A DNA stretch of 64,000 bases from a virus, in the IMG/VR virus record IMGVR_UViG_3300021976_000010, positions 1 to 64,000 of that record, one strand, 5' to 3'. Positions within the stretch are counted from its first letter, which is position 1. Every line of letters starts with the position of its first letter. Both the position numbers and the translations under genes were made by a program. Below are positions 1 through 64,000 of the stretch, one piece after another. Below the pieces are notes generated by a model. The model was not told the origin of the DNA. It saw nothing but the letters and a program-made list of their open reading frames with translations, and did no database searches.

Positions 1-38
1 ATCTTCTCCCAGATGGCCCGGGCCATCTGGGAGAAGAT
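1..38. repeat. Perfect 38-bp palindrome at the window edge
   Basis: Bases 1-38 equal their own reverse complement, with the axis in a CCCGGG at 17-22. The palindrome lies inside an open frame. A perfect palindrome starting exactly at base 1 may be a fold-back assembly or amplification artefact at a contig end; otherwise it is half of a larger hairpin or a real dyad. Sequence upstream of base 1 is not available to decide. Confidence 0.9.
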
Positions 39-93
39 GAACATCGTGGTCGCAAACGGCACGGTCATGCCGCGAATCAGCGAAGACTTCTGA
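1..93 (+). CDS. C-terminal end of a truncated unknown protein
   Basis: An open frame enters at base 1 and stops at TGA 91-93, giving a 30-residue C-terminus that ends in RISEDF. No family can be assigned from so short a piece. The first 12 residues lie in the 38-bp palindrome, so if that is a fold-back artefact, about the first six residues are not genuine. It is followed after 32 bases by the next gene on the same strand. Confidence 0.55.
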   Translation: MFSQMARAIWEKMNIVVANGTVMPRISEDF

Positions 94-125
94 CCATCAT
101 CAACCTCAAAACTGTGGAGACTACC

Positions 126-731
126 ATGAAGAGCTTTCTACTGCACGAAGACGACGGTGAGCCGGCGGCATGCGTCAAGACCGACGAGCTGCACGCCTTT
201 CTGCATCCGATCTGCGATCAGGGCACGCCTCACGATTTCGATGGCGGCAATCACGGGCTGACCGTCTCGTTCGTCGTTCATGTCGGCGACACCATGATAA
301 TGCGTGACGACAACAGCTTCCGGGTGCTGCCCAAGGACAAGCCGGTCGCCATCACTCGCCACGCGTTCCCGATGACACACATGGCCATGCTCGTGGTCGA
401 GCATGACAACGGCGCGCATCACGTGAACCGCATCGCGGCCGCTGTCGGAGACGAGCAGGCCAAGATCAACCTCGAGCAGTTCGACATGCCATACGCATAC
501 GGTGTGGACAAGCTGGTCACCTGCGAGAACGCGCTCTACGCACTCATGCGAATGGGCATGCTGCACGCCTTCGAGGAGTTTGTGACCGGCGAGCAGAGCG
601 ACCAAGACGCACTGATCGAATCACTGTCGTCCGAGATCCCCGACCTGTCCATTGCGCACAAGCTGTTGAACGACTGGTTCAACGGATGGGAGGACGTTGA
701 GTTGCCGAAGGCTGGGAGGATGGAGCCGTGA
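126..731 (+). CDS. Hypothetical protein, 201 aa
   Basis: This is a soluble-looking acidic protein of 201 residues that I do not recognise. I chose ATG 126 over the in-frame GTG 114 because GGAG at 115-118 gives a normal seven-base spacing to ATG 126. There is no signal peptide or membrane segment, and histidine and methionine are common in the first two thirds. Its stop overlaps the GTG start of the glycosylase-like gene (GTGA), so the two are probably translationally coupled early genes. Confidence 0.85.
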   Translation: MKSFLLHEDDGEPAACVKTDELHAFLHPICDQGTPHDFDGGNHGLTVSFVVHVGDTMIMRDDNSFRVLPKDKPVAITRHAFPMTHMAMLVVEHDNGAHHVNRIAAAVGDEQAKINLEQFDMPYAYGVDKLVTCENALYALMRMGMLHAFEEFVTGEQSDQDALIESLSSEIPDLSIAHKLLNDWFNGWEDVELPKAGRMEP

Positions 732-1108
732 CGATCTACCTACCCTATCCAGACTTTCGCCGCTCGGCCAAGTGCCTCACCGACGAGCACCTCAGGTTAC
801 AGCGCAATTGGATACGCAGCGCCATTCACGCGCTGACGGTGCCCGGGCGGCTGTCGCTGCGTGTGTACGATATCGACATCGGCGCGTGGGACGGGCACAT
901 GCGCTCGCTCCTGTTCCTCTGCGAGGCCACGCTCGACGAGCGAAAGCGACGCGGGATCGACGAGCGCGGCGTTACACCGTGGATGCTCGACCATGGTGAG
1001 GAGCCGCCCGCGTGGCTCGGCGATCCCGCGTTTCACGACGAGCAGAAGCGCAAACTTCTTCACCTTGCACCTTCGCACTACGGCAAGATGGGATGGAGAC
1101 TGTCGTGA
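728..1108 (+). CDS. Pyrimidine-dimer DNA glycosylase-like protein (Pyr_excise family)
   Basis: The 126-residue protein opens with a LPYPDFRRSAKCL-type motif and ends with PPAWLGDPAFH followed by a K-rich LL..P.HYGK stretch. This pattern fits the Pyr_excise family, related to T4 endonuclease V (DenV) and mycobacterial relatives, which excise UV-induced pyrimidine dimers. The length matches single-domain members. The start is GTG in a GTGA overlap with the previous stop. A likely role is repair of phage DNA, or nicking of DNA carrying damaged bases. The family call rests on motif memory; catalytic residues were not aligned. Confidence 0.65.
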   Translation: MTIYLPYPDFRRSAKCLTDEHLRLQRNWIRSAIHALTVPGRLSLRVYDIDIGAWDGHMRSLLFLCEATLDERKRRGIDERGVTPWMLDHGEEPPAWLGDPAFHDEQKRKLLHLAPSHYGKMGWRLS

Positions 1109-1308
1109 GATACATGCTGATGAAGACCACGCGCGATGGTCAGTGGTTCTACAAGAACGGCGAGGGGCGCGGTTGGAAGACCTCTCGCCGCGAGGGCACC
1201 ACGTACAGCGGCGAGGACTTTGCGCTGCGCGACCGTGCCAATGCGTTCACGCGCGAGGAGCGCGTGCTCATCACTGTCATCACGATAAAGCCCTACGAGA
1301 AGAGGTAA
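1105..1308 (+). CDS. Hypothetical protein, 67 aa
   Basis: A small basic protein begins at GTG 1105, overlapping the previous stop by GTGA; ATG 1114 is an alternative start. It contains a K(T/N)..GQWFYKNGEGRGW-like aromatic stretch and many charged residues, with no membrane segment. The longer open frame reaching back to 1012 is rejected because it would sit deep inside the upstream gene. I do not recognise the family. Confidence 0.7.
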   Translation: MRYMLMKTTRDGQWFYKNGEGRGWKTSRREGTTYSGEDFALRDRANAFTREERVLITVITIKPYEKR

Positions 1309-1310
1309 CA

Positions 1311-1502
1311 ATGACGAATCGCTTCCAGAAGCATGTCATCTGCGCCCTGATATGGTTGCTGACACTATGGTTCATGGCGTGGCTCGTCGCCCTGCCTATC
1401 GACTGGCGCATCGGTCTCACATGCTGGGTTGGCATGGTCGTTGACGACGTGGCCAAGTCCGTGGCCGGTCTCGACAAGAGGGAGTCAGACGGTGCCCATT
1501 GA
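1311..1502 (+). CDS. Small membrane protein, 63 aa
   Basis: ATG 1311 follows AGAGG at 1301-1305. Residues about 10-28 form a strongly hydrophobic tryptophan- and leucine-rich helix and a second weaker hydrophobic patch covers about 33-45, so one or two membrane passes are expected. The C-terminus is charged. It lies two bases after the preceding stop within a run of early genes. Small inner-membrane proteins are common among phage early genes, but no specific role is visible. Confidence 0.7.
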   Translation: MTNRFQKHVICALIWLLTLWFMAWLVALPIDWRIGLTCWVGMVVDDVAKSVAGLDKRESDGAH

Positions 1503-1944
1503 CATGACGAAGCTGGTCAGGATCATGCGCATGACCGAGAGCAGCTCCGACGGCGAGGCGCTCAACGCGTTGCGCCTAGCCAATCGCATGCTGAAGGCCG
1601 AGGGCAAGACATGGGAGGATATCATCGGCGCACGCGTAGGCGCGGCCAATCCGCTATCCCCCGACTATCGCCAGCCTCCGAGCCAGCGACGAACGGGGGA
1701 TACCAGTCGATGGGGCAAGCCCCAGTCACAGGAGCGTCCCACCGAGAACAAGGCCAAGGTGTACGACGAGAACATAGCTTCGATGCTCAATGCTCTCAGT
1801 GAGCGCAGGCACGATGTCAGCACTCTCATGTTCCTTGCCAGCATACGGGAGTTCTATGAGAAGAACGACTTTCTCACGCAGGCTCAGTACGACGCAATCA
1901 AGCGCATGCACGCGCGCGGACCAACGGGAGGGTTCAGGTGGTGA
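1492..1944 (+). CDS. Hypothetical protein with DUF2786-like N-terminus, 150 aa
   Basis: I place the start at GTG 1492, seven to eight bases after GAGGGAG at 1478-1484; ATG 1504 is possible. The N-terminal 45 residues (DGEALNALRLANRMLKAEG) resemble the helical repeat in DUF2786-type phage proteins, which often begin with a leucine-rich (S/N)xxxGEAxxAxRxAxxxL pattern. A polar, proline/glutamine-rich linker and a helical C-terminus follow. It overlaps the previous gene by 11 bases and couples to the next by GTGA. Function is unknown. Confidence 0.75.
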   Translation: MPIDMTKLVRIMRMTESSSDGEALNALRLANRMLKAEGKTWEDIIGARVGAANPLSPDYRQPPSQRRTGDTSRWGKPQSQERPTENKAKVYDENIASMLNALSERRHDVSTLMFLASIREFYEKNDFLTQAQYDAIKRMHARGPTGGFRW

Positions 1945-2078
1945 ACATTGAATCGAGAGAGGATGCGCTGGTAGCACAGGAGCGCGAGTCACGGAACATG
2001 GTGCTGCTCGCGGTGCTGATTGCGACAGTGTCAACAGCCGTGGCCGTCATCATCTTCATATTCGAGGGGGCACCATGA
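1941..2078 (+). CDS. Single-pass membrane protein, 45 aa
   Basis: GTG 1941 overlaps the upstream stop (GTGA), and the stop overlaps the next ATG. The first 18 residues are charged and soluble. Residues about 20-41 form one hydrophobic helix rich in valine and isoleucine, and the protein then ends, so it looks like an N-in, C-out tail-anchored peptide. Coupling on both sides and the clear helix argue that it is real despite its size. No known family is recognised. Confidence 0.6.
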   Translation: MNIESREDALVAQERESRNMVLLAVLIATVSTAVAVIIFIFEGAP

Positions 2079-2251
2079 ACAAGCAGATGCTCGAGCTGCT
2101 CGCCGAGGAGATCAGCCTCATGCGACAGCTCATCAGGGTGAAACAGCGGCTGCTCACCGTAGGAAAGAGGAGGCTCTATGCCAAGCCGAAGCGAAGACGA
2201 CTTCAAGCGCCTGTATCAGCAGGAGTGGCCGCCCGCCACGATGAGCGCTGA
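2075..2251 (+). CDS. Small basic hypothetical protein, 58 aa
   Basis: ATG 2075 overlaps the preceding stop (ATGA). The first 28 residues form a leucine-rich amphipathic helix (LELLAEEISLMRQLIRVKQRLL). The remainder is very arginine- and lysine-rich and overlaps the next gene by 74 bases in another frame. The long overlap makes the C-terminal half less certain; only the helical N-terminal part has clear coding character. Confidence 0.45.
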   Translation: MNKQMLELLAEEISLMRQLIRVKQRLLTVGKRRLYAKPKRRRLQAPVSAGVAARHDER

Positions 2252-2396
2252 ACAGTGCTACGCCAATCGACGCTGCCCCTACGGCGGCGGTCGTCACGAC
2301 TGCACGTGCAATGGCGAGTGCCCTTGGCGCATCAACAGGGAACGCGAGCTGGCCGCACGCCAGCGCAAGGTGAGGAGAGACGGACGATGGCTCTAA
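2178..2396 (+). CDS. Cysteine-rich small protein, 72 aa
   Basis: A strong Shine-Dalgarno (AGAGGAGG, 2166-2173) precedes ATG 2178. Between residues about 27 and 49 there are five cysteines and a histidine in a CYANRRCPYGGGRHDCTCNG-like arrangement, suggesting a small zinc-binding knuckle. The tail is arginine-rich. A DNA- or RNA-binding adaptor role would fit, but the pattern matches no family I can name. Confidence 0.7.
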   Translation: MPSRSEDDFKRLYQQEWPPATMSAEQCYANRRCPYGGGRHDCTCNGECPWRINRERELAARQRKVRRDGRWL

Positions 2397-2578
2397 CAAT
2401 CGAGAACATGCCGCGCGTCGAGGCGGTTGCTCACACGCTGGCCGAGCAGGCCATGACGAAGGGCAAGGCGTTCGCCGACAAGACGTTCGACAAGTGCAGC
2501 GCCGACACGCGCGCTCGCATGGCCGCGGAGTACATGCGTTTCGTGTGTGCGGTCATGGTGGACGCGAACAGCCGATGA
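2387..2578 (+). CDS. Hypothetical helical protein, 63 aa
   Basis: ATG 2387 follows GAGGAGAG at 2372-2379 and overlaps the end of the previous gene by ten bases. The product is alanine-rich and predicted to be almost all helix (VAHTLAEQAMTKGKAFADK, then ARMAAEYMRFVCAVM). It has no motif I recognise. The longer open frame from 2255 is rejected because it lacks a ribosome binding site and overlaps the cysteine-rich gene. Confidence 0.65.
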   Translation: MALTIENMPRVEAVAHTLAEQAMTKGKAFADKTFDKCSADTRARMAAEYMRFVCAVMVDANSR

Positions 2579-2772
2579 TAACCTGCGACGATATCGAGGG
2601 CCGATGCTGCTCTAGCTGTCACGAGGATGCCCAAGAGGGCTTCGACGGCGGCGAGATGTCGATGATATATGAGAGCGACGCGATGAACGCGCCGTGCTTC
2701 GCTCACGTGTGCTGCGCCAAGGTGGACGATGCGAGACGCATGCTGGCGTCGTACCTCAGAATGAAGAACTAG
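2575..2772 (+). CDS. Cysteine-rich small protein, 65 aa
   Basis: ATG 2575 is coupled to the preceding stop (ATGA). The protein has a CDDIEGRCCSSCHED cluster near the N-terminus and a second CFAHVCCAK cluster around residues 41-49, so it probably binds zinc with two pairs of cysteines. It is the last gene of the left rightward cluster and is followed by a long noncoding GC-rich stretch. Function is unknown. Confidence 0.7.
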   Translation: MITCDDIEGRCCSSCHEDAQEGFDGGEMSMIYESDAMNAPCFAHVCCAKVDDARRMLASYLRMKN

Positions 2773-2846
2773 AGACCCTCTGGAGTTGGTGTCGGGGGAC
2801 AGCTGGCTCCAGTGGTACGCGTGGCGACCATGCATCGTCAGCGCGG

Positions 2847-2886
2847 GGCCTGTCCCGGGTGACTAACCTCCTGCCCGGGGCAGGCC
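2847..2886 (+). terminator. Large GC-rich hairpin after the left gene cluster
   Basis: GGCCTGTCCCGGG (2847-2859) pairs with CCCGGGGCAGGCC (2874-2886) over 13 base pairs with one G-T wobble and a 14-base loop. It lies 75 bases past the last gene stop. There is no U-run, so termination would depend on a factor or on RNA structure alone. Confidence 0.4.
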
Positions 2887-3089
2887 GATGAACAAGAGAC
2901 CCTCTGGATGCGCACGTGGCCGCGCGGCGCGTGGTGTCCAGAGCTACGCGCGGGCGGTACAGGCCAGCGCCTCACCGATGAGTGGGGCCTCCTGCGCACC
3001 AAGGCCGCCAGCGCGGGCAGGCGTTGCCCCGGGTGCCTTGCCAGCCCCGCACCCGGGGCCGCCTGTACGGGCCGCGCTGGCCCATGGCA

Positions 3090-3134
3090 GGGCAGGGCAG
3101 GGGCGGGCAGGGCAGGGGCGGGCAGGGCAGGCGC
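3090..3134 (+). repeat. Tandem 15-bp G-rich repeat with G-quadruplex potential
   Basis: The unit GGGCAGGGCAGGGGC occurs at 3090-3104 and 3105-3119, with a third, imperfect copy at 3120-3134. The plus strand carries at least eight runs of three or more G separated by one or two bases, which satisfies the usual quadruplex pattern twice over. It sits inside the noncoding island between convergent operons. Confidence 0.85.
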
Positions 3135-3259
3135 TGGCGGGTATTGGGGGCTACCCTAGTAGCCCGGGCGGGCAAAAGCCGCTGTACGGGGCGGGCTGGG
3201 CCGCCGTAGGGGTGCCTGTAAACGGTGCCCGGGCCGCCCGGGGCCGCCATTGGCGCATC

Positions 3260-3535
3260 TTAGGTTGTGCGGTGCAGCCCGCGCACCCGGACCGCCTCAG
3301 CGGCGTTTGTACCATTGAGTACGATGCGCACGTTGCCCGCCGCATATGCGCCGCTGTCATTGTGTCGCGCCATGCACCATTGACCCTTGCGTGGTCCTCG
3401 GTCATGCAGATGACCGCTTTCCTGCCATATCTGCAGCCATTCCCAAAATTCAAGTTCAAATGCAACACCACGCGCCTTCGCATGTTGTCTGTGTTTCTTA
3501 TACGCTTCGCGGTGATTGCTGTCTCGCTTATCCAC
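3260..3535 (-). CDS. Homing-endonuclease-like DNA-binding protein, 91 aa
   Basis: The start is GTG 3535, preceded by GGAAGGA in the leftward direction. The protein reads W/H..HRQHAKARGVAFELEFWEWLQIW, then RGPRKGQWCMARHNDSGAY.AGNVRI, then NGTNAAEA. This order (fold-in motif, glycine-rich turn, GNVRI, NxxEA) is what I recall from short phage proteins related to HNH or AP2-type homing endonucleases. A metal-binding HNH triad is not obvious. It is the last gene of the leftward operon and overlaps the nuclease gene by eight bases. Confidence 0.6.
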   Translation of the reverse strand: MDKRDSNHREAYKKHRQHAKARGVAFELEFWEWLQIWQESGHLHDRGPRKGQWCMARHNDSGAYAAGNVRIVLNGTNAAEAVRVRGLHRTT

Positions 3536-3995
3536 GGCGAACGATCCTTCCCAATAGCAACCGCTGCACCTCGCTCCAGTCCCAACCGCCCGGGCCGCCA
3601 GCGCCCATGCAGCGCGCGTGACCACACTCCAGCCCGTCGTCGCGAAGCTCAACGACGAAACAACCGGGCACCATGTAGAGCTCATCGACCGAAGGGCCGC
3701 TTCGAGGGCCGCCCTTCGTCTGTCGTCGCACGGCGATCCACGTTCTACCGCCCATTCGGTAGCGTCGCTGATGCCAGCCGACCTGCATCGGCTTGAAGAC
3801 CACCGCGTATCCGCTCGTGGCCTTGCACTCCACCCATCCCTCGTTTCCCCCATCGTGAAGATAGTTGAAGTCCGGAACACCCTGCGTGACCAGACCAGTC
3901 TCAACCGTTGTGATCCAGAACCCTCGCGGCTTGAGGTGATTGCGCATCTCGGGGCGCAGGCCGTTGTCTGCCTTCTGCCGTGTCTTGCGCCTCAT
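3528..3995 (-). CDS. PD-(D/E)XK (VRR-NUC-like) nuclease, 155 aa
   Basis: Starting at ATG 3995, the protein has E32, then GVPDF (D42) and EGWVECK (E56, K58). This E - (G)xPD - ExK order is the metal-binding core of PD-(D/E)XK nucleases of the VRR-NUC or Holliday-resolvase-like type. A basic N-terminus (MRRKTRQK) could contact DNA. The C-terminal third carries a CxxxxC-type pair. The start overlaps the next upstream gene by ATGA. Possible roles are junction resolution, recombination or degradation of host DNA; the sequence does not decide between them. Confidence 0.7.
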   Translation of the reverse strand: MRRKTRQKADNGLRPEMRNHLKPRGFWITTVETGLVTQGVPDFNYLHDGGNEGWVECKATSGYAVVFKPMQVGWHQRRYRMGGRTWIAVRRQTKGGPRSGPSVDELYMVPGCFVVELRDDGLECGHARCMGAGGPGGWDWSEVQRLLLGRIVRRG

Positions 3996-4138
3996 GTCTC
4001 GTCCTCGTCTACTATGCGGATCGTGACCGCGTGCAGCTTGGTGATGCGAAGCAGCGCCTCGCGGTGCTCCTCGAACGTCGCGCGTGGTATGTAGAACTCG
4101 CCGTGATAGAGCACCTCTACGATTTCGTCGTCTTTCAT
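3992..4138 (-). CDS. Hypothetical acidic protein, 48 aa
   Basis: This small frame starts at ATG 4138 and stops at TGA 3992-3994, with four-base ATGA overlaps on both sides, filling exactly the space between two genes. It begins MKDDEIVEVLYHGEFYIP and is predicted mostly strand then helix. The coupled position is the main support; the family is unknown. Confidence 0.65.
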   Translation of the reverse strand: MKDDEIVEVLYHGEFYIPRATFEEHREALLRITKLHAVTIRIVDEDET

Positions 4139-4461
4139 CGGAAGAACTTTCGTCCGAGCGCGGTGATGCTGTCATTCGCATCAATGAGGCCCCTGTCACG
4201 CAGACGCTTCAGCACCGGCCACGGCACCGTTCGGGGTTTCTTGTTGAGGCAACGCAGCATTGCCTCTCGCTCGTCGCTGCTCAGCTTCTCGTCCGTTGGC
4301 GTGTGCCGGTACTCGGATGGATCGAGCGTGACAACCTTTCCCCACTGCTCAGGCTTCATCATGTGACTCTCATCGATATAGACAGATGTGAAGTTCGTCT
4401 TGCTTCGCAGTATCTCCATGATCTTCTCGTCGATGTTCATGATATGCACAAATGGACTCAT
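4135..4461 (-). CDS. Hypothetical protein with winged-helix-like C-terminus, 108 aa
   Basis: I start at ATG 4461, which is coupled to the stop of the next upstream gene. The C-terminal 40 residues (AMLRCLNKKPRTVPWPVLK, then RLRDRGLIDANDSITALG) have the helix-turn-helix then LxDRGLI...TxxG wing pattern of small winged-helix domains. The N-terminal half carries an acidic YIDESHMM segment. A DNA-binding regulator is plausible but unproven. The ORF extends further upstream, but that part overlaps the neighbour and is arginine-rich. Confidence 0.65.
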   Translation of the reverse strand: MSPFVHIMNIDEKIMEILRSKTNFTSVYIDESHMMKPEQWGKVVTLDPSEYRHTPTDEKLSSDEREAMLRCLNKKPRTVPWPVLKRLRDRGLIDANDSITALGRKFFR

Positions 4462-4685
4462 GATAGCGCACTCCACACCGCGTACAGGAAGAACATGAGG
4501 CCGAACACCACGAAGCCGAGCGCGGCGTTGTTGCGCCGCTTCTCGCGCCTGCGCCATCTAGTGTCGACGGCCCTGCGCAGGGTGCCCGCCTGCTCGCAGT
4601 ACGGGAAGAGACAGTTGTTCAGACTGCGCGTGCCGATGATGCAGTCTTTGCTGATTGCGTCGCGATATGCGTGTGGGTCTGTCAT
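4458..4685 (-). CDS. Tail-anchored small membrane protein, 75 aa
   Basis: ATG 4685 opens a 75-residue protein with a soluble N-terminus containing three cysteines (CIIG, CLFPYC). A basic RWRRREKRR segment follows, then one hydrophobic helix (ALGFVVFGLMFFLYAVW) at the very end. The positive charges before the helix predict a cytoplasmic N-terminus. It overlaps the next gene by ATGA. No known family. Confidence 0.6.
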   Translation of the reverse strand: MTDPHAYRDAISKDCIIGTRSLNNCLFPYCEQAGTLRRAVDTRWRRREKRRNNAALGFVVFGLMFFLYAVWSALS

Positions 4686-4695
4686 GCGGTTTCTC

Positions 4696-5079
4696 CTATC
4701 GCAGGTCGATGGAGGGGATGATGGTGGATGGCTTGAACGTGATGCGATAGAAGTACGTGCCCACCTTGGCCGGCTCCATCTGCTCCGAGAAGTACGTGAC
4801 GTTGTCGCTGAGCCCGAGAAAATGTTTCTTGTACTGTCCTTCACCTGTCTTGCAAGTGACGGCGAGTTTCTTGTCTGAATGTTCCTGCGAGCACAGGCCC
4901 TCGATCGTGAGCATGTAGTCGTTGGTGATGCCGTTGTAGAATACGATGCGCCGGTTGATGCCGAAGTTGTCTGCGGCCTGCGAGAGATTGTACGAGGCGA
5001 CCTGCGCATCGTTGGAGCAGGCACCAATTGAGAAGCCGACAGTGGCGAGTGCGAAGGCGGTGAGTGCAAATGTCTTCAT
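4696..5079 (-). CDS. Predicted secreted lipoprotein, 127 aa
   Basis: The N-terminus is a signal peptide (K2, then a hydrophobic stretch to residue 19) ending in IGAC, so lipidation at C21 is likely. The mature part is beta-rich: it contains the sequence SQAADNFGINRRIVFYNG followed by a TIEGLCS segment. That strongly recalls a lipoprotein annotated in actinobacteriophages as a beta-sandwich lipoprotein. Two more cysteines in the mature part could form a disulfide. It would sit in the host envelope; superinfection exclusion is a reasonable guess, not shown. Confidence 0.65.
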   Translation of the reverse strand: MKTFALTAFALATVGFSIGACSNDAQVASYNLSQAADNFGINRRIVFYNGITNDYMLTIEGLCSQEHSDKKLAVTCKTGEGQYKKHFLGLSDNVTYFSEQMEPAKVGTYFYRITFKPSTIIPSIDLR

Positions 5080-5291
5080 GCTGTTGTCCTCGGTTTGATA
5101 AACTCTTGTATGTGGGGCTTGGTCTTACGGTACTCACAGTTGAACACGAGCTGTTCGATGTCTTGTCGTCCGATGGCCTGCATCGTCATGCGAGCCGCCG
5201 CCTCCTGACACTGGTCGTACGTCTGGTCAACGGGGCCGAACACGTGAACGATAGAGCCGGCCATGTTGTAGATGATGAGAAATACTTTCAT
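5076..5291 (-). CDS. Hypothetical protein, 71 aa
   Basis: ATG 5291 begins a short protein (MKVFLIIYNMAGSIVHVFGP) with a hydrophobic but beta-like N-terminus and a helical, glutamine-rich centre with two cysteines. It couples by ATGA to the lipoprotein gene, so the two may be made together. I do not recognise the family; a small periplasmic partner of the lipoprotein is possible, though the N-terminus is a poor signal peptide. Confidence 0.65.
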   Translation of the reverse strand: MKVFLIIYNMAGSIVHVFGPVDQTYDQCQEAAARMTMQAIGRQDIEQLVFNCEYRKTKPHIQEFIKPRTTA

Positions 5292-5659
5292 TCAGTGTCC
5301 ACCTTCTTGCCGTCTACGAACGTGAAGTTGCTGGTGATGTTCACCCAGCTACGGATGCGCTTGATCTCGACGCGCAGAATGCCGCCCGCGTCGCTCAGCT
5401 CCCGCGCATGATCGTACAGGTTACCGAACTTGTCGTGAATGAGCTTGACACGAGCGTGCGCCACGGCGTCGAGAAACTTCTGCCGATTGGCGGGACCGGC
5501 GAATCGCGGCTCGGGAAAGGGAATCAGCAGCCACTTGTCTATGGCCTGCGGTGGATCGGCGAGCAGTGCCTCCAGCGTGACGAGAGGATGCAGAACGCGG
5601 TCGTGCGGGTGCACCGTCGCCGGTGCCTTGGCCTTGGCCTTCTTGACTGCCTTCTTCAT
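5288..5659 (-). CDS. Hypothetical protein, 123 aa
   Basis: ATG 5659 was chosen because it overlaps the stop of the upstream gene. The first 12 residues are lysine- and alanine-rich (MKKAVKKAKAKAPA), a common phage N-terminal tail that may bind nucleic acid. A compact domain with PHDRVLHPL, LIPFPEPRFAG and an IRSWVNITS stretch follows. No cysteines and no membrane segment are present. No family is recognised. Confidence 0.7.
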   Translation of the reverse strand: MKKAVKKAKAKAPATVHPHDRVLHPLVTLEALLADPPQAIDKWLLIPFPEPRFAGPANRQKFLDAVAHARVKLIHDKFGNLYDHARELSDAGGILRVEIKRIRSWVNITSNFTFVDGKKVDTE

Positions 5660-6117
5660 GCCCGTGCTCCTGTCATCTTGACCCAGCCGCGTTTCATCAC
5701 TCGGCGTATGTCCCCGTTGGACACGCCGCGCATTTTCAGCTGCTCGAGGGTACGACCGCACTTGAACTCCGGGAACGTGAGTGCAAGGCGGGTGCCCCTG
5801 CGCAGCAAGACTTCGTCGCTGACCCACGTGACCACGGGCTGCGTCCCGATGGAAGGGGTCTGCTTGTTATACGACCACGTGAGGCGACACGCTGGTAGTA
5901 TCGTGATAGGCTTGCCGATGAGGCTCTCGGCGATTGCTCGCGATCGTGGAGTGCCTATGCGCACCAGACAGAGGACCAAGTCCGCCTGCGACAGGCCAGC
6001 GCGTGGACATTCTGTGATGAGAAGTGTGCTGCCAAGCGCGAAGTATCTTCGCACTCGGTAGTCAAGCGCGGGTGTTCGTGAGATGGCGGCAATCGCAGGC
6101 AGGTGACTACGGAGCAT
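5656..6117 (-). CDS. Hypothetical protein, first gene of the leftward operon, 153 aa
   Basis: ATG 6117 has GAAGG about eight bases upstream. The longer frame to 6297 crosses a DnaA-box-like site and is rejected. The C-terminal 45 residues (FKCGRTLEQLKMRGVSNGD, then IRRVMKRGW) look like a small helix-turn-helix, while the middle contains IGTPRSRAIAESLIGK. As the promoter-proximal gene it could be a regulator of its own operon. That is inference from position and the basic C-terminus only. Confidence 0.65.
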   Translation of the reverse strand: MLRSHLPAIAAISRTPALDYRVRRYFALGSTLLITECPRAGLSQADLVLCLVRIGTPRSRAIAESLIGKPITILPACRLTWSYNKQTPSIGTQPVVTWVSDEVLLRRGTRLALTFPEFKCGRTLEQLKMRGVSNGDIRRVMKRGWVKMTGARA

Positions 6118-6221
6118 GGTTGTGGCCTTCGGTGTTGAGCAGCGTGGAAGTTGTGGCAGCGCGGGGCAGGTTAGCGCCCGGGGCGTCCGCGGGGCCAGCC
6201 CAAAAGCGGTTATTAACAGCC

Positions 6222-6230
6222 TGTGCATAA
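6222..6230 (-). promoter_or_regulatory. DnaA-box-like site
   Basis: The minus strand reads TTATGCACA, matching the relaxed DnaA box TTWTNCACA, next to an AT-rich TTATTAACAG. Similar sites occur at 40678-40686 and 55349-55357, all in intergenic DNA. A single nonamer could also occur by chance. Confidence 0.4.
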
Positions 6231-6367
6231 CTATTTTTGGGGCTCGGTGCAGCGTCCCATGAAGGTGCTCGTTGCGAATTGGATTGGAAGGTTGCAATGA
6301 GGCGGGGGAACAGCCGCTAAAAGTGAAAGCGACCTACAGTACCAAGAACAACGGCACTGCAACACAG

Positions 6368-6447
6368 GTTGTAAAAACGCCCCCATAGCGCGCGCGGCGG
6401 CGCGTGGCGCGTGTGCAACGTACACGAGCACACACCGACGAGCGGGC
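6368..6447. repeat. Divergent-junction element, copy 1
   Basis: The segment runs from GGTTGTAAAAAC through a GCGCGC tract to GCGCGTGTGCAACGTACACG (6408-6427) and CACCGACGAGCG. It aligns with 40423-40497, where the 20-mer is identical. Inside it, CGTGT and ACACG form an inverted repeat around GCAACGT. The position between divergent operons suggests an operator or activator site shared by both middle and late promoters. Confidence 0.75.
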
Positions 6448-6576
6448 GATATTGCGCGAGCGGTATCTATATTCCTGCGATTGCGGCCTGGACGGCTGGC
6501 GTGGCACAAGCTTCAGCCATGGCCCCGGGCCGGTTGTGTTGGCAGGGCCTCGGGGTTCTCACTCAACCGGTTCCAC

Positions 6577-7101
6577 ATGGCACGCAAGCGCAAATCAAGC
6601 ACAAGCATCGCAGTCAAAGGTTGGCACGTCGTCGTGACGGGCGAGCAATGCGAGTTCGAGGCCAAGCGCGAGCTGTCCAAGGCCGGGTTCGAAGTGGAAA
6701 TGCCGATGATAAGGGCCGCGCACTTCAACTATCGTGGTGTTCGGAAGGTGACGCCTCTGTTCGAGGGCTACGTATTCGTTCGCGAGAGCAGCGAGTACTG
6801 GCGCATCAGGGGCACCCGTGGTGTCAGTCACGTCTTGGTGATCTGCGAGAGACCTGCCGTTCTGGCGGATGATGAGCTCCAGTTCTTCTTGACCGTGTCT
6901 GTCGATGACTGCGGTTACTACGTTGACCCCGTCCAGAAGCTGTTCGCGCGTGGGGACATTGCAGTCCCCCGCTCTGGCCGTTTCGCCGGCTTGACCGGCA
7001 AGCTGGAGCGCTTGAACAAGGACGGGAGAACGAAGATGCTCTTTAACATGCTCGGTCGTACGGTGAGCACTGAAGAGTATCGGGTGACTGAGCTGGCCTA
7101 G
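6577..7101 (+). CDS. NusG/RfaH-family transcription elongation factor
   Basis: The 174-residue protein has the NusG N-terminal pattern: GWHVVVTGEQCEFEAKREL at 15-33, RGVRKVTPLFEGYVFVR at 53-69 and a TRGVSHVL segment at 80-87. A KOW-type beta domain follows at about 123-170 (RGDIAVPRSGRFAGLTGKL). NusG proteins bind the beta-prime clamp of RNA polymerase and promote antitermination and processivity. It is the first gene of the 32-kb structural operon, so it probably helps polymerase read through that operon, in the manner of RfaH. ATG 6577 follows a long leader. Confidence 0.85.
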   Translation: MARKRKSSTSIAVKGWHVVVTGEQCEFEAKRELSKAGFEVEMPMIRAAHFNYRGVRKVTPLFEGYVFVRESSEYWRIRGTRGVSHVLVICERPAVLADDELQFFLTVSVDDCGYYVDPVQKLFARGDIAVPRSGRFAGLTGKLERLNKDGRTKMLFNMLGRTVSTEEYRVTELA

Positions 7102-7202
7102 CGTCACGGCTCTAGTACATGCGGCCTGCCTCCCACCGCCCCGTCGGTGGTGCGCAGCGCGTGCCGATTTCCGTTTCCGTGAAAACAACATGAGGGGTTC
7201 AA

Positions 7203-7796
7203 GTGGCGAAACGAGCTGCGAAGGTGACTGTCAAGAAGGGACGTGGAGGGCAGAACAAGAAGCCCCTCAAGGCTCCAGCTGATAGACGCCCGCAGAAGGG
7301 ACGCAACACCACGGGTCTCGTCCCTTTCGCCAAGGGGAACAGCGGACGCAAGAAGGGCATCCCAAACAAGTTCACGCTGAAGCTCAAGGACGCTATCATG
7401 CAGGCCGCCGAGATGAGCGGGCGCAACGGCAAGGGCAAGGACGGCGCAGTTGGCTATCTGGTGTGGCTGTCGCGTGCTGAGCCCGCCGTCTTCGGTCGCA
7501 TGCTCGAGAAGGTCATGCCGCTCCAGATCGACGTCAAGGACAAGACGGATCACCGCATGAATGCGCAGGAGGCAGTCGAGCGGCTCAAGGAACGCGGGCT
7601 TCCTATTCCCCCGGCCTTGCTCTCGCTCGCAGAGGCTGTCGGCAGGGCCGTTGTCCATGCGCAGGAACGCGACGACGATGAGGCCCTCGACGCAGAGGGT
7701 ATCGACGTGGATAGCATCGACGACGATGCTGACGAAGAGACCGAGGACGAGGAGTCCGCGCGAGACGACAACGAGAAGGGAAGCGGTGATGCATAG
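7203..7796 (+). CDS. Putative terminase small subunit, 197 aa
   Basis: GTG 7203 follows TGAGGGG. A very basic N-terminus leads into FAKGNSGRKKGIPNKFTLK, the glycine/arginine motif of DUF5681-like proteins, which often sit as the small subunit before large terminases. A helical domain with GYLVWLSRAEPAVFGRML follows. The last 45 residues are extremely acidic (EALDAEGIDVD, DDDADEETEDEE). Small terminases recognise the packaging start and stimulate the large subunit. The large subunit gene lies 1.1 kb downstream behind five small genes, so the assignment is likely but not certain. Confidence 0.6.
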   Translation: MAKRAAKVTVKKGRGGQNKKPLKAPADRRPQKGRNTTGLVPFAKGNSGRKKGIPNKFTLKLKDAIMQAAEMSGRNGKGKDGAVGYLVWLSRAEPAVFGRMLEKVMPLQIDVKDKTDHRMNAQEAVERLKERGLPIPPALLSLAEAVGRAVVHAQERDDDEALDAEGIDVDSIDDDADEETEDEESARDDNEKGSGDA

Positions 7797-8046
7797 CATT
7801 GACAGTGAGACCGAGAAGCTGATTCAACAGCGCGTTCGTCTGATGCTCGAGCCGATCGCTCGGTCGGCGGCGCAGGGCGAGGGCACGTTTGACCCCGGTG
7901 TGGGGCGCGAGTCGCAGGCCGCCGCGCTCGACGTCGCCGTGGTGCTGATATCCAACATCATCATGGCGACAGACGCACTGCGCACCATTGCTCGCGTTCT
8001 CGAGGCCGAGCACGAGCGCGACAATGTCGACGGGGCGCGCGGGTAG
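7789..8046 (+). CDS. Hypothetical helical protein, 85 aa
   Basis: ATG 7789 overlaps the terminase small-subunit gene by eight bases. The product is nearly all helix: a charged TEKLIQQRVRLMLEPIARSA start, a glycine-containing turn and an alanine/isoleucine-rich second helix. It may be a small oligomeric packaging accessory, but nothing identifies it. Confidence 0.65.
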   Translation: MHSIDSETEKLIQQRVRLMLEPIARSAAQGEGTFDPGVGRESQAAALDVAVVLISNIIMATDALRTIARVLEAEHERDNVDGARG

Positions 8047-8335
8047 CGTGCTCGACTATGTTCGCGAGAACTTTCCGCGTCTGTACTGGTACTTCCACGG
8101 TCCAGTCGGCAATCCGCAACCCAGAGCCAAGGGATATATCGACATGAGTGCAGGTGCTGTCGTACAGTTTCTGATCATCGAGGGTGTTCTGTTCTGCGTG
8201 CTGATGCTGGCATTGTGGGGCGTGCGCAAGCTCATCACAGACGCTGAGCTGGCCAAGTGGGTGAGCATCATCCTGATTCTCATCATCGGCGGTGCGATGC
8301 TGCTGAAGCTGCTCGGGTTCGCGGGCATCCTGTGA
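8024..8335 (+). CDS. Two-pass membrane protein, 103 aa
   Basis: Two strong hydrophobic helices lie at about residues 44-66 (VVQFLIIEGVLFCVLMLAL) and 78-102 (IILILIIGGAMLLKLLGF), joined by a short charged loop. The start is ATG 8024, or GTG 8048 just after the upstream stop; GTG 8048 avoids the 23-base overlap and shortens the protein by eight residues. Size and topology would suit a holin, yet its place near the terminase genes rather than the lysis genes argues against a firm call. Confidence 0.6.
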   Translation: MSTGRAGSVLDYVRENFPRLYWYFHGPVGNPQPRAKGYIDMSAGAVVQFLIIEGVLFCVLMLALWGVRKLITDAELAKWVSIILILIIGGAMLLKLLGFAGIL

Positions 8336-8532
8336 CCACGCGACCGAGCTCACGTATCACGGTGTGCGGGCGCGTGCACCTTGGTCCCATCTGCGTGAAC
8401 GGGGCAGGCCCTCGACGCCCGACCTGCATGGCCTGCGGTGACGAGGTGAGTCAGGTGCAGCGCGACACGGTGCAGTCCATGTGGAACGTGGTGCGCGAGC
8501 TGCTCGCGCCGTATCGGAGGCCACTCGCATGA
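8332..8532 (+). CDS. Hypothetical protein with four cysteines, 66 aa
   Basis: GTG 8332 overlaps the preceding stop (GTGA). The sequence contains CGRVHLGPICVNG and CMACGDEV, giving two well-spaced cysteine pairs that could hold one zinc ion as a small ribbon. The C-terminal half is a helix. It is coupled to the next gene through ATGA. Function unknown. Confidence 0.6.
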   Translation: MTTRPSSRITVCGRVHLGPICVNGAGPRRPTCMACGDEVSQVQRDTVQSMWNVVRELLAPYRRPLA

Positions 8533-8714
8533 ACACTGACGCTATCTTCAAGCTGGTTCACGCGACCATCATCACGCTGGGATACGGTGCTATCCTGATC
8601 GTGTACATGATATGGGGACCGACCGAGGCCAATAGAGCGCTCGACGCGTTGCTGGGCGGCCTGAGCTCGGGATACCTCATCGTGCTGAACTCGCTGTATG
8701 GGAGCAAGTCATGA
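8529..8714 (+). CDS. Two-helix membrane protein, 61 aa
   Basis: ATG 8529 overlaps the previous stop. Hydrophobic helices cover about residues 6-29 (FKLVHATIITLGYGAILIVYM) and 39-57 (ALLGGLSSGYLIVLNSLYG). The compact two-helix shape with short charged ends resembles small phage holin-like proteins. No charge or motif makes that definite. Confidence 0.6.
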   Translation: MNTDAIFKLVHATIITLGYGAILIVYMIWGPTEANRALDALLGGLSSGYLIVLNSLYGSKS

Positions 8715-8908
8715 CGTCAGCAACGTGGACCAACGCCAGCGCCGAGCACATCATGGCAGACCTCACGACCATTGCGAGGGCTCTGTGGGAGCAGCACATC
8801 GACGAGAGTCGCAGAGTACGCCTGCTCATGATGAGCACGTCACCGCTCGCGTTGTGGCAGGTGTATCGCGCACCTCGCACGGGCAAGTCTAGGATCGTCG
8901 TCACGTGA
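8711..8908 (+). CDS. Hypothetical protein, 65 aa
   Basis: ATG 8711 overlaps the preceding stop and its own stop overlaps the terminase start (GTGA), so translation is coupled to the large subunit. The protein is helical, with a basic C-terminus (YRAPRTGKSRIVV). It may be a packaging accessory by position only. Confidence 0.6.
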   Translation: MTSATWTNASAEHIMADLTTIARALWEQHIDESRRVRLLMMSTSPLALWQVYRAPRTGKSRIVVT

Positions 8909-10440
8909 ACTTCCATCGCATGCCCGATGACTTCGGTGATCACGGCAAGCCCGGGCACAACTCGCAATACTACACGGAAGAGGATATCGACCTCATCGGG
9001 CAGAGCGCGGCCATCGAGGCTCGCTCGTCGCTGTGGGCATATCGACGGTTCATGGACCCCGAGCTGGTCATCGGCTGGTTCCCGCGCGCTATCAGCCTCG
9101 CTCTGCAAGAGTTCTATGACGACCTCGTCGCGGGCAAGCGGCCGAAGCTGATTCTCGAGGCACCACCTCAGCACGGCAAGACGCGCAACATACAGGACTT
9201 CCTTGCATGGGCAGCGGGGCAGAACCCTGACTTCAAGATGATATACGCCTCCTTCTCGTCCGATCTCGGTGTCGACGCGAACACCGCGATGCAGCGTCAG
9301 ATGGGAAGCGAGAAGTATGGGATGGTGTTCCCGGACACCATGATCGGTGCGCAGAACGTTGTCACGATCGCGAACCGCACCAAGCGTAATTCGAAGCTCA
9401 TCGAGTTCGACGGGCGCAAGGGCTACTTCCGCAACACCACGGTCAACGGGCAGATCACGGGTAAGACGCTGGACCTAGGCGTCATCGATGACCCTATCAA
9501 GGGCAGGGCCGAGGCCAGCTCGAAGCTCGTGCGCGACAAGGCATGGGCATGGCTCATGGACGACTTCTTCACGCGATTCACCGATCGCGCGGGAATGATA
9601 CTCATGGCTACTCGGTGGCACGTCGACGATCCCACGGGCAGGTTCATCAAGAAGTTTCCCGACGCCAAGGTGCTCAAGTTTCCGGCGCTGTCCACTCGCC
9701 TGAATCCCGAGCTCCCCCGCCCATACGACCTTCGACGGAAGCGGGGCGTGCCGCTGTTCCCGCAGTTCAAGTCCAAGACGTTCCTCATGGAGCGCAAGAA
9801 CGCGAGCACCATTGCTTCATGGGAGTCGCTCTACCAGCAATCGCCGATCATAGTCGGGGGAGGCATGTTCCCCCTCGACCGTATCAAGCTCACGAAGGTG
9901 ATGCCTGAGGACAAGCGTATCTTGAAGACGGTGCGATACTGGGACAAGGCGGGCACGCAAGACGGTGGAGCGTACACGGCTGGCATTCGCATGCACGTTA
10001 TCAAGGACGGTGGATGGCTCATCAGTGACGTCGTTCGCGATCAGTGGGGCGCGCTCGAGCGCGAGAATGTCATCAAGAACACTGCCGAGCAAGACGCGGC
10101 ACTGTTCGGCAAGATGAACGTTGAGATCTACACCGAGCAGGAGCCGGGTTCGGGCGGCAAGGAGAGCGCCGAGCGCACGATAGCGATGCTCGCGGGCTAT
10201 CTGGCGTATGCGAAGCGCGTGACTGGTTCAAAGGAGCTTCGTGCTGATCCGTATGCTGCGCAGTGGCAGGGCGGGAACATCAGCATGCTGGTGAGGCCGT
10301 GGAACGATGCTTTCCTCGACGAGCACGAGGCGTTTCCGAACTCGAAGTACAAAGATCAGGTTGACGGTGCGGCAGGTGCGTTCATGGAGTGCACCGGCAA
10401 TCAATACGCGTACGATACATCAATGGCATGGGCGGAGTAG
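8905..10440 (+). CDS. terL: Terminase large subunit
   Basis: This 511-residue DNA-packaging motor has a Walker A motif APPQHGKT at 86-93, Walker B LDLGVIDDP at 189-197 and a coupling motif MILMATRWH at 231-239. The RNase-H-fold nuclease follows, with RYWDKAGTQDGG (D347), an acidic YTEQEPGSGGK segment (E411, E413) and KYKDQVDGAAGAF (D484, D487). It cuts concatemers and pumps DNA into the prohead through the portal encoded next. The length is typical. GTG 8905 is the coupled start. Confidence 0.95.
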   Translation: MNFHRMPDDFGDHGKPGHNSQYYTEEDIDLIGQSAAIEARSSLWAYRRFMDPELVIGWFPRAISLALQEFYDDLVAGKRPKLILEAPPQHGKTRNIQDFLAWAAGQNPDFKMIYASFSSDLGVDANTAMQRQMGSEKYGMVFPDTMIGAQNVVTIANRTKRNSKLIEFDGRKGYFRNTTVNGQITGKTLDLGVIDDPIKGRAEASSKLVRDKAWAWLMDDFFTRFTDRAGMILMATRWHVDDPTGRFIKKFPDAKVLKFPALSTRLNPELPRPYDLRRKRGVPLFPQFKSKTFLMERKNASTIASWESLYQQSPIIVGGGMFPLDRIKLTKVMPEDKRILKTVRYWDKAGTQDGGAYTAGIRMHVIKDGGWLISDVVRDQWGALERENVIKNTAEQDAALFGKMNVEIYTEQEPGSGGKESAERTIAMLAGYLAYAKRVTGSKELRADPYAAQWQGGNISMLVRPWNDAFLDEHEAFPNSKYKDQVDGAAGAFMECTGNQYAYDTSMAWAE

Positions 10441-10442
10441 AG

Positions 10443-12680
10443 ATGGCGAAGAAATCAGGAGTTTCGCGCGTGGCCGCTGCGTCTACTCGCAGTGCCACAC
10501 GTGCAGCGGCCAAGACACTAGGCAACAGTCGCCCGCACAGCGCGACGAAGGACATGACCGACGGTCTGCAGAACCTCGTCACTGGCATGGGCACCGAGAA
10601 GGACAAGGCGTTCAGCACCACCTTCGCGTTCTCGCAGATGAACCGCGTCGAGCTCGACGCAGCGTATCGCTCCGACTGGATTGCGCGCAAGGCCGTTGAT
10701 ATCCCTGTCGACGACGCGACGCGTGAGTGGCGCGAGTGGCAGGCAGACCCCGACGAGGTCGAGGCGATCGAGACCATTGAGAAGGACCTCGCCATCCAGA
10801 TGAAGGTGCGAACGGCGATGCAGCGCGGCCGACTGTACGGGGGCGGCGGTCTCGTGCTCGGCATCAACGACGGGAAGCAGCCTGAAGAGGAGGTCGTGCT
10901 CGACGATCTCGATGAGGGCTGTCTCGAGTTCGTGCATGCGGTGTCGCGCTATGAGCTTCAGGCTGGCGAGATGGAGTGGGACGTACTCTCGCCCTACTAT
11001 GGTGAGCCGAAATACTACACGCAGAGCGGCAACGCGTCAGCGTCGCTGCGTCTGCACCCGTCGCGCGTGGTCCGCTTCATCGGAAACGAGATTCCTGATC
11101 CCGCGCTGGCGCAGGGCTGGGGCGACAGCATCATCCAGTCTGTGTACGACGCCATCATCGGGGCCGGCTCGGTTAACGCATCGCTCGTGCAGCTGATCGC
11201 CGAGGCCAAGCTCGACGTCATCAAGATACCGGGCCTGTCGCAGAACATCATGAACCCAGACTACGAGGCGAGGCTCAAGAAGCGTTTCAGCTTTGCCAAC
11301 GTATCGAAGTCCATCTTCGGTATTCTGCTGCTCGACAAGGAAGAAGAGTGGGAGCGCATCAAGGCCGAGTTCGCAGGCATGCCGGACGTGCAGAAGGTGT
11401 TCCTGCTCGTGGCGTGCGGTGCCGTCGACATACCTGCGACACGCTTCCTCGGTCAGTCGCCGGCAGGGCTGTCGTCTACCGGTGAAGGCGACCTTCGTAA
11501 CTACTACGACGGCGTCGGCTCCAAGCAGAAGAACGAGGTGCAGCCGACGCTCGTGCGGCTCGACGAGGTCCTCATTCGCAGTGCACTCGGCGCGATGCCG
11601 TCGTCTGGTGAGGGCGATCACGGTGACATCCACTACAATTGGCGGCCCCTGTGGCAGATGACGCCGGCAGAAAAGGCCACGGTTGCCAAGACCAAGGCAG
11701 AAACGTTCAAGGTTGATGTCGACGCGGGACTTATCAACGAGGTCGTGCTCAAGAAGGCTCGCGAGGCACAGCTCATCGAAGACGGCACCTATCCCGGGCT
11801 CCAAGCCATCATCGAAGACTTCGACGACGATCCCGATCTGGAGCAGGCCGCTATCGACGAGGAAGAGGCCGCCCGTCAGGCCGCCGAGATGCTGGCTCAA
11901 GGCGGCGCCCCCGCTTCAACCAACCCGGATGCATCAAATGCACAGAAGCAGATTGCAGGACCGCAGCCCAAGCTCCTCGCTTCGCCGACGAAGAAACCGC
12001 CGTCGAAGGGTGCGAAGAAGAGAGCGCCGAATGCCGCTGTTGACGCAATGGTGCGTCGCATGCAGGACGCGGTCACACCTCGCACGCTCTATGTTCGTCG
12101 CGACCTGATCAACCAGAAGGCGGTGAAGGCATGGGCCAAGAAGGCGGGCTTCAAGACGAGCCTCACTGACATGCACGTGACCATCGCGTACAGCAAGGAG
12201 CCGGTCGACTGGATTGCCATGGGCAACGACGGGTGGAGCGGCAACGAGAAGGGCACGCTCACGGTGAAAGCCGGGGGACCTCGCGTTCTCGAGAAGTTCG
12301 GCAGCGCAATTGTGCTGGCGTTCGCGAGCTCCGACTTGAGCTGGCGCTGGCGCGACATGAAGGACCGGGGTGCGTCGTGGTCATACGATGACTACACGCC
12401 ACACGTCACGATCACCTACGACGGTGGTGACATTGACTTCATGAGCCTCAAGGCGTACGACGGCGAGTTGGTGTTCGGCCCCGAGATCTTCGAGGAGATC
12501 AAGACCGGCTTCAACAACGAGGTTGACACCGTCGAGGACGGTCTGCACCACTCGCCTCGCGGGCAGTTCAGTGGCCGCTCGACCAGTGAGTTCGCACCAG
12601 ACGAGCATGATCAGGACGAGATGCATCGTCAGGCCAGCGGGCGCGCACGGCGTCCGCGCAAACCAGAGACGGAGGAATAG
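10443..12680 (+). CDS. Portal protein with C-terminal Acb1-like anti-CBASS phosphoesterase domain
   Basis: ATG 10443 follows GGAG by five bases. Residues about 60-470 form a DUF1073-type portal: RSDWIARKAVDIPVDDATREW, GRLYGGGGLVLG and TRFLGQSPAGLSSTGEGD are characteristic. An acidic, proline/lysine-rich linker leads to a domain at about 545-700 with two HxT motifs, MHVTIAYS (H578, T580) and PHVTITYD (H654, T656), the signature of 2H phosphoesterases. Acb1, first described in phage T4, has this fold and cleaves the cyclic nucleotides that activate CBASS defence; its database family includes portal-linked forms. Both catalytic motifs are intact. Whether the domain acts in the virion, in the cell after release, or is structural is unknown. 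Confidence 0.85.
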   Translation: MAKKSGVSRVAAASTRSATRAAAKTLGNSRPHSATKDMTDGLQNLVTGMGTEKDKAFSTTFAFSQMNRVELDAAYRSDWIARKAVDIPVDDATREWREWQADPDEVEAIETIEKDLAIQMKVRTAMQRGRLYGGGGLVLGINDGKQPEEEVVLDDLDEGCLEFVHAVSRYELQAGEMEWDVLSPYYGEPKYYTQSGNASASLRLHPSRVVRFIGNEIPDPALAQGWGDSIIQSVYDAIIGAGSVNASLVQLIAEAKLDVIKIPGLSQNIMNPDYEARLKKRFSFANVSKSIFGILLLDKEEEWERIKAEFAGMPDVQKVFLLVACGAVDIPATRFLGQSPAGLSSTGEGDLRNYYDGVGSKQKNEVQPTLVRLDEVLIRSALGAMPSSGEGDHGDIHYNWRPLWQMTPAEKATVAKTKAETFKVDVDAGLINEVVLKKAREAQLIEDGTYPGLQAIIEDFDDDPDLEQAAIDEEEAARQAAEMLAQGGAPASTNPDASNAQKQIAGPQPKLLASPTKKPPSKGAKKRAPNAAVDAMVRRMQDAVTPRTLYVRRDLINQKAVKAWAKKAGFKTSLTDMHVTIAYSKEPVDWIAMGNDGWSGNEKGTLTVKAGGPRVLEKFGSAIVLAFASSDLSWRWRDMKDRGASWSYDDYTPHVTITYDGGDIDFMSLKAYDGELVFGPEIFEEIKTGFNNEVDTVEDGLHHSPRGQFSGRSTSEFAPDEHDQDEMHRQASGRARRPRKPETEE

Positions 12681-12684
12681 CAAC

Positions 12685-12810
12685 ATGTGGACGCTCGCAA
12701 TGATCGCGCTGGGCATTGTCATTGGATGGCAGATACCGCAGCCCGAATGGACCAAGCGGACCTTCGCGTCCATCTGGGCGTGGACTCGTGACAAGTTCGG
12801 CATGAACTAG
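12685..12810 (+). CDS. Small single-pass membrane protein, 41 aa
   Basis: GGAGG at 12671-12675 precedes ATG 12685. Residues about 3-16 are hydrophobic (LAMIALGIVIGW) and the remainder is aromatic and basic (TKRTFASIWAWTRDKFG). It resembles a short membrane peptide with an amphipathic tail. The strong ribosome binding site is the main support. Confidence 0.55.
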   Translation: MWTLAMIALGIVIGWQIPQPEWTKRTFASIWAWTRDKFGMN

Positions 12811-12820
12811 GGAGAATGAA

Positions 12821-13243
12821 ATGGCTTCGCTGATCTATAACAACGCACTCTGGAACCAAGTCAAGGGCGCTATCGACTTCGACACCGACTCGTTTAAGTG
12901 CATGCTGCTCACCAACGCATACACCGCGAACAAGGACACTGACAACTTCCTCAACGACGTCGAGACCCATCAGGTCACTGGCACGGGCTACACGGCAGGA
13001 GGCGCGGCCGCGACCGTGACAGTCGCTGCGATCGACGCGACGAATGACCGAATCGAGGTCACGCTTGGTGGCGTGTCGTGGGTCACGTCGACGATCACCG
13101 CACGATACGGTGTCTACTACAAGTCGCGAGGTGGTCTGTCGTCGGCTGACGAACTCATCGCGCTGGTAGACTTCGGCTCCGACATTGCATCCGCGGGCGG
13201 CACCTTCTCGCTGTCGGCGTCGATCATCAGGTATCAAAACTGA
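12821..13243 (+). CDS. Virion structural protein, 140 aa
   Basis: GGAG at 12810-12813 leads ATG 12821. The sequence is beta-rich with a typical phage structural layout: IDFDTDSFKCMLLTNAY near the start, VTGTGYTAGGAAATVTV, VSWVTSTITARYGVYYK and ending ALVDFGSD. I recall this family as a common hypothetical structural protein near head or tail genes. It shares its general build with the protein at 38111-38521. A head-surface or tail role cannot be distinguished. Confidence 0.7.
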   Translation: MASLIYNNALWNQVKGAIDFDTDSFKCMLLTNAYTANKDTDNFLNDVETHQVTGTGYTAGGAAATVTVAAIDATNDRIEVTLGGVSWVTSTITARYGVYYKSRGGLSSADELIALVDFGSDIASAGGTFSLSASIIRYQN

Positions 13244-13244
13244 G

Positions 13245-13391
13245 ATGAACACCTTCTACGTCATCACAGGTCTGGCCGTTGTGTCGGGTGCAGCGTGGTT
13301 CCACGATGCCTTCTCAGGTACTGTCGTGACGATGGTCTGCTTCGTCATCGGGACCGCGTGGATTATGTGTGGGGAGAAGAGCAAGTGCTGA
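13245..13391 (+). CDS. Small membrane protein, 48 aa
   Basis: The ATG lies just past the preceding stop (TGAGATG). Two hydrophobic stretches cover about residues 4-18 and 25-42 (VVTMVCFVIGTAWIM), and the tail is basic (GEKSKC). It overlaps the next gene by seven bases. No family is recognised. Confidence 0.55.
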   Translation: MNTFYVITGLAVVSGAAWFHDAFSGTVVTMVCFVIGTAWIMCGEKSKC

Positions 13392-14377
13392 AATTTCACG
13401 GTCACCAGTTCGCGGCCGACAGCATCTGTTCGTGTTGCACCGGCGATGCGCGCGTGGTGTCGATCGATCCCACGGGCACGCGCCCGTTGCGCACCACGTT
13501 CAACTCGACGCTGGCAATCAAGTGGCGCGGACTACGGGTGCTCACGCGCACCATGATAGTGGATCAGGATATCCTGTCGATGGGGAGCAAGGGCTTGATG
13601 GCCATTGCCAATCCCTCGATACAGGGCGGGTCGACGAAGATACAGATGTTCCAGCGGTGGTTCGACCACATCGCGCAGGCACAGGTGCTCGCGGGCGACG
13701 GTTCGTGGATGCGCACCTTCATCGAGAGGGGATACAATGCGGGGCAGTCATTCGCGCAGGCGCAAGTCGGCGCAGCACATGTCTCCAGATATGCGGGTGA
13801 CAGGCAAGAAGCCCTATTCCAGCTTGCCGTGGTGGAACTCCAAGGGATCATCGAGGCAGTCAGTCAGCAGGCCGTTCGAGCCGTGGCGGCTGGGATACTC
13901 AATGGGCAGCGACCCTCCGCTATCGTTCGGTCAGTGTACCGCGTTATTGATCGTACTGGCGTCAGTCGCTCTGCTGCGTTGGTTGAGCTGATCGTCGTCA
14001 AGGCATTCAGCGAGGCGACACTCGACGTGTACGAGGCGGCGGGTGTGCGCAAGGTTGGTCTGCTGCCAGAACGCTTGCGTGCCCCCGCGCGCGTGGGAGA
14101 CGCGAAGCGCAAGAAGAAACTGGACCCGAGCGGCCCGGGCACGTCGCGCAGGTCGCGCAACAATCCCGAGGGGCCGAGTGGTCGCACGGTGCAGCGCATT
14201 CGGCGGTTCGAGCGCAATCTTGAGCGCAATCCGCTTGTCGCAGTGCAGACGGCGGGCGACGACGATGTCTGCAAGGTGTGCAACGGCATATCTGAGGACG
14301 GTCCGTACAAGATCAACACGGCACGAGCACTCATACCCGCGCATCCGCGCTGTCGGTGTGTCTTCGTTCCAGAGTAA
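13385..14377 (+). CDS. MuF-type head morphogenesis (minor head) protein
   Basis: GTG 13385 follows GGGGAGAAGAG. The 330-residue protein ends with CKVCNGISEDGPYKI...ALIPAHPRCRCVFVPE, the CxxC ... HPxCRC signature of the SPP1 gp7/Mu F minor head proteins that bind the portal and the capsid interior. A second CSCC cluster near the N-terminus (residues about 14-17) is less usual. The helical middle (ELIVVKAFSEATLDVYEAAG) also fits the family. Its place directly after the portal gene is typical. Some copies are injected with the DNA. Confidence 0.85.
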   Translation: MLKFHGHQFAADSICSCCTGDARVVSIDPTGTRPLRTTFNSTLAIKWRGLRVLTRTMIVDQDILSMGSKGLMAIANPSIQGGSTKIQMFQRWFDHIAQAQVLAGDGSWMRTFIERGYNAGQSFAQAQVGAAHVSRYAGDRQEALFQLAVVELQGIIEAVSQQAVRAVAAGILNGQRPSAIVRSVYRVIDRTGVSRSAALVELIVVKAFSEATLDVYEAAGVRKVGLLPERLRAPARVGDAKRKKKLDPSGPGTSRRSRNNPEGPSGRTVQRIRRFERNLERNPLVAVQTAGDDDVCKVCNGISEDGPYKINTARALIPAHPRCRCVFVPE

Positions 14378-14441
14378 CGCGACGGCAGGCCCCGCACCGT
14401 CCAGCATCACGCGAGGGGAACAGACACTGGAGAAGATGACG

Positions 14442-14945
14442 ATGTCCAAGACACCACATCCAACAGCTCATCCGGCACCTCACGGTGAATCGGATGCCGC
14501 CAACCTTGCCCGCACTGGCCACGCGTCAGGCGGGTATGTCGGCAGCGGAAAGCCTGAAGGCGAGACCGTCTCCGATCTCGGCAGGTCGCACGGTGAGAAC
14601 GAGGACGACCGTTCGCGCTATGCGCACGACGGCGATCGCCGCCCTCGCAGCGAAGGCCAGCGCGATCTGGGACTCAACGCACCGGAGGCTCGCGTCGAGG
14701 AAGCCCGTGACGCGGTGAAGCAGCGACAGGACAAGCTGTCTGCACAGAACGAGGAAGGCCACGCGCGCAACATGGCGCGCGAGGAAGAGCGACTCAAGGA
14801 TCGCAAGACCGTTGACGCTGAAGACGGCGAGATCGGCGCACCTGATCCGAAGCTGGGTCGCGAAGACAACGGCAACACTCCGCGTATCGCGGCCGACGGA
14901 ACCAAGTCCTGGCATCCCCCGGGCGTCGCCGGCGCAATTCGCTAA
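14442..14945 (+). CDS. Polar, intrinsically disordered protein, 167 aa
   Basis: ATG 14442 is preferred over ATG 14436 because GGAG at 14429-14432 then has a nine-base spacing. The protein is rich in Asp, Glu, Arg, Gly, His and Asn with almost no hydrophobic core, and has a coiled-coil-like stretch at about 87-125 (EEARDAVKQRQDKLSAQNEE). The lack of a core and its position between MuF and the tailoring cassette suggest a head-internal or scaffolding-type protein. That is inference. Confidence 0.65.
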   Translation: MSKTPHPTAHPAPHGESDAANLARTGHASGGYVGSGKPEGETVSDLGRSHGENEDDRSRYAHDGDRRPRSEGQRDLGLNAPEARVEEARDAVKQRQDKLSAQNEEGHARNMAREEERLKDRKTVDAEDGEIGAPDPKLGREDNGNTPRIAADGTKSWHPPGVAGAIR

Positions 14946-14961
14946 CTGAAGAAAGCGCGTC

Positions 14962-15843
14962 ATGAAACTCTGGGCCTTCAACGACTCTCACGACTGGGGA
15001 ACCCAACTCGCGAGAGCTGCGCAGGCCCGGGGCCATGACGCGCACCTCTTCGAGAACCCGCGCGAACCAGACACTGGCAACGTGTTCATGCACATGCACC
15101 ATCAACCGCAGGTGCGTCTGCTTCACAAGCGGTGCATGGCCATCATGGCGATGCGCCCCGAGCTGAACCTGATACCGTCGTACCGTGCGTCGTGTCTGTT
15201 TGACGACAAGCTGGAACAGGCAAGGCAGCTCGCTCGATGGATGCCACGTACTCACGTGTTCTATTCACCGGGCGCGGCCAAGCGGTGGCTCGACCGTGGA
15301 ATGACGATACCGTTCGTGTCCAAGAGCTCAGAGGGAGAGAACTCGCACAATGTCCGGATCATCGCCAACCTCGAAGACGCGTACAAGGAAGTCCGATACG
15401 CCTTCAGCGACATCGGCATCAAGTGCCGTCACCAGCAAACGCAGCGCGGTTATCTGCTCTGGCAATCACACGTTGACAGCGAAGCTGAATACCGCGTTAT
15501 CGCTGTTGGACGTCAGCGTCTTATCCTCAGGCGAGAAGGTGGCGACGATCGGTCTGTGGCACAAGGTCAAGGGCAGCTTAGACCTGTCCTGAGGCTCGAC
15601 GTCGACGATCACACCGTCGAGCTGTACGCTCTCGCGAACCGCTTCTTCACCGAGGAGGGCATCAAGTGGGGTGCCGTCGACATGGTGCGCGGACCAGACG
15701 GCGGTTGGTTCGTGACCGGCTTCACGGTGCGATGGACGATGCACCACTACTACGAGTGTCCGTTTCTGTTCGACGAGCAGAAGCGGTGCGGCAACGATAT
15801 CTGGAATGTCCTACTGGACGAAATCGAAGCAGGAGCTATCTGA
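14962..15843 (+). CDS. ATP-grasp-like ligase, 293 aa
   Basis: The layout suggests an ATP-grasp enzyme of the RimK/glutathione-synthetase type. An N-terminal lobe (MKLWAFNDSHDWGTQLA) is followed by a lysine-containing strand IPFVSKSSEGENSHNVRII at about 116-134, which fits the ATP-holding loop. The acidic strand WGAVDMVRGPDGGWFVTGFT at about 236-255 fits the Mg-binding region, though the usual E.N pair appears as GFT.R here. Such enzymes join a carboxylate to an amine or thiol. Its stop overlaps the methyltransferase start. The unusual metal site lowers certainty. Confidence 0.55.
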   Translation: MKLWAFNDSHDWGTQLARAAQARGHDAHLFENPREPDTGNVFMHMHHQPQVRLLHKRCMAIMAMRPELNLIPSYRASCLFDDKLEQARQLARWMPRTHVFYSPGAAKRWLDRGMTIPFVSKSSEGENSHNVRIIANLEDAYKEVRYAFSDIGIKCRHQQTQRGYLLWQSHVDSEAEYRVIAVGRQRLILRREGGDDRSVAQGQGQLRPVLRLDVDDHTVELYALANRFFTEEGIKWGAVDMVRGPDGGWFVTGFTVRWTMHHYYECPFLFDEQKRCGNDIWNVLLDEIEAGAI

Positions 15844-16433
15844 TGGACCACTTCTACACGACGATACCGGGCTGGGCGGCGTTCAAGCAGACGTATATCG
15901 ACGTCGTGCGTGCGGCCCGGGGCGGCGAGCACTTCGTCGAGATCGGATCGTGGGCGGGCCGCAGTGCTGCGCTGATGGGCGTGGAAATCCACAATAGCGG
16001 CAAGCACATCACGTTCGACTGCATCGATCCATGGCTTGACGGCGGTGTGGACCTGCGCGACACTCAGCATCAAAAGCTGCTCAACACCGAGCAGGTGCCG
16101 CTGTTCGAGCAGTTCAAGCGCAACGTCGCGCCTGTGCTGCATCTGATCAATCCGATCCAGATGATGTCGCTGAACGCGGTCCAACTTTACTCCCCCGCTT
16201 CAATCGACTTCATCATGATCGACGGTGACCACACCTACGAAGCCGTGCGCGATGACATCGCGGCCTTCCTGCCAAAGATGAAGAAGGGCGGCATCATGGC
16301 AGGCGACGACTATGGATGGCCGGGGGTGCAGCGGGCCGTTCACGAGGTATTCGGCCCGCGCGTGCAGGTATTCGGTAAGGGTCATCCGAAGAACTACCGT
16401 CTGGGATCGCAGCATTGGCTGGTGAAGTTATGA
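15843..16433 (+). CDS. Class I SAM-dependent methyltransferase (Methyltransf_24-like), 196 aa
   Basis: ATG 15843 overlaps the ATP-grasp stop. FVEIGSWAGRSAALMGVEI (about 30-48) is the SAM-binding GxGxxG-like motif I, and ITFDCIDPWLDGG follows as motif II. SIDFIMIDGDHTYEAVRDD, then FLPKMKKGGIMAGDDY (about 120-160) is the acidic loop and strand typical of Methyltransf_24 and related sugar or antibiotic O-methyltransferases. In this cassette a sugar or an attached group is the likely target rather than a DNA base, since no DNA-recognition domain is present. Confidence 0.8.
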   Translation: MDHFYTTIPGWAAFKQTYIDVVRAARGGEHFVEIGSWAGRSAALMGVEIHNSGKHITFDCIDPWLDGGVDLRDTQHQKLLNTEQVPLFEQFKRNVAPVLHLINPIQMMSLNAVQLYSPASIDFIMIDGDHTYEAVRDDIAAFLPKMKKGGIMAGDDYGWPGVQRAVHEVFGPRVQVFGKGHPKNYRLGSQHWLVKL

Positions 16434-17128
16434 TCGCGACAGCTATCATCACGGCACCGCGCCCGCGCAATACGCTGTACGAGTCCATTCAGTCGTGGCG
16501 TCACGACGGCGGCTTCACGGGACCGTTGCTCGTGTGCTCAGACGCGATGCCCGGTATTCGCGGCACGCTGCTGAGCGTGCACGAGAACGTTCCGGCGCTC
16601 GGCAACATGCGAAACTGGAAACTCGCTCTCAGTATGTTGGTCTCGCAGGGAGACGACGAGTGGCTGATGGTGTGCGAAGATGACATAGTCTGGGCCAAGG
16701 GCGCACGTGATGCTCTCGATCGGGAGTTGCCCGCACTCAAGGAGAGCGTGACATTCTCGAGGGCAGGCGGCCTGTCGTTGTATCTGCCTCGTCGCCACAC
16801 GAAGAAGATGATGAGACTGCGCCCGGGCTGGCATGGCAGCGGGCTTCAGCAGGCTCACAAGACATGGGGCGCGCAGTGCATGGTGTTCTCGCGCGGGCAG
16901 GCGCTGGAGTTGCTCGGTGACCTGAAGTTCGGAGAGCTCACGAGCGATCTCACTCGCGACAAGAACATCGACGCGGTGTTCGGGCGCTGTATCAACGCGC
17001 GCGGCAAGGAAATCCTGTATCGGGTCCCCTGCCTCGTGAACCACACGCTGGGCGACGGCAACTCGTCGCTGGGCTACAGTGCGGACAGGCCGGACCTGCG
17101 CACTGACTACTGGACGGGGCGCGCATGA
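16430..17128 (+). CDS. GT-A-type glycosyltransferase, 232 aa
   Basis: ATG 16430 overlaps the preceding stop. The N-terminus IATAIITAPRPRNTLYESIQ is a nucleotide-sugar-binding strand-helix, and LMVCEDDIVW at about 83-92 supplies an acidic EDD metal-binding motif in place of DxD. HGSGLQQAHKTWGAQCMVFS forms the acceptor-side loop. The pattern fits phage GT2/GT25-like transferases. It lies second among the sugar genes in a tightly overlapping cassette. The donor and acceptor cannot be read from sequence. Confidence 0.7.
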   Translation: MIATAIITAPRPRNTLYESIQSWRHDGGFTGPLLVCSDAMPGIRGTLLSVHENVPALGNMRNWKLALSMLVSQGDDEWLMVCEDDIVWAKGARDALDRELPALKESVTFSRAGGLSLYLPRRHTKKMMRLRPGWHGSGLQQAHKTWGAQCMVFSRGQALELLGDLKFGELTSDLTRDKNIDAVFGRCINARGKEILYRVPCLVNHTLGDGNSSLGYSADRPDLRTDYWTGRA

Positions 17129-17853
17129 AACAGGTAACGCTGGTCTACGCCTTCTACGACAATGAAGAGATGCTTCTCCGTCATCTGGCGGAGTGGCATG
17201 AGTATTCATCGTTTGTGAAGACGCTCATCAAGATCATCATCGTGGATGACGCCAGTCCCAACGTGGTCGCGTCGGAGGTGGTCAACTTCTTTGGCTACAC
17301 GGGCGTCGATATTGCGGTGTATCGCGTGCAGAAGGACATCCCGTGGAATCAGGACGGGGCGCGCAATCTGGCGATGCAGGAGGCGCAGACTGAGTGGGTA
17401 TACATGACCGACATGGACCATCTTGTTCCAAGTGATCAGGTTGGTCGCATGCTGGGCTTCGTCGAGTACTGTGCGGTGACTGGTCACTACTACATGCCGG
17501 ATCAGCGCCTGACCAGCGGCGAGAGTGTGCACAGGCCACACCCGAATTCGTTCTTGATGCGAGTCGATGATTTCTGGGCGATGGGTGGGTATGACGAAGA
17601 CTTCGCAGGCTGGTACGGCTCAGACGGTAACTTCCGCAAGTGTGCGCGTGGCGCTGGCCTTGTCGAGCTGCCCATCGACGCATTCTACACCACGGTCTTC
17701 CGTTCGGAGGACATATTCGACGCGAACACCAAGCTCTCTCGCAAGGAGGGCTCGTTCTACGCGCCGCTGAACCAGAAGCTGAACGCCAAGCGCAAGGGGC
17801 CGCCGTACAAGGCGGTCAATCCTGTTCGCTTCGAATGGAAGAGGGAGCTATGA
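17125..17853 (+). CDS. GT2-family glycosyltransferase, 242 aa
   Basis: Starting in an ATGA overlap, the protein has IIIVDDASP at about 38-46, NQDGARNLAMQEA at 74-86 and TDMDH at 95-99 (the DxD metal site). GGYDEDFAGWYGSDGNF follows around 152-168, the GGxDE.F..W...D pattern of GT2 and GalNAc-transferase-like enzymes. It would transfer a sugar from an activated nucleotide donor. A C-terminal basic tail completes it. No membrane anchor is present, so it acts in the cytoplasm. Confidence 0.8.
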   Translation: MKQVTLVYAFYDNEEMLLRHLAEWHEYSSFVKTLIKIIIVDDASPNVVASEVVNFFGYTGVDIAVYRVQKDIPWNQDGARNLAMQEAQTEWVYMTDMDHLVPSDQVGRMLGFVEYCAVTGHYYMPDQRLTSGESVHRPHPNSFLMRVDDFWAMGGYDEDFAGWYGSDGNFRKCARGAGLVELPIDAFYTTVFRSEDIFDANTKLSRKEGSFYAPLNQKLNAKRKGPPYKAVNPVRFEWKREL

Positions 17854-18593
17854 GAACGCACATCGTCCTGTGGAAGTGGGGACAGGACAATATGATCGGT
17901 GACAGGCGCTACACGTACGAGCACGTCAACGTCATGAACGCCATGCTCCTTCGCAACACCGCGACGATGCAGCGCTCCCCCGTTCGTGTGGTCTGCGTGA
18001 CCGATGAACCGGGCGGTATCGACTGTGATACCTTCAGACTTTGGAGGGACGGCGATAATCTGGTGAACGCGACGAAGCCGACACTACCCTCGTGCTATCG
18101 CCGGCTGAAGCTCTACGACAGGGCCACTCAGCGGGACATGGGCATTGAAGCGGGGGACCGTGTCGTCAGTCTGGACCTCGACACTATCGTGTGCGGGGAC
18201 ATGCGCAGGATACTCGAGACGCAGGGCAGGTTCGTCGGGTGGAAGCTCGCAGGCACCTACCATCCCGAGGTTTACAACGGTTCGTTCCAGATGTTTACCG
18301 CTGGTGACCTCCAGCACATCTGGTCGAGCTTCGATCCGCAGACGTCGCCGCTCGCGGCGAAGCAGGATGGATGGCTGGGTTCTGATCAGGCGTGGCTCTC
18401 CATGAATCTGGTGGGCAAGGAGGGGAGCGTCGACGTGCCCTTTCCCGAGTTCGCGTCATACCCGCTGCATCTACGGATCAGCAGGGCTTTCACCGGCAAG
18501 CATCGGCTTGTCTTCTTTCACGGCCGCGTCAAGCCGTGGTCCACGCAGGCACAGGCTGACTCATCGTGGGTTCAGCGATATTGGAGACAGTGA
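17850..18593 (+). CDS. GT8-like glycosyltransferase, 247 aa
   Basis: ATG 17850 follows GAGGGAG. RVVCVTDEPGGID near residue 46 and the central VVSLDLDTIVCGD at about 104-116 carry the DxD of GT8-type glycosyltransferases. KLAGTYHPEVYNGSFQMFT is the conserved substrate loop and FFHGRVKPW near the end is the matching C-terminal H..G..KPW motif. It is the last gene of the ATP-grasp/methyltransferase/glycosyltransferase cassette and its stop abuts the protease start. Confidence 0.8.
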   Translation: MRTHIVLWKWGQDNMIGDRRYTYEHVNVMNAMLLRNTATMQRSPVRVVCVTDEPGGIDCDTFRLWRDGDNLVNATKPTLPSCYRRLKLYDRATQRDMGIEAGDRVVSLDLDTIVCGDMRRILETQGRFVGWKLAGTYHPEVYNGSFQMFTAGDLQHIWSSFDPQTSPLAAKQDGWLGSDQAWLSMNLVGKEGSVDVPFPEFASYPLHLRISRAFTGKHRLVFFHGRVKPWSTQAQADSSWVQRYWRQ

Positions 18594-20008
18594 TGTTCCA
18601 CTTTACAGACATGGTCATGGAGCTCGACGACGGGGCCAAGGTGCGCAAGACACAGGACGGGTATCTCGCGGCAATGCCGCGCGTTGCCCGCACCGGCATC
18701 CAGCTCTATCGCGGCTCCGAGCTCGGCATCAAGGACAAGGACATTGTCCGTATCTACCGCGCCCCGGAGGAGGTGTTCAAGGCTGATGCGATGAAGTCGT
18801 TCGCGGGCAAGCCTTTCACCGACGACCATCCGAAGAAGCCCGTGGACTCGAAGAGCTGGAAGGATGTCAGTCGCGGCATTGCTGGCGAAGACGTGCTTCG
18901 AGATGGTGAGTACGTGCGAGTTCCCATGGTTCTCATGGACGCTGGCATGGTGCGCAAGGTCGAGGGCGGCAAGATCCAGCTCTCGGCGGGCTACACTTGC
19001 GACATCGCGTGGGGCGAGGGCACCACGCCGACGGGCGAGACCTATGACGGCCGTCAGATCGACATTCGCGTGAATCACATCGCGGTCGTGGATCAGGCGC
19101 GCGGGGGCAGGGTACTGTCCATCGGTGACGCAGCAAAAGTTTCCAACGCCATCATGCTTGGCGTGAAAGCAATTCGGGCGGGAGAGGTCAACGACCTTGA
19201 CCCTCTCGACGGAGGGGCGGGCGCGGTGTGCCTGCTCGACACGGACTACCCGTTCTTGAAGGATGGGAAAGTGCATACTCGCGCTCTGCGGGATGCGAGG
19301 ACGGCAGCACTAGCAGCGGATGACACGAGCGGCCTGCTCGCCATCGACATGCTGTTGGAGTTGATTTCTGACAATGGCAACCAACGGAGAAAACCTGCCA
19401 TGAAGACGATGATTGTTGACGGTATCACCTGCGAAATGTCCGACACCGCCGTCGAGGTGGTGACCCGGGCACTCGCCAAGGCCGCCGACGCCTTCAACTT
19501 CGAAAAGAAGAAGGGCGAGGAGGAGGAAGAGAAAAAGAAGAAGGTCGAAAAGGACAGCGGCGAGGCGATCGCCAAGCTGACCACCGAGAATGCGACCAAG
19601 GATGCGGAGATCGCAACCCTGAAGTCGCAGCTCAAGGATTCGGCCCTCACGCCGGACAAGCTGGACGCGATGGTCAAGGATCGTCAGATCGTGGCCGACA
19701 AGGCGAAGGCCCTGCTTTCGACCGTTGTGGTCGATGGCAAGACCGTCGACGAGGTGATGCGTCAGGTGGTCGACGCCAAGCTCGGCGCCGTTGCCAAGGA
19801 CTGGAAGCCGGAGCAGGTGAAGGTGTCGTTCGACACCCTGACCGCTGGCGTGCAGGCCAAGGACAGCTCGGGCTTTGACGCTACCGCCCGCGCGTTCTCC
19901 ACGCCGCCGATCGGTGATGCGGCTGCGCAGTCCGAAAAGCGGTACGACAGCTATGACGCCAAGATCTCCAACGCTTGGAAGACCCCCGAGCCGGCGACTC
20001 GTCAGTAA
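18593..20008 (+). CDS. DUF2213-type prohead protease with scaffold-like C-terminus
   Basis: The 471-residue protein begins with a DUF2213 domain: QLYRGSELGIKDKDIVRIYR, SFAGKPFTDDHP at about 69-80 and LSAGYTCDIAWGEGTTPTG, ending in IRVNHIAVVDQARGG. This family is thought to be a capsid maturation protease. After about residue 270, a lysine/glutamate-rich coiled coil (KKKGEEEEEKKKKVEK) and helical repeats look like a scaffold region, so one protein may supply both roles. ATG 18593 follows GGAG. The position just before the capsid genes agrees. Confidence 0.8.
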   Translation: MFHFTDMVMELDDGAKVRKTQDGYLAAMPRVARTGIQLYRGSELGIKDKDIVRIYRAPEEVFKADAMKSFAGKPFTDDHPKKPVDSKSWKDVSRGIAGEDVLRDGEYVRVPMVLMDAGMVRKVEGGKIQLSAGYTCDIAWGEGTTPTGETYDGRQIDIRVNHIAVVDQARGGRVLSIGDAAKVSNAIMLGVKAIRAGEVNDLDPLDGGAGAVCLLDTDYPFLKDGKVHTRALRDARTAALAADDTSGLLAIDMLLELISDNGNQRRKPAMKTMIVDGITCEMSDTAVEVVTRALAKAADAFNFEKKKGEEEEEKKKKVEKDSGEAIAKLTTENATKDAEIATLKSQLKDSALTPDKLDAMVKDRQIVADKAKALLSTVVVDGKTVDEVMRQVVDAKLGAVAKDWKPEQVKVSFDTLTAGVQAKDSSGFDATARAFSTPPIGDAAAQSEKRYDSYDAKISNAWKTPEPATRQ

Positions 20009-20016
20009 CACCCGGG

Positions 20017-20037
20017 CGCGCGGGCAGGCCCCGCGCG
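20017..20037 (+). terminator. GC hairpin after the protease gene
   Basis: CGCGCGGG (20017-20024) pairs with CCCGCGCG (20030-20037) across a five-base loop. It has no U-tract and may attenuate transcription or shield the upstream mRNA end rather than terminate. Confidence 0.35.
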
Positions 20038-20102
20038 TTCGACCATCGTTTGCCTAACGGCACAGACTATCATCTTCAACATAGCCACAAGGGAAAACTT
20101 CA

Positions 20103-20561
20103 ATGGCTGTTCAGACTTCCTACTCCGAGCGCATGTCGCCTCCCGGTCCGGGCACGATCAGCGGCTCGGATTTCGACACTGTCACCGGTCTCTGCGAAAC
20201 CGCTTCCCCGGGCATTCCGTTCGGTCGCGCTGTCTCGCAGGGCACGCTGTCCGACAAGGGCGTCGTGCTCGGTGGCACCGCAGCCGCGTTCCGTGGCGTC
20301 TCCGTGCGTGACATCACGCTCGGTGCCGAACAGGACGCGTATCTGCCGCCGAACAACGTCGGCATTCTGAAGAAGGGTGAAGTTTGGCTGGAGCCGTCTG
20401 TCGCGGTTGCCGCCAACGACATCGTTCACTTTGACACTGCGACCGGTATCTTCAAGATCTCGGGCGGCATTCTTGTCAAGGGCGCGCGGTGGGTCACCTC
20501 GTGCGGCGTCGGCGGGCGCGCAATCGCCTACTTCGCCGGCTACGACCGCAACGCTACCTAA
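20103..20561 (+). CDS. Putative head decoration protein, 152 aa
   Basis: AGGGAAAAC precedes ATG 20103. The small beta-rich protein (GLCETASPGIPFGRAVSQG, GVSVRDITLGAEQD, VGILKKGEVWLEPS, VAANDIVHFDTATG) resembles capsid cement/decoration proteins that lie between protease and major capsid genes and bind the shell surface. High glycine and valine content and lack of charge clusters agree. The call is by pattern and position. Confidence 0.65.
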   Translation: MAVQTSYSERMSPPGPGTISGSDFDTVTGLCETASPGIPFGRAVSQGTLSDKGVVLGGTAAAFRGVSVRDITLGAEQDAYLPPNNVGILKKGEVWLEPSVAVAANDIVHFDTATGIFKISGGILVKGARWVTSCGVGGRAIAYFAGYDRNAT

Positions 20562-20569
20562 CACCTGAC

Positions 20570-20587
20570 GCGGTCCCACGGGGCCGC
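20570..20587 (+). terminator. Short hairpin between decoration and capsid genes
   Basis: GCGGTCC (20570-20576) and GGGCCGC (20581-20587) pair with one wobble and a four-base loop. There is no U-run. It may tune relative expression of the two head proteins by protecting mRNA ends. Confidence 0.3.
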
Positions 20588-20641
20588 GCCAGTCTACCGC
20601 GTTTCCCCTTCAACTCCAACCTCACATGAGGAAGACAAACT

Positions 20642-21601
20642 ATGCGACGTCATATGGTCACTGACCAGCAGGCCATGGGATTTCTCGTTTCCCAGACTGC
20701 TCACATCGAGAGTCAGGTCGTCGAGATCCAGTATCCCGACATCCAGTACCCTGCTCTCATCCCGGTGGATACCTCCGCCAACGAGTGGGCCAAGTCCGTC
20801 TCTTACTACTCGCTGGACAAGGTCGGCAAGGCGAACTGGTTCCACCACACCGCCAAGGACATCCACATCGCCGACGTCGAGCGTGCACAGCACGAAGTCG
20901 GCGTCGAGATGGCCGACATCGGCTATCGCTGGACGCTCGAAGAGCTGGGTCAGGCGATGATGATCCCGGGTATGAACCTGTCCGCCGATCGGGCAGGTGC
21001 GGCCCGCCGTGCCTACGAAGAGTTCGTCGATGACGTGGCTCTTCGCGGCAAGGCGGAGAAGTCGATCTACGGGATCATGAACTATCCCGGGATCACCGCT
21101 GTCCTTGCGTCCAACGTCGGTGGCAACACCACGTGGGATGCCAAGACCGCGGACGAGATCCTCAAGGATGTCAACGATGCACTGACTGGCATGTACGTCA
21201 GCTCGCTCACGGTCGAGATCGCGGATACGATCTTGCTGCCCGTCGGCGCAATGACCATCATCGCCACGAAGCGCATTCCCGACACCACGATGACCGTTCT
21301 CCAGTTCTTGCTGGCGAACAACGTCTACTCGCACCAGACCGGTCGTCCGCTCACCATCCGCACTCTTCGCGGCTTGGAGACGGCAGGCCAGAACGGTTCG
21401 GGCCGCATGATCGCGTATCGTCGGGACCCGCAGGTCCTGAAGATGCACATCCCGATGACTCACAGGTTCCTGCCCGTCTGGCAGACCGGCCCGTTGGTCT
21501 TCGACGTTCCCGGCATCTTCCGTCTCGCTGGACTGGAAGTTCGGCGCCCGGGTGCGGTACGCTACGTCGACGGCATCCTCACTTCGGATGAGCTGTCGTA
21601 A
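20642..21601 (+). CDS. Major capsid protein (DUF2184-like), 319 aa
   Basis: TGAGGAAG precedes ATG 20642. The sequence VDTSANEWAKSVSYYSLDK, MADIGYRWTLEELGQAMMIPG, ARRAYEEFVDDVALRGKAEK and YGIMNYPGITAV matches what I recall of DUF2184 major capsid proteins with the HK97-like fold; the G..K..GI.NYPG segment is typical. It contains three or four long beta segments with a spine helix. It lies after the protease and decoration genes and is followed by the strongest intrinsic terminator in the operon, as expected for the most abundant product. Confidence 0.88.
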   Translation: MRRHMVTDQQAMGFLVSQTAHIESQVVEIQYPDIQYPALIPVDTSANEWAKSVSYYSLDKVGKANWFHHTAKDIHIADVERAQHEVGVEMADIGYRWTLEELGQAMMIPGMNLSADRAGAARRAYEEFVDDVALRGKAEKSIYGIMNYPGITAVLASNVGGNTTWDAKTADEILKDVNDALTGMYVSSLTVEIADTILLPVGAMTIIATKRIPDTTMTVLQFLLANNVYSHQTGRPLTIRTLRGLETAGQNGSGRMIAYRRDPQVLKMHIPMTHRFLPVWQTGPLVFDVPGIFRLAGLEVRRPGAVRYVDGILTSDELS

Positions 21602-21626
21602 AGCGTCCCTCGTAGCGTAACGCGGG

Positions 21627-21666
21627 CAGGCCGCTGGAGTGACACCCTCCGGCGGCCTGTTTCTTC
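21627..21666 (+). terminator. Intrinsic terminator after the major capsid gene
   Basis: CAGGCCGCTGGAG (21627-21639) pairs with CTCCGGCGGCCTG (21647-21659) over 13 base pairs with one wobble and a seven-base loop, followed at once by TTTCTTC. It probably makes an abundant capsid transcript end here while part of the polymerase, perhaps helped by the phage NusG-like factor, reads on. Confidence 0.75.
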
Positions 21667-21687
21667 AATGGTGTCTGGGATAGGACA

Positions 21688-22296
21688 ATGGAAACCATGC
21701 GAGTAGACCTTATCAATCTCGGCAACGGCCCGCGCGTATTCTATGATCGCAGGAACCTGCCCGTGCTTGTCGGCATTGGCAAGATCGTGGCGGCAGACAT
21801 GGGCGACGAGGTACTCAAGTCACTTCGTGCACCCGGCGAGACTGTCATGGTCGCGGGAGCCGGCGAAGGCAAGATTCCGCAGCCCGTTCAGGAGGTCGTC
21901 AATCTCTTGGCAGTGCTGGCCTTCGAAGAGTACGACACGCTCCTGCGCAGGTTCCTCGCCATCGTGCCGACAAACGATAGCACAAAGATACGGCCCCATC
22001 GTCAGCAGATGCGCGTCGCTCTCACCAATTATGTTGAAGACTTCGTGCGACACGCCGCGCGCAAGGAAGTCCGCGACGACGTCGATCCGGCTCAGCTCGA
22101 GCGAGAGCAGGCTGAAGAAAAGGCGCGTCAGACTCCTCCTCCGCCCGTGCACGAGCCGGCTCCCCCGCCTCCTCCTCAGCACGCGCTGAAGGTGGCGCAG
22201 GCGGCACGCCAGCCCGTGGCCGCGCCCGCGACCGCGCCTGTGCCTGCACGCGCGCCCGCGCGCACGAAGACCGCCCGCAACAAGTCCCGCCGATAA
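21688..22296 (+). CDS. Hypothetical head-region protein with Pro/Ala-rich tail, 202 aa
   Basis: ATG 21688 (or 21697) starts a protein with a beta-rich, proline-poor N-terminal half (VFYDRRNLPVLVGIGK, then helical LAVLAFEEYDTLLRRFL). It ends in a long low-complexity tail of proline, alanine and basic residues from about 145. The tail resembles disordered linkers on capsid-vertex or neck proteins. It is the first gene after the capsid terminator. Function is unknown; a head-completion role is inferred from order. Confidence 0.65.
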   Translation: METMRVDLINLGNGPRVFYDRRNLPVLVGIGKIVAADMGDEVLKSLRAPGETVMVAGAGEGKIPQPVQEVVNLLAVLAFEEYDTLLRRFLAIVPTNDSTKIRPHRQQMRVALTNYVEDFVRHAARKEVRDDVDPAQLEREQAEEKARQTPPPPVHEPAPPPPPQHALKVAQAARQPVAAPATAPVPARAPARTKTARNKSRR

Positions 22297-22307
22297 GGAC
22301 TCGATCC

Positions 22308-22694
22308 ATGGCATATGTCGTTCCAACGCTCGAGATATTCCGGGCGAGATTCCCCATCTTCGCCGACAAGGAAGACGCGGTGATCCAGATGATCATCGCT
22401 GAAGCCGCGAGCCGGATCGGTGAGACATGGATCGAGGCCGACTATCAGCCGGCGATTCTGTACCTGTCTGCACACATGCTGGCCACGGACAACAGTGGGG
22501 CGGGGGAGGCGGTGAACGTCGGTGACGGTGCCAACGGTGTCACGGCTGAGTCATTTGGTGGTATGTCCATCACGTATGGCAAGGCGTCATCTTCATCGTC
22601 GAGCGAGCTGGAAGCCGAGTACGGGCGAACCAGCTATGGTCGGCGGTTTCTCGGTCTACTCCGGGCCAACTTCCCCGCAATCGTGAGCATCTAG
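22308..22694 (+). CDS. Head-tail connector (DUF4054-like), 128 aa
   Basis: ATG 22308 begins a helical protein: LEIFRARFPIFADKEDAV, then AEAASRIGETW, YLSAHMLATDNS, a glycine-rich turn and YGRTSYGRRFLGLLRANFPA. This FP.F.D....I......W....A..YLAAH.LA...YG..F..L pattern fits the DUF4054/connector adaptors that dock on the portal. The length is typical for adaptor proteins. Confidence 0.75.
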   Translation: MAYVVPTLEIFRARFPIFADKEDAVIQMIIAEAASRIGETWIEADYQPAILYLSAHMLATDNSGAGEAVNVGDGANGVTAESFGGMSITYGKASSSSSSELEAEYGRTSYGRRFLGLLRANFPAIVSI

Positions 22695-22696
22695 CC

Positions 22697-23041
22697 ATGG
22701 ACTACAATCGATCGCGGCAGGTGTGGCACGGTCACATCGCCAAGTGGGGCAGGGGCGTCAACAACGGACTCCTCGTTCGCAACGGAACTCCGCGCCCCGC
22801 GACGATGGCGATGCTGGAGTACACGCCGAAAGAGCGCGGCCTGTTCGCAGACGGTGCCGTTCGCTTCTGGGTATCCGCACTGCACATCTACAATGTCGAG
22901 GCCAATTGGCCGGACAACGAGCTCGACGTTGTTGAATTCAGGCAGCGTCGATATCGCATTCTGCGCCCGCCGTCGGGACAGCAGCCAGACGGCTCGTGGA
23001 TCGCGTTCGATCTGTCCTGTATGTTCTACGAGAGGGTGTGA
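22697..23041 (+). CDS. Putative head-completion (stopper-like) protein, 114 aa
   Basis: ATG 22697 lies two bases after the connector stop. The protein is beta-rich: LLVRNGTPRPATMAMLEYTPKER, RFWVSALHIYN, then ELDVVEFRQRRYRILRPPSG and a terminal FDLSCMFYERV. The RYRI..P......G..IA....C..YERV ending resembles head-tail joining proteins that follow connectors. The assignment is mainly positional. Confidence 0.6.
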   Translation: MDYNRSRQVWHGHIAKWGRGVNNGLLVRNGTPRPATMAMLEYTPKERGLFADGAVRFWVSALHIYNVEANWPDNELDVVEFRQRRYRILRPPSGQQPDGSWIAFDLSCMFYERV

Positions 23042-23766
23042 TGGCCTTCGCACCGAATATGGACATGCGGGTTACGGGTGTGAAGTGGACAAAGAACAAA
23101 GACATTCTGTTTCTTCGCGCCACGTGGGATATCAGTTCTAGGGATCCGCTTGCGCCCAAAGGCATCGCCAAGATTGCGGGCCTGCCATCCGTGTTCATGT
23201 CTGGTCTCGGCCCCCCAAATGCCACTCGTGGCAACATGTTTCTGGGGCCGTATCAAAAGGGCGACCCAGATAGTTCCACCATCGTGGCGAATACCACCGA
23301 ACCGATCAGCGACAAAGCCATGCAGAAGTTTCTGTACTGGACGAAGGCCCCTCCGTTCTTTTCCCGGGCTTACTCCACTGTCAATCACCACTCGGTGTTG
23401 ACAATCAACATAGGGAAGCTGAGGAAGTACGTGGTGAAGGAGGCACTGGACGCTAATCCAAATGCCACACCTCCGACGAGCGCCACGTTCGTGGTCACCG
23501 GCCTCGCGTATTTCAACATCGAGCCGTTCTCGGTCTCGGGATGGGAGCTTGCGGCTTGGGTCACTGGACGCAGGACGTTCCCGATCAATGAGTACACGCT
23601 CTATCCTAAGTGGGACTGGGTAGAGCCGCCCCCGGGGCCGCAGCAGTCTCCGGGCACGACACCTGATGCCGTCCAGTTCTTCTTTAATCCGACGTCGATC
23701 GTTCCGAAGGTTCAGGTCAAGTTGGTATTTGACCCCGTCAAGGTCACTATCACCAAAATCGGTTAG
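23041..23766 (+). CDS. Hypothetical neck/tail protein, 241 aa
   Basis: ATG 23041 directly follows the previous stop base. It is a beta-rich protein with many prolines and aromatics and no membrane segment (SRDPLAPKGIAKIAGLPSVF, EPISDKAMQKFLYWTKAPPFF, EYTLYPKWDWVEPPPGPQQ). Such proteins between head-completion and tail-terminator genes are usually virion neck parts, but I recognise no domain. Confidence 0.6.
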   Translation: MAFAPNMDMRVTGVKWTKNKDILFLRATWDISSRDPLAPKGIAKIAGLPSVFMSGLGPPNATRGNMFLGPYQKGDPDSSTIVANTTEPISDKAMQKFLYWTKAPPFFSRAYSTVNHHSVLTINIGKLRKYVVKEALDANPNATPPTSATFVVTGLAYFNIEPFSVSGWELAAWVTGRRTFPINEYTLYPKWDWVEPPPGPQQSPGTTPDAVQFFFNPTSIVPKVQVKLVFDPVKVTITKIG

Positions 23767-23776
23767 GAAACGCAAC

Positions 23777-24181
23777 GTGCCCAAGTTCGTGTGGATTCTG
23801 GTGGCGCTGGCAATGACGATGGTTATCGCAGCGTCTGCCGTTCTCATCTGGCGTCACACTGTTGAAGTGGTCCCGCACGCAGCGCCCGCGCCAAAGCCGG
23901 AGCCGATGTCATCTCCAGTTCCAAAGGGTCCGGTGATATCGTACGTCCCGATCGGTTCACCGGCCCAACTGGTTCCCCCGCCTGTCCCCTCACCGGTCAC
24001 GGCGGCTCCCGAGCCTGTACCAGCGCACGCGCCCGCGAAGAAGCGGGCAAAGCCGAAGCCGAAGCCGAAGTCTACCGCCCGTGCAGTACTCCAAAAACAA
24101 TGGGGAGCTAAGCCGGGGGTCGCACCCGCACCTAGTCCGGGATTCTTGGAGGGAATAAGATGGCCGACACTAGGGAACTGA
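23777..24181 (+). CDS. Membrane-anchored proline-rich protein, 134 aa
   Basis: GTG 23777 follows AGGAAA. Residues about 4-25 form a hydrophobic helix with one lysine before it (FVWILVALAMTMVIAASAVLI). The rest is rich in proline, alanine, valine and lysine (APAPKPEPMSSPVPKGPV), so it extends like a rod. The topology suggests an inner-membrane anchor with a periplasm-spanning arm, rather like TonB or a spanin. It overlaps the tail-terminator gene by 22 bases. Function unknown. Confidence 0.6.
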   Translation: MPKFVWILVALAMTMVIAASAVLIWRHTVEVVPHAAPAPKPEPMSSPVPKGPVISYVPIGSPAQLVPPPVPSPVTAAPEPVPAHAPAKKRAKPKPKPKSTARAVLQKQWGAKPGVAPAPSPGFLEGIRWPTLGN

Positions 24182-24630
24182 TTCTGGTTCGCATCGCCGC
24201 TATCTGCGTGGCAGAGAAGACGAACGCGGGTATTGTGACAGCCGTGCGCAATCGGGGGCTGCTCAAGACGGAGGCCCGTCCCGCTTGTGTGTTGCTGGAT
24301 GGTGACGAGACGCCGAAGCTCGTGCACAACAATCGACGGCAGGGCCGCGCCATGCTTATGACTCCTCAGGTCATGATCATGCGACCCGAGTTGTACATCC
24401 TACTCGAAGAGAAGTCGCCCCTGCCCGATGATGTGGGGCCGCAGCTCAATGCGAAACGAATTGCCTTGGTCGCGGCTATCGCCGGGGACATGGCTCTGGC
24501 GACCCTGCTCGGGTCGAACGGCGGAATGGTCTACAACGGATGCGTGACCGACTTGAAGTCCGGGTCTTCGCTCACCGGCCAAATGCGATTGGACTTCGCA
24601 TACACCTACACGTTCTTCCCAACTGAATAG
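24160..24630 (+). CDS. Putative tail terminator protein, 156 aa
   Basis: GGAGGGAATAAG precedes ATG 24160. The mixed alpha/beta protein begins with a leucine/isoleucine helix (RELILVRIAAICVAE) and ends with TGQMRLDFAYTYTFFP, a LxFxYTY strand typical of tail-terminator or head-tail joining proteins directly before the tail tube gene. It would cap the tail tube once the tape-measure length is reached. The call is based on order and the C-terminal strand. Confidence 0.6.
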   Translation: MADTRELILVRIAAICVAEKTNAGIVTAVRNRGLLKTEARPACVLLDGDETPKLVHNNRRQGRAMLMTPQVMIMRPELYILLEEKSPLPDDVGPQLNAKRIALVAAIAGDMALATLLGSNGGMVYNGCVTDLKSGSSLTGQMRLDFAYTYTFFPTE

Positions 24631-24642
24631 GAGCTATTCCTA

Positions 24643-25191
24643 ATGCCCACTCCCACAATGGAATCCCCGAACGTCGGCAACCTTCAGGTCGGCAAGGGGA
24701 TTGTCACGTTTCACAAGACCGGCGACGCAGGCTTTCGCGACCTCGGCAACGTCACATCGCTTGTCGTCACGCCCGCGATTGAGACCCTTGAGCACTTCAG
24801 CTCGCGCGAGGGTGTTCGCAAGAAGGACCTTGTCATCACTCTCGAGCAGGGCGGCACAGTGACGATGGTGATGGAGGAATTCACCGCGTACAATCTCTCT
24901 ATCATGACGCTTGGTTCGATGGATGAGGCGGCTGTCGGTGGCCCGGAGGTAGAGATCTTTGCTGCCACGGCAATCACCGGCCACCTGCGTTTCGTCGGCA
25001 CCAATGACGTTGGTCCGAAGATCACGCTCGATCTTTGGAACGTGTCGTTTACTCCGACCGGCGATCTCCAGATGATCTCCGATGAGTGGAACAACATGGA
25101 AGTCGAGGGCGAGGTGCTCGTCGCTGCCGATGGTGCCAATGTTGGCAAGTTCGGCCTCGCCAAGTTTACGAACGTCACCGACGTCTCCTAA
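24643..25191 (+). CDS. Major tail tube protein, 182 aa
   Basis: AGGAGC precedes ATG 24643. The beta-rich protein has VGNLQVGKGIVTFHKTGDAG, DLGNVTSLVVTPAIETLEHF, SSREGVRKKDLVI and then TVTMVMEEFTAYNLS. This V..G.G...F.......F..LGN......T....L.H.SSR.G pattern is characteristic of siphovirus tail-tube proteins. The C-terminal WNNMEVEGEVLVAADGANVGKF strand pair completes the fold. Hexameric rings of it form the tail tube. Confidence 0.85.
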   Translation: MPTPTMESPNVGNLQVGKGIVTFHKTGDAGFRDLGNVTSLVVTPAIETLEHFSSREGVRKKDLVITLEQGGTVTMVMEEFTAYNLSIMTLGSMDEAAVGGPEVEIFAATAITGHLRFVGTNDVGPKITLDLWNVSFTPTGDLQMISDEWNNMEVEGEVLVAADGANVGKFGLAKFTNVTDVS

Positions 25192-25251
25192 GACGCCGGC
25201 TCACCCAACTCATGCGGCTCAGCCCGCCAAGGTAACAGGAACACCATTCCA

Positions 25252-25734
25252 ATGGTCAGTCTAGTCGATATTGCAAACGTCAAGCTTCCCACGGTGCCCG
25301 TTCGCGGGCAAGACGTGGACGTCAATGGTCTCACCGCAGACCATATCGCGGCCATCATGTTCGAAATGCCGGAGATCCGCAAGATCATGTCCATGAAAGT
25401 GGCTGATCATGAGATTGTGGTCGCTCTCGTGGCTCGATTGCCCGAGGCCGTCGCCTTGATCATTGCGGCGGGCACTGGTCACGCTGGTGAAAAGCCGCAC
25501 ATCGACGCCGCAAGAGGCCTCGGGATCGGCGAGCAGTACTCGCTGCTCGAGGGCATTCTCAGTGCGACATTCCCCCAAGGTGTAAAGTCTTTCATGGACG
25601 GGGTCGCCGCGCTCGTCAACCAGTCCGGCGCGCGTGGATGGGTTCCGGGTATGAAATCGCCCGAGCCATCCAGCGGTGCGTCGCCGCAGGCCGCTCAGAG
25701 CGAGACTGTTGGAACAGTACACCCCGACAGCTGA
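25252..25734 (+). CDS. Tail assembly chaperone (gpG-like), 160 aa
   Basis: This helical acidic protein (VDVNGLTADHIAAIMFEMPE, IRKIMSMKVADHEIVVALVAR, LPEAVALIIAAGTG) lies between tail tube and tape measure, where the chaperone that wraps the tape measure is normally encoded. Its end overlaps a second frame by about 97 bases, and the two together have the gpG/gpGT arrangement. ATG 25252 lacks a strong Shine-Dalgarno; an AACAGGAAC stretch lies upstream. Confidence 0.75.
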   Translation: MVSLVDIANVKLPTVPVRGQDVDVNGLTADHIAAIMFEMPEIRKIMSMKVADHEIVVALVARLPEAVALIIAAGTGHAGEKPHIDAARGLGIGEQYSLLEGILSATFPQGVKSFMDGVAALVNQSGARGWVPGMKSPEPSSGASPQAAQSETVGTVHPDS

Positions 25735-25871
25735 GTGCGTGGATGGAGCTCATCGCGCGTGAAGAATCCCGTCGAAACGCTGTGATGCTCGATCTCATGC
25801 GAGCGGCAGAGCATGGCAGTTCCCGGGGCTTCAAGGAGTTTAGCAAGAAACTCACGGAGATGGGCGCGTGA
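25638..25871 (+). CDS. Second frame of the tail assembly chaperone (gpT-like extension)
   Basis: The frame is -1 relative to the upstream gene and reads GSGYEIARAIQRCVAAGRSE...TPRQLSAWMELIAREESRRN, typical of the C-terminal part made by ribosomal frameshifting in tail chaperone genes. It is open across the overlap from about 25638. No ideal X-XXY-YYZ heptamer is visible; candidates are the C-run at 25572-25576 and the CCG-GGT-ATG around 25648-25653, the latter giving a better protein junction. The extension would bind the tape measure encoded next. Confidence 0.65.
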   Translation: MGSGYEIARAIQRCVAAGRSERDCWNSTPRQLSAWMELIAREESRRNAVMLDLMRAAEHGSSRGFKEFSKKLTEMGA

Positions 25872-26413
25872 CAATCACTCTGAAGTACACAGACGGCAAG
25901 CAAATCGGACGCCGGTTCAAGACGAAAGTCAAGGTGTTCGACGAGTCGCGTATTCTGGCGGTGCAGGCCGCCGCGAAGCGTGCGTCTGAAGAAATGGTTG
26001 ACGAGGGGCGGGCGGATATCAGGGCCGGAGGAAACTTCGGCTCTGCCCGCTGGCAAGACGGTCTCGAGGCCCGGGTATCTTACGAGAGCCGGCAGGACAT
26101 CAACATCCGCATTACTCACGCGGTGTTTTATTGGCGTGTCTTCGAGGAGGGGGCTGTCATACACGGCAAGCCCCTCCTCTGGATTCCACTGTCGTTTGGA
26201 GATTCCGACGGTGTTCGCGCACGCGACTACCCGGGGCAATTGTTCCGCGTCGATCGCGCGGGCAAGGCTCCACTCTTGATGAGCGACAGCGGCCCGCAGT
26301 ATTTCGGCAAGGAGTCGGTCACGATTCCGAAGAAGTGGCACTTGCGTGATGTCGTAGCGAAGGTTAGCCGCAGACTCGGCAGATACTACAGAGAGGCGTT
26401 TCGAAATGGCTGA
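25868..26413 (+). CDS. Minor tail-region protein (DUF6441-like), 181 aa
   Basis: GTG 25868 overlaps the chaperone extension stop (GTGA). The protein contains RIGRRFKTKVKVF, SARWQDGLEARVSY, then RITHAVFYWRVFEEGAVI, HGKPLLWIPL and TIPKKWHLRDVV. The H..FYW..FEEG..I.G.PLLW.P segment recalls the DUF6441 family found beside tape-measure genes. It may help join the tail tube to the tip. It overlaps the tape measure by eight bases. Confidence 0.6.
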   Translation: MTITLKYTDGKQIGRRFKTKVKVFDESRILAVQAAAKRASEEMVDEGRADIRAGGNFGSARWQDGLEARVSYESRQDINIRITHAVFYWRVFEEGAVIHGKPLLWIPLSFGDSDGVRARDYPGQLFRVDRAGKAPLLMSDSGPQYFGKESVTIPKKWHLRDVVAKVSRRLGRYYREAFRNG

Positions 26414-28430
26414 CGAAGACAAAGACCTTGTATCAGAAGTCAAGATCGAGGGCATCGAGGTCACTACTGACCAGCTCAAGAAGATGGGCGACGATGGTGC
26501 GGACGCTTTCGAGAAGATTGGTGATGCGGCTGATAATGCTGGCAAGAAGATCGCACCGGCCGCGAAGGAAGTTGACAAGTTCACCGACTCATCCGAGAAG
26601 GCGGGCAGGGCTGCCAAGGACATGTCGAAGGATATCAGCGCGGGGCTGACGAACTTCGACCTCCTGAAGATTGCCGCGACTGCCACGGGCAGCGCGCTCG
26701 CCACGTTCGCAACTCGCTCAGCCGCTCTGGGTGCGGCCTTGGCTGCGAGCGTCGTTGGTATTGCCAAGTTTGCCAGTTCCACGACTCACGCGTACCGTGA
26801 ACTCTTCGAGCAACAGAACCGCAACGTTCAGCAGGTCGCGGCACAGGGCAAGGCTCAGGTAAAGGCTGTCGGCGAGACCAATCAGTACAACGACGCTCTT
26901 GATGACCTGACGAAGCAGCTCGCGCAGGGCAAGATTGGATACGCCGAGTACGGTCACGCGCTCACCGCGCTGAATGAGGACTTCAAGCGTCAAGAGGCCA
27001 ACATCAGGCGTGTCCAGCAGGCACAGGAAGAAGCCGCGAAGAAGAATGAGCTAGCTCAAAGGGCCGAGCAACAGCGCGTCGCGCTGAAGGCGCTGACCGA
27101 CATGTACGGCGTCGAACTGACGGGCAGCCTCATCAAGCTGGGGGGAGCTTACAAAGACGTAGCCGACGAAGCGAAAGAGGCATTCGGCCCGGGCCTCTCT
27201 AAGCTCGTCGACCTGATCAGTGGGGCTATCGACAAAAACAGCGAGGCCATCTCCTCGTTTCTTGACGACGCAGGTGAGGCACTGACAAAGTTCGTCGAGC
27301 AGAACGGCCCGAGCATTGAGAAGTTCTTCACAAAGATGATCGAGGTGGTGCGCGGTCTCGGTATCGTGATCACGCAGTACATTCTTCCGAAGCTCGAGCT
27401 GATAGTCGACATTGCGGACCAAATCGCGATCGAGATCAACAAGGCGTTCGGCACTGAACTGACAGGCGGTATTCTGCTGGCCTATGTGGCAATCACAAAG
27501 CTGACCGGTGGACTAAACCTGTTCATGACGATCGGGCGCGTGCTCGTATTGTTGGTCGGCTCGCTCATCACTACGTTCGGCATTCTTCCGGTGCTGATCG
27601 GTGCCGTTGCGATAGCTCTCGCGGCGTGGCTCTATACCGTAGACTGGGCCAAGCTGGGAGCGGACATCTCGGCCGCGTTCGCCGCGTTCATCAAGTTCTT
27701 CACTGACATGCCAGCCAAGATCGGAGCGGGATTCACCAAGCTCTGGGAGAACATCCAGGCTGGCGTGGATGTGGCCACGACTTGGGTCACCGAGAAGTGG
27801 ACCGCTGTCGTCGAGTTCTTCTCTACCATTGTCGGGCAAATCGGGCAGTTCTTCATCGACCTGTGGGAGGGAGTCAAGCAGAAGGCGCAGGACGCGTTCG
27901 ACTATGTCGCTGGCATTGTGCAGGGCTGGGTGAACAAGGTGCTGGGATGGCTCAAGCCTATTCTTGATCTTATCGACAAGATCAAGAAGGGAATGGCCGA
28001 TGTTCCGGCTGGTGGAGGCGGCGGCGACACGGTGACGGCAGCGGGCGGCGGTCACATACGCGGGGCAGGCACCTCAACGTCGGACTCGATTCTGGCGCGG
28101 CTGTCCAACAACGAGTACGTCATTCGCGCGCGTGCGGTGGCAAAGTATGGTGTCGGCTTCATGAACGCGGTCAACAGTGGTCGGTTCAAGATGCCTCAGT
28201 TCGCCATGGGTGGTTTGAACATGATCGCACCATCGCCGTCTGCTAGGTTCAGTGGTGAAGAGCGACCAAGCGCGAGCAACATGCGTCCGCTGGATCTGAC
28301 TCTGTTCGGCGAGACGTTCGAGGGGCTGATGATGCCCGACGATGTCGCCGGGCGCATGACCAAGTTTGCTATCTCTAGACAGACACGCTCGGCGGGCCGC
28401 AAGCCCTCTTGGGTCGGAGGAACACGCTAA
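26406..28430 (+). CDS. Tape measure protein, 674 aa
   Basis: The long helical protein has an acidic, alanine-rich N-terminal coiled coil (DQLKKMGDDGADAFEKIGDA). Hydrophobic segments follow at about 85-120 and 355-410 (GILPVLIGAVAIALAAWL), with repeated W-rich helices (WEGVKQKAQDAFDYVAG) between. A glycine-rich stretch precedes a conserved C-terminal LARLSNNEYVIRARAVAKYG domain, common in tape measures. At about 0.15 nm per residue it predicts a tail near 100 nm. No lytic transglycosylase or peptidase domain is visible. Confidence 0.9.
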   Translation: MADEDKDLVSEVKIEGIEVTTDQLKKMGDDGADAFEKIGDAADNAGKKIAPAAKEVDKFTDSSEKAGRAAKDMSKDISAGLTNFDLLKIAATATGSALATFATRSAALGAALAASVVGIAKFASSTTHAYRELFEQQNRNVQQVAAQGKAQVKAVGETNQYNDALDDLTKQLAQGKIGYAEYGHALTALNEDFKRQEANIRRVQQAQEEAAKKNELAQRAEQQRVALKALTDMYGVELTGSLIKLGGAYKDVADEAKEAFGPGLSKLVDLISGAIDKNSEAISSFLDDAGEALTKFVEQNGPSIEKFFTKMIEVVRGLGIVITQYILPKLELIVDIADQIAIEINKAFGTELTGGILLAYVAITKLTGGLNLFMTIGRVLVLLVGSLITTFGILPVLIGAVAIALAAWLYTVDWAKLGADISAAFAAFIKFFTDMPAKIGAGFTKLWENIQAGVDVATTWVTEKWTAVVEFFSTIVGQIGQFFIDLWEGVKQKAQDAFDYVAGIVQGWVNKVLGWLKPILDLIDKIKKGMADVPAGGGGGDTVTAAGGGHIRGAGTSTSDSILARLSNNEYVIRARAVAKYGVGFMNAVNSGRFKMPQFAMGGLNMIAPSPSARFSGEERPSASNMRPLDLTLFGETFEGLMMPDDVAGRMTKFAISRQTRSAGRKPSWVGGTR

Positions 28431-28891
28431 TGGATCCGAGCTATGACGACATTGACCAGCCGAACTCGCACACGCTGCTTCGCCTGTCCGGGTTCGGCGT
28501 TCCACCATACTCGGCGCGCGGGTTATCACAGTCCTATGCGCCGATAGCACAGGCCGCGCAGAACAAGCGAACGGTGAACGGCGCACTCAAGGACATCTCG
28601 TTTCCGGGCTTTCGCAAGTACGCGTCCAGCATCTCGGGGTCCGACCAACTTCCCCCGGCTGTTGATGGTGTCTGGCCGGGGCTCGAGGTCACCGTTCACT
28701 GCCTGTTCGAGCTGCAATACCTGACAGTCGGGGGATCACCCGCGCGCCCGGTGGTGCCCGGTAGCTCGCGTGTCGAGGGCAGCTTCACGCTGTACCGCCC
28801 CATCCTCGTTTGTCGTATCAACAACTTCAGTGTGAATACTGACGAGTACGGCGCTCGGATCAGCTGGTCCATGGAACTGGAAGAAATCTGA
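28430..28891 (+). CDS. Distal tail/baseplate protein, 153 aa
   Basis: GGAGG at 28416-28420 precedes ATG 28430. The protein is beta-rich (TLLRLSGFGVPPYSARGLSQ; AAQNKRTVNGALKDIS; VEGSFTLYRPILVCRI) and ends with RISWSMELEEI. The RT.NG.L.D.S...F.KY pattern is common in proteins directly after tape measures. A baseplate ring is inferred from order; the catalogue family is not identified. Confidence 0.7.
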   Translation: MDPSYDDIDQPNSHTLLRLSGFGVPPYSARGLSQSYAPIAQAAQNKRTVNGALKDISFPGFRKYASSISGSDQLPPAVDGVWPGLEVTVHCLFELQYLTVGGSPARPVVPGSSRVEGSFTLYRPILVCRINNFSVNTDEYGARISWSMELEEI

Positions 28892-30759
28892 TGGCAAAGA
28901 ATTTCTACTTCGCATGGGTGGACCCGGGCACGGCGTTCAATCCAGCGGTGCACAATGTCGAGGATGAGGACGTGTTCTCGCACGAGTTCTCTCATGAGGA
29001 GGGCAGCATTGCCGGGCTGAACCTTGTCATCAGGAATCCGCGCATCGGCCTGTTGAACCCGGGCCGCAAGCTCTGGTGTTACTACTCGTTCAATCGTGCG
29101 GGCGGTGGTGAGCCAGATGATATCGTGCCGCTGTTCTACGGTCGGCTCATGGGCGTACCGCAGAACGTGTTCAGCACGCTTGTCACGCTGACGTTCACCG
29201 CGCGTCCGACTGACTTCGTAGCGCAGAAGATCGCGCTGGCGAACACGCTCAAGGTTCTTCCGTACTGGGACCCCATCTTCGTCAGTCCCGACGCGTGGGA
29301 AGATCCCGATACGGTTCTGGAGTCGAGGTCGGCACTGTGGCACATTGATCCGGTGACACACGTCGTCACGTTGTCCGACATTCTCACGGCGGAGGATGGC
29401 GTCGTTGACCTGCCCGCCGCAGATATGGACTATGATTCATTGGAGTTGACGCTCGAGACCGTGCCTCTGCGCTCGATCACAATGCAGGTCACGATCCCGT
29501 GGACGCAGAGTGCGCAGGGTTCGATAGATCTTTCTTATCGCATTCTCAACGCCTTCGGTGGAGGATATGGAAAACAGCTAGTCACATCGTTCACTATGTC
29601 TGGATTGGTGTCGTCGTGGCCGAAGGACGGCGCAAACATCGGCAATGGCTGGCAGGTTGTAACCGGCAGTCTGGTCGATGTGTCGTTTCTATCTGTCAAG
29701 CATCTGACCATTCATCCGATCTTCAATCAGGGCTCGATTCCCGTGCTCGCAGAAGGGTCCATCCTTTTCCCGGTCAAGACGACAGGAAAAATATGGGGTG
29801 GCATTGATGGTGCGGGCTACGATCTTCAGTACGAAATCGTGGGCGTGGCGCTGGGCTACGCGGTGCCCACGCTGACCGTGACCTACACAGCGGGCCGCGA
29901 GTTTGCACAGATCGTGAACTTCACGCTCTATACGGATCAACAGCCAATTGCCACGGACGCCGGTGAAGATGAGACCATGGTGGTCGCGATGACAGCGAAC
30001 ATGGTGTCAGATCAAACGTTTGGTGGTTCTGTCCCAATTGTTGATGTTCGGCGCCGCTCGTACCTACACACACCGCGCGGAATGCAGAGCATCGAGCACC
30101 TGATACTCATCGCACGCGCGCACCTAGTCGGGCGCTCGCGCGCGGTGCGCATAACATTCCAGACTGACTTCGAGACGGCGCTTCAGTATTCGCTGCGCAA
30201 GGCGGGCACCGTGCACGACGAACGTCTACCGGGCGGCGAGGCGACAGGCAAGGTGGTGGTCATCACGCACTCACTCGACGGTAGCGCAGGCGACCCGACG
30301 TCATCCATCACCATTGCCTGTGCCATTGGATACGGCGGCGCTTACGAGCCAGAGTCCGGTGTTCCCATGTACGTCGACGAGGGATACGTCGATCGAGAGT
30401 ATCAAGAGTATTCAGGCGACAAGGCAGTGCTGGAGACCAATGATGTCCAGTGGTTCATGCCGCCGTTTGCTGCGTTCGACGACAACCTCGACTTCATCAA
30501 GGGGTTGACACCGATCAATGCAATCACGTATCTCTCTGTCACCAACAAAGAGGCTGACCAGCGCGTGGCCATCATGGCCGCGAGTGCGGGCGAACTCACG
30601 GATCAAGCCGCCATTTCTTCGGTTCTGCAGGCAATACCTACTCAGGTGACGTTGCAGCTCGTACCAATGGACGGCGGCCCATTCACTCAGGTGGTCAACA
30701 TCGCGGTGTCTGACCTCGTCATTCCACAGCAGATAGACTTGGAGGCTCCCAGTGTCTAA
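28891..30759 (+). CDS. Baseplate hub / tail tip protein, 622 aa
   Basis: This is a large beta-rich protein coupled to the previous gene by sharing one base. The N-terminus (FYFAWVDPGTAFNPAVHNVE, FSHEFSHEEGSIAGLNLVI) and the PLFYGRLMGVPQNVFSTLVT stretch resemble the hub proteins that follow distal tail proteins. The central part is strand-rich with few cysteines. It would close the tube and carry the fibres. No peptidase motif was seen, so this is called structural only. Confidence 0.75.
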   Translation: MAKNFYFAWVDPGTAFNPAVHNVEDEDVFSHEFSHEEGSIAGLNLVIRNPRIGLLNPGRKLWCYYSFNRAGGGEPDDIVPLFYGRLMGVPQNVFSTLVTLTFTARPTDFVAQKIALANTLKVLPYWDPIFVSPDAWEDPDTVLESRSALWHIDPVTHVVTLSDILTAEDGVVDLPAADMDYDSLELTLETVPLRSITMQVTIPWTQSAQGSIDLSYRILNAFGGGYGKQLVTSFTMSGLVSSWPKDGANIGNGWQVVTGSLVDVSFLSVKHLTIHPIFNQGSIPVLAEGSILFPVKTTGKIWGGIDGAGYDLQYEIVGVALGYAVPTLTVTYTAGREFAQIVNFTLYTDQQPIATDAGEDETMVVAMTANMVSDQTFGGSVPIVDVRRRSYLHTPRGMQSIEHLILIARAHLVGRSRAVRITFQTDFETALQYSLRKAGTVHDERLPGGEATGKVVVITHSLDGSAGDPTSSITIACAIGYGGAYEPESGVPMYVDEGYVDREYQEYSGDKAVLETNDVQWFMPPFAAFDDNLDFIKGLTPINAITYLSVTNKEADQRVAIMAASAGELTDQAAISSVLQAIPTQVTLQLVPMDGGPFTQVVNIAVSDLVIPQQIDLEAPSV

Positions 30760-31138
30760 CCATCTCGAGCAAATCGTTCGTCCGTCGCAGGCTCCAACCA
30801 TTCGGCCGGGGCCTGCGGTCCAGATCTACGCCACACCAAAGATTGTCGAGAATGAGCCTATCACGTGGGGCAGTGCTGGCAACTCTGTCTTCCAGCTCAG
30901 TGCATCTGCCAGCGGTGAGGCACCTGAGGCCACGTGGCCGGAGTCCGATCGCACCTACGACGTCGTCAAGGTCTACAATAAGGACGACCGTGAACAGTTC
31001 ATCGAGACCGAGGTGATGACCGAGTATCAGGGTCGAAACAAGATCTCGCAGGACCGAATCACTATCAGGTTCGCGGCGACCAAGGATTCTCCGAACGTCG
31101 AGGTCGTCTCGCGTGGTAACAAGCGCACGAACAAATAG
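30752..31138 (+). CDS. Small tail/baseplate protein, 128 aa
   Basis: GTG 30752 overlaps the hub gene by eight bases. The protein is polar and strand-rich (AVQIYATPKIVENEPITWGS, DVVKVYNKDDREQFIETEVM) with a basic end (RGNKRTNK). It lies between hub and fibre genes, so a connector is likely. No family recognised. Confidence 0.6.
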   Translation: MSNHLEQIVRPSQAPTIRPGPAVQIYATPKIVENEPITWGSAGNSVFQLSASASGEAPEATWPESDRTYDVVKVYNKDDREQFIETEVMTEYQGRNKISQDRITIRFAATKDSPNVEVVSRGNKRTNK

Positions 31139-31150
31139 GGATAACGGACC

Positions 31151-31945
31151 ATGGACGGCATTGACTACAAAACAACGGACGTCACCAAGTGGGGCGCGGG
31201 CTCGGGCGCGGGCACCGCTGGCAATCTCTCGCCACTTCAGCTCGACCTCAACTTCTGGGAGCTCTACTCTCGCCTGAAGAATCTCGAGGACAATCCGCCG
31301 ACCGCCATCAACATAACCGGAATGACGGTTGTCGGGTCGCAGTGGGAAGTGAATATGTCAGACGGCTCCAGCTTCGGGCCGTTCACGCTGCCCATTGCCA
31401 CGTTCGAGCTCAAGGGCGACTGGGTCAACGACATGACCTACTACGAACTGGACATGGTGTCGGCTCCAGGCTTCGGCCTGTACCTCGTTCGCATCCAGCA
31501 CGTTACTCCCCCGGCTCCTGCGACGTTCGATCCGGCGGCGACCGATGACGACGATAACCCGCTGTACCTCTTGCTGTACGGTGAGAATACCTATATCTAC
31601 GATCTAGGATTCTTCTTTCCGGGCAGGCCGGGTATCGGCATCGAGGACGGGGCCGCTATCGCAGGCCACGTGCTAGTTCATCCAGTGACAGCACTCACTG
31701 GTCTACCGGGTTCGATTGCGAAGCTCAAGGTTGCACCCGCGTCCGATCTGTCATTTTCGATTGAACACGACGACGTTGAAATCGGGTCTGTAGACTTTGA
31801 AGCGGGGGATGCGGATGGCACCTTCACGTTCCTCGCTGACATCGATCTGCCGGTCGATGCCGTGTTGACTCTCATGAAACCGGCGGCAGTCGACGTTGAT
31901 GCTCGCGAGCTCAAGGTTACATTCAAGATGACAAGGGTCATATAA
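31151..31945 (+). CDS. Tail fibre/appendage protein, 264 aa
   Basis: GGGATAACGG precedes ATG 31151. The N-terminus (DLNFWELYSRLKNLEDNP) is a short helix followed by beta-structure resembling fibre modules (TGMTVVGSQWEVNMSDGSSF then FELKGDWVNDMTYYELDMV). The latter VKGdW.....Y...D.V recalls carbohydrate-binding 5/12-like repeats that precede fibre collagen or glycine-rich tips. It probably attaches the receptor-binding proteins encoded next. Confidence 0.65.
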   Translation: MDGIDYKTTDVTKWGAGSGAGTAGNLSPLQLDLNFWELYSRLKNLEDNPPTAINITGMTVVGSQWEVNMSDGSSFGPFTLPIATFELKGDWVNDMTYYELDMVSAPGFGLYLVRIQHVTPPAPATFDPAATDDDDNPLYLLLYGENTYIYDLGFFFPGRPGIGIEDGAAIAGHVLVHPVTALTGLPGSIAKLKVAPASDLSFSIEHDDVEIGSVDFEAGDADGTFTFLADIDLPVDAVLTLMKPAAVDVDARELKVTFKMTRVI

Positions 31946-33093
31946 TGCCGACTGTCAAGCAATTCGGCTTCGCACCGGGAGCCGGCGCACTGGCCAATCT
32001 TGTCGATGGAAACGACGCGACGTCGTGGACTCCTCTCGCCACGAACTTCAGCGCCTACCCAGCGCAGTTCATGACTCCAGACGGCGCGTCGCTGAACTAT
32101 GGGTCGTCGTTCCCGGCGATTGAATGGGACTTTGGCGAGCCGACACGAGCGGTTTCGCTTAACATCCTTGTCGAATCACCACTGACATTGGGGCCTGCGG
32201 TCTTGATCGGTTCGGACAATCCCGCAACGTCTACTGCGAACACGTTGCAGTCAGGTGACGTACTCCTCGCAACGTACAATGCGCAAGAGATTGTCAGTAA
32301 CAATGTGTTGACCATCGCGTTGACGACCAACTCAGATGTGAGGTTTCGCTACTATCGGTTGCTACAGCGATCGGCGCTGCCCTCGGTGGCTGTACCCGCC
32401 CCAACGAACTCGAAGCCTTATGAGTCAGGGGCTGGCAGTCATGAGGTCGGTCCATATACCGACAAGTTCATCATTGAGTTGTGGGGCGCAGGAGCATCGG
32501 GTGGTGTATCGGACAATGCGCAGGATGGCGGGAATTCAACGTGCTCGACATACTCGCTAACGGCCGAGGGTGGTAACAAGGCGACAGCGACGGTTCCGAA
32601 CGCGGGCACGGGCGCGGGCACAGGTGGCGCAGCATCTGGTGGGAATACTGCCAACATACCGGGCGGTGATGGATCACCTCCGTCTCCTGTGAGTCCTTTG
32701 CCGGGGTTCTCTGGTAAGGGAGGTGACTGCCCGAACGGGAGTCCCGGCGGGGCGGGGGTCGGCAACAACGGTCACCTGAAATACGGCGACAGCCCGTGGG
32801 GCTCGAAGGCCAGTAGCGTGGTTATCGGAGGGAGTGATCTGCCCGGCGGCACTGTGACGGGCGCACCGGGCGGCGGTGGTTCAGGAATGAACCTTTTCAG
32901 CGACACCGTACTGCCATCTTGGTACAAGTACCCGGGCGGTGGCGCGGGCGGCTATGTCAAGCATGTCTTGACGAAAGGCATCGACGGTCCCGACGAAGGC
33001 GACTTGATCGCGTTCACGGTCGGAGTTGGTGGTGTCTCTACACAACCTGACGGCGGTGGCGCGAATGGTCGCGCCCGTTTTAGCTGGACATAA
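31945..33093 (+). CDS. Glycine-rich adhesin-like tail protein, 382 aa
   Basis: ATG 31945 is one base after the previous stop region. Residues 1-150 form a beta-sandwich that looks like a discoidin-type module (LVDGNDATSWTPLA). From about 170 the sequence becomes glycine-rich, with many GGG, GAG and PGG turns (GTGAGTGGAASGGNTANIPG, GGGGSGMNLFS), and ends ARFSWT. Such stretches resemble polyglycine-helix sandwiches and the glycine-rich tips of phage adhesins. Receptor contact is likely. Confidence 0.7.
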   Translation: MPTVKQFGFAPGAGALANLVDGNDATSWTPLATNFSAYPAQFMTPDGASLNYGSSFPAIEWDFGEPTRAVSLNILVESPLTLGPAVLIGSDNPATSTANTLQSGDVLLATYNAQEIVSNNVLTIALTTNSDVRFRYYRLLQRSALPSVAVPAPTNSKPYESGAGSHEVGPYTDKFIIELWGAGASGGVSDNAQDGGNSTCSTYSLTAEGGNKATATVPNAGTGAGTGGAASGGNTANIPGGDGSPPSPVSPLPGFSGKGGDCPNGSPGGAGVGNNGHLKYGDSPWGSKASSVVIGGSDLPGGTVTGAPGGGGSGMNLFSDTVLPSWYKYPGGGAGGYVKHVLTKGIDGPDEGDLIAFTVGVGGVSTQPDGGGANGRARFSWT

Positions 33094-33096
33094 AGC

Positions 33097-35277
33097 ATGG
33101 CGACGGTCTGGACTACGATTAGCGGCGGGCTCACGCTATCCGACTCTGATCACATAGCAACATCCACGTCGGGCATTCAAGGGGCGATCGCAGGACCCGT
33201 CAAGTTAGTCGCGGGTGGCGGCAAGTGGTACTTGGAGTTCCAGGTTGAGTTCGCCACTGACACCTGCGTTCTCGCCATTGCTGACGCGCGATACACGACG
33301 GCGGCCGTTGGGCCGCCCGTCGCCGAGACCTATCTGTTCGTGAACAACGGCTTCACCGCGTGCTTTGGTACAACTGCTACGAACGGAGCGGTGACAACGG
33401 CTCAAGTCGATTTCGCGGTTGATCTTTCTGTGACTCCCAACAGATTTTATCACCGCATCAACAATGGAGCTTGGCAGTTCGCCGGTAATCCCGCCGCTGG
33501 CACTGGAGGCATGACACCGGGCGGCGGCGGTCCGCCGCAGACGCATCTAAAGCCTGTCGTCTATCTGGGCGCGACGGGGCGTGACTGCACGATCAATTGC
33601 GGTGATCGTCCTTTCGTCAACACGCCACCAGTCGGCTTTTCTGCATGGGACTCGGTGTCACCCGATGGAAACGCGGTAGGCACCACTCAGACCGTGACGG
33701 CCTCGCTGATCGCGGGAAGCGCATCGATCGACGGCGTGATCCCCGGAGCGGTGTTGACTGTGACCGTCAGCTTCGTGGACGGCGGCACGGGTGCAAGCAT
33801 TCTAGGCGCGACGCTGACAACGACGGTCTCCCTCATTGCGGGCGAGACCAAAACGCAAGCGATCGACGGCACTCCAATCTACGAGACTACTTTTGGTGTT
33901 GCTGTTATCAACCGATACCAAGAAGCAGACTACGATTCGATGTTCTCGAAGGGTCGTCGTCTGCAAAGCGGTCTCATCACGGCTGGAGATTACGGTTGGA
34001 CCCTTGGGTCTGGTTCAGGTGTATCTGCGTTCGACAATAATCTGGGCGCAGCCGCAGGCAACGGTCCGGCATGGGGAGGTCCATACGGCGGTACACTTTG
34101 GTTCCACGCGATCGTGCCTCTTGACATTCAAGGGTTCAGGCTCATTGGTACAGAAGATATCGCCGCCGAGTCGACGGGCATATGGGAGTTCAAGGGTGCG
34201 TTTGGTGTAGGCAATGCCGCCCCGGAGTCATTCGCTGAAGAGTTTGACGCCTTTGTCGCGCAACAGGGGCCGGACGTAACGTCATCAGGAATGTCTTTCA
34301 CTGAATTCTTGATGACCCCACGATCGCCGGTCCTGTACGAATACTGGGAGATGACCTATGTTGCGGGCACGCGAAGCGGTGCACGCTTCTGCAATGAAAT
34401 CGAACTCAAGATCAGCCACTCGAACCTTGATGGTGGCGACCGGCGGTCAACGAACGGCAGACCAGAGAAGCGTTGCGTCTTCACGATGTCGACGGATTGG
34501 GCGTACTCTACTGCCTCTCTCATCATCAATCCACAAGATGCGCTGTTCGATGGACGGCACTTCTACGATAACGCAGGCGACTCATCGAAGGTTGGTCACC
34601 AAGCTGCGATTGGTAGAGCGGTCGGTGTGCCAATCGGTAATCCCTTGTCAGTCGTCGGTGCGTGGCTCCAGTTCGTGTTCCCACGGCCCGTGATCATGCA
34701 GCGACTCATGTTCGTGACGTTCAACACGGATGGTGAAGTCTATGACTCCGGAGACGAGCCGACAATGTTCGGCAGATGGCATTGGGAGATCTCGAAGAAC
34801 GAGGGTACGACATGGGCACAGGTCGGCTCGTCGTGGTCGTTTTGCGAGGGTGCCGACATGGTGGCCCCGCGCGATCTGTCGCCGTTCGATATCGACCGGT
34901 CAGACGCGGGCACAGGAGCGGACGGTGTGTCGCACTGGCGCATGGTCCTCGAGGAGGGGCCAGCGTTCGGGTTCAGCGAGATACTGGATCAAATCGTGTT
35001 CGATCTGTACGACGCCACGGGGCTCGCACCTCTCTACACTGTCGACTTCACGGATGACGTTGATGGGGAGCCAGTCGTATTTATCCCGGGTGCCGCCGGC
35101 TCAGAATATGAAGTCGCATTCTCCGATGGGTCCGATGACAAGTTGACGTTCGTGTTTGAGAACACACCTAATCCCGTGTTGACCGTTCACTTTGACGACG
35201 GAGCAACATTCGACACGTGGTCTGACCTGTATCCATCGGTGGTGGTGCAGACAATCTTGGTAACGACAGGAAGATGA
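33097..35277 (+). CDS. Large tail fibre with SPRY-like N-terminal domain, 726 aa
   Basis: Residues about 8-190 contain GGGKWYLEFQVEFATDTCVL and then INCGDRPFVNTPPVGFSAW, the KWY.E.......G and FNFG..PF....P.G....W bookends of SPRY-like phage fibre domains. A strand-rich Thr/Ala/Gly region and two discoidin-like blocks with WHWEISKNEGTTWAQV near 555-575 follow. It is the longest tail-appendage gene and, with the adjacent adhesin, probably determines host range. Confidence 0.7.
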   Translation: MATVWTTISGGLTLSDSDHIATSTSGIQGAIAGPVKLVAGGGKWYLEFQVEFATDTCVLAIADARYTTAAVGPPVAETYLFVNNGFTACFGTTATNGAVTTAQVDFAVDLSVTPNRFYHRINNGAWQFAGNPAAGTGGMTPGGGGPPQTHLKPVVYLGATGRDCTINCGDRPFVNTPPVGFSAWDSVSPDGNAVGTTQTVTASLIAGSASIDGVIPGAVLTVTVSFVDGGTGASILGATLTTTVSLIAGETKTQAIDGTPIYETTFGVAVINRYQEADYDSMFSKGRRLQSGLITAGDYGWTLGSGSGVSAFDNNLGAAAGNGPAWGGPYGGTLWFHAIVPLDIQGFRLIGTEDIAAESTGIWEFKGAFGVGNAAPESFAEEFDAFVAQQGPDVTSSGMSFTEFLMTPRSPVLYEYWEMTYVAGTRSGARFCNEIELKISHSNLDGGDRRSTNGRPEKRCVFTMSTDWAYSTASLIINPQDALFDGRHFYDNAGDSSKVGHQAAIGRAVGVPIGNPLSVVGAWLQFVFPRPVIMQRLMFVTFNTDGEVYDSGDEPTMFGRWHWEISKNEGTTWAQVGSSWSFCEGADMVAPRDLSPFDIDRSDAGTGADGVSHWRMVLEEGPAFGFSEILDQIVFDLYDATGLAPLYTVDFTDDVDGEPVVFIPGAAGSEYEVAFSDGSDDKLTFVFENTPNPVLTVHFDDGATFDTWSDLYPSVVVQTILVTTGR

Positions 35278-35278
35278 G

Positions 35279-36298
35279 ATGAAAGAGAACCGACACAAGG
35301 CACTGGCCATCGAACTGAAGTTCGAGGGCGGCAAGGATGACGATCCGATCGATCCCGGTGGACGCACCAATCAGGGCGTTATCCAGCGAGTCTATGCGGC
35401 GTGGCGCAGGAAGAAGGGTCTGCCAGCGCGCGACGTGTTCTTGATGGAGAACGCCGAGCGTGACGAGATCTACTTCGACAACTACTTCGCCAAGGTCCGG
35501 TTCGACGAGCTACCGCCCGGTGTTGACGTAGTCGTCGTCGACGGTGCGATCAACAGCGGACCGGCTCAGTCGATCAAGTGGGTTCAGCGCGCGCTGGGCA
35601 TTCAGGCAGACGGTGTTCTCGGTGATGTCACCATGGAGCGCATTCTGTCGCACGAGAACCACGACGCGCTCATCGCTGGTATTCTCGAGCGGCGCATGGC
35701 GTTTCTCCGCGCACTCAAGACGTTCTATCACTTCGGCAAGGGCTGGACATCGCGTGTCAACCAGCTCAGGCAGGTTGGTCAGTCTTGGGCCATGGGCAAC
35801 GTCGGGCCTCCGGTCGTGTTCGTCGCGAACGGTAACAAGAAGGCGACCATCGTGGACGCCAAGAAGATCCCGTCCACGGCACCGGCCGATGCGACGGCAG
35901 CGGGCGGCACCGTCTCGACGGGCCTGTCCACTGCGCAGTCCGTGTTCGAGCCGCTGTCTGGCCGGTCCGACACTATCGACACCATTCTCATGGTGCTGAT
36001 CGTAGTGGGTATCGCACTGACCGCGTTCGGTCTCGCGTATGGATATTGGGTCCGCAGCAAGCGCAGCGAGCTCAACGACGTTCTCGATCTGCAGCCCATG
36101 AACCCGGGCGTGGCAGACAACGACAACCTGCCCGCGGAAGTTCTCCGCGAGTACAAGGACCCATACGCGCGGGGCAGCGAGACCGGCAACATGGCACCGG
36201 GCACTGTCACCGCGTCTGGTCGCACTGAAGGCGACACGGAAGTTCGTGTCAACGCTCCACAGCCTGTTCCCGAGATCAAGCAGGACAAGGCCGCGTAA
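35279..36298 (+). CDS. Muramidase (GH108-type endolysin) with C-terminal membrane anchor
   Basis: Residues 1-175 match GH108: LAIELKFEGGKDDDPIDPGG with catalytic E16, then TNQGVIQRVY, and a C-terminal part with DVVVVDGAINSGPAQSIKWV and QADGVLGDVT typical of the associated peptidoglycan-binding region. A low-complexity linker leads to one transmembrane helix at about 234-258 (TILMVLIVVGIALTAFGLAYG). A polar tail of 80 residues follows. Most GH108 endolysins end at residue 180, so the anchor is unusual. It would cleave the glycan backbone, from virion or membrane. Confidence 0.8.
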   Translation: MKENRHKALAIELKFEGGKDDDPIDPGGRTNQGVIQRVYAAWRRKKGLPARDVFLMENAERDEIYFDNYFAKVRFDELPPGVDVVVVDGAINSGPAQSIKWVQRALGIQADGVLGDVTMERILSHENHDALIAGILERRMAFLRALKTFYHFGKGWTSRVNQLRQVGQSWAMGNVGPPVVFVANGNKKATIVDAKKIPSTAPADATAAGGTVSTGLSTAQSVFEPLSGRSDTIDTILMVLIVVGIALTAFGLAYGYWVRSKRSELNDVLDLQPMNPGVADNDNLPAEVLREYKDPYARGSETGNMAPGTVTASGRTEGDTEVRVNAPQPVPEIKQDKAA

Positions 36299-36315
36299 CG
36301 CAGTCGCAATCGCGA

Positions 36316-36342
36316 GGGGCTCGGCTTCAACTCCGAGTCCCC
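36316..36342 (+). terminator. Hairpin between muramidase and spanin genes
   Basis: GGGG-CTCGG (36316-36324) pairs with CCGAG-t-CCCC (36333-36342) around an eight-base loop with one bulged base. There is no U-run; partial termination or mRNA processing is possible. Confidence 0.35.
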
Positions 36343-36364
36343 CGCTTCACCGGAGGATATCACG

Positions 36365-36706
36365 ATGGACTGGTTCGGCCTGTTTCTGGGATGGGTGCCG
36401 TTATGGGTGTGGATCACGCTCACTGTTCTAGCTGCTATCCCCACTCTATATTTCTTTGGACCGATTCTTCTACCGATATGGCGCATGCTGCCGACGTGGC
36501 TTCAGGCGTTGCTACTTGGCATTGGAGCCGCGCTGCTCGCATGGGCCGGGGGACGCTACACGGGCGCGAAGACTGAGCGAGACGAGCAGAAGCGGCGCGA
36601 CGCCAACGCGCTGCGCAACAGAGCAGAGGTGGATCGAGATGTCGGGAACTTATCGAACAAGGATCTTCGCGATCGGCTTAATCGTTGGAATCGCCCTGAT
36701 GACTAG
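36365..36706 (+). CDS. Putative i-spanin (Rz-like) membrane protein, 113 aa
   Basis: CGGAGGATATCACG gives a strong ribosome site before ATG 36365. Two hydrophobic helices (WVPLWVWITLTVLAAIPTLYF at about 10-30 and LQALLLGIGAALLAWAGG at about 46-63) precede a charged helix with TERDEQKRRDANALRNRAEV and a final LRDRLNRWNRPDD. The DxLxxxL..W.R.D end is common to Rz-like inner-membrane spanins. It contains the start of a lipoprotein gene in another frame, the classical Rz/Rz1 pattern, although two helices instead of one is unusual. Confidence 0.65.
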   Translation: MDWFGLFLGWVPLWVWITLTVLAAIPTLYFFGPILLPIWRMLPTWLQALLLGIGAALLAWAGGRYTGAKTERDEQKRRDANALRNRAEVDRDVGNLSNKDLRDRLNRWNRPDD

Positions 36707-36845
36707 CGGGTGCGGTCACTTCTCGTGCGCGGGTTTCCATGAATTTCGTCCGTCACCAAAAGACGTACTCACCGACGGCACAGCACAGCAGATGCTTGCT
36801 CACAATGAGTACGGTGCAAAGCAGGGATGCTGGAAGGCTAGATAG
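36639..36845 (+). CDS. Putative o-spanin (Rz1-like) lipoprotein, 68 aa
   Basis: This gene starts inside the i-spanin gene in a different frame (ATG 36639; GGATCGAG upstream) and ends 139 bases past it. The signal peptide is FAIGLIVGIALMTSGC with a lipobox-like TSGC, so C25 would be lipidated. The mature part has RPSPKDVLTDGTAQQMLAHN and ends YGAKQGCW, the ILaHNE..G...C.W ending I recall in Rz1-type proteins. It would link the outer membrane to the i-spanin at lysis. Confidence 0.75.
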   Translation: MSGTYRTRIFAIGLIVGIALMTSGCGHFSCAGFHEFRPSPKDVLTDGTAQQMLAHNEYGAKQGCWKAR

Positions 36846-36847
36846 AA

Positions 36848-37417
36848 ATGCCAGAGTGGATCACTCACCTCCTGAAAGAGATGGGAGTGCCCGGTGGAAT
36901 CATATTCGTACTGATGAGCGTCGTGGGCATAGAGTCGGAGATCATTCGTCGACTCATTGCGCACGCGAGCAAGGTGTACGGCTATCGACTGACTGAGCGC
37001 GATACGCTGAACAAGGCCCTGACCGACACCGCTAAGGTGCTGGCTGACATGCTGGAGGCGACGAAGGATCGCAACGACCTGACCGAAGATCAGGCCGAGC
37101 TCATCGCGAAGCAGAGCGCGGCGTTTGAATTATTGAAAGTTACGATTCTCGCTCAGTATGAGAACATCAAGGATAATAACCACGTGGTCGCGCAGTCTGT
37201 TTCTGCAATGGCCGAAGCGATTCGGTCACTCAGCGCCATGGTGGTGGACAACCGAAACACGACAGCTCACCAAGTCACAGAGCTGAAGGCGGCGGTTGCT
37301 AATGCCACGGCTGAGATTCGCGAGGCTGTCCGCGTGGCCAATCAGGCACAGATCGTCGAGATACGCACTATTCTCGGGGCTGAAATAACAGTAGTCAGGA
37401 GAGTGCCTCGCAAATGA
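36848..37417 (+). CDS. Membrane protein with coiled coil, 189 aa
   Basis: ATG 36848 has no strong Shine-Dalgarno but follows the lipoprotein stop by two bases. One hydrophobic stretch (VPGGIIFVLMSVVGIESEI) near residues 14-32 precedes a long helical region rich in Ala, Glu and Gln (KALTDTAKVLADMLEATKDR; TAHQVTELKAAVANATAEI). It could be a lysis-region accessory or membrane-bound regulator. Holin identity is not supported by the single weak helix. Confidence 0.6.
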   Translation: MPEWITHLLKEMGVPGGIIFVLMSVVGIESEIIRRLIAHASKVYGYRLTERDTLNKALTDTAKVLADMLEATKDRNDLTEDQAELIAKQSAAFELLKVTILAQYENIKDNNHVVAQSVSAMAEAIRSLSAMVVDNRNTTAHQVTELKAAVANATAEIREAVRVANQAQIVEIRTILGAEITVVRRVPRK

Positions 37418-37683
37418 TATGGATGGACAAGATCCTCAAGAAACTCGGCTTCATGCCCAAGTTCACCGAGGATGACATAATCAACGCGTCGACAGAGGAC
37501 GCGGCCCGTGTGCACGAGACGGCGGTGAGCCGGCTGCACGAGGCAACGCAGCGACGGATGAAGGGCAATGATGCCCTCCGTCAATCTTTGATAATCGCGA
37601 AGATTCGGACAAATTCGTTCGAAGACTTTGAGCGGCAGGTGCAGCAGAGGGAACCAAAACGAAATGTACGACGCAGTGACTAA
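37414..37683 (+). CDS. Basic hypothetical protein, 89 aa
   Basis: ATG 37414 is coupled by ATGA to the preceding gene. The protein is helical and charged (ILKKLGFMPKFTEDDIINAS; HETAVSRLHEATQRRMKG) with a basic end. Its position within the lysis region is the only clue to function. Confidence 0.6.
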   Translation: MIWMDKILKKLGFMPKFTEDDIINASTEDAARVHETAVSRLHEATQRRMKGNDALRQSLIIAKIRTNSFEDFERQVQQREPKRNVRRSD

Positions 37684-38107
37684 CAATCTACTCATACGAG
37701 AATGGTTGAATGGTTCGCTGTTTCCGTTGTGTGGAAATCTGGCATTCATCATTCTTGTGTTTTTGGTGCACAGTTTCCGCTATCGAGATCAGAGATCGTG
37801 GTGGAAAATGCCGGGTGTTCCGACGGGGTGTGCTCTGTTCTGGGTCTTCGCAATGGAGACAGTCCGGGCGGGCTGGATCTGGTGGATACTCCGCGAGACC
37901 AATGACGGCAATCAGGTCGCACAGTGGGTTCGCGAGTTCTCCAACTATTCATTCGTCGCTGCGGCGACGGTGCTGGCCGCGACGATCTTGCGGTGCACCT
38001 ATCTCTGGTCGCCGCCCAAGTGGCAGCGCGGTTTCTGGATCTACTCTGCCGCGTCTACGATCATCTTTCTTTTCATCTCGCACTACTCACCTCAGACAGG
38101 AAACTAA
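37664..38107 (+). CDS. Multi-pass membrane protein, holin candidate, 147 aa
   Basis: ATG 37664 overlaps the preceding gene by 20 bases, with GCAGAGGGAACC upstream. Hydrophobic segments lie at about 20-36 (NLAFIILVFLVHSF), 51-72 (GCALFWVFAMETVRAGWIWWI), 93-108 (FVAAATVLAATILR) and 121-138 (FWIYSAASTIIFLFI), giving four predicted helices. The lysis-gene neighbourhood makes a holin or holin-like role reasonable. The number of helices is high for a classical holin. Confidence 0.6.
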   Translation: MYDAVTNNLLIREWLNGSLFPLCGNLAFIILVFLVHSFRYRDQRSWWKMPGVPTGCALFWVFAMETVRAGWIWWILRETNDGNQVAQWVREFSNYSFVAAATVLAATILRCTYLWSPPKWQRGFWIYSAASTIIFLFISHYSPQTGN

Positions 38108-38110
38108 AAG

Positions 38111-38521
38111 ATGGCTTCTGATCTCTCTGCCTACTTCGGCAACAAAATCACACGGTGGTTGAACGGCAATGCCATGCCGACCGCCCCGACAAACCTCTAC
38201 ATCGCGTTGTTCAACGGCAACCCAAAGACGTCTGGGGTAGAAGTTGGAGGCACGGTCAATTCTGGTTCGCCACGTATCGAGGTCACGTTTGCTGACGTGG
38301 CCTTGGGTGCCGCGCATCTGCTGACGTCGGACATTGCTGTCGACTTCGGCAACGCCGAGGCAGCTGCGACGTTCTCCCACATCGCGCTGATGGACGATGA
38401 TACGGCGGGGAATCTACTGGCCTCGAAGCCGACGTCGGGCGGCCCCGTCAGCGTGCTCATCAACTCGCTCGTGAAGTTTCAGGCGGGCGGTATCACGTTC
38501 AACGTGGGCTCCGACGCCTAG
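38111..38521 (+). CDS. Virion structural protein, 136 aa
   Basis: ATG 38111 follows AGGAAACTAAAAG. The sequence (ITRWLNGNAMPTAPTNLYIA, LFNGNPKTSGVEVGGTVNSG and FADVALGAAHLLTSDIAVDFG) has the short beta-structural build of phage tail or head-surface proteins annotated near the end of structural operons. It resembles in type, though not in length of match, the product of 12821-13243. It ends the late operon. Confidence 0.65.
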   Translation: MASDLSAYFGNKITRWLNGNAMPTAPTNLYIALFNGNPKTSGVEVGGTVNSGSPRIEVTFADVALGAAHLLTSDIAVDFGNAEAAATFSHIALMDDDTAGNLLASKPTSGGPVSVLINSLVKFQAGGITFNVGSDA

Positions 38522-38828
38522 CGCGCTCACCGGCGCGCGGCGGGCAGGCGCGCACCCGCACGCGTAGCGCCCGCGCGTGCGCGAGGGCTGGGGGCGGCCT
38601 GCCAGCCCGGGGCACCTTGCCCCGGGGCCGCCCGGGCGGGCTAGGGGCGGGGCTGGCAGGGCCGCCAGAGCCCGTTTCCGGGGCGCGTGGTGCGCGCAAT
38701 TGGCCCGGGGGCTGGCCTAGTACCGGGCATTCCCAGCACTGAATCCCTTGCCAGCCTAATGTGATCCTAGAAGGGTGCGGCAAACCGCCACACTTGGCCG
38801 CCCGGGGCCGCCCGGGCGCAACCTAACG
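38522..38828. other. Noncoding GC-rich island between convergent operons
   Basis: 307 bases with no credible ORF separate the end of the late operon from the end of the leftward helicase gene. It includes a perfect GC hairpin, CCTAGTA at 38716-38722 and a GGCCGCCCGGGGCCGCCCGGG copy at 38796-38816, all found in the other operon-end islands. The AT-richer tract CTTGCCAGCCTAATGTGATC near 38750 lies next to the helicase end. A two-way terminator is expected. Confidence 0.7.
38606..38626. terminator. Perfect GC hairpin at convergent operon ends
   Basis: CCCGGGGCA (38606-38614) pairs perfectly with TGCCCCGGG (38618-38626) over a three-base loop. It lacks a U-tract on either strand, but its position between two gene ends supports a termination or mRNA-end role. 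Confidence 0.45.
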
Positions 38829-40349
38829 TTATATCCAAGCCCGCATACGCTCACCCGTTACCTGCGTCGCCAAGTCATACTTATTGCGCAGGGCCGTCAC
38901 GAAACGATAGTCGATAGTTCCCTCTGTCATCAGGTCCATGTACGTGACTCGATGAAGCTGCCCCTTGCGATGAGTGCGGTCCTCAGATTGTTGCCGCTGC
39001 TCCAAGTCGTAAGTGTTTGAGTCGTAGATGTTGAGGTTCGCGTTGACCCAAGTGTTGCCACGCATGCCCGCACCCTGCGACGCTATCATTATCACGCACT
39101 CGGGATCACCGAGGAACCGCGCCTCTTCCAGATGGCGCGTCGACCGATTCTGGCCGTAGAATTTTGCTACCGCCTTCGGTCCATACTCCTTCTTCAACTT
39201 CTTTTCCAGCATCTCTATCCGGTGAATGAACGGGCTCCAGATAATCACCTTGCCCGTGTGCTCGTCGATGATATTGATGATCTCCTGCGTGCGGTTCTCC
39301 GGCAGGTCACGTATGACGCCCTCGTCGTCCATGACGTAGCCCAGATTGATCTGATGCAGTCGTATCATCATCTGGAGCATCATGTCAACGGAGACGTAGT
39401 GACCGCGCGCAATCTCTGTCGTCGCATTCTCCTTCAGCTCCTTGTACGCCCGAGCCTGCTCCTTGGTGTGCTGCACGTCGCGCGTCATGAACATCTTCGG
39501 CTCGAGGTCGAGGCACTCCTCCTTGAGCACGCGATAACTGTACGGCGCGATGCGCTCGTGTATCTCCTCGATGTTCTTGTAGCCGACGATCACCTCGATC
39601 TTGCGCCCGGTGCCCTCGACCTGCTCGCCGCCGTCGTCATAGTCCGCATCGACGATCATCTTCTTCGTGATGGCGTATTTCTTCTTGAAGCCGAAGAACG
39701 AGGGGCTACCTAAAATTTTCCAATCCAAAAAGTTGAATTGACCCCACGCGTCGAGTGGTGATCGAGGGGTGAGCAGCCCGGTGAGAATTCGTCGGCACGC
39801 CGCGCGCTTCCCAACGTTGGTGATGTAGCGCCCGCGCAGACTGTCGCCGTTCTTGATCGTGGTGCTCTCGTCGACAGCCATGTAGACGTCGCCGCTCTCG
39901 AGATACGCCTCCACTAGGTCCTGCGCCTTCTCGACGGTGGACAGTGCCTCGACATTGACGAACAGCGCCCGGGGCCTGTCGCGTACGCGCAGGAACTCCG
40001 AGAGGCTGTCGCGGTGCGCAACACCCGCACCGCTTCGCCAGTGATTGACGAGCATGCGCTCGCGCAGCTCGTCGGGCAGGTGCACGTCCAGCTCCGAGTT
40101 TGCCAGTCCATTCTTGCCCGCGAACCAGTTACGATACGAGCCGGCAGGCGCTATCACCAGCAGATTTGGCAGCTCGGCATTCACAGCCCCCGCTCCCCAC
40201 TCATCCAGAACGACCTTCGACTTGCCGGTGCCCATGTCCATGAGATACGCGAAGTTGTCGTCTCGTGACGGCTTCGATGGTGCGTTGTACGCCGCGAGTC
40301 GAGCCTTCACCTGATGTGCCATCGGCACGGTCTTGGGAACGTAGAGCAT
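38829..40349 (-). CDS. SNF2-family helicase/translocase, 506 aa
   Basis: The protein has motif I MDMGTGKS at about 37-44 and the motif II DEST in VYMAVDESTTIKN. RRILTGLLTPRSPLDAWGQ is motif III-like, and IMIASQGAGMRGNTW and QSEDRTHRKGQ are motifs V and VI. This set fits SNF2/DEAD-like superfamily 2 translocases found in phage replication modules. DEST in place of DEAH is common in this group. ATG 40349 is not followed by another leftward gene, so it forms a one-gene unit between two regulatory regions. A role in replication or recombination is likely; the exact substrate is unknown. Confidence 0.88.
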   Translation of the reverse strand: MLYVPKTVPMAHQVKARLAAYNAPSKPSRDDNFAYLMDMGTGKSKVVLDEWGAGAVNAELPNLLVIAPAGSYRNWFAGKNGLANSELDVHLPDELRERMLVNHWRSGAGVAHRDSLSEFLRVRDRPRALFVNVEALSTVEKAQDLVEAYLESGDVYMAVDESTTIKNGDSLRGRYITNVGKRAACRRILTGLLTPRSPLDAWGQFNFLDWKILGSPSFFGFKKKYAITKKMIVDADYDDGGEQVEGTGRKIEVIVGYKNIEEIHERIAPYSYRVLKEECLDLEPKMFMTRDVQHTKEQARAYKELKENATTEIARGHYVSVDMMLQMMIRLHQINLGYVMDDEGVIRDLPENRTQEIINIIDEHTGKVIIWSPFIHRIEMLEKKLKKEYGPKAVAKFYGQNRSTRHLEEARFLGDPECVIMIASQGAGMRGNTWVNANLNIYDSNTYDLEQRQQSEDRTHRKGQLHRVTYMDLMTEGTIDYRFVTALRNKYDLATQVTGERMRAWI

Positions 40350-40422
40350 TTGAAACTCGCAGTGAGCGGGGGGACTGGCTGCACAGCATGCCAGCCTTCC
40401 GGGGCCAGAACAAGGGTAGCGG

Positions 40423-40497
40423 TTTGAAAACCCCTAACGCGGGCGCGCGCCCTCTATGCGCGTGTGCAACGTACACGGATACGCACCGACGAGCGCG
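40423..40497. repeat. Divergent-junction element, copy 2
   Basis: The segment starts with GGTTTGAAAACCCC, passes through GCGGGCGCGCG, and carries the same 20-mer GCGCGTGTGCAACGTACACG (40458-40477) and then CACCGACGAGCG as 6408-6446. GGTTTGAAAACC has its own dyad. Conservation across separate intergenic regions suggests a regulatory function. Confidence 0.75.
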
Positions 40498-40677
40498 CGT
40501 ATAGGCCCCCGTTGTTCTGTTTTGCTGGGGGCTTGTTCTGGCGCGCGGTGCGTGGCACATTGGTTTCGCGGCATTGGGTTGAGCGCCAATGTGGTAGCGA
40601 GCAGGGGTCGCACGGCATGTTTCCACAGGTGCCGCTGCGGCCCCTGTTTTATTGGGCCGCCCGCACCGCTGCGTCTG

Positions 40678-40686
40678 TTATGCACA
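40678..40686 (+). promoter_or_regulatory. DnaA-box-like site
   Basis: TTATGCACA on the plus strand matches TTWTNCACA and is identical to the site at 6222-6230 read on the other strand; the shared stretch is GTTATGCACAGG. It lies about 90 bases before the first replication gene. Confidence 0.45.
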
Positions 40687-40777
40687 GGGCAAACACTCCA
40701 GGTTTTTCTGGTGCGTGTCTTGTGGCATACTATGCGCCCGGTTTGCATTGGCACCCGGCGCTCACTGTGGAGATCAA

Positions 40778-41434
40778 ATGGCAAAGGCAGGCGAAGACGT
40801 ACTCGCGTTGATGCGCGCGAGCGCTACGAAACCGGCATCAGCTGACAAACTCGACAAGCTCCGTATCAAGATAGCCGAGCTGCGCGAAATTGAGGTGGAG
40901 CGCGTGTCGCTCGCCGAGCGGAGTGCGGAGTTAGGCAAGCGTGTCTTCGAGATTCAGACCAAGGAGCTGGTCGATCTGTTCGACGCGGCGAAGGTCGATA
41001 ACGTCGGCATCCCAGAGGAGGGCAACCTGCCCGCCTACAACATGGAGGTCGGCTGGAACTACAAGGCGAACATCGGCACGCCAGCCGATCCAAAGGTGGA
41101 TGACTTCAACAAGGCCATCGCCTACATAAAGAAACACGAACCGGACATGGTGAAGACCACGTATGTCATCGAGTTCGGTCTTGGTGAGGAGGACAAGCGC
41201 AAGAAGTTTGAAGACCTGCTCAAGAAGCAGAAATACGAGTACTCGTCAAGTTTCGGCGTGCCGTGGAACACCCTCACGGCATGGGTGAGAGAGCAGATTG
41301 AGGTTCACAAGAAATCACCGCCCCTCAAGCTGCTCGGTGCGACGGTCGAGCGTACAGCGCGACTGATCAAGCCAAAGGCCACTAGGGCCAAGAAGGCGGT
41401 TTCAGACGCAAGATCAACCCCGAAGAAAGGCTAG
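40778..41434 (+). CDS. Replication-region protein, 218 aa
   Basis: GGAG at 40769-40772 precedes ATG 40778. The N-terminus AGEDVLALMR is shared with the next gene. A helical, charged middle (LRIKIAELREIEVERVSLAE) and a C-terminal lysine-rich tail (IKPKATRAKKAVSDARS) enclose a domain with TTYVIEFGLGEEDKRKKFED. It opens the replication operon and is probably an abundant DNA- or replisome-binding protein. I cannot assign a family. Confidence 0.7.
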   Translation: MAKAGEDVLALMRASATKPASADKLDKLRIKIAELREIEVERVSLAERSAELGKRVFEIQTKELVDLFDAAKVDNVGIPEEGNLPAYNMEVGWNYKANIGTPADPKVDDFNKAIAYIKKHEPDMVKTTYVIEFGLGEEDKRKKFEDLLKKQKYEYSSSFGVPWNTLTAWVREQIEVHKKSPPLKLLGATVERTARLIKPKATRAKKAVSDARSTPKKG

Positions 41435-41438
41435 TAAG

Positions 41439-42332
41439 ATGGCGAAGGCAAGTGTGCAGACAGGCAAGAAGACCGCAGCTCCACCGCCGAAAGGCAAGGC
41501 GGTAGCCGTGGCGGACAAGAAGAAAGCGGGCGCTGTCACCGAGGCCGCCAGCGACGACGTTCTTGCTCTTATGCGGAAGAACGCTGGCAAGGGTGTTTCG
41601 ACGGCGATGGAAGACAACGTCGTACCGCTCGTATACATCTTGCAGGCTCTGTCGCCGCAGGTGCAGCGGAAAAAGGAGGAGTACATCGACGGCGCCGAAG
41701 CGGGCATGATCTGGTTCCGCGGCACCAAAGACGTGGTCGCCGGCGAGGAAGGCATTCCGGTGGTCCTGTGCCACTGGAACAAGTGCTGGATCGAGTGGCT
41801 CCCTGATCGCGGTGGTTATGTTGGCCGTCATGCCGAGCGTCCCGAGGCCGCAACGCTGGTCACTGACGCGCAGAACCCGAAGAAAAAGTTCTGGCGCATG
41901 CCCAACGGCAACACCGTCGTCGAGACACGCGAGCACGTTGTTCTCGTTCTCGATGTCTTCGATCGACCAACTCCGTTCGTCATCCCGATGAGCGGCAGCA
42001 ACCATCAGTCGTCCAAGGAGTGGATGACTGCGGCCAATCGCAAGATCATCCCGGGCACGGACCTCAAGGCACCGCTGTACGGCTACATCTACCGCATGAA
42101 GCTGAAGTTCCGCACCAATGATCAAGGTGACTGGTTCATGTGGGACATCCAGGACGAGAACGGTGAACCCACTATCCTCACCGATTTCGCCACCATGCAG
42201 CTCGCCAATCAGATGTCGGATGACTTCGAGAAGGGCGCGTTGCGGGCGGACAACATGACGAGCGATCAGGTTGACGACACCGCGAACGCTGGCGGTGGAA
42301 AGGGCGGCGCGAAGGCGAAAGAGCACATCTAG
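41439..42332 (+). CDS. Replication-region protein, 297 aa
   Basis: Preceded by GAAAGG and starting at ATG 41439, this protein has a lysine/alanine/proline-rich N-terminal arm and SDDVLALMR, close to the motif of the previous gene. A globular domain follows (VVPLVYILQALSPQVQRKKE; GMIWFRGTKDVVAGEEGIPV). Its acidic, glycine-rich end (SDQVDDTANAGGGKGGAKAK) looks like the flexible tail of a DNA-binding protein. Similar sequences occur in other phages beside replication genes. An ssDNA-binding or recombination role is possible but not shown. Confidence 0.7.
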   Translation: MAKASVQTGKKTAAPPPKGKAVAVADKKKAGAVTEAASDDVLALMRKNAGKGVSTAMEDNVVPLVYILQALSPQVQRKKEEYIDGAEAGMIWFRGTKDVVAGEEGIPVVLCHWNKCWIEWLPDRGGYVGRHAERPEAATLVTDAQNPKKKFWRMPNGNTVVETREHVVLVLDVFDRPTPFVIPMSGSNHQSSKEWMTAANRKIIPGTDLKAPLYGYIYRMKLKFRTNDQGDWFMWDIQDENGEPTILTDFATMQLANQMSDDFEKGALRADNMTSDQVDDTANAGGGKGGAKAKEHI

Positions 42333-42351
42333 GCACTTTCGCTCGCTCCAC

Positions 42352-42386
42352 GGGGCCGCTGTAACAGGCGGCCCCTCCTCTTTCTC
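42352..42386 (+). terminator. Intrinsic-type terminator in the replication operon
   Basis: GGGGCCGC (42352-42359) pairs with GCGGCCCC (42368-42375) around TGTAACAG, followed by TCCTCTTTCTC. The pyrimidine-rich tail is moderately U-rich, so partial termination is likely. It separates the two abundant-looking proteins from the primase gene. Confidence 0.65.
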
Positions 42387-42400
42387 ACTGTGGAATGCCA

Positions 42401-44023
42401 ATGACACCGCTTAAACGACTAATGGCGCTGTTCGAGGGCAACGATACTCACTACGGGACGCATGGCCAGCCGAGTCGCGATCCGACAGGCGAGTCTCTCA
42501 AGTGGGTCATCAAGCCGACAGCCAAGACCCTCAAGGGGCCGACGACGGAGTCAATGTGGACGGCACATATCGAGGGAAAGAAACCGCTCGGCGTGGTGCC
42601 AATTCGCACTGACGACACCACCATATGGGGCAGCATTGACTACGACGTCTATGGGCAGGACCTCACCGATCTCATCAAGAAGGTGGAGGCCGCAAAGTTT
42701 CCGCTCGTGCCCGGGCGCTCGAAGTCCGGCGGCCTGCATCTGTTCTGCTTCACGACCGAGCCGGTGCCAGCCAAGCAGATGCAGGAGGTTCTTCGCGATC
42801 TGGCCGCCGCGCTGGGCATTGCGGGCAGCGAGATATTCCCGAAGCAGAGCACGCTGCTCACCGATCGAGGCGATCAGGGCTCGTGGATGATCATGCCGTA
42901 TTTCGGCGACACCTACGACGGCAAGCTGGAGCGACAGGTTGGTCTGCGCAAGAACGGCAGCGAGATCGGCCTTCCCGAGTTCGTGCGCATCGCGGAGAAA
43001 ATGCGCGTCTCGGCAGCTCAACTCGACGAGATCAAGATTCGCAACATCGCGGCTTCCCCCGGCTCCAAGCTCAACGGGAAGGCCAAGGGTGGCAAGAAGC
43101 GGGGGAGCGCTGATGATCCGAGCATACCGTTCGGCGACGGACCGCCGTGTCTCGTGCACCTAATCGCAGACGGCGGCATCAAGCAGGGCGGCCAGAACAA
43201 CACTCTCTTTCACATGGGCGTGTACTTCAAGAAGAAATTTCCCGAGGGATGGGAGGCTGAACTTGAGCGAGCGAACGTGCTGTACTGCAATCCTCCTCAT
43301 CCTGAGCAGGGCATGTCGTCCATCATCAAGAGCCTGCGCAAGAAGGACTACGAGTACAAGTGCAAGGACGAGCCGATGCGTTCGCACTGCGACAGCATAC
43401 TGTGTCGTCGCAAGAAGCACGGGGTTACGGGCGGCAGCGGCGCAATCATGCCGACGATAACGTCGATAAAGAAGATGAACTCTGATCCGCCGGTGTGGTT
43501 TCTGGACGTGGAGGGTGTCAAGATCGAGTGTTCGACGGATGACCTGCAAGACTGGCGTCGCTTTCAGAAGCTGCTCATCAACAACCTTCACAACCCGTTC
43601 GGAGTAATACCGCAAGCCGAGTGGCTGTTCACCATTCAGGAGGCCCTGTCGCGTATGACCGAGACGATCGAGGTCGGCGAGGACGCGGGTGCCAAGGGTG
43701 AGTTTCACGAGCTTCTCGAGACGTACCTCACCAACCGACAGCGCGGGCTCAAGGAGGAAGATCTCCTGTCTGGGCGGCCATGGGAGAATCCTGAGGACGG
43801 CAGGTATTATTTCTCGCTAGGCAGGTTGTCGCGCTTTCTCGAGCGAGAGGGGCTGAAGGGACTGAACAAGCCACAGATCGTGTCGCGTATTCACGATCTC
43901 GGCGGCAACCATGCAACGCGGGTGATAAAGAACAAGAAGCTAAATCTACACTGGATTCCGGCGAACGTGGTGCAGGCCACGCCGTCGGTTAGCACGCCGA
44001 CTCTCAATGAGCGGCCCATCTGA
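42401..44023 (+). CDS. Archaeo-eukaryotic-type (TOTE-like) primase, 540 aa
   Basis: ATG 42401 is preferred to ATG 42395 because TGTGGA then stands six bases upstream. The AEP core shows GSIDYDVYG (D80, D82), then SKSGGLHLFCF (H113) and EIFPKQSTLLTDRGDQGSWM, as in TOTE-type primase domains. A lysine-rich linker precedes a C-terminal region with several cysteines (CKDEPMRSHCDSILCRR) that may bind zinc, and a helical end. It would prime phage DNA synthesis; no DnaB-type helicase lies in this window. Confidence 0.75.
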   Translation: MTPLKRLMALFEGNDTHYGTHGQPSRDPTGESLKWVIKPTAKTLKGPTTESMWTAHIEGKKPLGVVPIRTDDTTIWGSIDYDVYGQDLTDLIKKVEAAKFPLVPGRSKSGGLHLFCFTTEPVPAKQMQEVLRDLAAALGIAGSEIFPKQSTLLTDRGDQGSWMIMPYFGDTYDGKLERQVGLRKNGSEIGLPEFVRIAEKMRVSAAQLDEIKIRNIAASPGSKLNGKAKGGKKRGSADDPSIPFGDGPPCLVHLIADGGIKQGGQNNTLFHMGVYFKKKFPEGWEAELERANVLYCNPPHPEQGMSSIIKSLRKKDYEYKCKDEPMRSHCDSILCRRKKHGVTGGSGAIMPTITSIKKMNSDPPVWFLDVEGVKIECSTDDLQDWRRFQKLLINNLHNPFGVIPQAEWLFTIQEALSRMTETIEVGEDAGAKGEFHELLETYLTNRQRGLKEEDLLSGRPWENPEDGRYYFSLGRLSRFLEREGLKGLNKPQIVSRIHDLGGNHATRVIKNKKLNLHWIPANVVQATPSVSTPTLNERPI

Positions 44024-44038
44024 GGAAAGGACTGTGGA

Positions 44039-44623
44039 ATGTCTAGAGAATATCTGGGTGACGAGGTGCACATGCTCACCTCGGACATCGCGATACTGCG
44101 CAACGAGAATGAGTTGCTCAAGATGGTCAGTGAGCGCAAAGCGGAGGAGAACCGCATTCTACGCGAAGAGCTCATGAGTCTTCGCGTCGCATATGAGGAG
44201 AGGGTCACCGAAGTCGCAGCGATCCGAACCTGCCTCGAGAGCGTCGGTCTCAATATCACGAGTACGCTCCAGCGGTACATGGAACGTCGCGCACTAAAGA
44301 AAGAGACCTTGGCCACAAACACAGAGCCACCACCCAAGGAGCGAGAGTTCAGGCACCACGCAGCGGTCACGTTCAAGGAACCAGAGCTCACCGCGCCACG
44401 CTCGCGACCGCTGGCGGACGAGGTCACGCGCACCTTACCGCCCGCCGCCCGCGTGCCCGTGGCGCGCACCGATGAACCGGTTCCGCCCGCGCCCGCATTC
44501 CTGCGCGCGGGCGGCATGCGCAACGACATTGTTGACAGTCGGCTGCCGAAAGCCGATATCGTCAGTGACGACGATGAGATGCGCAACATGCACGAGAGTC
44601 TTGATAGCAGGAGGAAGGCATGA
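44039..44623 (+). CDS. Coiled-coil protein, 194 aa
   Basis: ATG 44039 follows TGAGGAAAGG. Residues about 15-70 form a long coiled coil (LRNENELLKMVSERKAEENR). The rest is a disordered, proline- and arginine-rich region containing two REF/PARxP patches (PPPKEREFRHHAAV). It overlaps the Nudix gene by ATGA. It may be a scaffold for the replication proteins. No recognised family. Confidence 0.65.
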   Translation: MSREYLGDEVHMLTSDIAILRNENELLKMVSERKAEENRILREELMSLRVAYEERVTEVAAIRTCLESVGLNITSTLQRYMERRALKKETLATNTEPPPKEREFRHHAAVTFKEPELTAPRSRPLADEVTRTLPPAARVPVARTDEPVPPAPAFLRAGGMRNDIVDSRLPKADIVSDDDEMRNMHESLDSRRKA

Positions 44624-45069
44624 GCGAGGAGCACCGGAAGTATGTCGCCGGTTTCCTGTTTCTCAGGGGTCGGGTCTTGCTCGTGCGCAAGACTCACCCT
44701 AAGTGGCAGGCCGGTATGATGAACGCCGTCGGCGGTGAGATCGAGGGAATCGAAAGCCCACGCGACGCGATGGTGCGTGAGTTCAATGAGGAGGCGAGGC
44801 TGCTCACCACCGACTGGTTTCAGTTCGCGTCTGAACACGGCCCGGGCTACGAGGTGCACTTCTTCAGACACGCGCTTTCAAACGACTCGTCATACAGGCC
44901 GCCGAGAGAAAATGACAAGGGTGAGGAGCTAGAGTGGTGCGACCCGAACGGTGTCAAGTATCCCGTCATCGGCAATCTGCACTGGCTCCTTCCACTGGCA
45001 GAGGATCCGCGCCCGATCCACTGCATGGTTGAAACAACGGGCGACATAAGGAAACTGGTAACATGGTAA
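44620..45069 (+). CDS. Nudix hydrolase, 149 aa
   Basis: The Nudix box starts at G39: G39-x5-E45-x7-R53-E54-x2-E57-E58 (GGEIEGIESPRDAMVREFNEE). The expected glycine after EEA is replaced by arginine (R60), but all metal-binding acidic residues remain. Nudix enzymes cleave nucleoside diphosphates linked to another group. In this operon it could sanitise dNTPs or process the modified nucleotides made downstream. ATG 44620 is coupled to the previous gene. Confidence 0.85.
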   Translation: MSEEHRKYVAGFLFLRGRVLLVRKTHPKWQAGMMNAVGGEIEGIESPRDAMVREFNEEARLLTTDWFQFASEHGPGYEVHFFRHALSNDSSYRPPRENDKGEELEWCDPNGVKYPVIGNLHWLLPLAEDPRPIHCMVETTGDIRKLVTW

Positions 45070-45524
45070 AGACGCAGGGACCGCAGGGCTGGATCGCGGT
45101 CGATTGGGACGGGACGGTCGTGGAGTACCACGGCTGGACCAAGTGGAACGAGTTCGGTCCACCTATCATACCGATGGTGGACCGTATCAAGCAGTGGCTC
45201 GCCGAGGGCAAGGACGTGCGCATTTTCACGGCGCGCGTTGGCCTGCCTCACGAGGACACCAAGGAGGAGACGTGCTTCAAGACCGGCGAGAAATTCACGA
45301 GCGTCATGATGAAGCACGCCATCGCGTCGCACTGTGAGAAGATCATCGGTCAGCGCCTGCGGGTGCAGTGCTACAAGGACCTCCACACGATCGAGATATG
45401 GGATGATCGGGCGGTCGGCGTGGTCGCGAACACCGGGCGGACGCTGGTTGAGGCGGGTATCGCCGAAGCCGTTGCGCGACACGGCAAGACGTGGCTCGCA
45501 GATGAAACCGACGGGAGAGACTGA
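45063..45524 (+). CDS. HAD-superfamily phosphatase-like protein, 153 aa
   Basis: ATG 45063 overlaps the Nudix stop. Motif I WIAVDWDGTVV has both aspartates (D14, D16), followed by motif II RIFTARV and a C-terminal EIWDDRAVGVV segment with the DD acidic pair. This is a compact HAD fold without a large cap. Candidate substrates are nucleoside or sugar phosphates; given the glycosylation genes nearby, a sugar phosphatase is possible. Exact specificity cannot be read from sequence. Confidence 0.75.
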   Translation: MVKTQGPQGWIAVDWDGTVVEYHGWTKWNEFGPPIIPMVDRIKQWLAEGKDVRIFTARVGLPHEDTKEETCFKTGEKFTSVMMKHAIASHCEKIIGQRLRVQCYKDLHTIEIWDDRAVGVVANTGRTLVEAGIAEAVARHGKTWLADETDGRD

Positions 45525-45808
45525 TGGGCTGGAAATACATAATGATCCAGAGCAAGCACGGCGACGTGACGTACAACTGGCCAATCATCTTTCCGGACAA
45601 GATGATTCACAGCGAAGTGGCAGGTTGCGCGCGCATGATGGTGCCTGTCAAGGGTTCTGTCACGGGCATCGTGTCGGCTGGCAAGATCGAGCATCTCGAG
45701 GTCAACGGGCTGGGCGGCGACAGCGAGACACTCAGTCTTGACTCGCGGCCCGAGCAGGACAGTGCAATCATCGAGATGTACAGCTATCTGCATGGGATCG
45801 AAACATGA
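45524..45808 (+). CDS. Hypothetical protein, 94 aa
   Basis: ATG 45524 shares a base with the HAD stop. It is a compact alpha/beta protein (YIMIQSKHGDVTYNWPIIFP, IVSAGKIEHLEVNGLGG, LDSRPEQDSAIIEMYSYL). It is coupled to the helicase gene at its end (ATGA). Function unknown. Confidence 0.7.
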   Translation: MGWKYIMIQSKHGDVTYNWPIIFPDKMIHSEVAGCARMMVPVKGSVTGIVSAGKIEHLEVNGLGGDSETLSLDSRPEQDSAIIEMYSYLHGIET

Positions 45809-47367
45809 GCTTCTACCCAGACATCATGCTCGGTCCACCGGGCACCGGCAAGACGACCACGCTCCTCAATATCCTTGATGAGGAGCTGACGAAGGGGACG
45901 AAGCCGAATCGTATCGGCTACGTCTCGTTCACGCAGCGGGCCGCCGACGAGGCACGCACGCGCGCCATGAAACGGTTCAACCTCGAGAAGGACGACCTGC
46001 CGTACTTCCAGACCATCCACAGTCTGTGCTTTCGTCAGCTCGGCCTTCGCAGCGCCATGGTGCTCGCAGGCACCAAGCTGAACGAGTTTGCGGACTGGTG
46101 CGGCATACGCGTGACCGGGCGCGCGTGGTCGAGCGACGGGACCATGTCGCAGTTCGAGGCTGGTGACCGCATACTATTCATGGAGAACCTGTCTAGGGTG
46201 CGAGGTGTCGAACTACGAACGCTCTTTAATGAGGACGACGATGAACAGTCGTGGGAAGAAGTGGACCGCGTTGCCCGGGCGCTGGCCAAGTACAAAAAGG
46301 AGCATCACCTCGTAGACTACACCGACATGCTCTCGCAGTTCGTCAGGAGCGGCATCAAGCTCAACCTCGACGTACTGCTCGTCGACGAGGCGCAGGATCT
46401 CAGCTTTCTTCAGTGGCGCGTGGTGTTCCAGCTTGCCAATGACTGTCGCCGCGTTGTCGTAGCAGGTGACGACGATCAGGCCATCTACCGCTGGGCAGGG
46501 GCTGACGTCGAGCAGTTCATCAATCTCGAGGGCAATGTGTCGGTGCTCGGGCAGTCGTGGCGCTGCCCGCCGCAAATTCAGGACGTCAGCGCGGGCGTCA
46601 TAGGTGGCGTGGTGCACAGGCGTACGAAAAAGTGGGAGCCGCGCAAGGGCAAGGGCGTGGTGGACAGGGTCGTGGACTTCGATGAAGCTGACGTCAACGA
46701 CAAGTGGCGCGAAGATTCTGCCACGTCCCCCGTTCTCGTGCTCGCGAGGAACCAGTACATTCTTCAGGAGCACGTTGAACCGCTCCTGCGCGAGCGGGGG
46801 ATTGTGTATGAGATGAACGGCAGATCGTCGATCCCGATGAAGGCGCTACAGGCGGCAGAGGCGTGGGAGTTGCTGAAGAAGGGCAAGAAGGTGTCGCTCG
46901 GTGACTGCCGGCTCATGTACGATATGATGAATCCGAAGAACAACGCGGGGCAGGCCGCTGTCAAGCACGGGTTCAAGGGTCTGCGGGGCTTCGGCGAGGA
47001 TACCGAGTTGGCTCTCAGCATGCGCGACCTGATTCAGCACGGCGGGCTTCTCGTGAACACGAAGCTGTTATGGCACGAAGCACTCGATCGCATGCCAGCC
47101 GATGATCTATCCTACATGCTGGCGGCACGGCGCAGGGGCGAGAAGCTGCGCAGTGCTCCGCGCGTGCGACTGAGCACTATTCACAGCGCCAAGGGTGCAG
47201 AGGCGGACCACGTTGTTCTCATGACCGAGATGGCGTGGCGTACTGCACGCGAGGCTGAACAGAATCCGGATGATGAACGGCGTGTTTGGTACGTCGGCGT
47301 CACGAGGGCACGGCAGCGACTCACGATCGTGAGTTCGCAAACTCAAAACGAATGTCAATGGGTGTGA
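45805..47367 (+). CDS. UvrD/Rep-family superfamily 1 helicase, 520 aa
   Basis: Walker A LGPPGTGKTTT (about 9-19), the LLVDEAQDLS Walker B at about 192-201, GDDDQAIYRWAGAD (motif III), LSTIHSAKGAEADHVVL (motif V) and WYVGVTRARQRL (motif VI) make a complete UvrD-like helicase. It is shorter than E. coli UvrD (about 720 residues) and probably has reduced 1B/2B subdomains. It would unwind DNA for replication or recombination. ATG 45805 overlaps the preceding stop. Confidence 0.9.
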   Translation: MSFYPDIMLGPPGTGKTTTLLNILDEELTKGTKPNRIGYVSFTQRAADEARTRAMKRFNLEKDDLPYFQTIHSLCFRQLGLRSAMVLAGTKLNEFADWCGIRVTGRAWSSDGTMSQFEAGDRILFMENLSRVRGVELRTLFNEDDDEQSWEEVDRVARALAKYKKEHHLVDYTDMLSQFVRSGIKLNLDVLLVDEAQDLSFLQWRVVFQLANDCRRVVVAGDDDQAIYRWAGADVEQFINLEGNVSVLGQSWRCPPQIQDVSAGVIGGVVHRRTKKWEPRKGKGVVDRVVDFDEADVNDKWREDSATSPVLVLARNQYILQEHVEPLLRERGIVYEMNGRSSIPMKALQAAEAWELLKKGKKVSLGDCRLMYDMMNPKNNAGQAAVKHGFKGLRGFGEDTELALSMRDLIQHGGLLVNTKLLWHEALDRMPADDLSYMLAARRRGEKLRSAPRVRLSTIHSAKGAEADHVVLMTEMAWRTAREAEQNPDDERRVWYVGVTRARQRLTIVSSQTQNECQWV

Positions 47368-47368
47368 T

Positions 47369-47911
47369 ATGCAAGACGTGATGGTTGATATGGAAACATG
47401 GGGTAAGCGCCCGGGCTGCATGATGCGCAGTCTTGGCGCGGTGTTCTTCGATCCCGAGACCGGGGCACTCGGTGACGAGTTCTACTGCAACATCAGCGAC
47501 GCATCGTGCAAGAAGCTGAAGATGCACAAGGACCCGGACACCGTGGAGTGGTGGGGAAAACCAGACATGGCACTCGCAAACAAGCAACTCGCCGAGGGGC
47601 AGGAGCCTATCGACGAGGTCCTGAAGAAGTTCAACGCCTTCTGGCGTGCGGGCAAGGGCATTCACTTCTGGTCGCAGGGTCTGAACTTCGACGAGCCTCT
47701 GCTGAGCTGGGCATATCACGCGGCCGGATGGCAGGATAAACCCTGGAACTTCAGCAAGGCGCAGGACACGCGAACAGCGTACAGGTTGGCACAGTTCAAC
47801 CCGTACAATATCAAGCGCAACGGCACCTATCACAACGCGCTCGACGACGCCAAGCATCAGGTCGTATGTGTTTCGATGGCAGTGCGCAAGATTCGGGGCA
47901 AGCTGGTATGA
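47369..47911 (+). CDS. DnaQ-like 3'-5' exonuclease, 180 aa
   Basis: The DEDD exonuclease core shows VDMETWG (D7, E9), a central WSQGLNFDEPLLSWA (D in motif II) and YHNALDDAKHQ near the C-terminus (H and D of motif III). This resembles the Rv2179c/RNase T-like group. The polymerase downstream has its own exonuclease domain, so this may be a free proofreading or end-processing enzyme. ATG 47369 lies two bases past the helicase stop. Confidence 0.85.
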   Translation: MQDVMVDMETWGKRPGCMMRSLGAVFFDPETGALGDEFYCNISDASCKKLKMHKDPDTVEWWGKPDMALANKQLAEGQEPIDEVLKKFNAFWRAGKGIHFWSQGLNFDEPLLSWAYHAAGWQDKPWNFSKAQDTRTAYRLAQFNPYNIKRNGTYHNALDDAKHQVVCVSMAVRKIRGKLV

Positions 47912-48093
47912 GGCGCTCACCTGCAGAAGGTGGAATCATGAACGGCGGCCCATTGTCGGGCCGCCGTATGGCGTGGGGCGGGCCTGTCATGCCGATGCAC
48001 GATGATACGGGCCTTGTCATTGGTGCATACTTCTGGATCGAGGATCACTGGGAGTATGAAGCGGAGAGGAGAGGAAATGAACACCAAGAATGA
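47908..48093 (+). CDS. Hypothetical protein, 61 aa
   Basis: ATG 47908 is in an ATGA overlap with the exonuclease stop; ATG 47938 is an alternative with AGAAGG upstream. The first 30 residues are glycine/arginine-rich because the DNA forms a hairpin there, and the C-terminal part (IGAYFWIEDHWEYEAERRG) looks like normal protein. Moderately supported. Confidence 0.5.
   Translation: MRRSPAEGGIMNGGPLSGRRMAWGGPVMPMHDDTGLVIGAYFWIEDHWEYEAERRGNEHQE
47942..47967 (+). terminator. Strong hairpin after the exonuclease gene
   Basis: ACGGCGGCCC (47942-47951) pairs perfectly with GGGCCGCCGT (47958-47967) around ATTGTC. It is not followed by a U-run. It lies 31 bases past the exonuclease stop and inside a short ORF, so it may stabilise the upstream mRNA or attenuate transcription. 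Confidence 0.4.
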
Positions 48094-48520
48094 ACAGGAC
48101 GCCTTGCTCAGCCAGTGTCTGGTGGAATTGGGATTTCGGTTGTTCACCGTTCCATCAATGCTTTCTACGGACACGAACATGCAATACTATGTCGTCTATC
48201 CTGCTGTCGAATTTTATATGCACACGAACGGTGATGTATTCGTGTACGACCAGAGTAGACCATGGGATAGTCTAGCCGTGTCTTTCTGGCATAAGACAAC
48301 GACCCGGCATGTTCACAGCGCAGTGCGCACGTGTCGAATGAGCTATCTAGGCTATCTTGATAGAATGCGGCGACGTCGTGCATCTGGGAGCAGTCAGCGT
48401 CGAACGCAGGCGATAGCGTATTACAAGTTGGAACGTGAACTAAGAAGATTCACTGGAGAAAAGGCTATGACAACCGCAGAGCTGCGCAAGTTTGAAAGGG
48501 ATGCAGACGATGCCGCGTAA
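48077..48520 (+). CDS. Hypothetical protein, 147 aa
   Basis: GAGAGGAGAGGAA gives an excellent ribosome binding site before ATG 48077. The protein starts polar, then has an aromatic, beta-rich middle (MQYYVVYPAVEFYMHTNGDV) and a basic helical C-terminus (RMRRRRASGSSQRRTQAIAY). Its base composition is less GC-rich than its neighbours. A nucleic-acid-binding role is plausible from the basic end. Not recognised. Confidence 0.7.
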   Translation: MNTKNEQDALLSQCLVELGFRLFTVPSMLSTDTNMQYYVVYPAVEFYMHTNGDVFVYDQSRPWDSLAVSFWHKTTTRHVHSAVRTCRMSYLGYLDRMRRRRASGSSQRRTQAIAYYKLERELRRFTGEKAMTTAELRKFERDADDAA

Positions 48521-48671
48521 CTGCTCAAAGTGCGACGCTCTCATGGAGCAGCAAGAGGACGACCCATCAGTCGGTATCACTGGCTGCTGGACATGTACCA
48601 ACTGTGACCACGTCGAGCCTCTCGAGGACGACGATCACTATCTCGACGATTGCTCAAGGGAGGACAGGTGA
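48510..48671 (+). CDS. Small zinc-ribbon-like protein, 53 aa
   Basis: ATG 48510 overlaps the preceding gene by 11 bases, and its stop overlaps the hypermodification gene (TGATG). CSKCDALM (C5, C8) and CWTCTNCDHVE (C26, C29, C32) form a two-knuckle zinc ribbon, followed by an acidic tail. It is next to the base-modification genes, so it could be a partner or DNA-binding adaptor. Confidence 0.65.
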   Translation: MPRNCSKCDALMEQQEDDPSVGITGCWTCTNCDHVEPLEDDDHYLDDCSREDR

Positions 48672-49663
48672 TGTCTAGACGAGTTACCAAGGCACAGCAG
48701 AAGGGACTCGACGCGTTCTTCGAGTACGCGCGCAAGCGTCATCTGTGCTATATCATGAAGAACGCAGACCCAAGCTGGAAGATCGACGACGATATTCTCA
48801 GTCACTTCAGTTTCTGCAACGTGTTTCGCGAGCTCGACAAGACCACCATCTGGTTTGCCGAGAACGTGCGCAAGCCGCTCGACAAGGAGAAGCACCCGGG
48901 CCTGATACTGGCCACGGTGCTGTTTCGCATGTTCAACCGGATCGAGACCGGCGAGGCCATGTTCTGCGATGATAATCTGCTTGGCGACGCCAGCGCGTTT
49001 CACGAGTTCTACGCGACCGGCAAGACCGCACCGCTGCGCAGGGCCATCATCAACCGGCTCGGCAAGAAGGGACCATATGTCACGGGCTCGTACATCATCG
49101 CAGGCCCGGGCGGCATGTCGAAGCTCGACGGCATGCTAAAGGTGGTCAAGGACTTCCATGACTCGACGGCCGAGTTAGACCTTGTCCAGTCCGACTGGAC
49201 ACTCGCCAACGAACGTATGGAGCTACACAAGTTCTCACTCCAGCAGGCGCATTCGTGGCTTCGTCAGTTCAGCTTCATGGGCACGTTCCACGCATACGAG
49301 ATAGTCACCGATCTGCGGTGGACACACCTGCTTCGCCGCGCCCCCGATATCCATTCGTGGGCGAATCCAGGCCCGGGGTGCAGGCGGGGGTTGAACGTGC
49401 TCATGGGTCGTGATAAGGACGCGCGGGAGTGGACAAACAACGATGAGCTGCTCAACGAGATGAACATAATTCTTGAGGAGTCGACGACGAAACGGCAATG
49501 GCAGGCGTTCGCCGGGCAGATGAATGCCAAGTATCCAAAGCTGAGTACACCATTCTCATGGGAAATGCGTGACGTCGAGCACACGCTATGCGAATTCGAC
49601 AAGTACGAGCGAACGCGGCACGGTGAGGGCAGGCCGCGCGGACGTTATCGGGGACACGAGTAG
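48671..49663 (+). CDS. DNA base hypermodification protein (5-hmdU kinase helical / aGPT-Pplase-like)
   Basis: ATG 48671 lies in a TGATG overlap. The 330-residue protein shows FFEYARKRHLCYIMKNADPS at 16-35, HFSFCNVFRELDKTTIWFAE at 45-64, VTDLRWTHLLRRAPDIHSWA at 212-231 and NPGPGCRRGLNVL at 232-244. SWEMRDVEHTLCEFDKYER at 296-314 and a GEGRPRGRYRG tail follow. I recall this set from the alpha-glutamyl/putrescinyl-thymine pyrophosphorylase and hmdU-kinase-helical families, distant DNA-glycosylase relatives that alter thymine derivatives within phage DNA. It would act on DNA already containing 5-hydroxymethyl-dU. The exact clade is uncertain. Confidence 0.85.
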   Translation: MSRRVTKAQQKGLDAFFEYARKRHLCYIMKNADPSWKIDDDILSHFSFCNVFRELDKTTIWFAENVRKPLDKEKHPGLILATVLFRMFNRIETGEAMFCDDNLLGDASAFHEFYATGKTAPLRRAIINRLGKKGPYVTGSYIIAGPGGMSKLDGMLKVVKDFHDSTAELDLVQSDWTLANERMELHKFSLQQAHSWLRQFSFMGTFHAYEIVTDLRWTHLLRRAPDIHSWANPGPGCRRGLNVLMGRDKDAREWTNNDELLNEMNIILEESTTKRQWQAFAGQMNAKYPKLSTPFSWEMRDVEHTLCEFDKYERTRHGEGRPRGRYRGHE

Positions 49664-49679
49664 CACAGGGAGTAGCGTC

Positions 49680-49748
49680 ATGAGTTTCTATGGAGCACTG
49701 TTCATGGGTGTAGTCGTGATACACGTGGCCGCGAGGTACATCGCATGA
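49680..49748 (+). CDS. 22-aa hydrophobic peptide
   Basis: CAGGGAG ten bases before ATG 49680 and an ATGA overlap with the next gene support translation. The peptide MSFYGALFMGVVVIHVAARY is almost all hydrophobic and could be a mini membrane protein. It is too short to call firmly. Confidence 0.35.
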   Translation: MSFYGALFMGVVVIHVAARYIA

Positions 49749-50047
49749 ACGACACGCATGACCCGACGAACGCCACGTTCTACGCGTTCAAGGGCTATAG
49801 CCTCAGCCGCAAATACTACACGCTCGGTCGAGGTCACCTATCGAAGACGGTGTTCGATCCGCGCACGCCTGACAGGCTCGCACAGATACTTCTCGACAAT
49901 GACAATTGCTGGCCCGGTCTGTCTGGTCCGGGTGAGAGTTTCTTTCGCATCGTAATAGGTGACGAGTCTATCGACCATGGGTATCCACTCATGTTCGACC
50001 CTTCACACGGAATGGTGTTTAACACCGAGTCAACCAAGGAGAAGTGA
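49745..50047 (+). CDS. Hypothetical protein, 100 aa
   Basis: ATG 49745 is in an ATGA overlap. The protein is polar and mixed alpha/beta (YSLSRKYYTLGRGHLSKTVF; LAQILLDNDNCWPGLSGPGE). It lies between the hypermodification protein and the glycosyltransferases. It does not match a known family. The next start is three bases downstream. Confidence 0.7.
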   Translation: MNDTHDPTNATFYAFKGYSLSRKYYTLGRGHLSKTVFDPRTPDRLAQILLDNDNCWPGLSGPGESFFRIVIGDESIDHGYPLMFDPSHGMVFNTESTKEK

Positions 50048-50049
50048 CC

Positions 50050-50895
50050 ATGCTGCCCATTTTCATACCGAGCATGGACAGGGCGGGTGCCCTGTTCGGC
50101 AAGATTTCCACGCTCACGCAGATCAAGAAGGTGAAGAATGACGTTCACCTCGTCGTGCCACCGGATCAGGCCACGCGCTACCGCAACGCGCTGTTCAACG
50201 CGGGTCGCGAGGACGTCGTGGTTCTCGAGTGTCCCGAGAAGGGCATCGCCAAGACGCGGCACTGGATCGGCATGCTGTGCAAGAAAAAGAAGTGGGACAA
50301 GTTCGCGATGTTCGACGACGATCTCAACTTCGCGGTGCGCAAGGACACCACTGGCAACGGGCTGCGCATTCAGGAGAACAAGGACGTCGTCGAGATGCTG
50401 GCGTGGATCGACAAGGCGCTCGACAAGTATGCGCATGTCGGCATATCGCCGCGTGATGCGGCCAAGACCGAGAGTGTTCAGACCGGTGACAGGCCGCTCA
50501 TCCTGCTGAACAAGCGCACGCTGCGAACACTGTGCTACCGCACGGATGATTTCCTGTCGGTGAAGCACGGGCGCGTCGACGTCATGGAAGACTTCGACGT
50601 GAATCTGCAACTCATCGAGAAGGGACTGTGGAATGCTCAGACGTACTGGTGGACCAACGACCAGCGCCAGACGGGCAGCCCGGGCGGGTGTGCCAGCTAT
50701 CGCAGTCACGAGGTTCACGAGGCCAGCGCCCGCAAACTGGCCGAGCTGCACGCGCCATTCGTCACGTTGCGCGAGAAGGTCAACAAGGCTCAGGTCGTTA
50801 AGTCCGCAGAGGCATTTCAGAAGCGCACCGAGGTCACCATCTACTGGGAAAAGTGCGCGATGAATGCGGGCTGGAAGAAGGGAGCGGCGAAGTGA
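50050..50895 (+). CDS. TET-associated-type glycosyltransferase (TAGT-like), 281 aa
   Basis: GGAG at 50038-50041 favours ATG 50050 over GTG 50044. The GT-A fold starts MLPIFIPSMDRAG and has VHLVVPPDQATRYRNA at 32-47, KGIAKTRHWIGMLC at 64-77 and FAMFDDDLNFAVR at 85-97, with D89-D91 as the metal-binding acidic cluster. This order matches TET-associated glycosyltransferases, which attach sugars to hydroxymethylated bases in phage DNA. No TET oxygenase lies in the window; the hydroxymethyl group is more likely to come from the synthase homologue at 56183. Confidence 0.8.
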   Translation: MLPIFIPSMDRAGALFGKISTLTQIKKVKNDVHLVVPPDQATRYRNALFNAGREDVVVLECPEKGIAKTRHWIGMLCKKKKWDKFAMFDDDLNFAVRKDTTGNGLRIQENKDVVEMLAWIDKALDKYAHVGISPRDAAKTESVQTGDRPLILLNKRTLRTLCYRTDDFLSVKHGRVDVMEDFDVNLQLIEKGLWNAQTYWWTNDQRQTGSPGGCASYRSHEVHEASARKLAELHAPFVTLREKVNKAQVVKSAEAFQKRTEVTIYWEKCAMNAGWKKGAAK

Positions 50896-51911
50896 GCACC
50901 ATCGCACTGTTCTTCTTTCGACCGACGCTAGGCGGCGGCTCGACCACGTTCACGGCACACCTGTACGAAGCGTTGAAGGCGGTTGGCGAAGACCCCATCA
51001 TTCTGCGCGTCGGCAGGACGAGCAGCGGCAAGCGCAAGACGTTCGGCGAATATGCTGGCGTCGAGTACATGAAGGTGGACGTTGCCACGGCAAAGGAGTA
51101 TGTCAAGAGCATGCCCACGCTGATGACAGCGCCTATCGGGGCCAAGGACCTGCCCGAGCCGGATCTCATTCAGCAGCTCATCGCGTTGGGAATGCGGGTG
51201 GTCATCCACGACCCCAACGAGTTTGACATCTTCGACTATCTCGAGGGCGGCAAGTTCAAGTTCAAGAGGCCGCCGTTCTGCATACGACCGACGATGCACC
51301 GCTTCTACCCAGAGGCGGTGTTCATCCATCACCCGTACAAGCCGGTGACTGCTGACATGAGAATCCAGCGCTCGAAGCTGGCCTGCTCAACAGCCCGCAT
51401 CGCGTCGGTGAAGCGGTCGCGAATGCTGCTCGACGCGAACATGGAGGTGCCCAAGGTGCGTCGCATCGAGCTTCGCGGTGCGGAGTACAGGATGTACACC
51501 TACAATCTCATGAAGAAGTATCCACCGGAAATCTTCAAGCAGTCCGGCGGTGAGTTCCAGTTTCCAAAGTCATTCGAGGCACCTGTGCTCGTGGCCGCGG
51601 AATACGAACTCAACTTCGACATGACGCGCTTCCCTGACGACGGCGGCGGAACGCAGTACGCTCAGATGGAGGCGATGAACGCGGGCACCGTCAACGTCAT
51701 GCACGAAGATTGGTGGCGATTCGGCAAGGGCGAGATGGTCCCGGGCAAGCATGTCTTGACGGTCGATGGAATTTCTGCTATCATCGCTCTGCTGAAGAAC
51801 CCACCGTCCAACCATAGGCGCGACGAAATCAACGCCAACTGCGCCACGCTGCTCAAGCGACACGCGCCGAAGCTCATCGGCGGTGCATACCTACAGGAGT
51901 TGAAGCGATGA
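50892..51911 (+). CDS. GT-B glycosyltransferase, paralogue 1, 339 aa
   Basis: GTG 50892 overlaps the preceding stop (GTGA). The N-terminal lobe (IALFFFRPTLGGGSTTFTAH) has the glycine-rich GT-B donor loop, and VVIHDPNEFD marks a strand end. GGGTQYAQMEAMNAGTVNVM, then HEDWWRFGKGEMVPGKH near 255-300 is the GT4-like nucleotide-sugar site with its Glu in the QMEAMNAG helix. It is clearly paralogous to the next gene. It probably extends the sugar chain begun by the TAGT-like enzyme. Confidence 0.8.
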   Translation: MSTIALFFFRPTLGGGSTTFTAHLYEALKAVGEDPIILRVGRTSSGKRKTFGEYAGVEYMKVDVATAKEYVKSMPTLMTAPIGAKDLPEPDLIQQLIALGMRVVIHDPNEFDIFDYLEGGKFKFKRPPFCIRPTMHRFYPEAVFIHHPYKPVTADMRIQRSKLACSTARIASVKRSRMLLDANMEVPKVRRIELRGAEYRMYTYNLMKKYPPEIFKQSGGEFQFPKSFEAPVLVAAEYELNFDMTRFPDDGGGTQYAQMEAMNAGTVNVMHEDWWRFGKGEMVPGKHVLTVDGISAIIALLKNPPSNHRRDEINANCATLLKRHAPKLIGGAYLQELKR

Positions 51912-52882
51912 AAGAGGTCGCGCTGTTCTCGTGCAATTGGCCGGCTCAGTCAGGGCCTGCCACCTATACCGCCGAGCTGTATCGCGGGCTCAAGCTCGCT
52001 GGGTATACACCCGTCATCTATCGCGTGCGGGATCACGACGAGCAGAAGTTCCGCGCGTATGGTCACTATCGCGACGTCACGTACAAAATTGTGTCCCCCG
52101 CTTCTGCCTTCGGAATTATCAAGCGCATGCCATCGCTTCTCGTGTCGTCTTGCAATCCGAAGGACTTCAACAAGGAGGTTCTGCGCGAGATGCTCAAGCG
52201 GGGGATGCGCGTGGTGATACATGACCCACGCGAGGAGGAGAACTTTGCCTATGGGGTGCCCGAGCGGCCCATCATCATACGACCAGCGGTGAAGAAGCAC
52301 TTCAAGGACGCGGTGTTCATCCCGCACCCGTACACGCCGCGGAACGTGCAGAACGAGGGCAAGCATATCGCCACCTCCACTGCTCGCACCACGTTCATCA
52401 AGCGTACCACGATGATTCTCGAGGCTAATCGCGTTCTCAAGCGCGCGCGGCTTGGCACCGTACAGATCATGGGAGCCGAGAATCGCATGTACGTTCACCA
52501 CGTGCTGCGAGTCAAGTTTCCAGAGTACAAGTCGCCGCCGTTTCAGTGGTTCGACAAGGGAGCCGAGGTCGCCGCGCTAGGTCGCTTCAACGTCGACTTC
52601 ACGGGTGTGAAGGCGGACGGCGGTGGAACGCAGTACACAACGCTTGAGGCCTGGGATGCCGGCTCTATTCCCATCATCCATGAAGACTGGATGCGCTTCA
52701 AGGGCGAAATGGAGCCGGGCAAGAACTGCTATGCCGTGGACGGCGCGAAGGGCTTGGCGGAGTTGCTACAGCACGGCGAAAAGAAGTATAATGCAGCGAT
52801 GGTGAAGCGCGGGCGCGAGGGCCTCACCATTCACGACAGTCGCACCATAGCGCGTAGAACAATGAAAGAGGTCACACGATGA
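51908..52882 (+). CDS. GT-B glycosyltransferase, paralogue 2, 324 aa
   Basis: It begins MKEVALFSCNWPAQSGPATY and carries RVVIHDPREEENF and GGGTQYTTLEAWDAGSIPII, then HEDWMRFKGEMEPGKNCY, matching the same positions in paralogue 1. The shared GGGTQY...EA..AG......HEDW.RF pattern is not one I know from well-studied phages. The two may transfer different sugars or act as a pair. The start is in an ATGA overlap, as is the link to the radical SAM gene. Confidence 0.8.
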   Translation: MKEVALFSCNWPAQSGPATYTAELYRGLKLAGYTPVIYRVRDHDEQKFRAYGHYRDVTYKIVSPASAFGIIKRMPSLLVSSCNPKDFNKEVLREMLKRGMRVVIHDPREEENFAYGVPERPIIIRPAVKKHFKDAVFIPHPYTPRNVQNEGKHIATSTARTTFIKRTTMILEANRVLKRARLGTVQIMGAENRMYVHHVLRVKFPEYKSPPFQWFDKGAEVAALGRFNVDFTGVKADGGGTQYTTLEAWDAGSIPIIHEDWMRFKGEMEPGKNCYAVDGAKGLAELLQHGEKKYNAAMVKRGREGLTIHDSRTIARRTMKEVTR

Positions 52883-53916
52883 AGTATCCAAGGCAAGAGC
52901 CGCCGAACGCGGTGCAGATCGAGCTCGTCGAGGGCTGCAATCTGCGCTGCGCAGTGTGCGGGCTGAACGGCATTCGTGGCAAGGCCAACGACTACAAGGC
53001 CATGGAAACCGCCACGCTCAAGTCCGCTATCGAGCAGATGGTTGCGCTCGACTGGAATCCACGCATCGAGTTTGCCATGCACGGCGAGCCCTCGATGCAC
53101 CCGGATTTCAACGCGATGGTAAGAGTCGCGCGCGAGGTGGGTCCGCGCTTCCAGATCATGATGACATCGAACGGCGGCGGCTTCTTGAGTAAGCCCGGGC
53201 CGCTCGCAAAGGTGAGGGGCTTCTTCGAGGCCGGGGGCAACGTGCTTGCGTTCGACGACTATGAGAACGCCAATCTCGTACCAAAGATTCGCAAGGCACT
53301 GGAGCCCTACACGGAACAGGCGATAGACTCGGCCTGCGCCGCGATACTCTCGTTCAAGGGTGGTCCGGCTGTTGATGTCTACGAATATCCACAGATGAGG
53401 GAGGGTAATCCTCACACGCGCGGCCACGTGAGCGAGAGTAGGCTCGTGTTCATCCAAGACCTGATCACCGCCAGCAAGGGCACACATTCCCACGTGAACA
53501 ATCACGCGGGCGCGGGCGGGCCGCCGAACGAGAAGGGGCAGGGCAAGCGGTGTGCGAAACCGTTCCGAGAGCTGAGCATTCGCTGGGACGGCAACGTCGC
53601 GGTGTGCTGCAACGATTGGCGCGGCATCTACCAGTGCGGCAACGTAGTCAAGGACGGGCTCGACGCGGTGTGGAACGGCAGGGCCATGGGTGCAGCGCGC
53701 GTGAAACTGTATCACCGCGAACGCGACTTCGGCCCGTGCGAGGGCTGCGACGCGCTCAGCACGCGAGTTGGCCTGCTTCCCGACAAGCTGGGGAAAGAGG
53801 AAATGCCGAAGCCTGACGCTGGCGTCAAGCGCGATATCGCGGCGGCCTTGGCCAAGGGGCCGTTCACCAAACCCGTGCTCCGACCGTGGGAGGTGACCAG
53901 TGGTAAATCGAAGTGA
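52879..53916 (+). CDS. Radical SAM/SPASM enzyme, 345 aa
   Basis: The radical SAM cluster motif is C20-x3-C24-x2-C27 (EGCNLRCAVCG). GEPSMHP follows the second strand, as in typical radical SAM barrels. The C-terminal SPASM-like region has C225, C243/C244, C253, C287 and C290 (RCAKPFRELSIRWDGNVAVC, then GPCEGCD) to hold a second iron-sulfur cluster. It would perform radical chemistry on a sugar, nucleotide or attached side chain. Radical SAM isomerases occur in known thymidine hypermodification pathways. Confidence 0.9.
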   Translation: MKYPRQEPPNAVQIELVEGCNLRCAVCGLNGIRGKANDYKAMETATLKSAIEQMVALDWNPRIEFAMHGEPSMHPDFNAMVRVAREVGPRFQIMMTSNGGGFLSKPGPLAKVRGFFEAGGNVLAFDDYENANLVPKIRKALEPYTEQAIDSACAAILSFKGGPAVDVYEYPQMREGNPHTRGHVSESRLVFIQDLITASKGTHSHVNNHAGAGGPPNEKGQGKRCAKPFRELSIRWDGNVAVCCNDWRGIYQCGNVVKDGLDAVWNGRAMGAARVKLYHRERDFGPCEGCDALSTRVGLLPDKLGKEEMPKPDAGVKRDIAAALAKGPFTKPVLRPWEVTSGKSK

Positions 53917-54256
53917 GACCAGCGATACCCGAGTGGTCTACGGGTTCTTCTGCTCGTGGTGGGGCGGCATCGAGGAGATTGGCAGGCACCACACTGCCAA
54001 GGAGGGAGATCCACACCCGCTGCCCGGGTGTCCGCACTGTCGCAACGGATTGTTGCAAGTGGACAGCGCCGAGGTGTGGTGGACCGGCGTCGAGAAGGTG
54101 AACGCTAAAACACCGGGCTACAAGGACTTCATCTCGTGGCTCAAGGGCAAGTGCTACCGCGACGAGGGCGGCGTGTCTGGCTTCAGACGCGCGCTCGCCG
54201 CGTATAACGAGAATGAGGCCAATCGGCCCGGTCGCGTGAAGGTGGTGCTGCCATGA
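53900..54256 (+). CDS. Hypothetical protein, 118 aa
   Basis: GTG 53900 overlaps the radical SAM gene by 17 bases. The N-terminal half has aromatic and cysteine residues (VVYGFFCSWWGGIEEIGRHH; LPGCPHCRNGLLQVDSAEVW), including CPHC, so a zinc site is possible. The C-terminus is helical. It is coupled to the next gene. Unknown role in or next to the modification pathway. Confidence 0.7.
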   Translation: MVNRSETSDTRVVYGFFCSWWGGIEEIGRHHTAKEGDPHPLPGCPHCRNGLLQVDSAEVWWTGVEKVNAKTPGYKDFISWLKGKCYRDEGGVSGFRRALAAYNENEANRPGRVKVVLP

Positions 54257-54507
54257 GTATGAGCTTCTACGAGGGCAAGGTCGTCGAGTTCATGTACATC
54301 AACCATCGCGGCGTCGAGGAGATTCGTCGCGTGGTGCCGCGCTACATATTCCACGGGAACTCCAAGTGGCACCCGATGGAGCCGAAGCAGTGGTTTCTCG
54401 TGGCAACCTGCCTCGACCGGCAGGCTGACCGGCACTTCAAGTTCTCGGCCGACAACATGAAGGGCTGGGATATCAGCGAAGATCAGACCCTGCCGTGGAG
54501 GGCGTGA
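54253..54507 (+). CDS. Small WYL-like domain protein, 84 aa
   Basis: The start is in an ATGA overlap. The sequence VVEFMYINHRGVEEIRRVVP, then PKQWFLVATCLDRQADRHFK and FSADNMKGWDI follows the strand order of WYL domains (IxFxYxNxxGxxxxRxVxP...W.L.A...D....R.F.ldnI..w). WYL domains bind ligands or nucleic acids and often regulate defence systems; a stand-alone copy in a phage could sense a nucleotide ligand. Confidence 0.6.
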   Translation: MSMSFYEGKVVEFMYINHRGVEEIRRVVPRYIFHGNSKWHPMEPKQWFLVATCLDRQADRHFKFSADNMKGWDISEDQTLPWRA

Positions 54508-54770
54508 TGAATGGCAAAGAAGGTAGTCGCAAAGAAGAAATCCGCAGTGTCGGCAAAGAAGGCCGCCCCAAAGGCCGCCACATCACGCTCTGGGTCCTCG
54601 ACGACCCAGTCACGACCTACACCACGAGCAGCCGCGTCCTCGCCGGAAAAGATATCTACGAAGAGTTTATCCGCCGAAACAATGAGCACGTGGCACAAGA
54701 GCGTCGCGCGCGCAGCCGGGCAAATCTCCTTGACACTGTCTCGGCGGCGTCGCTCCGCAACATTCGTTGA
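54507..54770 (+). CDS. Overlapping-frame ORF A, 87 aa
   Basis: ATG 54507 overlaps the WYL-like stop, five bases after GGAGG. Its centre has mostly C or G at third codon positions and a normal protein look (GRHITLWVLDDPVTTYTTSS; AGKDIYEEFIRRNNEHVAQE). That is the better coding signature for the region 54580-54770. The other frame overlaps almost completely, so only one may be the main product, or both are made. Confidence 0.5.
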   Translation: MNGKEGSRKEEIRSVGKEGRPKGRHITLWVLDDPVTTYTTSSRVLAGKDIYEEFIRRNNEHVAQERRARSRANLLDTVSAASLRNIR

Positions 54771-54828
54771 TGATCTGCTGGAGCTGCTCGCTCCAGTAGT
54801 GGAAGAAATGCGCACGTATCAACAATAG
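54511..54828 (+). CDS. Overlapping-frame ORF B, lysine/alanine-rich, 105 aa
   Basis: ATG 54511 stands nine bases after GGAGG, a better spacing than ORF A. The N-terminus is MAKKVVAKKKSAVSAKKAAP, the kind of basic tail seen in phage histone-like proteins, and the last 20 residues (FVDDLLELLAPVVEEMRTYQ) form a helix. The serine/threonine-rich middle and weaker third-position GC argue that the middle is shaped by ORF A. Confidence 0.45.
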   Translation: MAKKVVAKKKSAVSAKKAAPKAATSRSGSSTTQSRPTPRAAASSPEKISTKSLSAETMSTWHKSVARAAGQISLTLSRRRRSATFVDDLLELLAPVVEEMRTYQQ

Positions 54829-54838
54829 GGAGGCCATC

Positions 54839-55072
54839 ATGGCTGGAAGCTACGGACATGTTACGAACGCTGACGGAACCTATCGCGGAGTTGCTCTGCT
54901 CGAGAACATGGGCGACATGCACGAGGCGGTCGAGGAGATGTGGTTCATGATCCATAACCTCGCTGGCGGCGATCAGACGAAGATCAAGGCAGCGAGCGAC
55001 GCATATTTCATGTGTCTGCGCGGGGAGACGCCTTGGCCGGTAGCCATGTTGGAGACGAAGAGCAATGAGTAA
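54839..55072 (+). CDS. Hypothetical protein, 77 aa
   Basis: AGGGAGG precedes ATG 54839. The sequence GSYGHVTNADGTYRGVALLE, then NMGDMHEAVEEMWFMIHNLA and GDQTKIKAASDAYFMCLRGE is a compact helical protein that I have seen as a conserved small phage hypothetical. Function unknown. It overlaps the next gene by eight bases. Confidence 0.7.
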   Translation: MAGSYGHVTNADGTYRGVALLENMGDMHEAVEEMWFMIHNLAGGDQTKIKAASDAYFMCLRGETPWPVAMLETKSNE

Positions 55073-55325
55073 CATCGGGCTCACCGAGTGGGAAGTCGAA
55101 GAGATACGCAGGGAGGCGGCGGCAAGCGAAATGAACATCATCACGATCTACCTCAAGGGAAACTACGCGCGGCTCGGGCCGCATAGTGGTGCAGACTGGG
55201 ACAGGGGCTATCTCGCCAACGAGACCAACGTCGCTGTCACAATAGCCGACAACGAGTACGGGCTCAATCAACGATGCTACATGCGCAACGACATCGCACG
55301 AATCGAGCACACCGGGCACTGGTGA
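55065..55325 (+). CDS. Hypothetical protein, 86 aa
   Basis: ATG 55065 overlaps the preceding gene. A helical start (LTEWEVEEIRREAAASEMNI) leads to a beta-rich part (IITIYLKGNYARLGPHSGAD) and ends IARIEHTGHW. It precedes a 105-base gap that holds a DnaA-box-like pair. No family. Confidence 0.65.
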   Translation: MSNIGLTEWEVEEIRREAAASEMNIITIYLKGNYARLGPHSGADWDRGYLANETNVAVTIADNEYGLNQRCYMRNDIARIEHTGHW

Positions 55326-55338
55326 CGCTCGCAGTCGG

Positions 55339-55357
55339 TTATACAAAGTTATACACA
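55339..55357 (+). promoter_or_regulatory. Tandem DnaA-box-like sites in a small intergenic gap
   Basis: TTATACAAA (55339-55347) and TTATACACA (55349-55357) lie in direct repeat with a one-base gap; the second matches TTWTNCACA exactly. They are followed by GGGGCTTGTTCTGG (55367-55380), also seen at 40528-40541. A promoter or replication element may start a sub-operon at the UDG-like gene. Confidence 0.45.
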
Positions 55358-55430
55358 GGCGCGCACCGGGGCTTGTTCTGGTGCGGCCTGTGCGGGAGAA
55401 TAGGGCTTCACAAGCGAACAGGGTATATCC

Positions 55431-55877
55431 ATGCGTCCAGTATTGATTGGGATGAACAATCCAGTGAGCAGCGAGCCGGAGCACGCGCTGTTCCCGTATC
55501 CAGAGGGCTGCACCGGGCACCGTCTTCTAGCGATGCTTCAATCGCGCGTTCCGAAGGCCACTCGTCGCGAGTATTGCGCGCGGTTCGACCGGCGCAACGT
55601 GGTCAGCGCCAAGGTGTTCGACAGCAAGATGGCGCAGAAAGGAGCGGCAGACCTGTTCAATGAGTTCTTCGGCTCTGGACGCACGGTCGTTCTGCTCGGG
55701 GCTGACACCGTGGCGGCATTCGGCATCCCCCGGCTGCTGATTCACCCGCAGATGATCGGGGGAGCCACGTATCGGCAGATACCACACCCGAGCGGGCGCA
55801 ATCTTTGGTACAACGTTGACGAGAACAAGGTGCTCGTCTCAATGCTCTTGGAGGATCTCTACAATGGCGCAGTCTGA
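55431..55877 (+). CDS. Uracil-DNA-glycosylase-superfamily-like protein, 148 aa
   Basis: The N-terminus VLIGMNNPVSSEPEHALFPY has the GxNNP loop of MUG/TDG-type glycosylases. FPYPEGCTGHRLLAML, TVVLLGADTVAAFGIP and the final IPHPSGRNLWYN (the HPSGxN motif) complete the UDG-like core in a short protein. A true uracil glycosylase would be dangerous for a phage using dU-derived bases, so a modified-base function is possible. The missing insert helices and small size lower certainty. Confidence 0.6.
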   Translation: MRPVLIGMNNPVSSEPEHALFPYPEGCTGHRLLAMLQSRVPKATRREYCARFDRRNVVSAKVFDSKMAQKGAADLFNEFFGSGRTVVLLGADTVAAFGIPRLLIHPQMIGGATYRQIPHPSGRNLWYNVDENKVLVSMLLEDLYNGAV

Positions 55878-56196
55878 TGATGAATGTTCGTGCATCGGTG
55901 AACTGGAACAGCTCCATCTTGCTGACCAGTACGCCGAGCAGGTTGCCTGCGAATTCGTAGAGACTTTTGGTGGAGTGTGCCCATCGATGCTGGACTACGT
56001 GACCGAGAGAATCATTGCTCGACTCGTGCACGTGGCCGTCATGAATCGCGACGAGAACCTGATCGTCAGCGAGCGCAAGACGCTCGATGCGACAGCCGAC
56101 TATATCTTCAGGCTCAGCAAGACTGCACCGGCTACCCTGAAGATTATCATGGACGATGCAGCACGAAAAGGAGAACCGGCGAATGCGAGTAATTGA
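55864..56196 (+). CDS. Hypothetical protein, 110 aa
   Basis: ATG 55864 overlaps the UDG-like gene by 14 bases. It is an acidic helical protein (IGELEQLHLADQYAEQVACE; VTERIIARLVHVAVMNRDEN) with two cysteines near the start. It overlaps the synthase gene by 14 bases. Unknown; by position it could be part of the nucleotide pathway. Confidence 0.65.
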   Translation: MAQSDDECSCIGELEQLHLADQYAEQVACEFVETFGGVCPSMLDYVTERIIARLVHVAVMNRDENLIVSERKTLDATADYIFRLSKTAPATLKIIMDDAARKGEPANASN

Positions 56197-57265
56197 AGTC
56201 GAAGACGTGAACGAGGCGTACTGGCGAGGTATGAACATACTGCGCACGGATGGTATCGACGAGGACAGCCGCAACGGGCCGGTTCGCGTTATGCCTGAGC
56301 CGGTGACCACGGTGTACCGCAAGCCGCGTCAGCGCGTGCTTTTCGACATGAAGCGTGCGGCCAATCCGTTCTTCCACCTGTTCGAGTCGCTGTGGATGCT
56401 GGCCGGTCGTGACGACGTGGGAGCGTTGAACCGCTACATCACCGACTTCGGCACGCGCTTCGCCGAGTCCGACGGCACTGTTCACGGCGCATACGGGCAC
56501 CGCTGGCGCAAGGCGTTCGGCTTCGACCAGCTCGACGCCATCGTCGCGCGGTTGCGCGCCAATCCGCGAGACCGGCAATGTGTTCTGCAGATGTGGGACG
56601 CGCGGATGGAGGACGGTTCTGACGCTGGGACTGACTACTTTGGTGAGAACGATCTGCTCGGCGTCTGGAAGGACAGGCCGTGCAATACGCAGGTCTACTT
56701 CCGCGTTCGCGAGAATGCACCGGAGGAGAAATGGGCGGCGGGCGGCGCAGTGCCAGAGCCAGTACTCGACATGATGGTCACGTGTCGCAGCAACGACATT
56801 GTCTACGGTGCATACGGCGCGAACGCGGTGCACTTCAGTATCCTTCAGGAGTACATGGCAGGTCGCATCGGCGTGCGCGTCGGGAACATGGAACAGGTCT
56901 CGTTCAACTACCATGCCTATCACGACGTTCTCGCGCGCGTGGGGTGCCCCGCGTATCTCGAGACCTACACCGGGCATAAGCTGAAGGCGCTCCCGATCGG
57001 GAACGCCTGGGAAGCGTGGGACGCTGATCTCATGTATTTCATGTCGTGGCACAAGACCATGACCGAGACCGGCGTCACCGAGGCTGGCACATATATCAAC
57101 AAGTGGTTCAAGTTCACAGCTGAGCCGCTGTTCATTGCTCACTACAAGTGGAAGAGCGCCATGCACAAGGAGGCGAAGACAATGGCGCAGCTCATCGAGT
57201 CCGAAGACTGGCGCTTCGCGGCGCTCATGTGGTTCGAGACTCGTACGAATGCGAGGAGCCGATGA
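56183..57265 (+). CDS. Thymidylate-synthase-homologous dUMP methylase/hydroxymethylase, 360 aa
   Basis: GGAG at 56170-56173 stands nine bases before ATG 56183. The TS fold shows the catalytic C167 in KDRPCNTQVYF, RDRQCVLQMWDARM before it, CRSNDIVYGAYGANAVHFSI and GNMEQVSFNYHAY. N214 in YGAN aligns with the asparagine that makes TS choose dUMP; dCMP hydroxymethylases have aspartate there. So the product is probably 5-hydroxymethyl-dUMP (or dTMP). The 25-residue longer N-terminus and the insert at 145-160 are typical of phage members. It would feed the hypermodification pathway. Confidence 0.85.
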   Translation: MRVIEVEDVNEAYWRGMNILRTDGIDEDSRNGPVRVMPEPVTTVYRKPRQRVLFDMKRAANPFFHLFESLWMLAGRDDVGALNRYITDFGTRFAESDGTVHGAYGHRWRKAFGFDQLDAIVARLRANPRDRQCVLQMWDARMEDGSDAGTDYFGENDLLGVWKDRPCNTQVYFRVRENAPEEKWAAGGAVPEPVLDMMVTCRSNDIVYGAYGANAVHFSILQEYMAGRIGVRVGNMEQVSFNYHAYHDVLARVGCPAYLETYTGHKLKALPIGNAWEAWDADLMYFMSWHKTMTETGVTEAGTYINKWFKFTAEPLFIAHYKWKSAMHKEAKTMAQLIESEDWRFAALMWFETRTNARSR

Positions 57266-57834
57266 ATCTCGCGGAAGACCCACGCGCGGCGGGCGAGATC
57301 CGTCGCTATCACACATGGGCCGTGCACTCCGACCAGACTGTCGGGCTGCACACGTGGCAGATACTGCGCATTCTGCTGACGGTGTGGCCGAACTGCCCTC
57401 GCAACGTGATAGTGTACGGCATCATTCACGACGCCGGTGAGATGAGTGGTGACATTCAGTATCCATTCAAGATCCTGTTTCCTGAACTGCGAGCCGGCGC
57501 CGACAAGGCCGAGAATCACGTCCGCGACATGCAGAGAAAGGGCATCGGCGCACCACCAGAACCACACCCGCTGTCAGTCTTCGAGAAAGCGGTGTTCAAG
57601 TGCTGTGATAACCTCGACATGTGGGAATATGGCCTGCGCGAAATGAACATGGGCAACCTGTACGCCGGTATCATCGTCGAGCGAATGGCGGCGGCGGTTG
57701 CCGAGAACGTGTCGTCGATCAGCGGCATGTTCAACTCTAACAATCGTCAGGCCCTCCAGAATCCTGACGTCAACGCGAACATCCACAAGTACATGCAAAC
57801 CCGTTTGAAAATGGAGACTATCGATGGCAAGTGA
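57262..57834 (+). CDS. HD-domain nucleotidase (YfbR/HDDC2-like), 190 aa
   Basis: The start is in an ATGA overlap. The HD motif is complete: RRYHTWAVHSDQTVGLHTW (H30) and IIHDAGEMSGDIQYPFK (H56, D57, E60, D64), with a late CDNLDMWEYGL aspartate. YfbR-like enzymes dephosphorylate deoxynucleoside monophosphates. Phages that replace thymine often destroy host dTMP this way, so the enzyme is likely to lower the dTMP or another dNMP pool while the synthase homologue next door makes the replacement. Confidence 0.8.
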   Translation: MNLAEDPRAAGEIRRYHTWAVHSDQTVGLHTWQILRILLTVWPNCPRNVIVYGIIHDAGEMSGDIQYPFKILFPELRAGADKAENHVRDMQRKGIGAPPEPHPLSVFEKAVFKCCDNLDMWEYGLREMNMGNLYAGIIVERMAAAVAENVSSISGMFNSNNRQALQNPDVNANIHKYMQTRLKMETIDGK

Positions 57835-59257
57835 CGACATGAACCACATGGAACATCTCGAGAGCGTGGCGCTCTCAGACTGTGCAGTGCTGCAATCGAA
57901 GGAGGCGACCTATCAAGGGTCGTGGAAGCGAGCGGGTGGCGTCAGCGCGTGGTTCATGGCACGGCGCAATCTCGATCGGTTGATAACGATGATGGCGCCG
58001 AAACAGTTTCCGGATCATATCACGACGCAGCAGAACGTCATGGATACGCTGAGTGCCGTGGACAACATCGTTCACTACGCTGGTAACGTGCGCGGCCTGC
58101 CCGGTAGCATCGAGGCCACGCGTCAGATCCTCGCGATGCTCGGTGATCGCTTCACTGCCAATGACATCTTCGCCAAGATCAGAGCGAACCCGGGCGGCGA
58201 AGATGGCACCGTGCTCGCCATTGTCCGAGACGCGCGGCGCTACTTCATGCTCGTCGAGGCTGAGATGATCGCCGAGGGCGTCGTAGAGCCCGAGTCCAAG
58301 ACGTACGAGCAAGAGGCCAATGTCTACGTCACACCGGAGACGGACATCTACCAACTCATCGCGGACGAGAAGAGCATACCGCGCGAGGAGGTCAAGCGAC
58401 TCATCCACGAGCTGTTCTACAATACACCGCCGGCTCCCCCGCCTCCTCTTACCACTCCAATCGACGTCACAATTTGCGTTGCGGTGGGTAATGACGGTGA
58501 GCCTGCTCACGAGTACGTGTTTCAGAAATGTACGAGTGTGAGTCTGGACAGTGAACCGGGCAAGCTTCGTGTCTCGATCACACCGCAGCGATCGTTAGGC
58601 GGGGGATACGCAGTGGAACAGGCCGCGCGTCACAAGGAGGGACCGCCGTGGCTCGATAAGATTGGCGGACGGCTACAAATTGGTGACTTGTGCACGTGGA
58701 TGCGGCCTGAGGATGGTGCCACGTTCGTCGTCGAGCTTCACGCTGTGGAAGGGGGCCTGCCCGTGGTGAAGGGTGAGCCAGCGGTGCCAGCAGAGGGGCG
58801 CAGGCTGTCGAGCTGGTCGCAGCTACGCTATGCGGTAGAGAACAAGCGTCGAAGGTTCTTCGCTGACGGTGGTAGTCAGCACTCGTCGATGATACCGTGG
58901 GAGATCCCGGGGTCTTATCACGAGACGATCAAGGCTCGCATCGGCGACGAGATCGATCTGTGGTGGAGGCAGATGACACCCGGCATGTGGCGTCTGTATC
59001 CAGTTGTTCTGACGCGAAGCATACCGCGGGAACTACGGGACATCTTCGAACTTGCGCCTGGAATCAGCAGCACTTGGGTTCTACGTCTCAGCCTTCTACC
59101 GCCCGGCTTGCGTGATGAGTTCCCACGCATACAGGTCGAGATGAATGACAAGGAGTATGATCTGTCGCCATCCGATTTCAAGTTCATGTATCGGCGCGTC
59201 GGTGACAAGTGGGTCGTACGCGACGAGTACCGCGAAGAATGGGGTGTCGAGGCGTGA
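57824..59257 (+). CDS. Two-part hypothetical protein, 477 aa
   Basis: ATG 57824 overlaps the HD gene by 11 bases. The N-terminal part has LQSKEATYQGSWKRAGGVSA, then WFMARRNLDRLITMM, similar to the SWk..GG..A...ar..DR pattern of nucleotide-modification-associated domain 1 (Nmad1). A helical repeat and a proline-rich linker (APPPPLTTP) lead to a beta-rich C-terminal part. It may be an accessory of the modification pathway. The Nmad-like resemblance is tentative. Confidence 0.55.
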   Translation: MASDDMNHMEHLESVALSDCAVLQSKEATYQGSWKRAGGVSAWFMARRNLDRLITMMAPKQFPDHITTQQNVMDTLSAVDNIVHYAGNVRGLPGSIEATRQILAMLGDRFTANDIFAKIRANPGGEDGTVLAIVRDARRYFMLVEAEMIAEGVVEPESKTYEQEANVYVTPETDIYQLIADEKSIPREEVKRLIHELFYNTPPAPPPPLTTPIDVTICVAVGNDGEPAHEYVFQKCTSVSLDSEPGKLRVSITPQRSLGGGYAVEQAARHKEGPPWLDKIGGRLQIGDLCTWMRPEDGATFVVELHAVEGGLPVVKGEPAVPAEGRRLSSWSQLRYAVENKRRRFFADGGSQHSSMIPWEIPGSYHETIKARIGDEIDLWWRQMTPGMWRLYPVVLTRSIPRELRDIFELAPGISSTWVLRLSLLPPGLRDEFPRIQVEMNDKEYDLSPSDFKFMYRRVGDKWVVRDEYREEWGVEA

Positions 59258-59439
59258 CACAGGTCATATTCGCATGGCTCTACTACGGCACGGCGGTCTT
59301 TTTCCTGCTCGTCGTGCCGTACTTCGTCTATGAAAAGAACGGGAGCCAGACAGCGGCCTTGCTCTCGTTCTTTGTTGTTCTTCTGATATCGCTGCAATAC
59401 TATCAAGCACTGAGAAAGTTGATATGGTCAAGTCTGTAA
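59254..59439 (+). CDS. Small two-helix membrane protein, 61 aa
   Basis: GTG 59254 overlaps the preceding stop (GTGA). Helices at about 3-24 (VIFAWLYYGTAVFFLLVVPY) and 34-52 (ALLSFFVVLLISLQYYQ) are linked by a short polar turn. The end overlaps the polymerase gene by 16 bases. Function unknown. Confidence 0.6.
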   Translation: MTQVIFAWLYYGTAVFFLLVVPYFVYEKNGSQTAALLSFFVVLLISLQYYQALRKLIWSSL

Positions 59440-61568
59440 AACCGCGGCGACAGGTGATGAACCCGGATCAGATACCACTCATCACACCAGACAGCGCGTG
59501 GACGGTGCCGACGGAGCTCCCGGATCTCAGTCGCATCGACGCCATCGCCATTGACACTGAGGACTACGATCAAGGGCTGCTCGATGGGCGCGGCCCGGGC
59601 TGGGCATTCAAGTCCAAGTCTTCCGGGGGCTACTTGGCAGGCGTGAGCGCGGCGTGGTGGCAGGATGGCGAGGTGCGCAGCATCTATGTTCCCATCAACC
59701 ACCCTGATACCAACTGCATCGATCTATCACGGGCGAAGAAGTGGGTCGCGCATCTACTGAACCGCAAGAAGGGACAGCGAGCTATCTTCTGCAATGCCGA
59801 CTTTGATCTTGGCTGGATCGAGAATTCAATCAGCGGCCTTGGCATCGCACTTCCCGACGGCGAATTCATCGACGATGTCGGTGCGCAGGCCATGCTCATC
59901 GACGAGAATCGCAGGGCCAAGAAGGGGCAGACATCGGCCTATTCCCTCGACGCGATCGCTGAATGGTGCGGCGTCGAGATGAAGGACGAAGTGGCGCTTC
60001 GCGAGGCCGCCGCCGCGTATGGATACAAGGGAAAGGATGTCAAGAGGTTCATCGCGAAGCTGCCCGCGCGCTACGTTGGTCCATACGCGGAACAGGACGC
60101 CCGCTCCACGCTGCTCGCGCACGAAGTAATGGTGCCAATCATCGATGAACAGGAACTCAACGACGCATACGACCTCGAGATGGGGCTCGTGCCAGTAGTA
60201 CACGCCATGCGGAAGCGTGGCATACGTGTCAACGAAGACCGGCTCTGGCAGCTTCACGATAACCTCATGGATCAGCACCAGAAAGCGTGCGACAAGATAT
60301 ACGACATCACGAAGATGCGTGTATCCATTGATGAAATCAGGCAGAAAGACTGGCTCATCAGGGTCTGTGATATGCACGGCATCACCGAGTATATCACTGG
60401 AGAAAACGCGCTCGGTGAGAACGAGACCGAGTTCACCAAGAACTGGATGCGCGCGTCGCAGCATCCGCTGCCCCGGGCAATCGCAGAGGCAAAGCAGTGT
60501 CACGAGGCCGCCACGAAGTTCGTGAAGACCTACCTCATCGACTCTATCGTGGACGGGCGCATCCACGCGAACATCAACCAGTTCAAGACGGAAGACGGCG
60601 GCACCAAGACGCACCGTTTCTCCTATTCCGATCCACCATTGCAGCAGATGCCGAGCCGGCCAGACCCTGTCGAGGGCTGGTTCATCACTGAATTCATCGC
60701 GGCGGCAATCCGCACCGCATTCGAGCCCGAGCCGGGGGAGCTATGGTTCGCCCCCGATTATTCGCAGCAGGAATACAGGCTCATCGTTCACTACGCATAT
60801 CTCATGGAATGTGCCAAGGCCGACGACGCCGTGCGAATGTATCTCGAGGACCCGAACACCGACTTCCACAATCTGGTGGTCGCTCTCACTGGCCTAACGC
60901 GGCGCAGGGCAAAGGACGTGAACTTCGCCAAGGCGTATGGAGCCGGCATTAAGAAGTTTGCGTTGATGACAGGAATGTCACTAGAAGAAGCCGAGAAGGT
61001 GATGGGGCAGTACGATAGGGAAATGCCGTTCGTCAAGGAGCTCAACGATATTTGCGATCGCAGCGCGGCCGAGCGTGGTTACATACGCATGATCGACAAG
61101 GCGCGTTCGCACTTCGACGAATGGGAGCCGCGTTGGTTGGACCGCTCCGAGCGTCAGCGTGGGTACGCCGAGTACTTCGCGATGAACCCGTGTCGCCACG
61201 AAGAAGCGCTCGAACGCTGCGAAACGAAGAATCACCCGTGGTTCAAGAAGGCACTGCGCCGCGCAGATACACGCAAGGCGATGAATCGTCTCATTCAGGG
61301 CAGTGCAGCGAGACAGACGAAGCGCGCGATGCTGTCGTGTTGGCGCGCGGGATATCTCGCGATGCTGCAAATGCACGATGAACTCGCATTCTCTCTGATG
61401 AAAGAGAAAGACGGAAAGATCATCGGTGAAATAATGCGCAACGCTATCAAGATCAGTGTGCCGATGCGCGTCGACGAAGAATATGGCGAGACTTGGGGAA
61501 CGGCAAAATACGCGTTCGCAGACGCGCGCAGGGCGGGCAAGGGTGCCGCGCCCGCGCTGGCGGCCTAG
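59424..61568 (+). CDS. Family A DNA polymerase with 3'-5' exonuclease domain, 714 aa
   Basis: The exonuclease domain has IAIDTEDYD (D44, E46), FCNADFDLGWI and EQDARSTLLA. The polymerase palm and fingers show motif A FAPDYSQQEYRLIVHY (D445), motif B RRRAKDVNFAKAYGAG and motif C LQMHDELAFS (D652). DYSQQEYR replaces the usual DYSQIELR, and phenylalanine is kept at the ddNTP-discriminating site. The length is typical of phage PolA. Modified-base phages often carry such enzymes. ATG 59424 is used; ATG 59457 is possible. Confidence 0.92.
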   Translation: MVKSVKPRRQVMNPDQIPLITPDSAWTVPTELPDLSRIDAIAIDTEDYDQGLLDGRGPGWAFKSKSSGGYLAGVSAAWWQDGEVRSIYVPINHPDTNCIDLSRAKKWVAHLLNRKKGQRAIFCNADFDLGWIENSISGLGIALPDGEFIDDVGAQAMLIDENRRAKKGQTSAYSLDAIAEWCGVEMKDEVALREAAAAYGYKGKDVKRFIAKLPARYVGPYAEQDARSTLLAHEVMVPIIDEQELNDAYDLEMGLVPVVHAMRKRGIRVNEDRLWQLHDNLMDQHQKACDKIYDITKMRVSIDEIRQKDWLIRVCDMHGITEYITGENALGENETEFTKNWMRASQHPLPRAIAEAKQCHEAATKFVKTYLIDSIVDGRIHANINQFKTEDGGTKTHRFSYSDPPLQQMPSRPDPVEGWFITEFIAAAIRTAFEPEPGELWFAPDYSQQEYRLIVHYAYLMECAKADDAVRMYLEDPNTDFHNLVVALTGLTRRRAKDVNFAKAYGAGIKKFALMTGMSLEEAEKVMGQYDREMPFVKELNDICDRSAAERGYIRMIDKARSHFDEWEPRWLDRSERQRGYAEYFAMNPCRHEEALERCETKNHPWFKKALRRADTRKAMNRLIQGSAARQTKRAMLSCWRAGYLAMLQMHDELAFSLMKEKDGKIIGEIMRNAIKISVPMRVDEEYGETWGTAKYAFADARRAGKGAAPALAA

Positions 61569-61570
61569 CA

Positions 61571-61620
61571 CCTGCCCGGGGCCGCCCGGGGCCGCCCGGG
61601 GCCGCCCGGGGCCGCCCGGG
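61571..61620. repeat. 10-bp GC tandem repeat
   Basis: GCCGCCCGGG occurs four times in perfect tandem at 61581-61620, preceded by the one-copy variant CCTGCCCGGG at 61571-61580. Each unit contains the CCCGGG palindrome. Related sequence lies at 3231-3248 and 38796-38816. Confidence 0.9.
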
Positions 61621-61774
61621 GGCCGCTCCCAGCTGCCCCGGCACCCCTTGATACCAGTGCGACGACCCTCCGGCGGCCCATATTTGGCCAGCCATGCGTC
61701 CAGCCTCCAGCCTAGTACCCTACAGCCTCCAGTCCACGGACCGGCCCTACGGCCCTCTGGAGGGCTCCATGGAC

Positions 61775-61804
61775 TGTTTACTATTTGTTAACCATATTTG
61801 GTTG
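61775..61804. promoter_or_regulatory. AT-rich patch with dyad
   Basis: TTTACTATTTGTTAACCATA and the following TTTGGTTG stand out in a very GC-rich region. AACCA-TATT-TGGTT is an inverted repeat with five-base arms. An origin-melting element or promoter is possible; neither is proven. Confidence 0.4.
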
Positions 61805-62190
61805 TAGGCTGCACAAGCGCGCGTGCGCGTATATAGTGTCCATAGGTTACTCCACCGGCCTTGGTTTGCAGCCCCCTAGTTTTGGGCATGGCCCTAACGG
61901 CAACGCCAGCCGCTAGCCTTGTGGCCCCTAGCGGGCTCCACTCAGACGCGGCTCCGCGCATGTGGCAAGGCAAAACGGTGGCGCGGCGGGTAGAACGGCT
62001 CCCCAACAGTTTATTGCGCAAGCATAACGTTGGCCCCTAGCAAGGGCCACGGCGCATGCAAGGGGCCGCGCTGGTTTCCCGGGTCGTTAGTAGCAAGCCG
62101 CATCCTGTAGGACAGTGGCTTGCCGAAGGCATCACAACATCAAGGCAGCGCCGTCATATACCGCGCTGGCATATTGCAAGTTCACCACGG

Positions 62191-62217
62191 AGCGGCCCGG
62201 TCATACACCGGGCCGCT
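62191..62217 (+). terminator. Perfect hairpin before the right-end gene cluster
   Basis: AGCGGCCCGG (62191-62200) pairs with CCGGGCCGCT (62208-62217) around TCATACA. It is followed by TGATGG rather than U-residues and stands 20 bases before the leader of the next gene. It may block read-through from the polymerase operon. Confidence 0.5.
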
Positions 62218-62236
62218 TGATGGTGCACTATCGCAC

Positions 62237-62259
62237 CGCGTCGAAGAGGAGTACACGCA
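62237..62259 (+). promoter_or_regulatory. Conserved leader and ribosome binding site, copy 1
   Basis: CGCGTCGAAGAGGAGTACAC plus GCA lies directly before ATG 62260. AGAGGAG is the Shine-Dalgarno, with an eight-base spacing to ATG. The same 23 bases precede the genes at 63021 and 63348, and a near copy precedes 63664. Confidence 0.8.
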
Positions 62260-62544
62260 ATGGCCAAGGCTAAACGCAAACGAAAAATGCTAATTCGAGA
62301 TGAACATCACCAATCTATGAAGAACACCGCAATGAGCTTCAAGCAAATCGACAAGCAAATCGCCGACCTCAGCAAGTCGGTGACGGTCATACGCCGCAAG
62401 CTTGACACGCTGTATCGACGCTATGACAACGATCTCGGCGATGTAGCGGTGCTTGAACACGAAATTTGGCTTTACGAACGCCGCGTTCACAAGATCGTCG
62501 ATCTCGGCATGCGGCTCGGCGACTACGGCAGCGACTTTTCGTAG
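62260..62544 (+). CDS. Basic helical protein, 94 aa
   Basis: The gene starts directly after the conserved leader. The N-terminus MAKAKRKRKM is very basic; the rest is helical and coiled-coil-like (AMSFKQIDKQIADLSKSVTV; HEIWLYERRVHKIVDLGMRL). A DNA-binding or structural accessory is possible. It is the first of five small genes with individual leaders and hairpins. Not recognised. Confidence 0.7.
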   Translation: MAKAKRKRKMLIRDEHHQSMKNTAMSFKQIDKQIADLSKSVTVIRRKLDTLYRRYDNDLGDVAVLEHEIWLYERRVHKIVDLGMRLGDYGSDFS

Positions 62545-62554
62545 TTCATCGACA

Positions 62555-62574
62555 CTGCGCAGTTCGCTGCGCAG
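62555..62574 (+). terminator. Hairpin with TTCG loop
   Basis: CTGCGCAG (62555-62562) pairs with its copy CTGCGCAG (62567-62574; the arm is self-complementary) across a TTCG tetraloop, an unusually stable RNA hairpin. It lies ten bases past the stop of the preceding gene without a U-run. Confidence 0.5.
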
Positions 62575-62634
62575 CACGATGCACTCACAGAGGCATCCGA
62601 CGGCAATCACGCCGTTCGTGTAATGGAGAGTACC

Positions 62635-62937
62635 ATGTCTGCTAAGAAAACCGTTGCCAAGTCCGCCGCCCGCACCTCGAAGAAGGTTGCGAAGGTTGCC
62701 AAGAAGGCCGCAGCGAAGAAGGCCGCCGCGACCAATGCTCGTCGCCTGATCACCGATGACTTCGCGATCAAGGTGCTCAGCAAGGTGAACCCCTTCACCG
62801 GCGAAGTGCAGAAGAAACATGCCGCCGCTGTGCTGGCGTCAAAGACGGTTGCCGAAGCCAAGAAGAAGGGTGCCGATTCGTGGACGGTTCGCGAGCTCGT
62901 CAACCGCAAGATCATCAGCGTGGCCAAGGCCGCCTGA
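62635..62937 (+). CDS. Histone-like lysine/alanine-rich protein, 100 aa
   Basis: ATG 62635 is preferred to ATG 62623 because GGAG at 62625-62628 then has a normal spacing. The first 40 residues (SAKKTVAKSAARTSKKVAKV, then AKKAAAKKAAATNARR) resemble the tail of histone H1-like proteins and should bind DNA. The rest (FTGEVQKKHAAAVLASKTVA) is a small helical domain. It could compact DNA or modulate host transcription. It does not carry the leader found at its neighbours. Confidence 0.7.
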   Translation: MSAKKTVAKSAARTSKKVAKVAKKAAAKKAAATNARRLITDDFAIKVLSKVNPFTGEVQKKHAAAVLASKTVAEAKKKGADSWTVRELVNRKIISVAKAA

Positions 62938-62960
62938 TCACCAAGCGTCTCTATCAACTT

Positions 62961-62984
62961 GGGCGGCCCGCGAATGGGCCGCCC
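62961..62984 (+). terminator. Hairpin terminator candidate
   Basis: GGGCGGCCC (62961-62969) pairs with GGGCCGCCC (62976-62984) over GCGAAT, followed by GCGATCTTTC. The moderate U-content makes termination possible. It precedes the next leader copy. Confidence 0.5.
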
Positions 62985-62997
62985 GCGATCTTTCAAC

Positions 62998-63020
62998 CGC
63001 GTCGAAGAGGAGTACACGCA
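62998..63020 (+). promoter_or_regulatory. Conserved leader and ribosome binding site, copy 2
   Basis: Identical to the copy at 62237-62259 and also preceded by AACC. It ends directly at ATG 63021. Confidence 0.8.
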
Positions 63021-63317
63021 ATGTCTACCAGCTATCCCACACTACAACGCGTTCTCGAGATGATGCTCAATGATCAGGGCATGGATACATCGTCTGTCAC
63101 ATTCGACAGTATCGATTGGACCGATGAGCGTGCACCTAGCAACGATTTCGTGCAGCTCGACCGTGTCGAGGCCGCGCTGGCCACGCTGTCGAACGAAGAA
63201 CTCGAGACCCTCGCCATCGGCGATCAAGAAGACTGGCCCGTCATCATGGTCAAGTTTCCCGATGAAGCTGAAATGGTGCACATCGCCCTCGAGTGCATGT
63301 TCGGGGCAACTGCCTAA
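63021..63317 (+). CDS. Acidic hypothetical protein, 98 aa
   Basis: This acidic, helical protein (VLEMMLNDQGMDTSSVTFDS; LSNEELETLAIGDQEDWPVI) starts right after the conserved leader. Its high negative charge (DNA-mimic-like) and early-type control region would suit an anti-defence protein, but no family is recognised and the charge alone is weak evidence. Confidence 0.7.
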   Translation: MSTSYPTLQRVLEMMLNDQGMDTSSVTFDSIDWTDERAPSNDFVQLDRVEAALATLSNEELETLAIGDQEDWPVIMVKFPDEAEMVHIALECMFGATA

Positions 63318-63324
63318 TATCAAC

Positions 63325-63347
63325 CGCGTCGAAGAGGAGTACACGCA
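63325..63347 (+). promoter_or_regulatory. Conserved leader and ribosome binding site, copy 3
   Basis: Identical to copies 1 and 2 and immediately upstream of ATG 63348. It starts only eight bases after the previous stop, so there is no room for a separate promoter and translation control is the likely function. Confidence 0.8.
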
Positions 63348-63578
63348 ATGTCTGCATCGCAACACGCCAAGTTCGAGAATGTCAAGGGTTACGCCACCTA
63401 CGAAAACGCAATGAAGCGCGGACAGGCTGTCGCCGACGCGCGCAAGGACATCAGCTATCGCTGGGTCGTCATCGCGCTGCCCAATGGTAGGTTCACACCA
63501 TGCGTCATCTGCAATAACAACGTGCCCGGCGGCCCGGGCAACTTCATCGGTGAAGTCAACGTCTGCATCATCAACTGA
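63348..63578 (+). CDS. Hypothetical protein, 76 aa
   Basis: A small mixed protein (YATYENAMKRGQAVADARKD; YRWVVIALPNGRFTPCVICN) with a CVICN pair. Its R.V.I.LPNGRF.P......N........NF.G pattern is unlike anything I can name. It follows leader copy 3 directly. Confidence 0.7.
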   Translation: MSASQHAKFENVKGYATYENAMKRGQAVADARKDISYRWVVIALPNGRFTPCVICNNNVPGGPGNFIGEVNVCIIN

Positions 63579-63601
63579 GGAGGTAGTTGAGTTTATCCAC
63601 G

Positions 63602-63621
63602 GTGCGGCCTGCGGGCCGCAC
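63602..63621 (+). terminator. Hairpin in the right-end cluster
   Basis: GTGCGGCC (63602-63609) pairs with GGCCGCAC (63614-63621) around TGCG. No U-run follows. TTATCCACG at 63593-63601 just before it is a near match to a DnaA box. Confidence 0.45.
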
Positions 63622-63642
63622 AAGGATGCACTCATGCATCAG

Positions 63643-63663
63643 CCTCGAAGAGGAGTACAGGCA
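63643..63663 (+). promoter_or_regulatory. Conserved leader and ribosome binding site, diverged copy 4
   Basis: CCTCGAAGAGGAGTACAGGC plus A stands directly before ATG 63664. It keeps TCGAAGAGGAGTACA but differs at the ends from the three identical copies. Confidence 0.75.
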
Positions 63664-63954
63664 ATGTCAAACCGTCAAGAGAATCCGCACCACAAGCAGA
63701 GCGACGGCGCAGGCTTCAACCGTCTACGCGCCGAACAAGAAAAGCGCGTCGAGTTCACGCGTCTGTGTCAGCAGTCGCACCCGTCGTGCGCCATTCACAT
63801 CGATCAGGTGCGTGAATACGCTGGCGTTCAGATCGCGTTCTACCGCGTTGTCAGCACCGGGCAGTTCAAGTTCGAGCATGCCCGTATCGCCGTGTTCAAG
63901 TTCGGCGGTAGCAAGTGGATCAAGGAAACCGATATCATCGCAGCACAAGCCTGA
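63664..63954 (+). CDS. Hypothetical protein, 96 aa
   Basis: Starting after leader copy 4, the protein has a polar basic N-terminus (HHKQSDGAGFNRLRAEQEKR), a C..S HPSCAIH pair, and a beta-rich C-terminal half (VQIAFYRVVSTGQFKFEHAR). A histidine/cysteine zinc site is possible. Unknown function. Confidence 0.7.
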   Translation: MSNRQENPHHKQSDGAGFNRLRAEQEKRVEFTRLCQQSHPSCAIHIDQVREYAGVQIAFYRVVSTGQFKFEHARIAVFKFGGSKWIKETDIIAAQA

Positions 63955-63964
63955 GGAGGGCACC

Positions 63965-64000
63965 ATGTCACGGAAAAATTCCACCCGCACCAATGCCGTC
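63965..64000 (+). CDS. N-terminal start of a truncated gene
   Basis: GAGGAGGGCACC precedes ATG 63965, a strong ribosome binding site. Twelve codons (MSRKNSTRTNAV) are visible before the window ends. The basic serine/threonine-rich start gives no family. Confidence 0.6.
   Translation, partial: MSRKNSTRTNAV

Follow-up and report, generated by a model that had tools for sequence, protein, structure and literature searches.

A predicted Acb1-type phosphodiesterase domain is an exchangeable tail of phage portal proteins

Why should a phage portal protein end in a 2H phosphoesterase domain of the Acb1 type, and where could such a domain act? The question is raised by one gene of the window analysed here, a stretch of 64,000 nucleotides taken from a viral record 76,974 bases long (Table 1). 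A sequence-only reading had described this gene as a DUF1073 portal fused to an Acb1-like 2H phosphoesterase with two intact HxT motifs 76 residues apart, and had proposed that the domain, if active on the portal, would be an anti-defence enzyme at the injection site, or that it may be released. The open reading frame lies where that reading placed it, and both motifs were found at the residues it named and with the same spacing. The ATG follows the terminase stop codon (10438-10440) by two bases, and no stop interrupts the frame before the one ending at 12680, so that the portal and the 2H domain form a single polypeptide. The portal assignment likewise held up in a Pfam profile search (Phage_portal_3, PF06381, also DUF1073/HI1409), which gave 323 bits against a cut-off of 33.8. 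In an AlphaFold2 model of the fusion, portal and Acb1 domain were predicted at fair to good confidence, and the C-terminal end past the Acb1 domain was disordered. On the 3′ side follow a head morphogenesis-like gene, a DUF2213 protease, the major head protein and a tape measure protein, and the fusion gene therefore belongs to an ordinary head module. Positions 14962-18593 (+), after the head morphogenesis gene and before that of the head protease, hold an unassigned 293-aa open reading frame, a methyltransferase gene (15666-16433) and three glycosyltransferase-like genes; sugar-modifying genes are an unusual insertion in a head module. A PADLOC search returned no match.

Table 1. Features of the portal-Acb1 locus, with positions in the 64,000-nucleotide window
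Feature	Position	Strand	Basis
Terminase large subunit, adjoining the portal-Acb1 gene upstream	8905..10440	+	Pfam Terminase_6N/6C; PHROG 38, E 1.6e-63
Portal-Acb1 fusion protein, 745 aa	10443..12680	+	Translation; PHROG 146 (portal) covers residues 39-678
Portal domain, residues 70-423	10650..11711	+	PF06381, E 2.3e-96; TIGR01555 HI1409 family; 8hds Pam3 portal, Z 28.7
Flexible linker, residues 487-529, predicted disordered	11901..12029	+	pLDDT <50
Acb1 2H phosphoesterase domain, residues 547-691	12081..12515	+	PF23474, E 5.7e-37; fold match to 7t26
Y550, equivalent to T4 Acb1 Y12 (base stacking)	12090..12092	+	Alignment; Y in 148/149 unique portal-fused domains
Catalytic motif 1, H578-V-T580, equivalent to T4 H44/T46	12174..12182	+	Alignment
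Catalytic motif 2, H654-V-T656, equivalent to T4 H113/T115	12402..12410	+	Alignment
E681 (T4 E138), E684 (T4 E141, adenine contact), F690 (T4 W147, lid)	12483..12512	+	Alignment
DUF2213 head maturation protease	18566..20008	+	PHROG 530; PF09979, E 4.8e-50
Major head protein	20642..21601	+	PHROG 264, E 1.3e-89

The identity of the C-terminal domain as Acb1, also part of the earlier description, lies far beyond chance, with agreement between a Pfam match over the whole domain and a fold match. The Acb1 profile (PF23474) scored 127.1 bits against a curated cut-off of 27. With the AlphaFold2 model of the domain (pLDDT 88.4) as a Foldseek query, the best match was a solved Acb1 structure (7t26, E 1.4e-7); 7t26/7t27 were followed by a phosphodiesterase of Burkholderia phage BCSR5 and then by E. 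coli LigT. Compared with the full-length model, 7t26 aligned to residues 547-687 (Z 15.3, rmsd 2.2 angstrom, 128/137 residues, 30% identity). The BCSR5 structures (PDB 9q2y/9q2g, chains of 165 residues) were deposited as anti-CBASS protein Acb1 and match the domain less well in sequence than the solved Acb1 does; no accompanying paper was found in the literature searched. With known Acb1 (T4 gp57B; Erwinia phage FBB1, PDB 7t26/7t27) the domain has in common the 2H fold, the HxT/HxT tetrad, Y12, E138/E141 and the lid region, but T4 Acb1 is a free protein whereas Acb1 forms the tail of a portal here.

We then compared the residues of the active site, with the numbering of T4 Acb1 checked on the T4 sequence against the available part of Hobbs et al. 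2022 (PMC9117128), where Y12, W74, F107, E141 and W147 are given as base-contact residues. The fusion carries Y at Y12, Y at F107, E at E141 and F at W147; the W74 position reads F in one alignment and L in a larger one, its placement being unsure. Conservation was counted over 149 unique portal-fused domains, a set that leaves out two cases on PF06381 portals and the four fusions to proteases. H44 is H in 148 (one is unreadable), T46 and H113 are invariant (149/149 each), and the T115 position holds T in 122, S in 26 and M in 1, which leaves the second catalytic motif kept in 148 of the 149 copies. Because motif 1 was part of the search pattern for the second viral-contig scan and the bacterial scan, its conservation is partly due to the way loci were selected; motif 2 was in no search pattern, and its conservation therefore does not come from locus selection. 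As for the other positions, Y12 is kept in 148/149, E138 in 149/149 and E141 in 111/149, F107 is replaced by H, W or Y or kept as F in 147/149, and the W147 position holds W in 90, F in 12 and a gap in 32. Since portal-fused domains vary at the positions of F107, W74 and W147, their substrates may differ from those of T4 Acb1. The Acb1 domain evolves under strong purifying selection, with a median dN/dS of 0.067 compared to 0.096 for the portal (from 21 usable pairs out of 24 in each case). From sequence and model we predict, with high confidence, an active enzyme of the Acb1 type at the C-terminus. Its likely function is to cleave CBASS cyclic oligonucleotides, the best guess for a 2H domain of this kind in which the tetrad is intact and several positions that contact the substrate are kept.

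Of 50,697 phage records searched by tblastn, 700 matched, 31 of them over at least 80% of the fusion protein, including phages of Rhizobium, Pseudomonas, Synechococcus and Aminobacter as well as Pam3. When the Acb1 domain alone served as the query, 855 phage records were matched, 37 of them with at least 80% cover of the domain, and most of the matches listed were T4-like. Loci, labelled below by L-numbers, were collected from viral contigs with the whole protein (80 loci), from viral contigs with 17 fused domains (80 loci) and from bacterial genomes with five such domains (73 loci); the scan with 17 domains picked up relatives of the portal-borne form in at least 579 stretches. An Acb1 open reading frame is present in 179 of 251 loci, three of these being free Acb1 proteins of T4 type added for comparison. 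Classified by profile and Pfam, 155 of the 179 sit on PF06381 portals, eight on PF04860 portals and six on Mu-type PF06074 portals. Four sit on head protease-type proteins, three of DUF2213 type and one with a Nudix-Acb1-S78_2 arrangement, and the remaining three are one broken frame, one split gene and one separate gene upstream of the portal (L095). These shares say nothing on Acb1 at large, because most of the loci came from searches with portal-borne queries. The three DUF2213 fusions are in prophages (L244, L246, L247) whose own portals carry no Acb1.

Several unusual architectures and damaged copies were seen among these loci. The Nudix-containing protein (L243:9314-12475) is 1054 aa long, and its S78_2 protease match is weak, barely over the cut-off. 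A portal, a prohead serine protease (S78) and Acb1 form a single polypeptide in L004 (509-2890), with equal spacing in L005. One portal ends in an ADP-ribosyltransferase domain (L012:3447-5648), a three-part protein runs from portal through Acb1 to ADP-ribosyltransferase (L119:2139-5636), and L165 has a PBECR3-like portal tail, below the cut-off. In L026 (6312-6728) and L027, which share one domain sequence, the second motif reads H-V-M, where the relative L028 has H-V-T; this copy is possibly inactivated. The broken frame (L251, Rhizobium mongolense USDA 1844) is short, 158 aa, which suggests decay in a prophage. In Synechococcus phage Yong-M3-232 (L090:158-2144), the annotation gives portal and Acb1 as two genes that overlap, and programmed frameshifting was considered; it was rejected because the near-identical Ssp-JY40 (L259) has an intact fusion and the split in L090 stems from a duplicated stretch of about 130 bases.

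The Acb1 domain behaves as a swappable in-frame cassette of about 0.5 kb, present or absent among portals up to 98% identical. Many close relatives terminate a few residues past the portal domain. Rhizobium phage RHph_TM3_3_3 bears the tail, whereas its relative RHph_N28_2 lacks it and is naturally viable. A FastTree tree was built from 179 unique portals (133 with Acb1, 43 without, two with Acb1 separate and one with an ADP-ribosyltransferase), and 54 portals were left out (33 identical, 10 short, seven low-scoring and four truncated). On this tree, the presence of Acb1 requires at least 14 changes, and the closest differing pair, L014 with the domain and L072 without it, is 98.1% identical over 419 residues. 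At the DNA level, four of ten pairs (L014/L072, L013/L072, L013/L067 and L026/L024) showed clean indels of 479-502 versus 10-23 bases, in which identity runs to the end of the portal domain, is broken by an insert of about 0.5 kb and then resumes. The pair L012/L009 showed a similarly clean pattern for the ADP-ribosyltransferase tail; in the other five pairs, identity resumes later, diverges or does not resume within the available sequence. Near-identical Acb1 domains (dN 0.02-0.08) are found on very different portals (dN 0.55-0.57) in L201/L206, L231/L232 and L237/L249, and on a tree of the domain itself, a quick one with some long branches, carrier type needs at least four changes. Among 397 genomes drawn evenly from the rhizobial order, 13 had a PF06381 portal, four of them with an Acb1 tail. 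Seven PF06381 regions of this draw without Acb1 had no recognisable cassette on the portal tail; in one of them (L256), a DUF2213 protease bears an Acb1-like domain below the cut-off.

This modularity, together with selection on the active site, argues that the domain is an accessory enzyme rather than a structural part. Its covalent attachment to a structural protein would also suit an enzyme fold reused as a passive piece of the portal vertex, but that reading is highly improbable given portals up to 98% identical that lack the domain, catalytic residues that are kept with a median dN/dS of 0.07, and the absence of the domain from the Pam3 portal model. An enzyme with another task, one that opens 2′,3′-cyclic phosphates or ADP-ribose cyclic phosphate for RNA or NAD-derivative repair and leaves CBASS signals alone, also seems improbable. 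Enzymes of the 2H superfamily do perform such reactions, as stated in the available text of PMC9503650, LigT structures come next among the fold matches, and PHROG 755, named RNA ligase, matches the C-terminal domain. Against this, the solved Acb1 outranks LigT in both sequence and fold, the LigT-type and RNA-ligase Pfam families stay below their cut-offs (PF02834, 14.3 bits against 23.3; PF13563, 12.7 bits against 27), the base-stacking Y12 of Acb1 is kept in nearly every copy, and a repair enzyme would have no obvious reason to ride on a portal.

Where the enzyme acts depends on the fate of the portal. In portals generally, the C-terminus faces the interior of the head, and after ejection the portal is left outside the cell as part of the empty particle. 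Since it remains with the particle, a domain still attached to it cannot act in a newly infected cell, but could do so in a late-infected one, where it is made. The proposed placing of the enzyme at the injection site thus finds no support in this anatomy, while the reading as an Acb1-type 2H domain is borne out, with its intact tetrad and several substrate-contact positions. Injection would be conceivable for a domain freed within the head, the DUF2213 protease cutting the linker, which would then enter with the DNA and clear signals from the first minutes. Both carriers, portal tail and head protease, sit inside the prohead, and in L004 a prohead protease domain lies between portal and Acb1, with equal spacing in L005. 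At most 12 copies would be available, however, and each, if folded, would need either to fit through the portal channel or to unfold. No cleavage site was identified. The Pam3 portal of a Pseudanabaena phage (PDB 8hds) is of the same family, also ends in an Acb1-like domain with both motifs, the second reading H-I-S, and is 35.9% identical overall to the fusion. In its structure 442 of 621 residues are modelled, the aligned range ends at chain residue 451 and the Acb1 domain (462-613) falls outside the deposited model, as cleavage would predict; a flexible tether fits equally well, and the missing part may reflect mobility or cleavage. The available part of Iyer et al. 2022 (PMC9503650) suggests injection for portal- and MuF-fused 2H domains and regards as injected the ADP-ribosyltransferase domain found here as a tail on the related portals L012 and L119. 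On balance, we consider a packaged and injected effector rather unlikely.

The same portion of Iyer et al. 2022 (PMC9503650) reports 2H domains fused to portals and proposes that they may counter SMODS signalling; architecture and purpose match those considered here, and both are thus already in print. It makes no mention of the presence and absence of the cassette, of three portal families or of Acb1 on DUF2213 proteases, and the literature searched, with subscription papers mostly outside it, held nothing on cassette behaviour, the spread over three portal families or Acb1-DUF2213 fusions. New here are the cassette behaviour, the three Pfam portal families, Acb1 on a head protease, the purifying selection and the conserved second motif.

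We also looked for CBASS cyclases in the hosts. In a retrospective set of 50 prophage hosts (50 of the 73 loci), SMODS was over the cut-off in 14. For the 32 hosts assigned by name to the rhizobial order, the count was 10/32, compared to 15/199 and 38/397 in comparison genomes, an excess (Fisher p 0.0005 and 0.0012, respectively) that is not controlled for genome size. Control families were not raised in the prophage hosts (Methylase_S, 8/32 versus 76/199; Abi_2, 3/32 versus 11/199). In the even draw of 397 rhizobial-order genomes, however, none of the six genomes with Acb1 over the cut-off had a SMODS cyclase. The association is thus mixed, positive retrospectively and absent in the even draw, and no conclusion rests on it.

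Building on the computed family, fold, catalytic residues, modularity and purifying selection, we infer a substrate, a timing and a benefit for the enzyme. The domain would be an Acb1-type cyclic-oligonucleotide phosphodiesterase, predicted to work and tethered to the portal through a disordered linker, an exchangeable accessory module that portal function would not need and that selection would maintain as a counter to a defence signalling by nucleotides (CBASS or a relative). As part of a late head protein, it would appear in the infected cell together with head proteins that some defences sense, and would probably clear the signal before effectors fire; the fusion would then be built into the head, with the domain mobile inside. 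We put the probability of a tethered accessory Acb1 acting against such a defence, as the whole explanation, at roughly 0.7, and lean slightly toward the late-infected cell, rather than injection, as its main site of action. A late supply would be the weaker strategy, since T4 Acb1 activity is early according to the available part of PMC11722364, unlike what is expected for a portal gene.

Head proteins are themselves triggers of immunity: an interaction between a CBASS sensor and a prohead protease is reported (PMC12409349, a review citing Richmond-Buccola 2024), and a dodecameric portal activates the SpbK NADase, portals also being sensed by some Avs systems (PMC12847820). This makes attractive the tentative idea of an antidote carried on the trigger, in which a signal-destroying cassette is attached to the very head proteins, portal or prohead protease, that set off nucleotide-signalling immunity, so that eraser and signal would appear together late in infection. 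The portal tail might then serve more generally as a site where cassettes for counter-defence or host takeover are attached (Acb1, ADP-ribosyltransferase, Acb1 with ADP-ribosyltransferase, or a PBECR3-like nuclease). We hold this whole reading, the antidote on the trigger included, as doubtful. With so many portal-borne stretches in viral contigs, likely anti-CBASS enzymes may lie unnoticed in large numbers within genes annotated just as portals. Natural pairs for testing when and where the enzyme acts are at hand in near-identical phages of which one has the cassette and the other does not.

Follow-up and report, generated by a model that had tools for sequence, protein, structure and literature searches.

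A head-operon glycosyltransferase cassette in an environmental phage and its probable role in virion glycosylation

Gene layout and predicted enzymes

The stretch of DNA analysed here, referred to as the window, covers positions 1 to 64,000 (64,000 nucleotides) of the virus record IMGVR_UViG_3300021976_000010. Five overlapping open reading frames inside its head operon, all on the plus strand, form a cassette at 14962-18593. They encode a RimK/LysX/ArgX-type ATP-grasp protein (14962..15843, 293 aa), assigned by profile comparison with RimK and by predicted fold; a class I, O-methyltransferase-like methyltransferase (Methyltransf_24; 15843..16433, 196 aa; PF13578, E=5.1e-18); a GT-A glycosyltransferase with a GT13-like fold and an E-D-D motif, termed GTa (16430..17128, 232 aa; phrog_854, E=7.9e-6); a family-2-type glycosyltransferase, termed GT2 (17125..17853, 242 aa; PF10111, E=1.4e-10; PF00535, E=1.1e-8); and a GT8-like glycosyltransferase (17850..18593, 247 aa; phrog_1962, E=8.3e-9). 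The genes overlap by 1 or 4 bases at each of the four inner junctions, and the ATG of the prohead (head maturation) protease (18593..20008; phrog_530, E=6.5e-80) overlaps the GT8 stop codon in a TGATG junction.

PHROGs place terminase, portal, a MuF-like head morphogenesis protein, the protease and the major capsid protein (MCP) around the cassette. The MuF-like gene (13295..14377) forms the left flank, and a capsid cement protein (20103..20561; PF22758, E=2.7e-21), the MCP (20642..21601; phrog_264, E=1.3e-89) and the major tail protein (24643..25191; phrog_807, E=2.8e-31) follow the protease, all on the plus strand. A plus-strand gene at 14442..14945, encoding a low-complexity protein with a conserved C-terminal motif, lies between MuF and ATP-grasp, so that the cassette has no direct contact with MuF; in part of the group it directly precedes the cassette. 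An ATP-grasp protein, a methyltransferase and three glycosyltransferases between MuF and the prohead protease, as described in an earlier note on this DNA, are thus confirmed by coordinates together with Pfam, PHROG and fold assignments, with one further gene after MuF.

The ATP-grasp protein gave no Pfam or PHROG match; it was recognized when a profile comparison matched it to RimK (E=0.0024). Its AlphaFold model (pLDDT 86.8) matched ArgX (3vpb; Z 22.9, 263 residues, rmsd 3.1) and RimK (5zct; Z 21.2, 261 residues, rmsd 3.2). The predicted structure has a RimK-like ligase fold over its whole length, as in RimK, LysX and ArgX, which are ATP-grasp ligases with protein carboxylates as substrates. 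At the position of RimK's Asn the family mostly carries Thr or Ser, and the Lys121 and Asp240 columns are invariant (n=8 sequences). In the window protein TGF replaces LET, where RimK has 'mEvn' at the aligned site, and the metal-binding (Mg) Glu is gone; this residue is kept in 7/7 ATP-grasp relatives. The window enzyme is probably inactive, since its Mg-binding Glu is replaced. Neither tblastn of the ATP-grasp protein in phages nor a related-locus search with it alone as query returned a match.

The methyltransferase shares 47-56% identity with its homologues across 12 relatives, with motif residues unchanged. A GT-A fold was confirmed for GTa by its model (pLDDT 86.3), whose top structural matches are POMGnT1 (Z 17.7) and GnT-I (Z 17.1), both GT13, at about 15% identity, with many other GT-A families at Z 13-15. 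Its residues E83, D84 and D85 are invariant (n=11 sequences), and we liken this E-D-D motif to that of POMGnT1 and GnT-I. Similarly, D41, D42, D96 and D98 of GT2 (n=13 sequences) and D109, D111, G225, K228, P229 and W230 of GT8 (n=15 sequences) are invariant. The D-x-D and G..KPW residues of GT8 presumably represent the glycosyltransferase family 8 motif; against Pfam PF01501 the protein scored below the cut-off (12 bits vs 24.3). Profiles of GT8 and of the methyltransferase found no match among PDB sequences.

Conservation of the cassette and C-terminal tails

The cassette order is kept at the same site, between MuF or portal and the protease, in 16 distinct viral contigs (the window and 15 others), after copies had been merged by identical HMM scores and coordinates (L107/L129, L108/L109, L117/L118) or by MCP tail and match (L217/L219). 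The earlier note had proposed synteny in related phages as a check, and the order proved to be conserved rather than random in content. In every contig the cassette adjoins the protease. GT8 is present in 16/16 and is the sole glycosyltransferase of the smallest cassettes, and ATP-grasp occurs in 8 of the 15 assessable contigs. Two related cassettes also carry sugar-nucleotide enzymes, namely a UDP-sugar dehydrogenase and an epimerase, and other phages have related GT2 and GT8 genes within their head or tail modules. Distances between GT8 proteins correlate with those of head proteins (portal, r=0.76; MuF, 0.74; cement, 0.73), and ATP-grasp distances revealed no co-divergence with protease, MCP or glycosyltransferases.

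The cassette is absent from 65/65 portal-related loci in which both portal and protease are visible, and megablast of 8905-20008 gave no match in phages. A methyltransferase scan recovered 35 loci, of which only G001 and G002 carry the cassette; the other 33 lack the cassette order as judged by HMMs, indicating that the methyltransferase family alone is not diagnostic. In some relatives the interval after MuF serves as a cargo slot, with a collagen-like gene in L135 and other genes in G006.

In the window, MCP residues 313-319 (bases 21578-21598) form a C-terminal extension, LTSDELS. A short extension of this kind was found in 18/18 cassette phages, 15 ending in Ser and 3 in Glu. Relatives lacking GT8 carry it in 2/56 cases, one of which has a different sugar cassette; to enter this set, taken from the best 80 of 156, a locus had to contain the end of its MCP gene, and 13 loci with less than 1 kb visible before the protease were excluded as unknown. 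Among the loci left out, 2/12 distinct MCPs have the tail. In L223 the MCP extension is present and a glycosyltransferase was not seen.

The major tail protein of cassette phages ends in Ser in 13/14 cases, L218 having Thr; in the window the end is VTDVS, with Ser182 at bases 25186-25188. The capsid cement protein, used as a control, ends in Ser in 1/14, and other proteins of cassette phages display no C-terminal Ser pattern. By a crude count, 32/178 open reading frames at these loci, about 1/5, end in Ser. The MCP and the major tail protein are unrelated, yet share the same last residue, while the residues preceding it vary. The link between cassette and extension comprises 2-3 independent contrasts, and a phylogenetic sign test was not significant. 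Post hoc, a Glu was noticed near the MCP C-terminus in phages with ATP-grasp (DELS, DEPS, DELS, PSDSE, NYE), those without it having mostly DQLS. Exceptions exist (DNPS twice and NQYS with ATP-grasp, TAYE without) and the numbers are small, so this association was not used.

Related arrangements in other phages

Virion glycosylation is known in a few mycobacteriophages, in which reduced antibody binding has been reported. In cluster O mycobacteriophages the order portal, O-methyltransferase, three glycosyltransferases, protease is given in PMC4351075. Capsid and tail proteins of these phages are reported to be glycosylated; PMC12363180 reports glycosylated proteins for Corndog, and PMC12619734 glycans at the C-termini of capsid and tail-tube proteins of mycobacteriophages. 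The earlier note regarded tailoring enzymes as unexpected at such a site; this view does not hold, as Corndog, Firecracker and Catdawg share with the window a portal-to-protease interval containing one methyltransferase and then three glycosyltransferases, to which the window adds MuF and small genes.

Both methyltransferases match PF13578, and remote similarity was detected between GTa and gp36 (hhalign 88.8%) and between GT2 and gp35 (74.2%). With hhalign, window against cluster O, there was no match for gp34 and none between the methyltransferases, so that homology extends to only part of the four enzymes. The related glycosyltransferases stand in a different order, the cluster O cassette is without an annotated ATP-grasp gene, and its portal, protease and capsid belong to a lineage different from the window's. 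The capsids of Firecracker and Catdawg end in Ser, as do most cassette-phage MCPs; a C-terminal Ser on both capsid and major tail protein, a feature noticed here and unpublished, is common to Firecracker (VPLVGS on the capsid, IKGDS on the major tail subunit) and the window (SDELS, VTDVS).

Tetraselmis viridis virus S20 possesses clear GT8 and GT2 homologues among its head genes, along with a methyltransferase and further glycosyltransferases, like the window. Unlike in the window, this block lies after a capsid-like gene and before head closure, its other members (GT-D, sialyltransferase-annotated) differ, and the last residue of its capsid candidate and tail protein is not Ser. Related glycosyltransferases also occur near head genes in L126-L128, whose capsid candidates do not end in Ser.

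Proposed role and alternative targets

It is probable that the cassette serves virion glycosylation, with the terminal Ser of the major capsid protein (Ser319) and of the major tail protein (Ser182) as the likeliest acceptors. Comparative findings point to a virion target: the cassette keeps its order within the head operon and co-diverges with head genes, a Corndog-type arrangement provides a precedent, and C-terminal tails are present. From these data we infer the timing of expression, the enzyme activities, the nature of the sugars, the acceptor and the order of steps. The glycosyltransferases would be made together with the head proteins late in infection and would assemble a short glycan on structural proteins of the phage itself, at the terminal Ser of a short flexible tail. 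GT8 is the likeliest enzyme for the initial sugar or a key one; GT2 and GTa may extend the chain, and the methyltransferase may cap a sugar. About half of the relatives would have an active RimK-type ligase, which could join an amino compound to a carboxylate on either the protein tail or the glycan; the window virus has probably lost this step. Of the earlier suggestion that the cassette glycosylates or acylates the capsid, glycosylation is favoured by comparative evidence; as to acylation, the ATP-grasp protein has lost a catalytic residue in the window, and roughly one relative in two is without the gene.

The glycan could instead be placed on another virion or scaffold protein (the 14442-14945 protein, MuF or a fibre), the C-terminal tails being an unlinked trait inherited in the clade. 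This is considered unlikely, although the 14442-14945 protein lies directly upstream with its conserved C-terminal motif and the independent contrasts for the tails are few. G001 and G002 encode homologues of that protein, and its tail motif recurs in L116, L119, L135 and L144, but the family was recognized, by HMM or by eye, in only 7/16 contigs including the window, and the protein was for this reason set aside as a lesser candidate. Moreover, a last residue Ser recurs on two unrelated proteins with variable preceding residues, and the same ending is seen on a capsid and a tail subunit from cluster O. Lower still is the probability that the cassette alters the surface of the host (its lipopolysaccharide or capsule) against superinfection, its place in the head operon being incidental. 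Clusters for surface polysaccharides typically contain GT2-type, GT-D and sugar-nucleotide enzymes, and the use of the post-MuF interval for cargo in L135 and G006 would fit; however, the cassette always sits beside the protease, overlapping its start in the window, the MCP extension accompanies the cassette in every case seen, and virions are the target in the cluster O precedent.

DNA as the target appears very improbable. The cassette would then glycosylate or methylate a 5-hydroxymethyl base produced by genes at 48.6-59.3 kb, in keeping with the earlier proposal of a group later moved onto DNA. Phage glycosyltransferases often act on DNA, and the window does encode 5-hmdU DNA kinase-like (HMUDK), TET-associated glycosyltransferase, radical SAM and thymidylate synthase-like proteins. 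Against this, HMUDK and the thymidylate synthase-like gene accompany the cassette in the same 3/12 records only, QueC occurs in 4 other cassette records and 5 have none of the three, and TAGT (PF20691) was not found in 9 other records. The variation of DNA-modification genes among cassette phages makes DNA an unlikely target, the window's own DNA-type glycosyltransferase lies far from the cassette, and the cassette itself is located, and co-diverges, with head genes.

Under the virion glycosylation reading, the arrangement known from mycobacteriophages would now be found in a separate lineage of environmental phages, together with an ATP-grasp variant, and the acceptor is named as a single residue on each of two proteins. 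Tentatively, the Ser-ending tail of the two unrelated virion proteins might be a portable glycosylation tag for interchangeable head-operon cassettes across phage lineages, with the RimK-type ligase, through an amino compound joined to that tail or glycan, as a second layer of virion modification in about half of one lineage. Literature searches, with many journals outside their coverage, returned no paper describing a C-terminal Ser that is glycosylated in phages, and none placing an ATP-grasp gene in a virion glycosylation cassette. If the virion glycosylation reading is true, such glycans could be predicted from the last residues of capsid and tail proteins.

Layout and enzymes of the cassette

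The virus record comprises 76,974 bases in all, of which the window covers 64,000. The earlier note had described five overlapping genes at 14962-18593 between MuF and the protease of the head operon, and this was confirmed by open reading frames and flank assignments. These plus-strand genes encode an ATP-grasp protein (14962-15843), a methyltransferase (15843-16433) and the glycosyltransferases GTa (16430-17128), GT2 (17125-17853) and GT8 (17850-18593). Each inner junction has a 1-4 base overlap, and at the right end the start codon of the protease gene overlaps the stop of GT8. Upstream lie terminase (start 8905), portal (10389-12680), a small conserved protein (start 12821), MuF (start 13295) and a low-complexity protein (14442-14945), and downstream protease (start 18593), capsid cement protein (start 20103) and major capsid protein (MCP; start 20642). 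The C-terminal domain of the portal protein (residues 576-705) matches phrog_755, annotated as RNA ligase (E=1.9e-21). The low-complexity protein, whose window copy has no PHROG match, shows two conserved features, an NTPxIDxxGxKxW-like motif at its C-terminus and an EGHxxN stretch, and it directly precedes the cassette in seven contigs (the window, L005, L094, L116, L119, L135 and L144).

The methyltransferase belongs to Methyltransf_24 (Pfam, E=5.1e-18), its weaker Pfam matches being O-methyltransferases. GT2 matches Glyco_tranf_2_2 (Pfam, E=1.4e-10) and GT8 matches phrog_1962 (E=8.3e-9), with no match of GT8 to Pfam PF01501 above the family cut-off. GTa matches phrog_854 weakly; its predicted model (pLDDT 86.3) has a GT-A fold and is nearest to POMGnT1 (5ggi_B; Z 17.7, rmsd 3.3, 214 residues), with GnT-I (1foa) at Z 17.1, rmsd 3.3 and 208 residues. 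The ATP-grasp gene had no match in Pfam or PHROGs, while its alignment profile pointed to RimK (E=0.0024) and its model (pLDDT 86.8) matched ArgX (3vpb_A; Z 22.9, rmsd 3.1, 263 residues), LysX and RimK, all over the whole length. These three are ligases acting on protein carboxylates. Judged from one residue, the window's copy is probably inactive, because TGF stands for LET and replaces the Glu aligned to the metal-binding Glu of RimK, though that Glu is kept in all seven ATP-grasp relatives.

Conservation and co-divergence with head genes

Viral contigs were scanned with GT2, GT8 and methyltransferase alignments, the loci were read with HMMs and copies were merged. The synteny comparison proposed in the earlier note recovered the block between MuF/portal and protease in 16 distinct contigs, the window counted, with neighbours and order kept as (ATP-grasp)-(methyltransferase)-(GTa)-(GT2)-GT8-protease. 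GT8 is present in 16/16. Among the 15 contigs whose block is not cut off, leaving out the viral record G003, ATP-grasp occurs in 8, methyltransferase in 13, GTa in 11 and GT2 in 13; since loci were found via glycosyltransferases, gene presence was selected for, order and neighbours were not. The L135 and L139 cassettes consist of ATP-grasp and GT8 only. Cassette proteins are 39-65% identical to those of the window, and catalytic residues of the methyltransferase and glycosyltransferases are invariant across relatives. As a check, a portal scan gave 80 loci, with portal and protease both visible in 65; the gap was <=400 bases in 59 of these, and none of the 65 held any cassette gene.

The MuF-to-protease interval is a cargo slot, as illustrated by G006 and L135. 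The former (locus L099, 10250-17059) has endolysin-like and collagen-like open frames there without the cassette, and in the latter (4537-7394) a minimal cassette shares the interval with a collagen-like gene and further frames.

GT8 protein distances correlate with those of portal (0.76), MuF (0.74), cement (0.73) and MCP (0.66). Distances of the methyltransferase and all three glycosyltransferases correlate with head-gene distances (lowest GT2-MuF, 0.37), comparable to the 0.40-0.87 among head genes themselves. ATP-grasp may, on small numbers, have been exchanged separately from the rest, because its distances track terminase and portal (0.82) and not protease, MCP, cement (-0.23 to 0.04) or the glycosyltransferases.

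C-terminal tails as candidate acceptors

C-termini were compared in search of an acceptor. The MCP of relatives without the cassette ends at ...DGI or nearly there; that of cassette phages has 5-8 extra residues, the last being Ser (15) or Glu (3). The MCP alignment was scanned against viral contigs and GTDB genomes, counting distinct sequences with tails inside the locus; one of the two scans covered the best 80 of 156 relatives. The extension was found in 17/17 with a GT8 cassette upstream (18/18 with the window) and in 2/56 without GT8, the latter being loci with at least 1 kb visible before the protease. One exception, L221, carries a different sugar cassette ahead of its protease, made up of two FkbM methyltransferases and a heptosyltransferase-like gene; in the other, L223, no glycosyltransferase was seen. 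L223 has a 1184-residue open frame before the protease (1867-5421) with a weak ADP-ribosyltransferase (ART-PolyVal) match. No MCP ended in Ser among the portal-scan relatives, an earlier set (0/43).

Ser is the last residue of the major tail protein in 13/14 cassette phages for which that protein was found (exception L218) and in 0/3 relatives without the GT8 cassette (G006, L223, L228). Other proteins of these phages lack the pattern: C-terminal Ser was seen in terminase, MuF and protease in 0/14 each, GT8 in 0/16, cement in 1/14 and portal in 4/14. Residues preceding the terminal one are variable.

In an MCP tree computed without tails, one supported clade (100/96) holds 15 cassette MCPs with the window; L216, L218 and L219 are placed outside it, alongside L223 and L227, and L221 has yet another position. 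The link between cassette and extension is thus suggestive, not proven, because only 2-3 independent contrasts exist, each in the expected direction or tied, without significance. Independent weight for the C-terminal reading comes from the cluster O mycobacteriophages. Passages of PMC12619734 place mycobacteriophage glycans on capsid and tail-tube subunits, at their C-termini; Firecracker's capsid protein and major tail subunit, the kinds said to be glycosylated in that group, both end in Ser. The capsid candidates of Tetraselmis viridis virus S20 and L126-L128 do not, so glycosyltransferases of this type do not all go with the tag.

DNA modification, glycan synthesis and the cluster O precedent

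A DNA-hypermodification set lies apart from the cassette at 48650-59257, with genes like 5-hmdU DNA kinase (HMUDK; start 48650), TET-associated/beta-glucosyl-HMC-alpha-glucosyltransferase (start 50044) and thymidylate synthase (start 56156) and a radical SAM-SPASM gene (start 52879), alongside several further genes without assignment. Co-occurrence was assessed in 12 cassette records, possibly incomplete, of which 10 are distinct (judged by scores, the pairs G008/G014 and G012/G013 are near-duplicates). Three records (G000, G002, G010) have both HMUDK and the thymidylate synthase-like gene, four others (G003, G011, G015, G016) have QueC, and five of these possibly incomplete records lack all three genes; therefore, the cassette is not bound to any single DNA chemistry. 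Head and tail genes are common to G003 (L102, 14778-16205) and the window, and the two differ in the replication part; that of G003 contains QueC and GTP cyclohydrolase I, which point to 7-deazaguanine-type DNA modification. Related cassettes include a UDP-glucose/GDP-mannose dehydrogenase (L117) or an NAD-dependent epimerase with two methyltransferases (L218), and these sugar-nucleotide enzymes fit glycan synthesis. The L215 cassette has an extra GT-D.

Passages of PMC4351075 describe an O-methyltransferase and three glycosyltransferases between portal and protease in cluster O and propose capsid modification; the Firecracker and Catdawg records show this arrangement. Corndog, Che8 and Myrna proteins are stated to be glycosylated, and Corndog gp38 is called essential for capsid glycosylation, in parts of PMC12363180. 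When profiles were compared, Firecracker gp36 proved similar to GTa (prob 88.8; single-comparison E=2.5e-6) and gp35 to GT2 (prob 74.2, E=2.7e-5); gp34 and the Firecracker methyltransferase had no match in the window cassette, although both methyltransferases match PF13578. Therefore, by analogy the cassette would work like that of cluster O, and common descent is not claimed for the whole. Homologues of GT8 and GT2 also lie among the S20 head genes; in L126, L127, L128 and L130 they occur within head or tail modules. The order in L123 is portal, MuF, GT2, protease, and L121 has a GT2/GT8 pair elsewhere, near a recombinase.

L282 (RPRB01000006.1; 75,335 bases, as is cassette contig 3300009168_000004) is binned in a Myxococcaceae MAG, at most a hint at the host, which may be a binning artefact. 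Judged from sequence, the five genes most likely form a Corndog-type virion glycosylation cassette belonging to a phage lineage of its own; it includes a RimK-type ATP-grasp variant, and a C-terminal acceptor is proposed for it.
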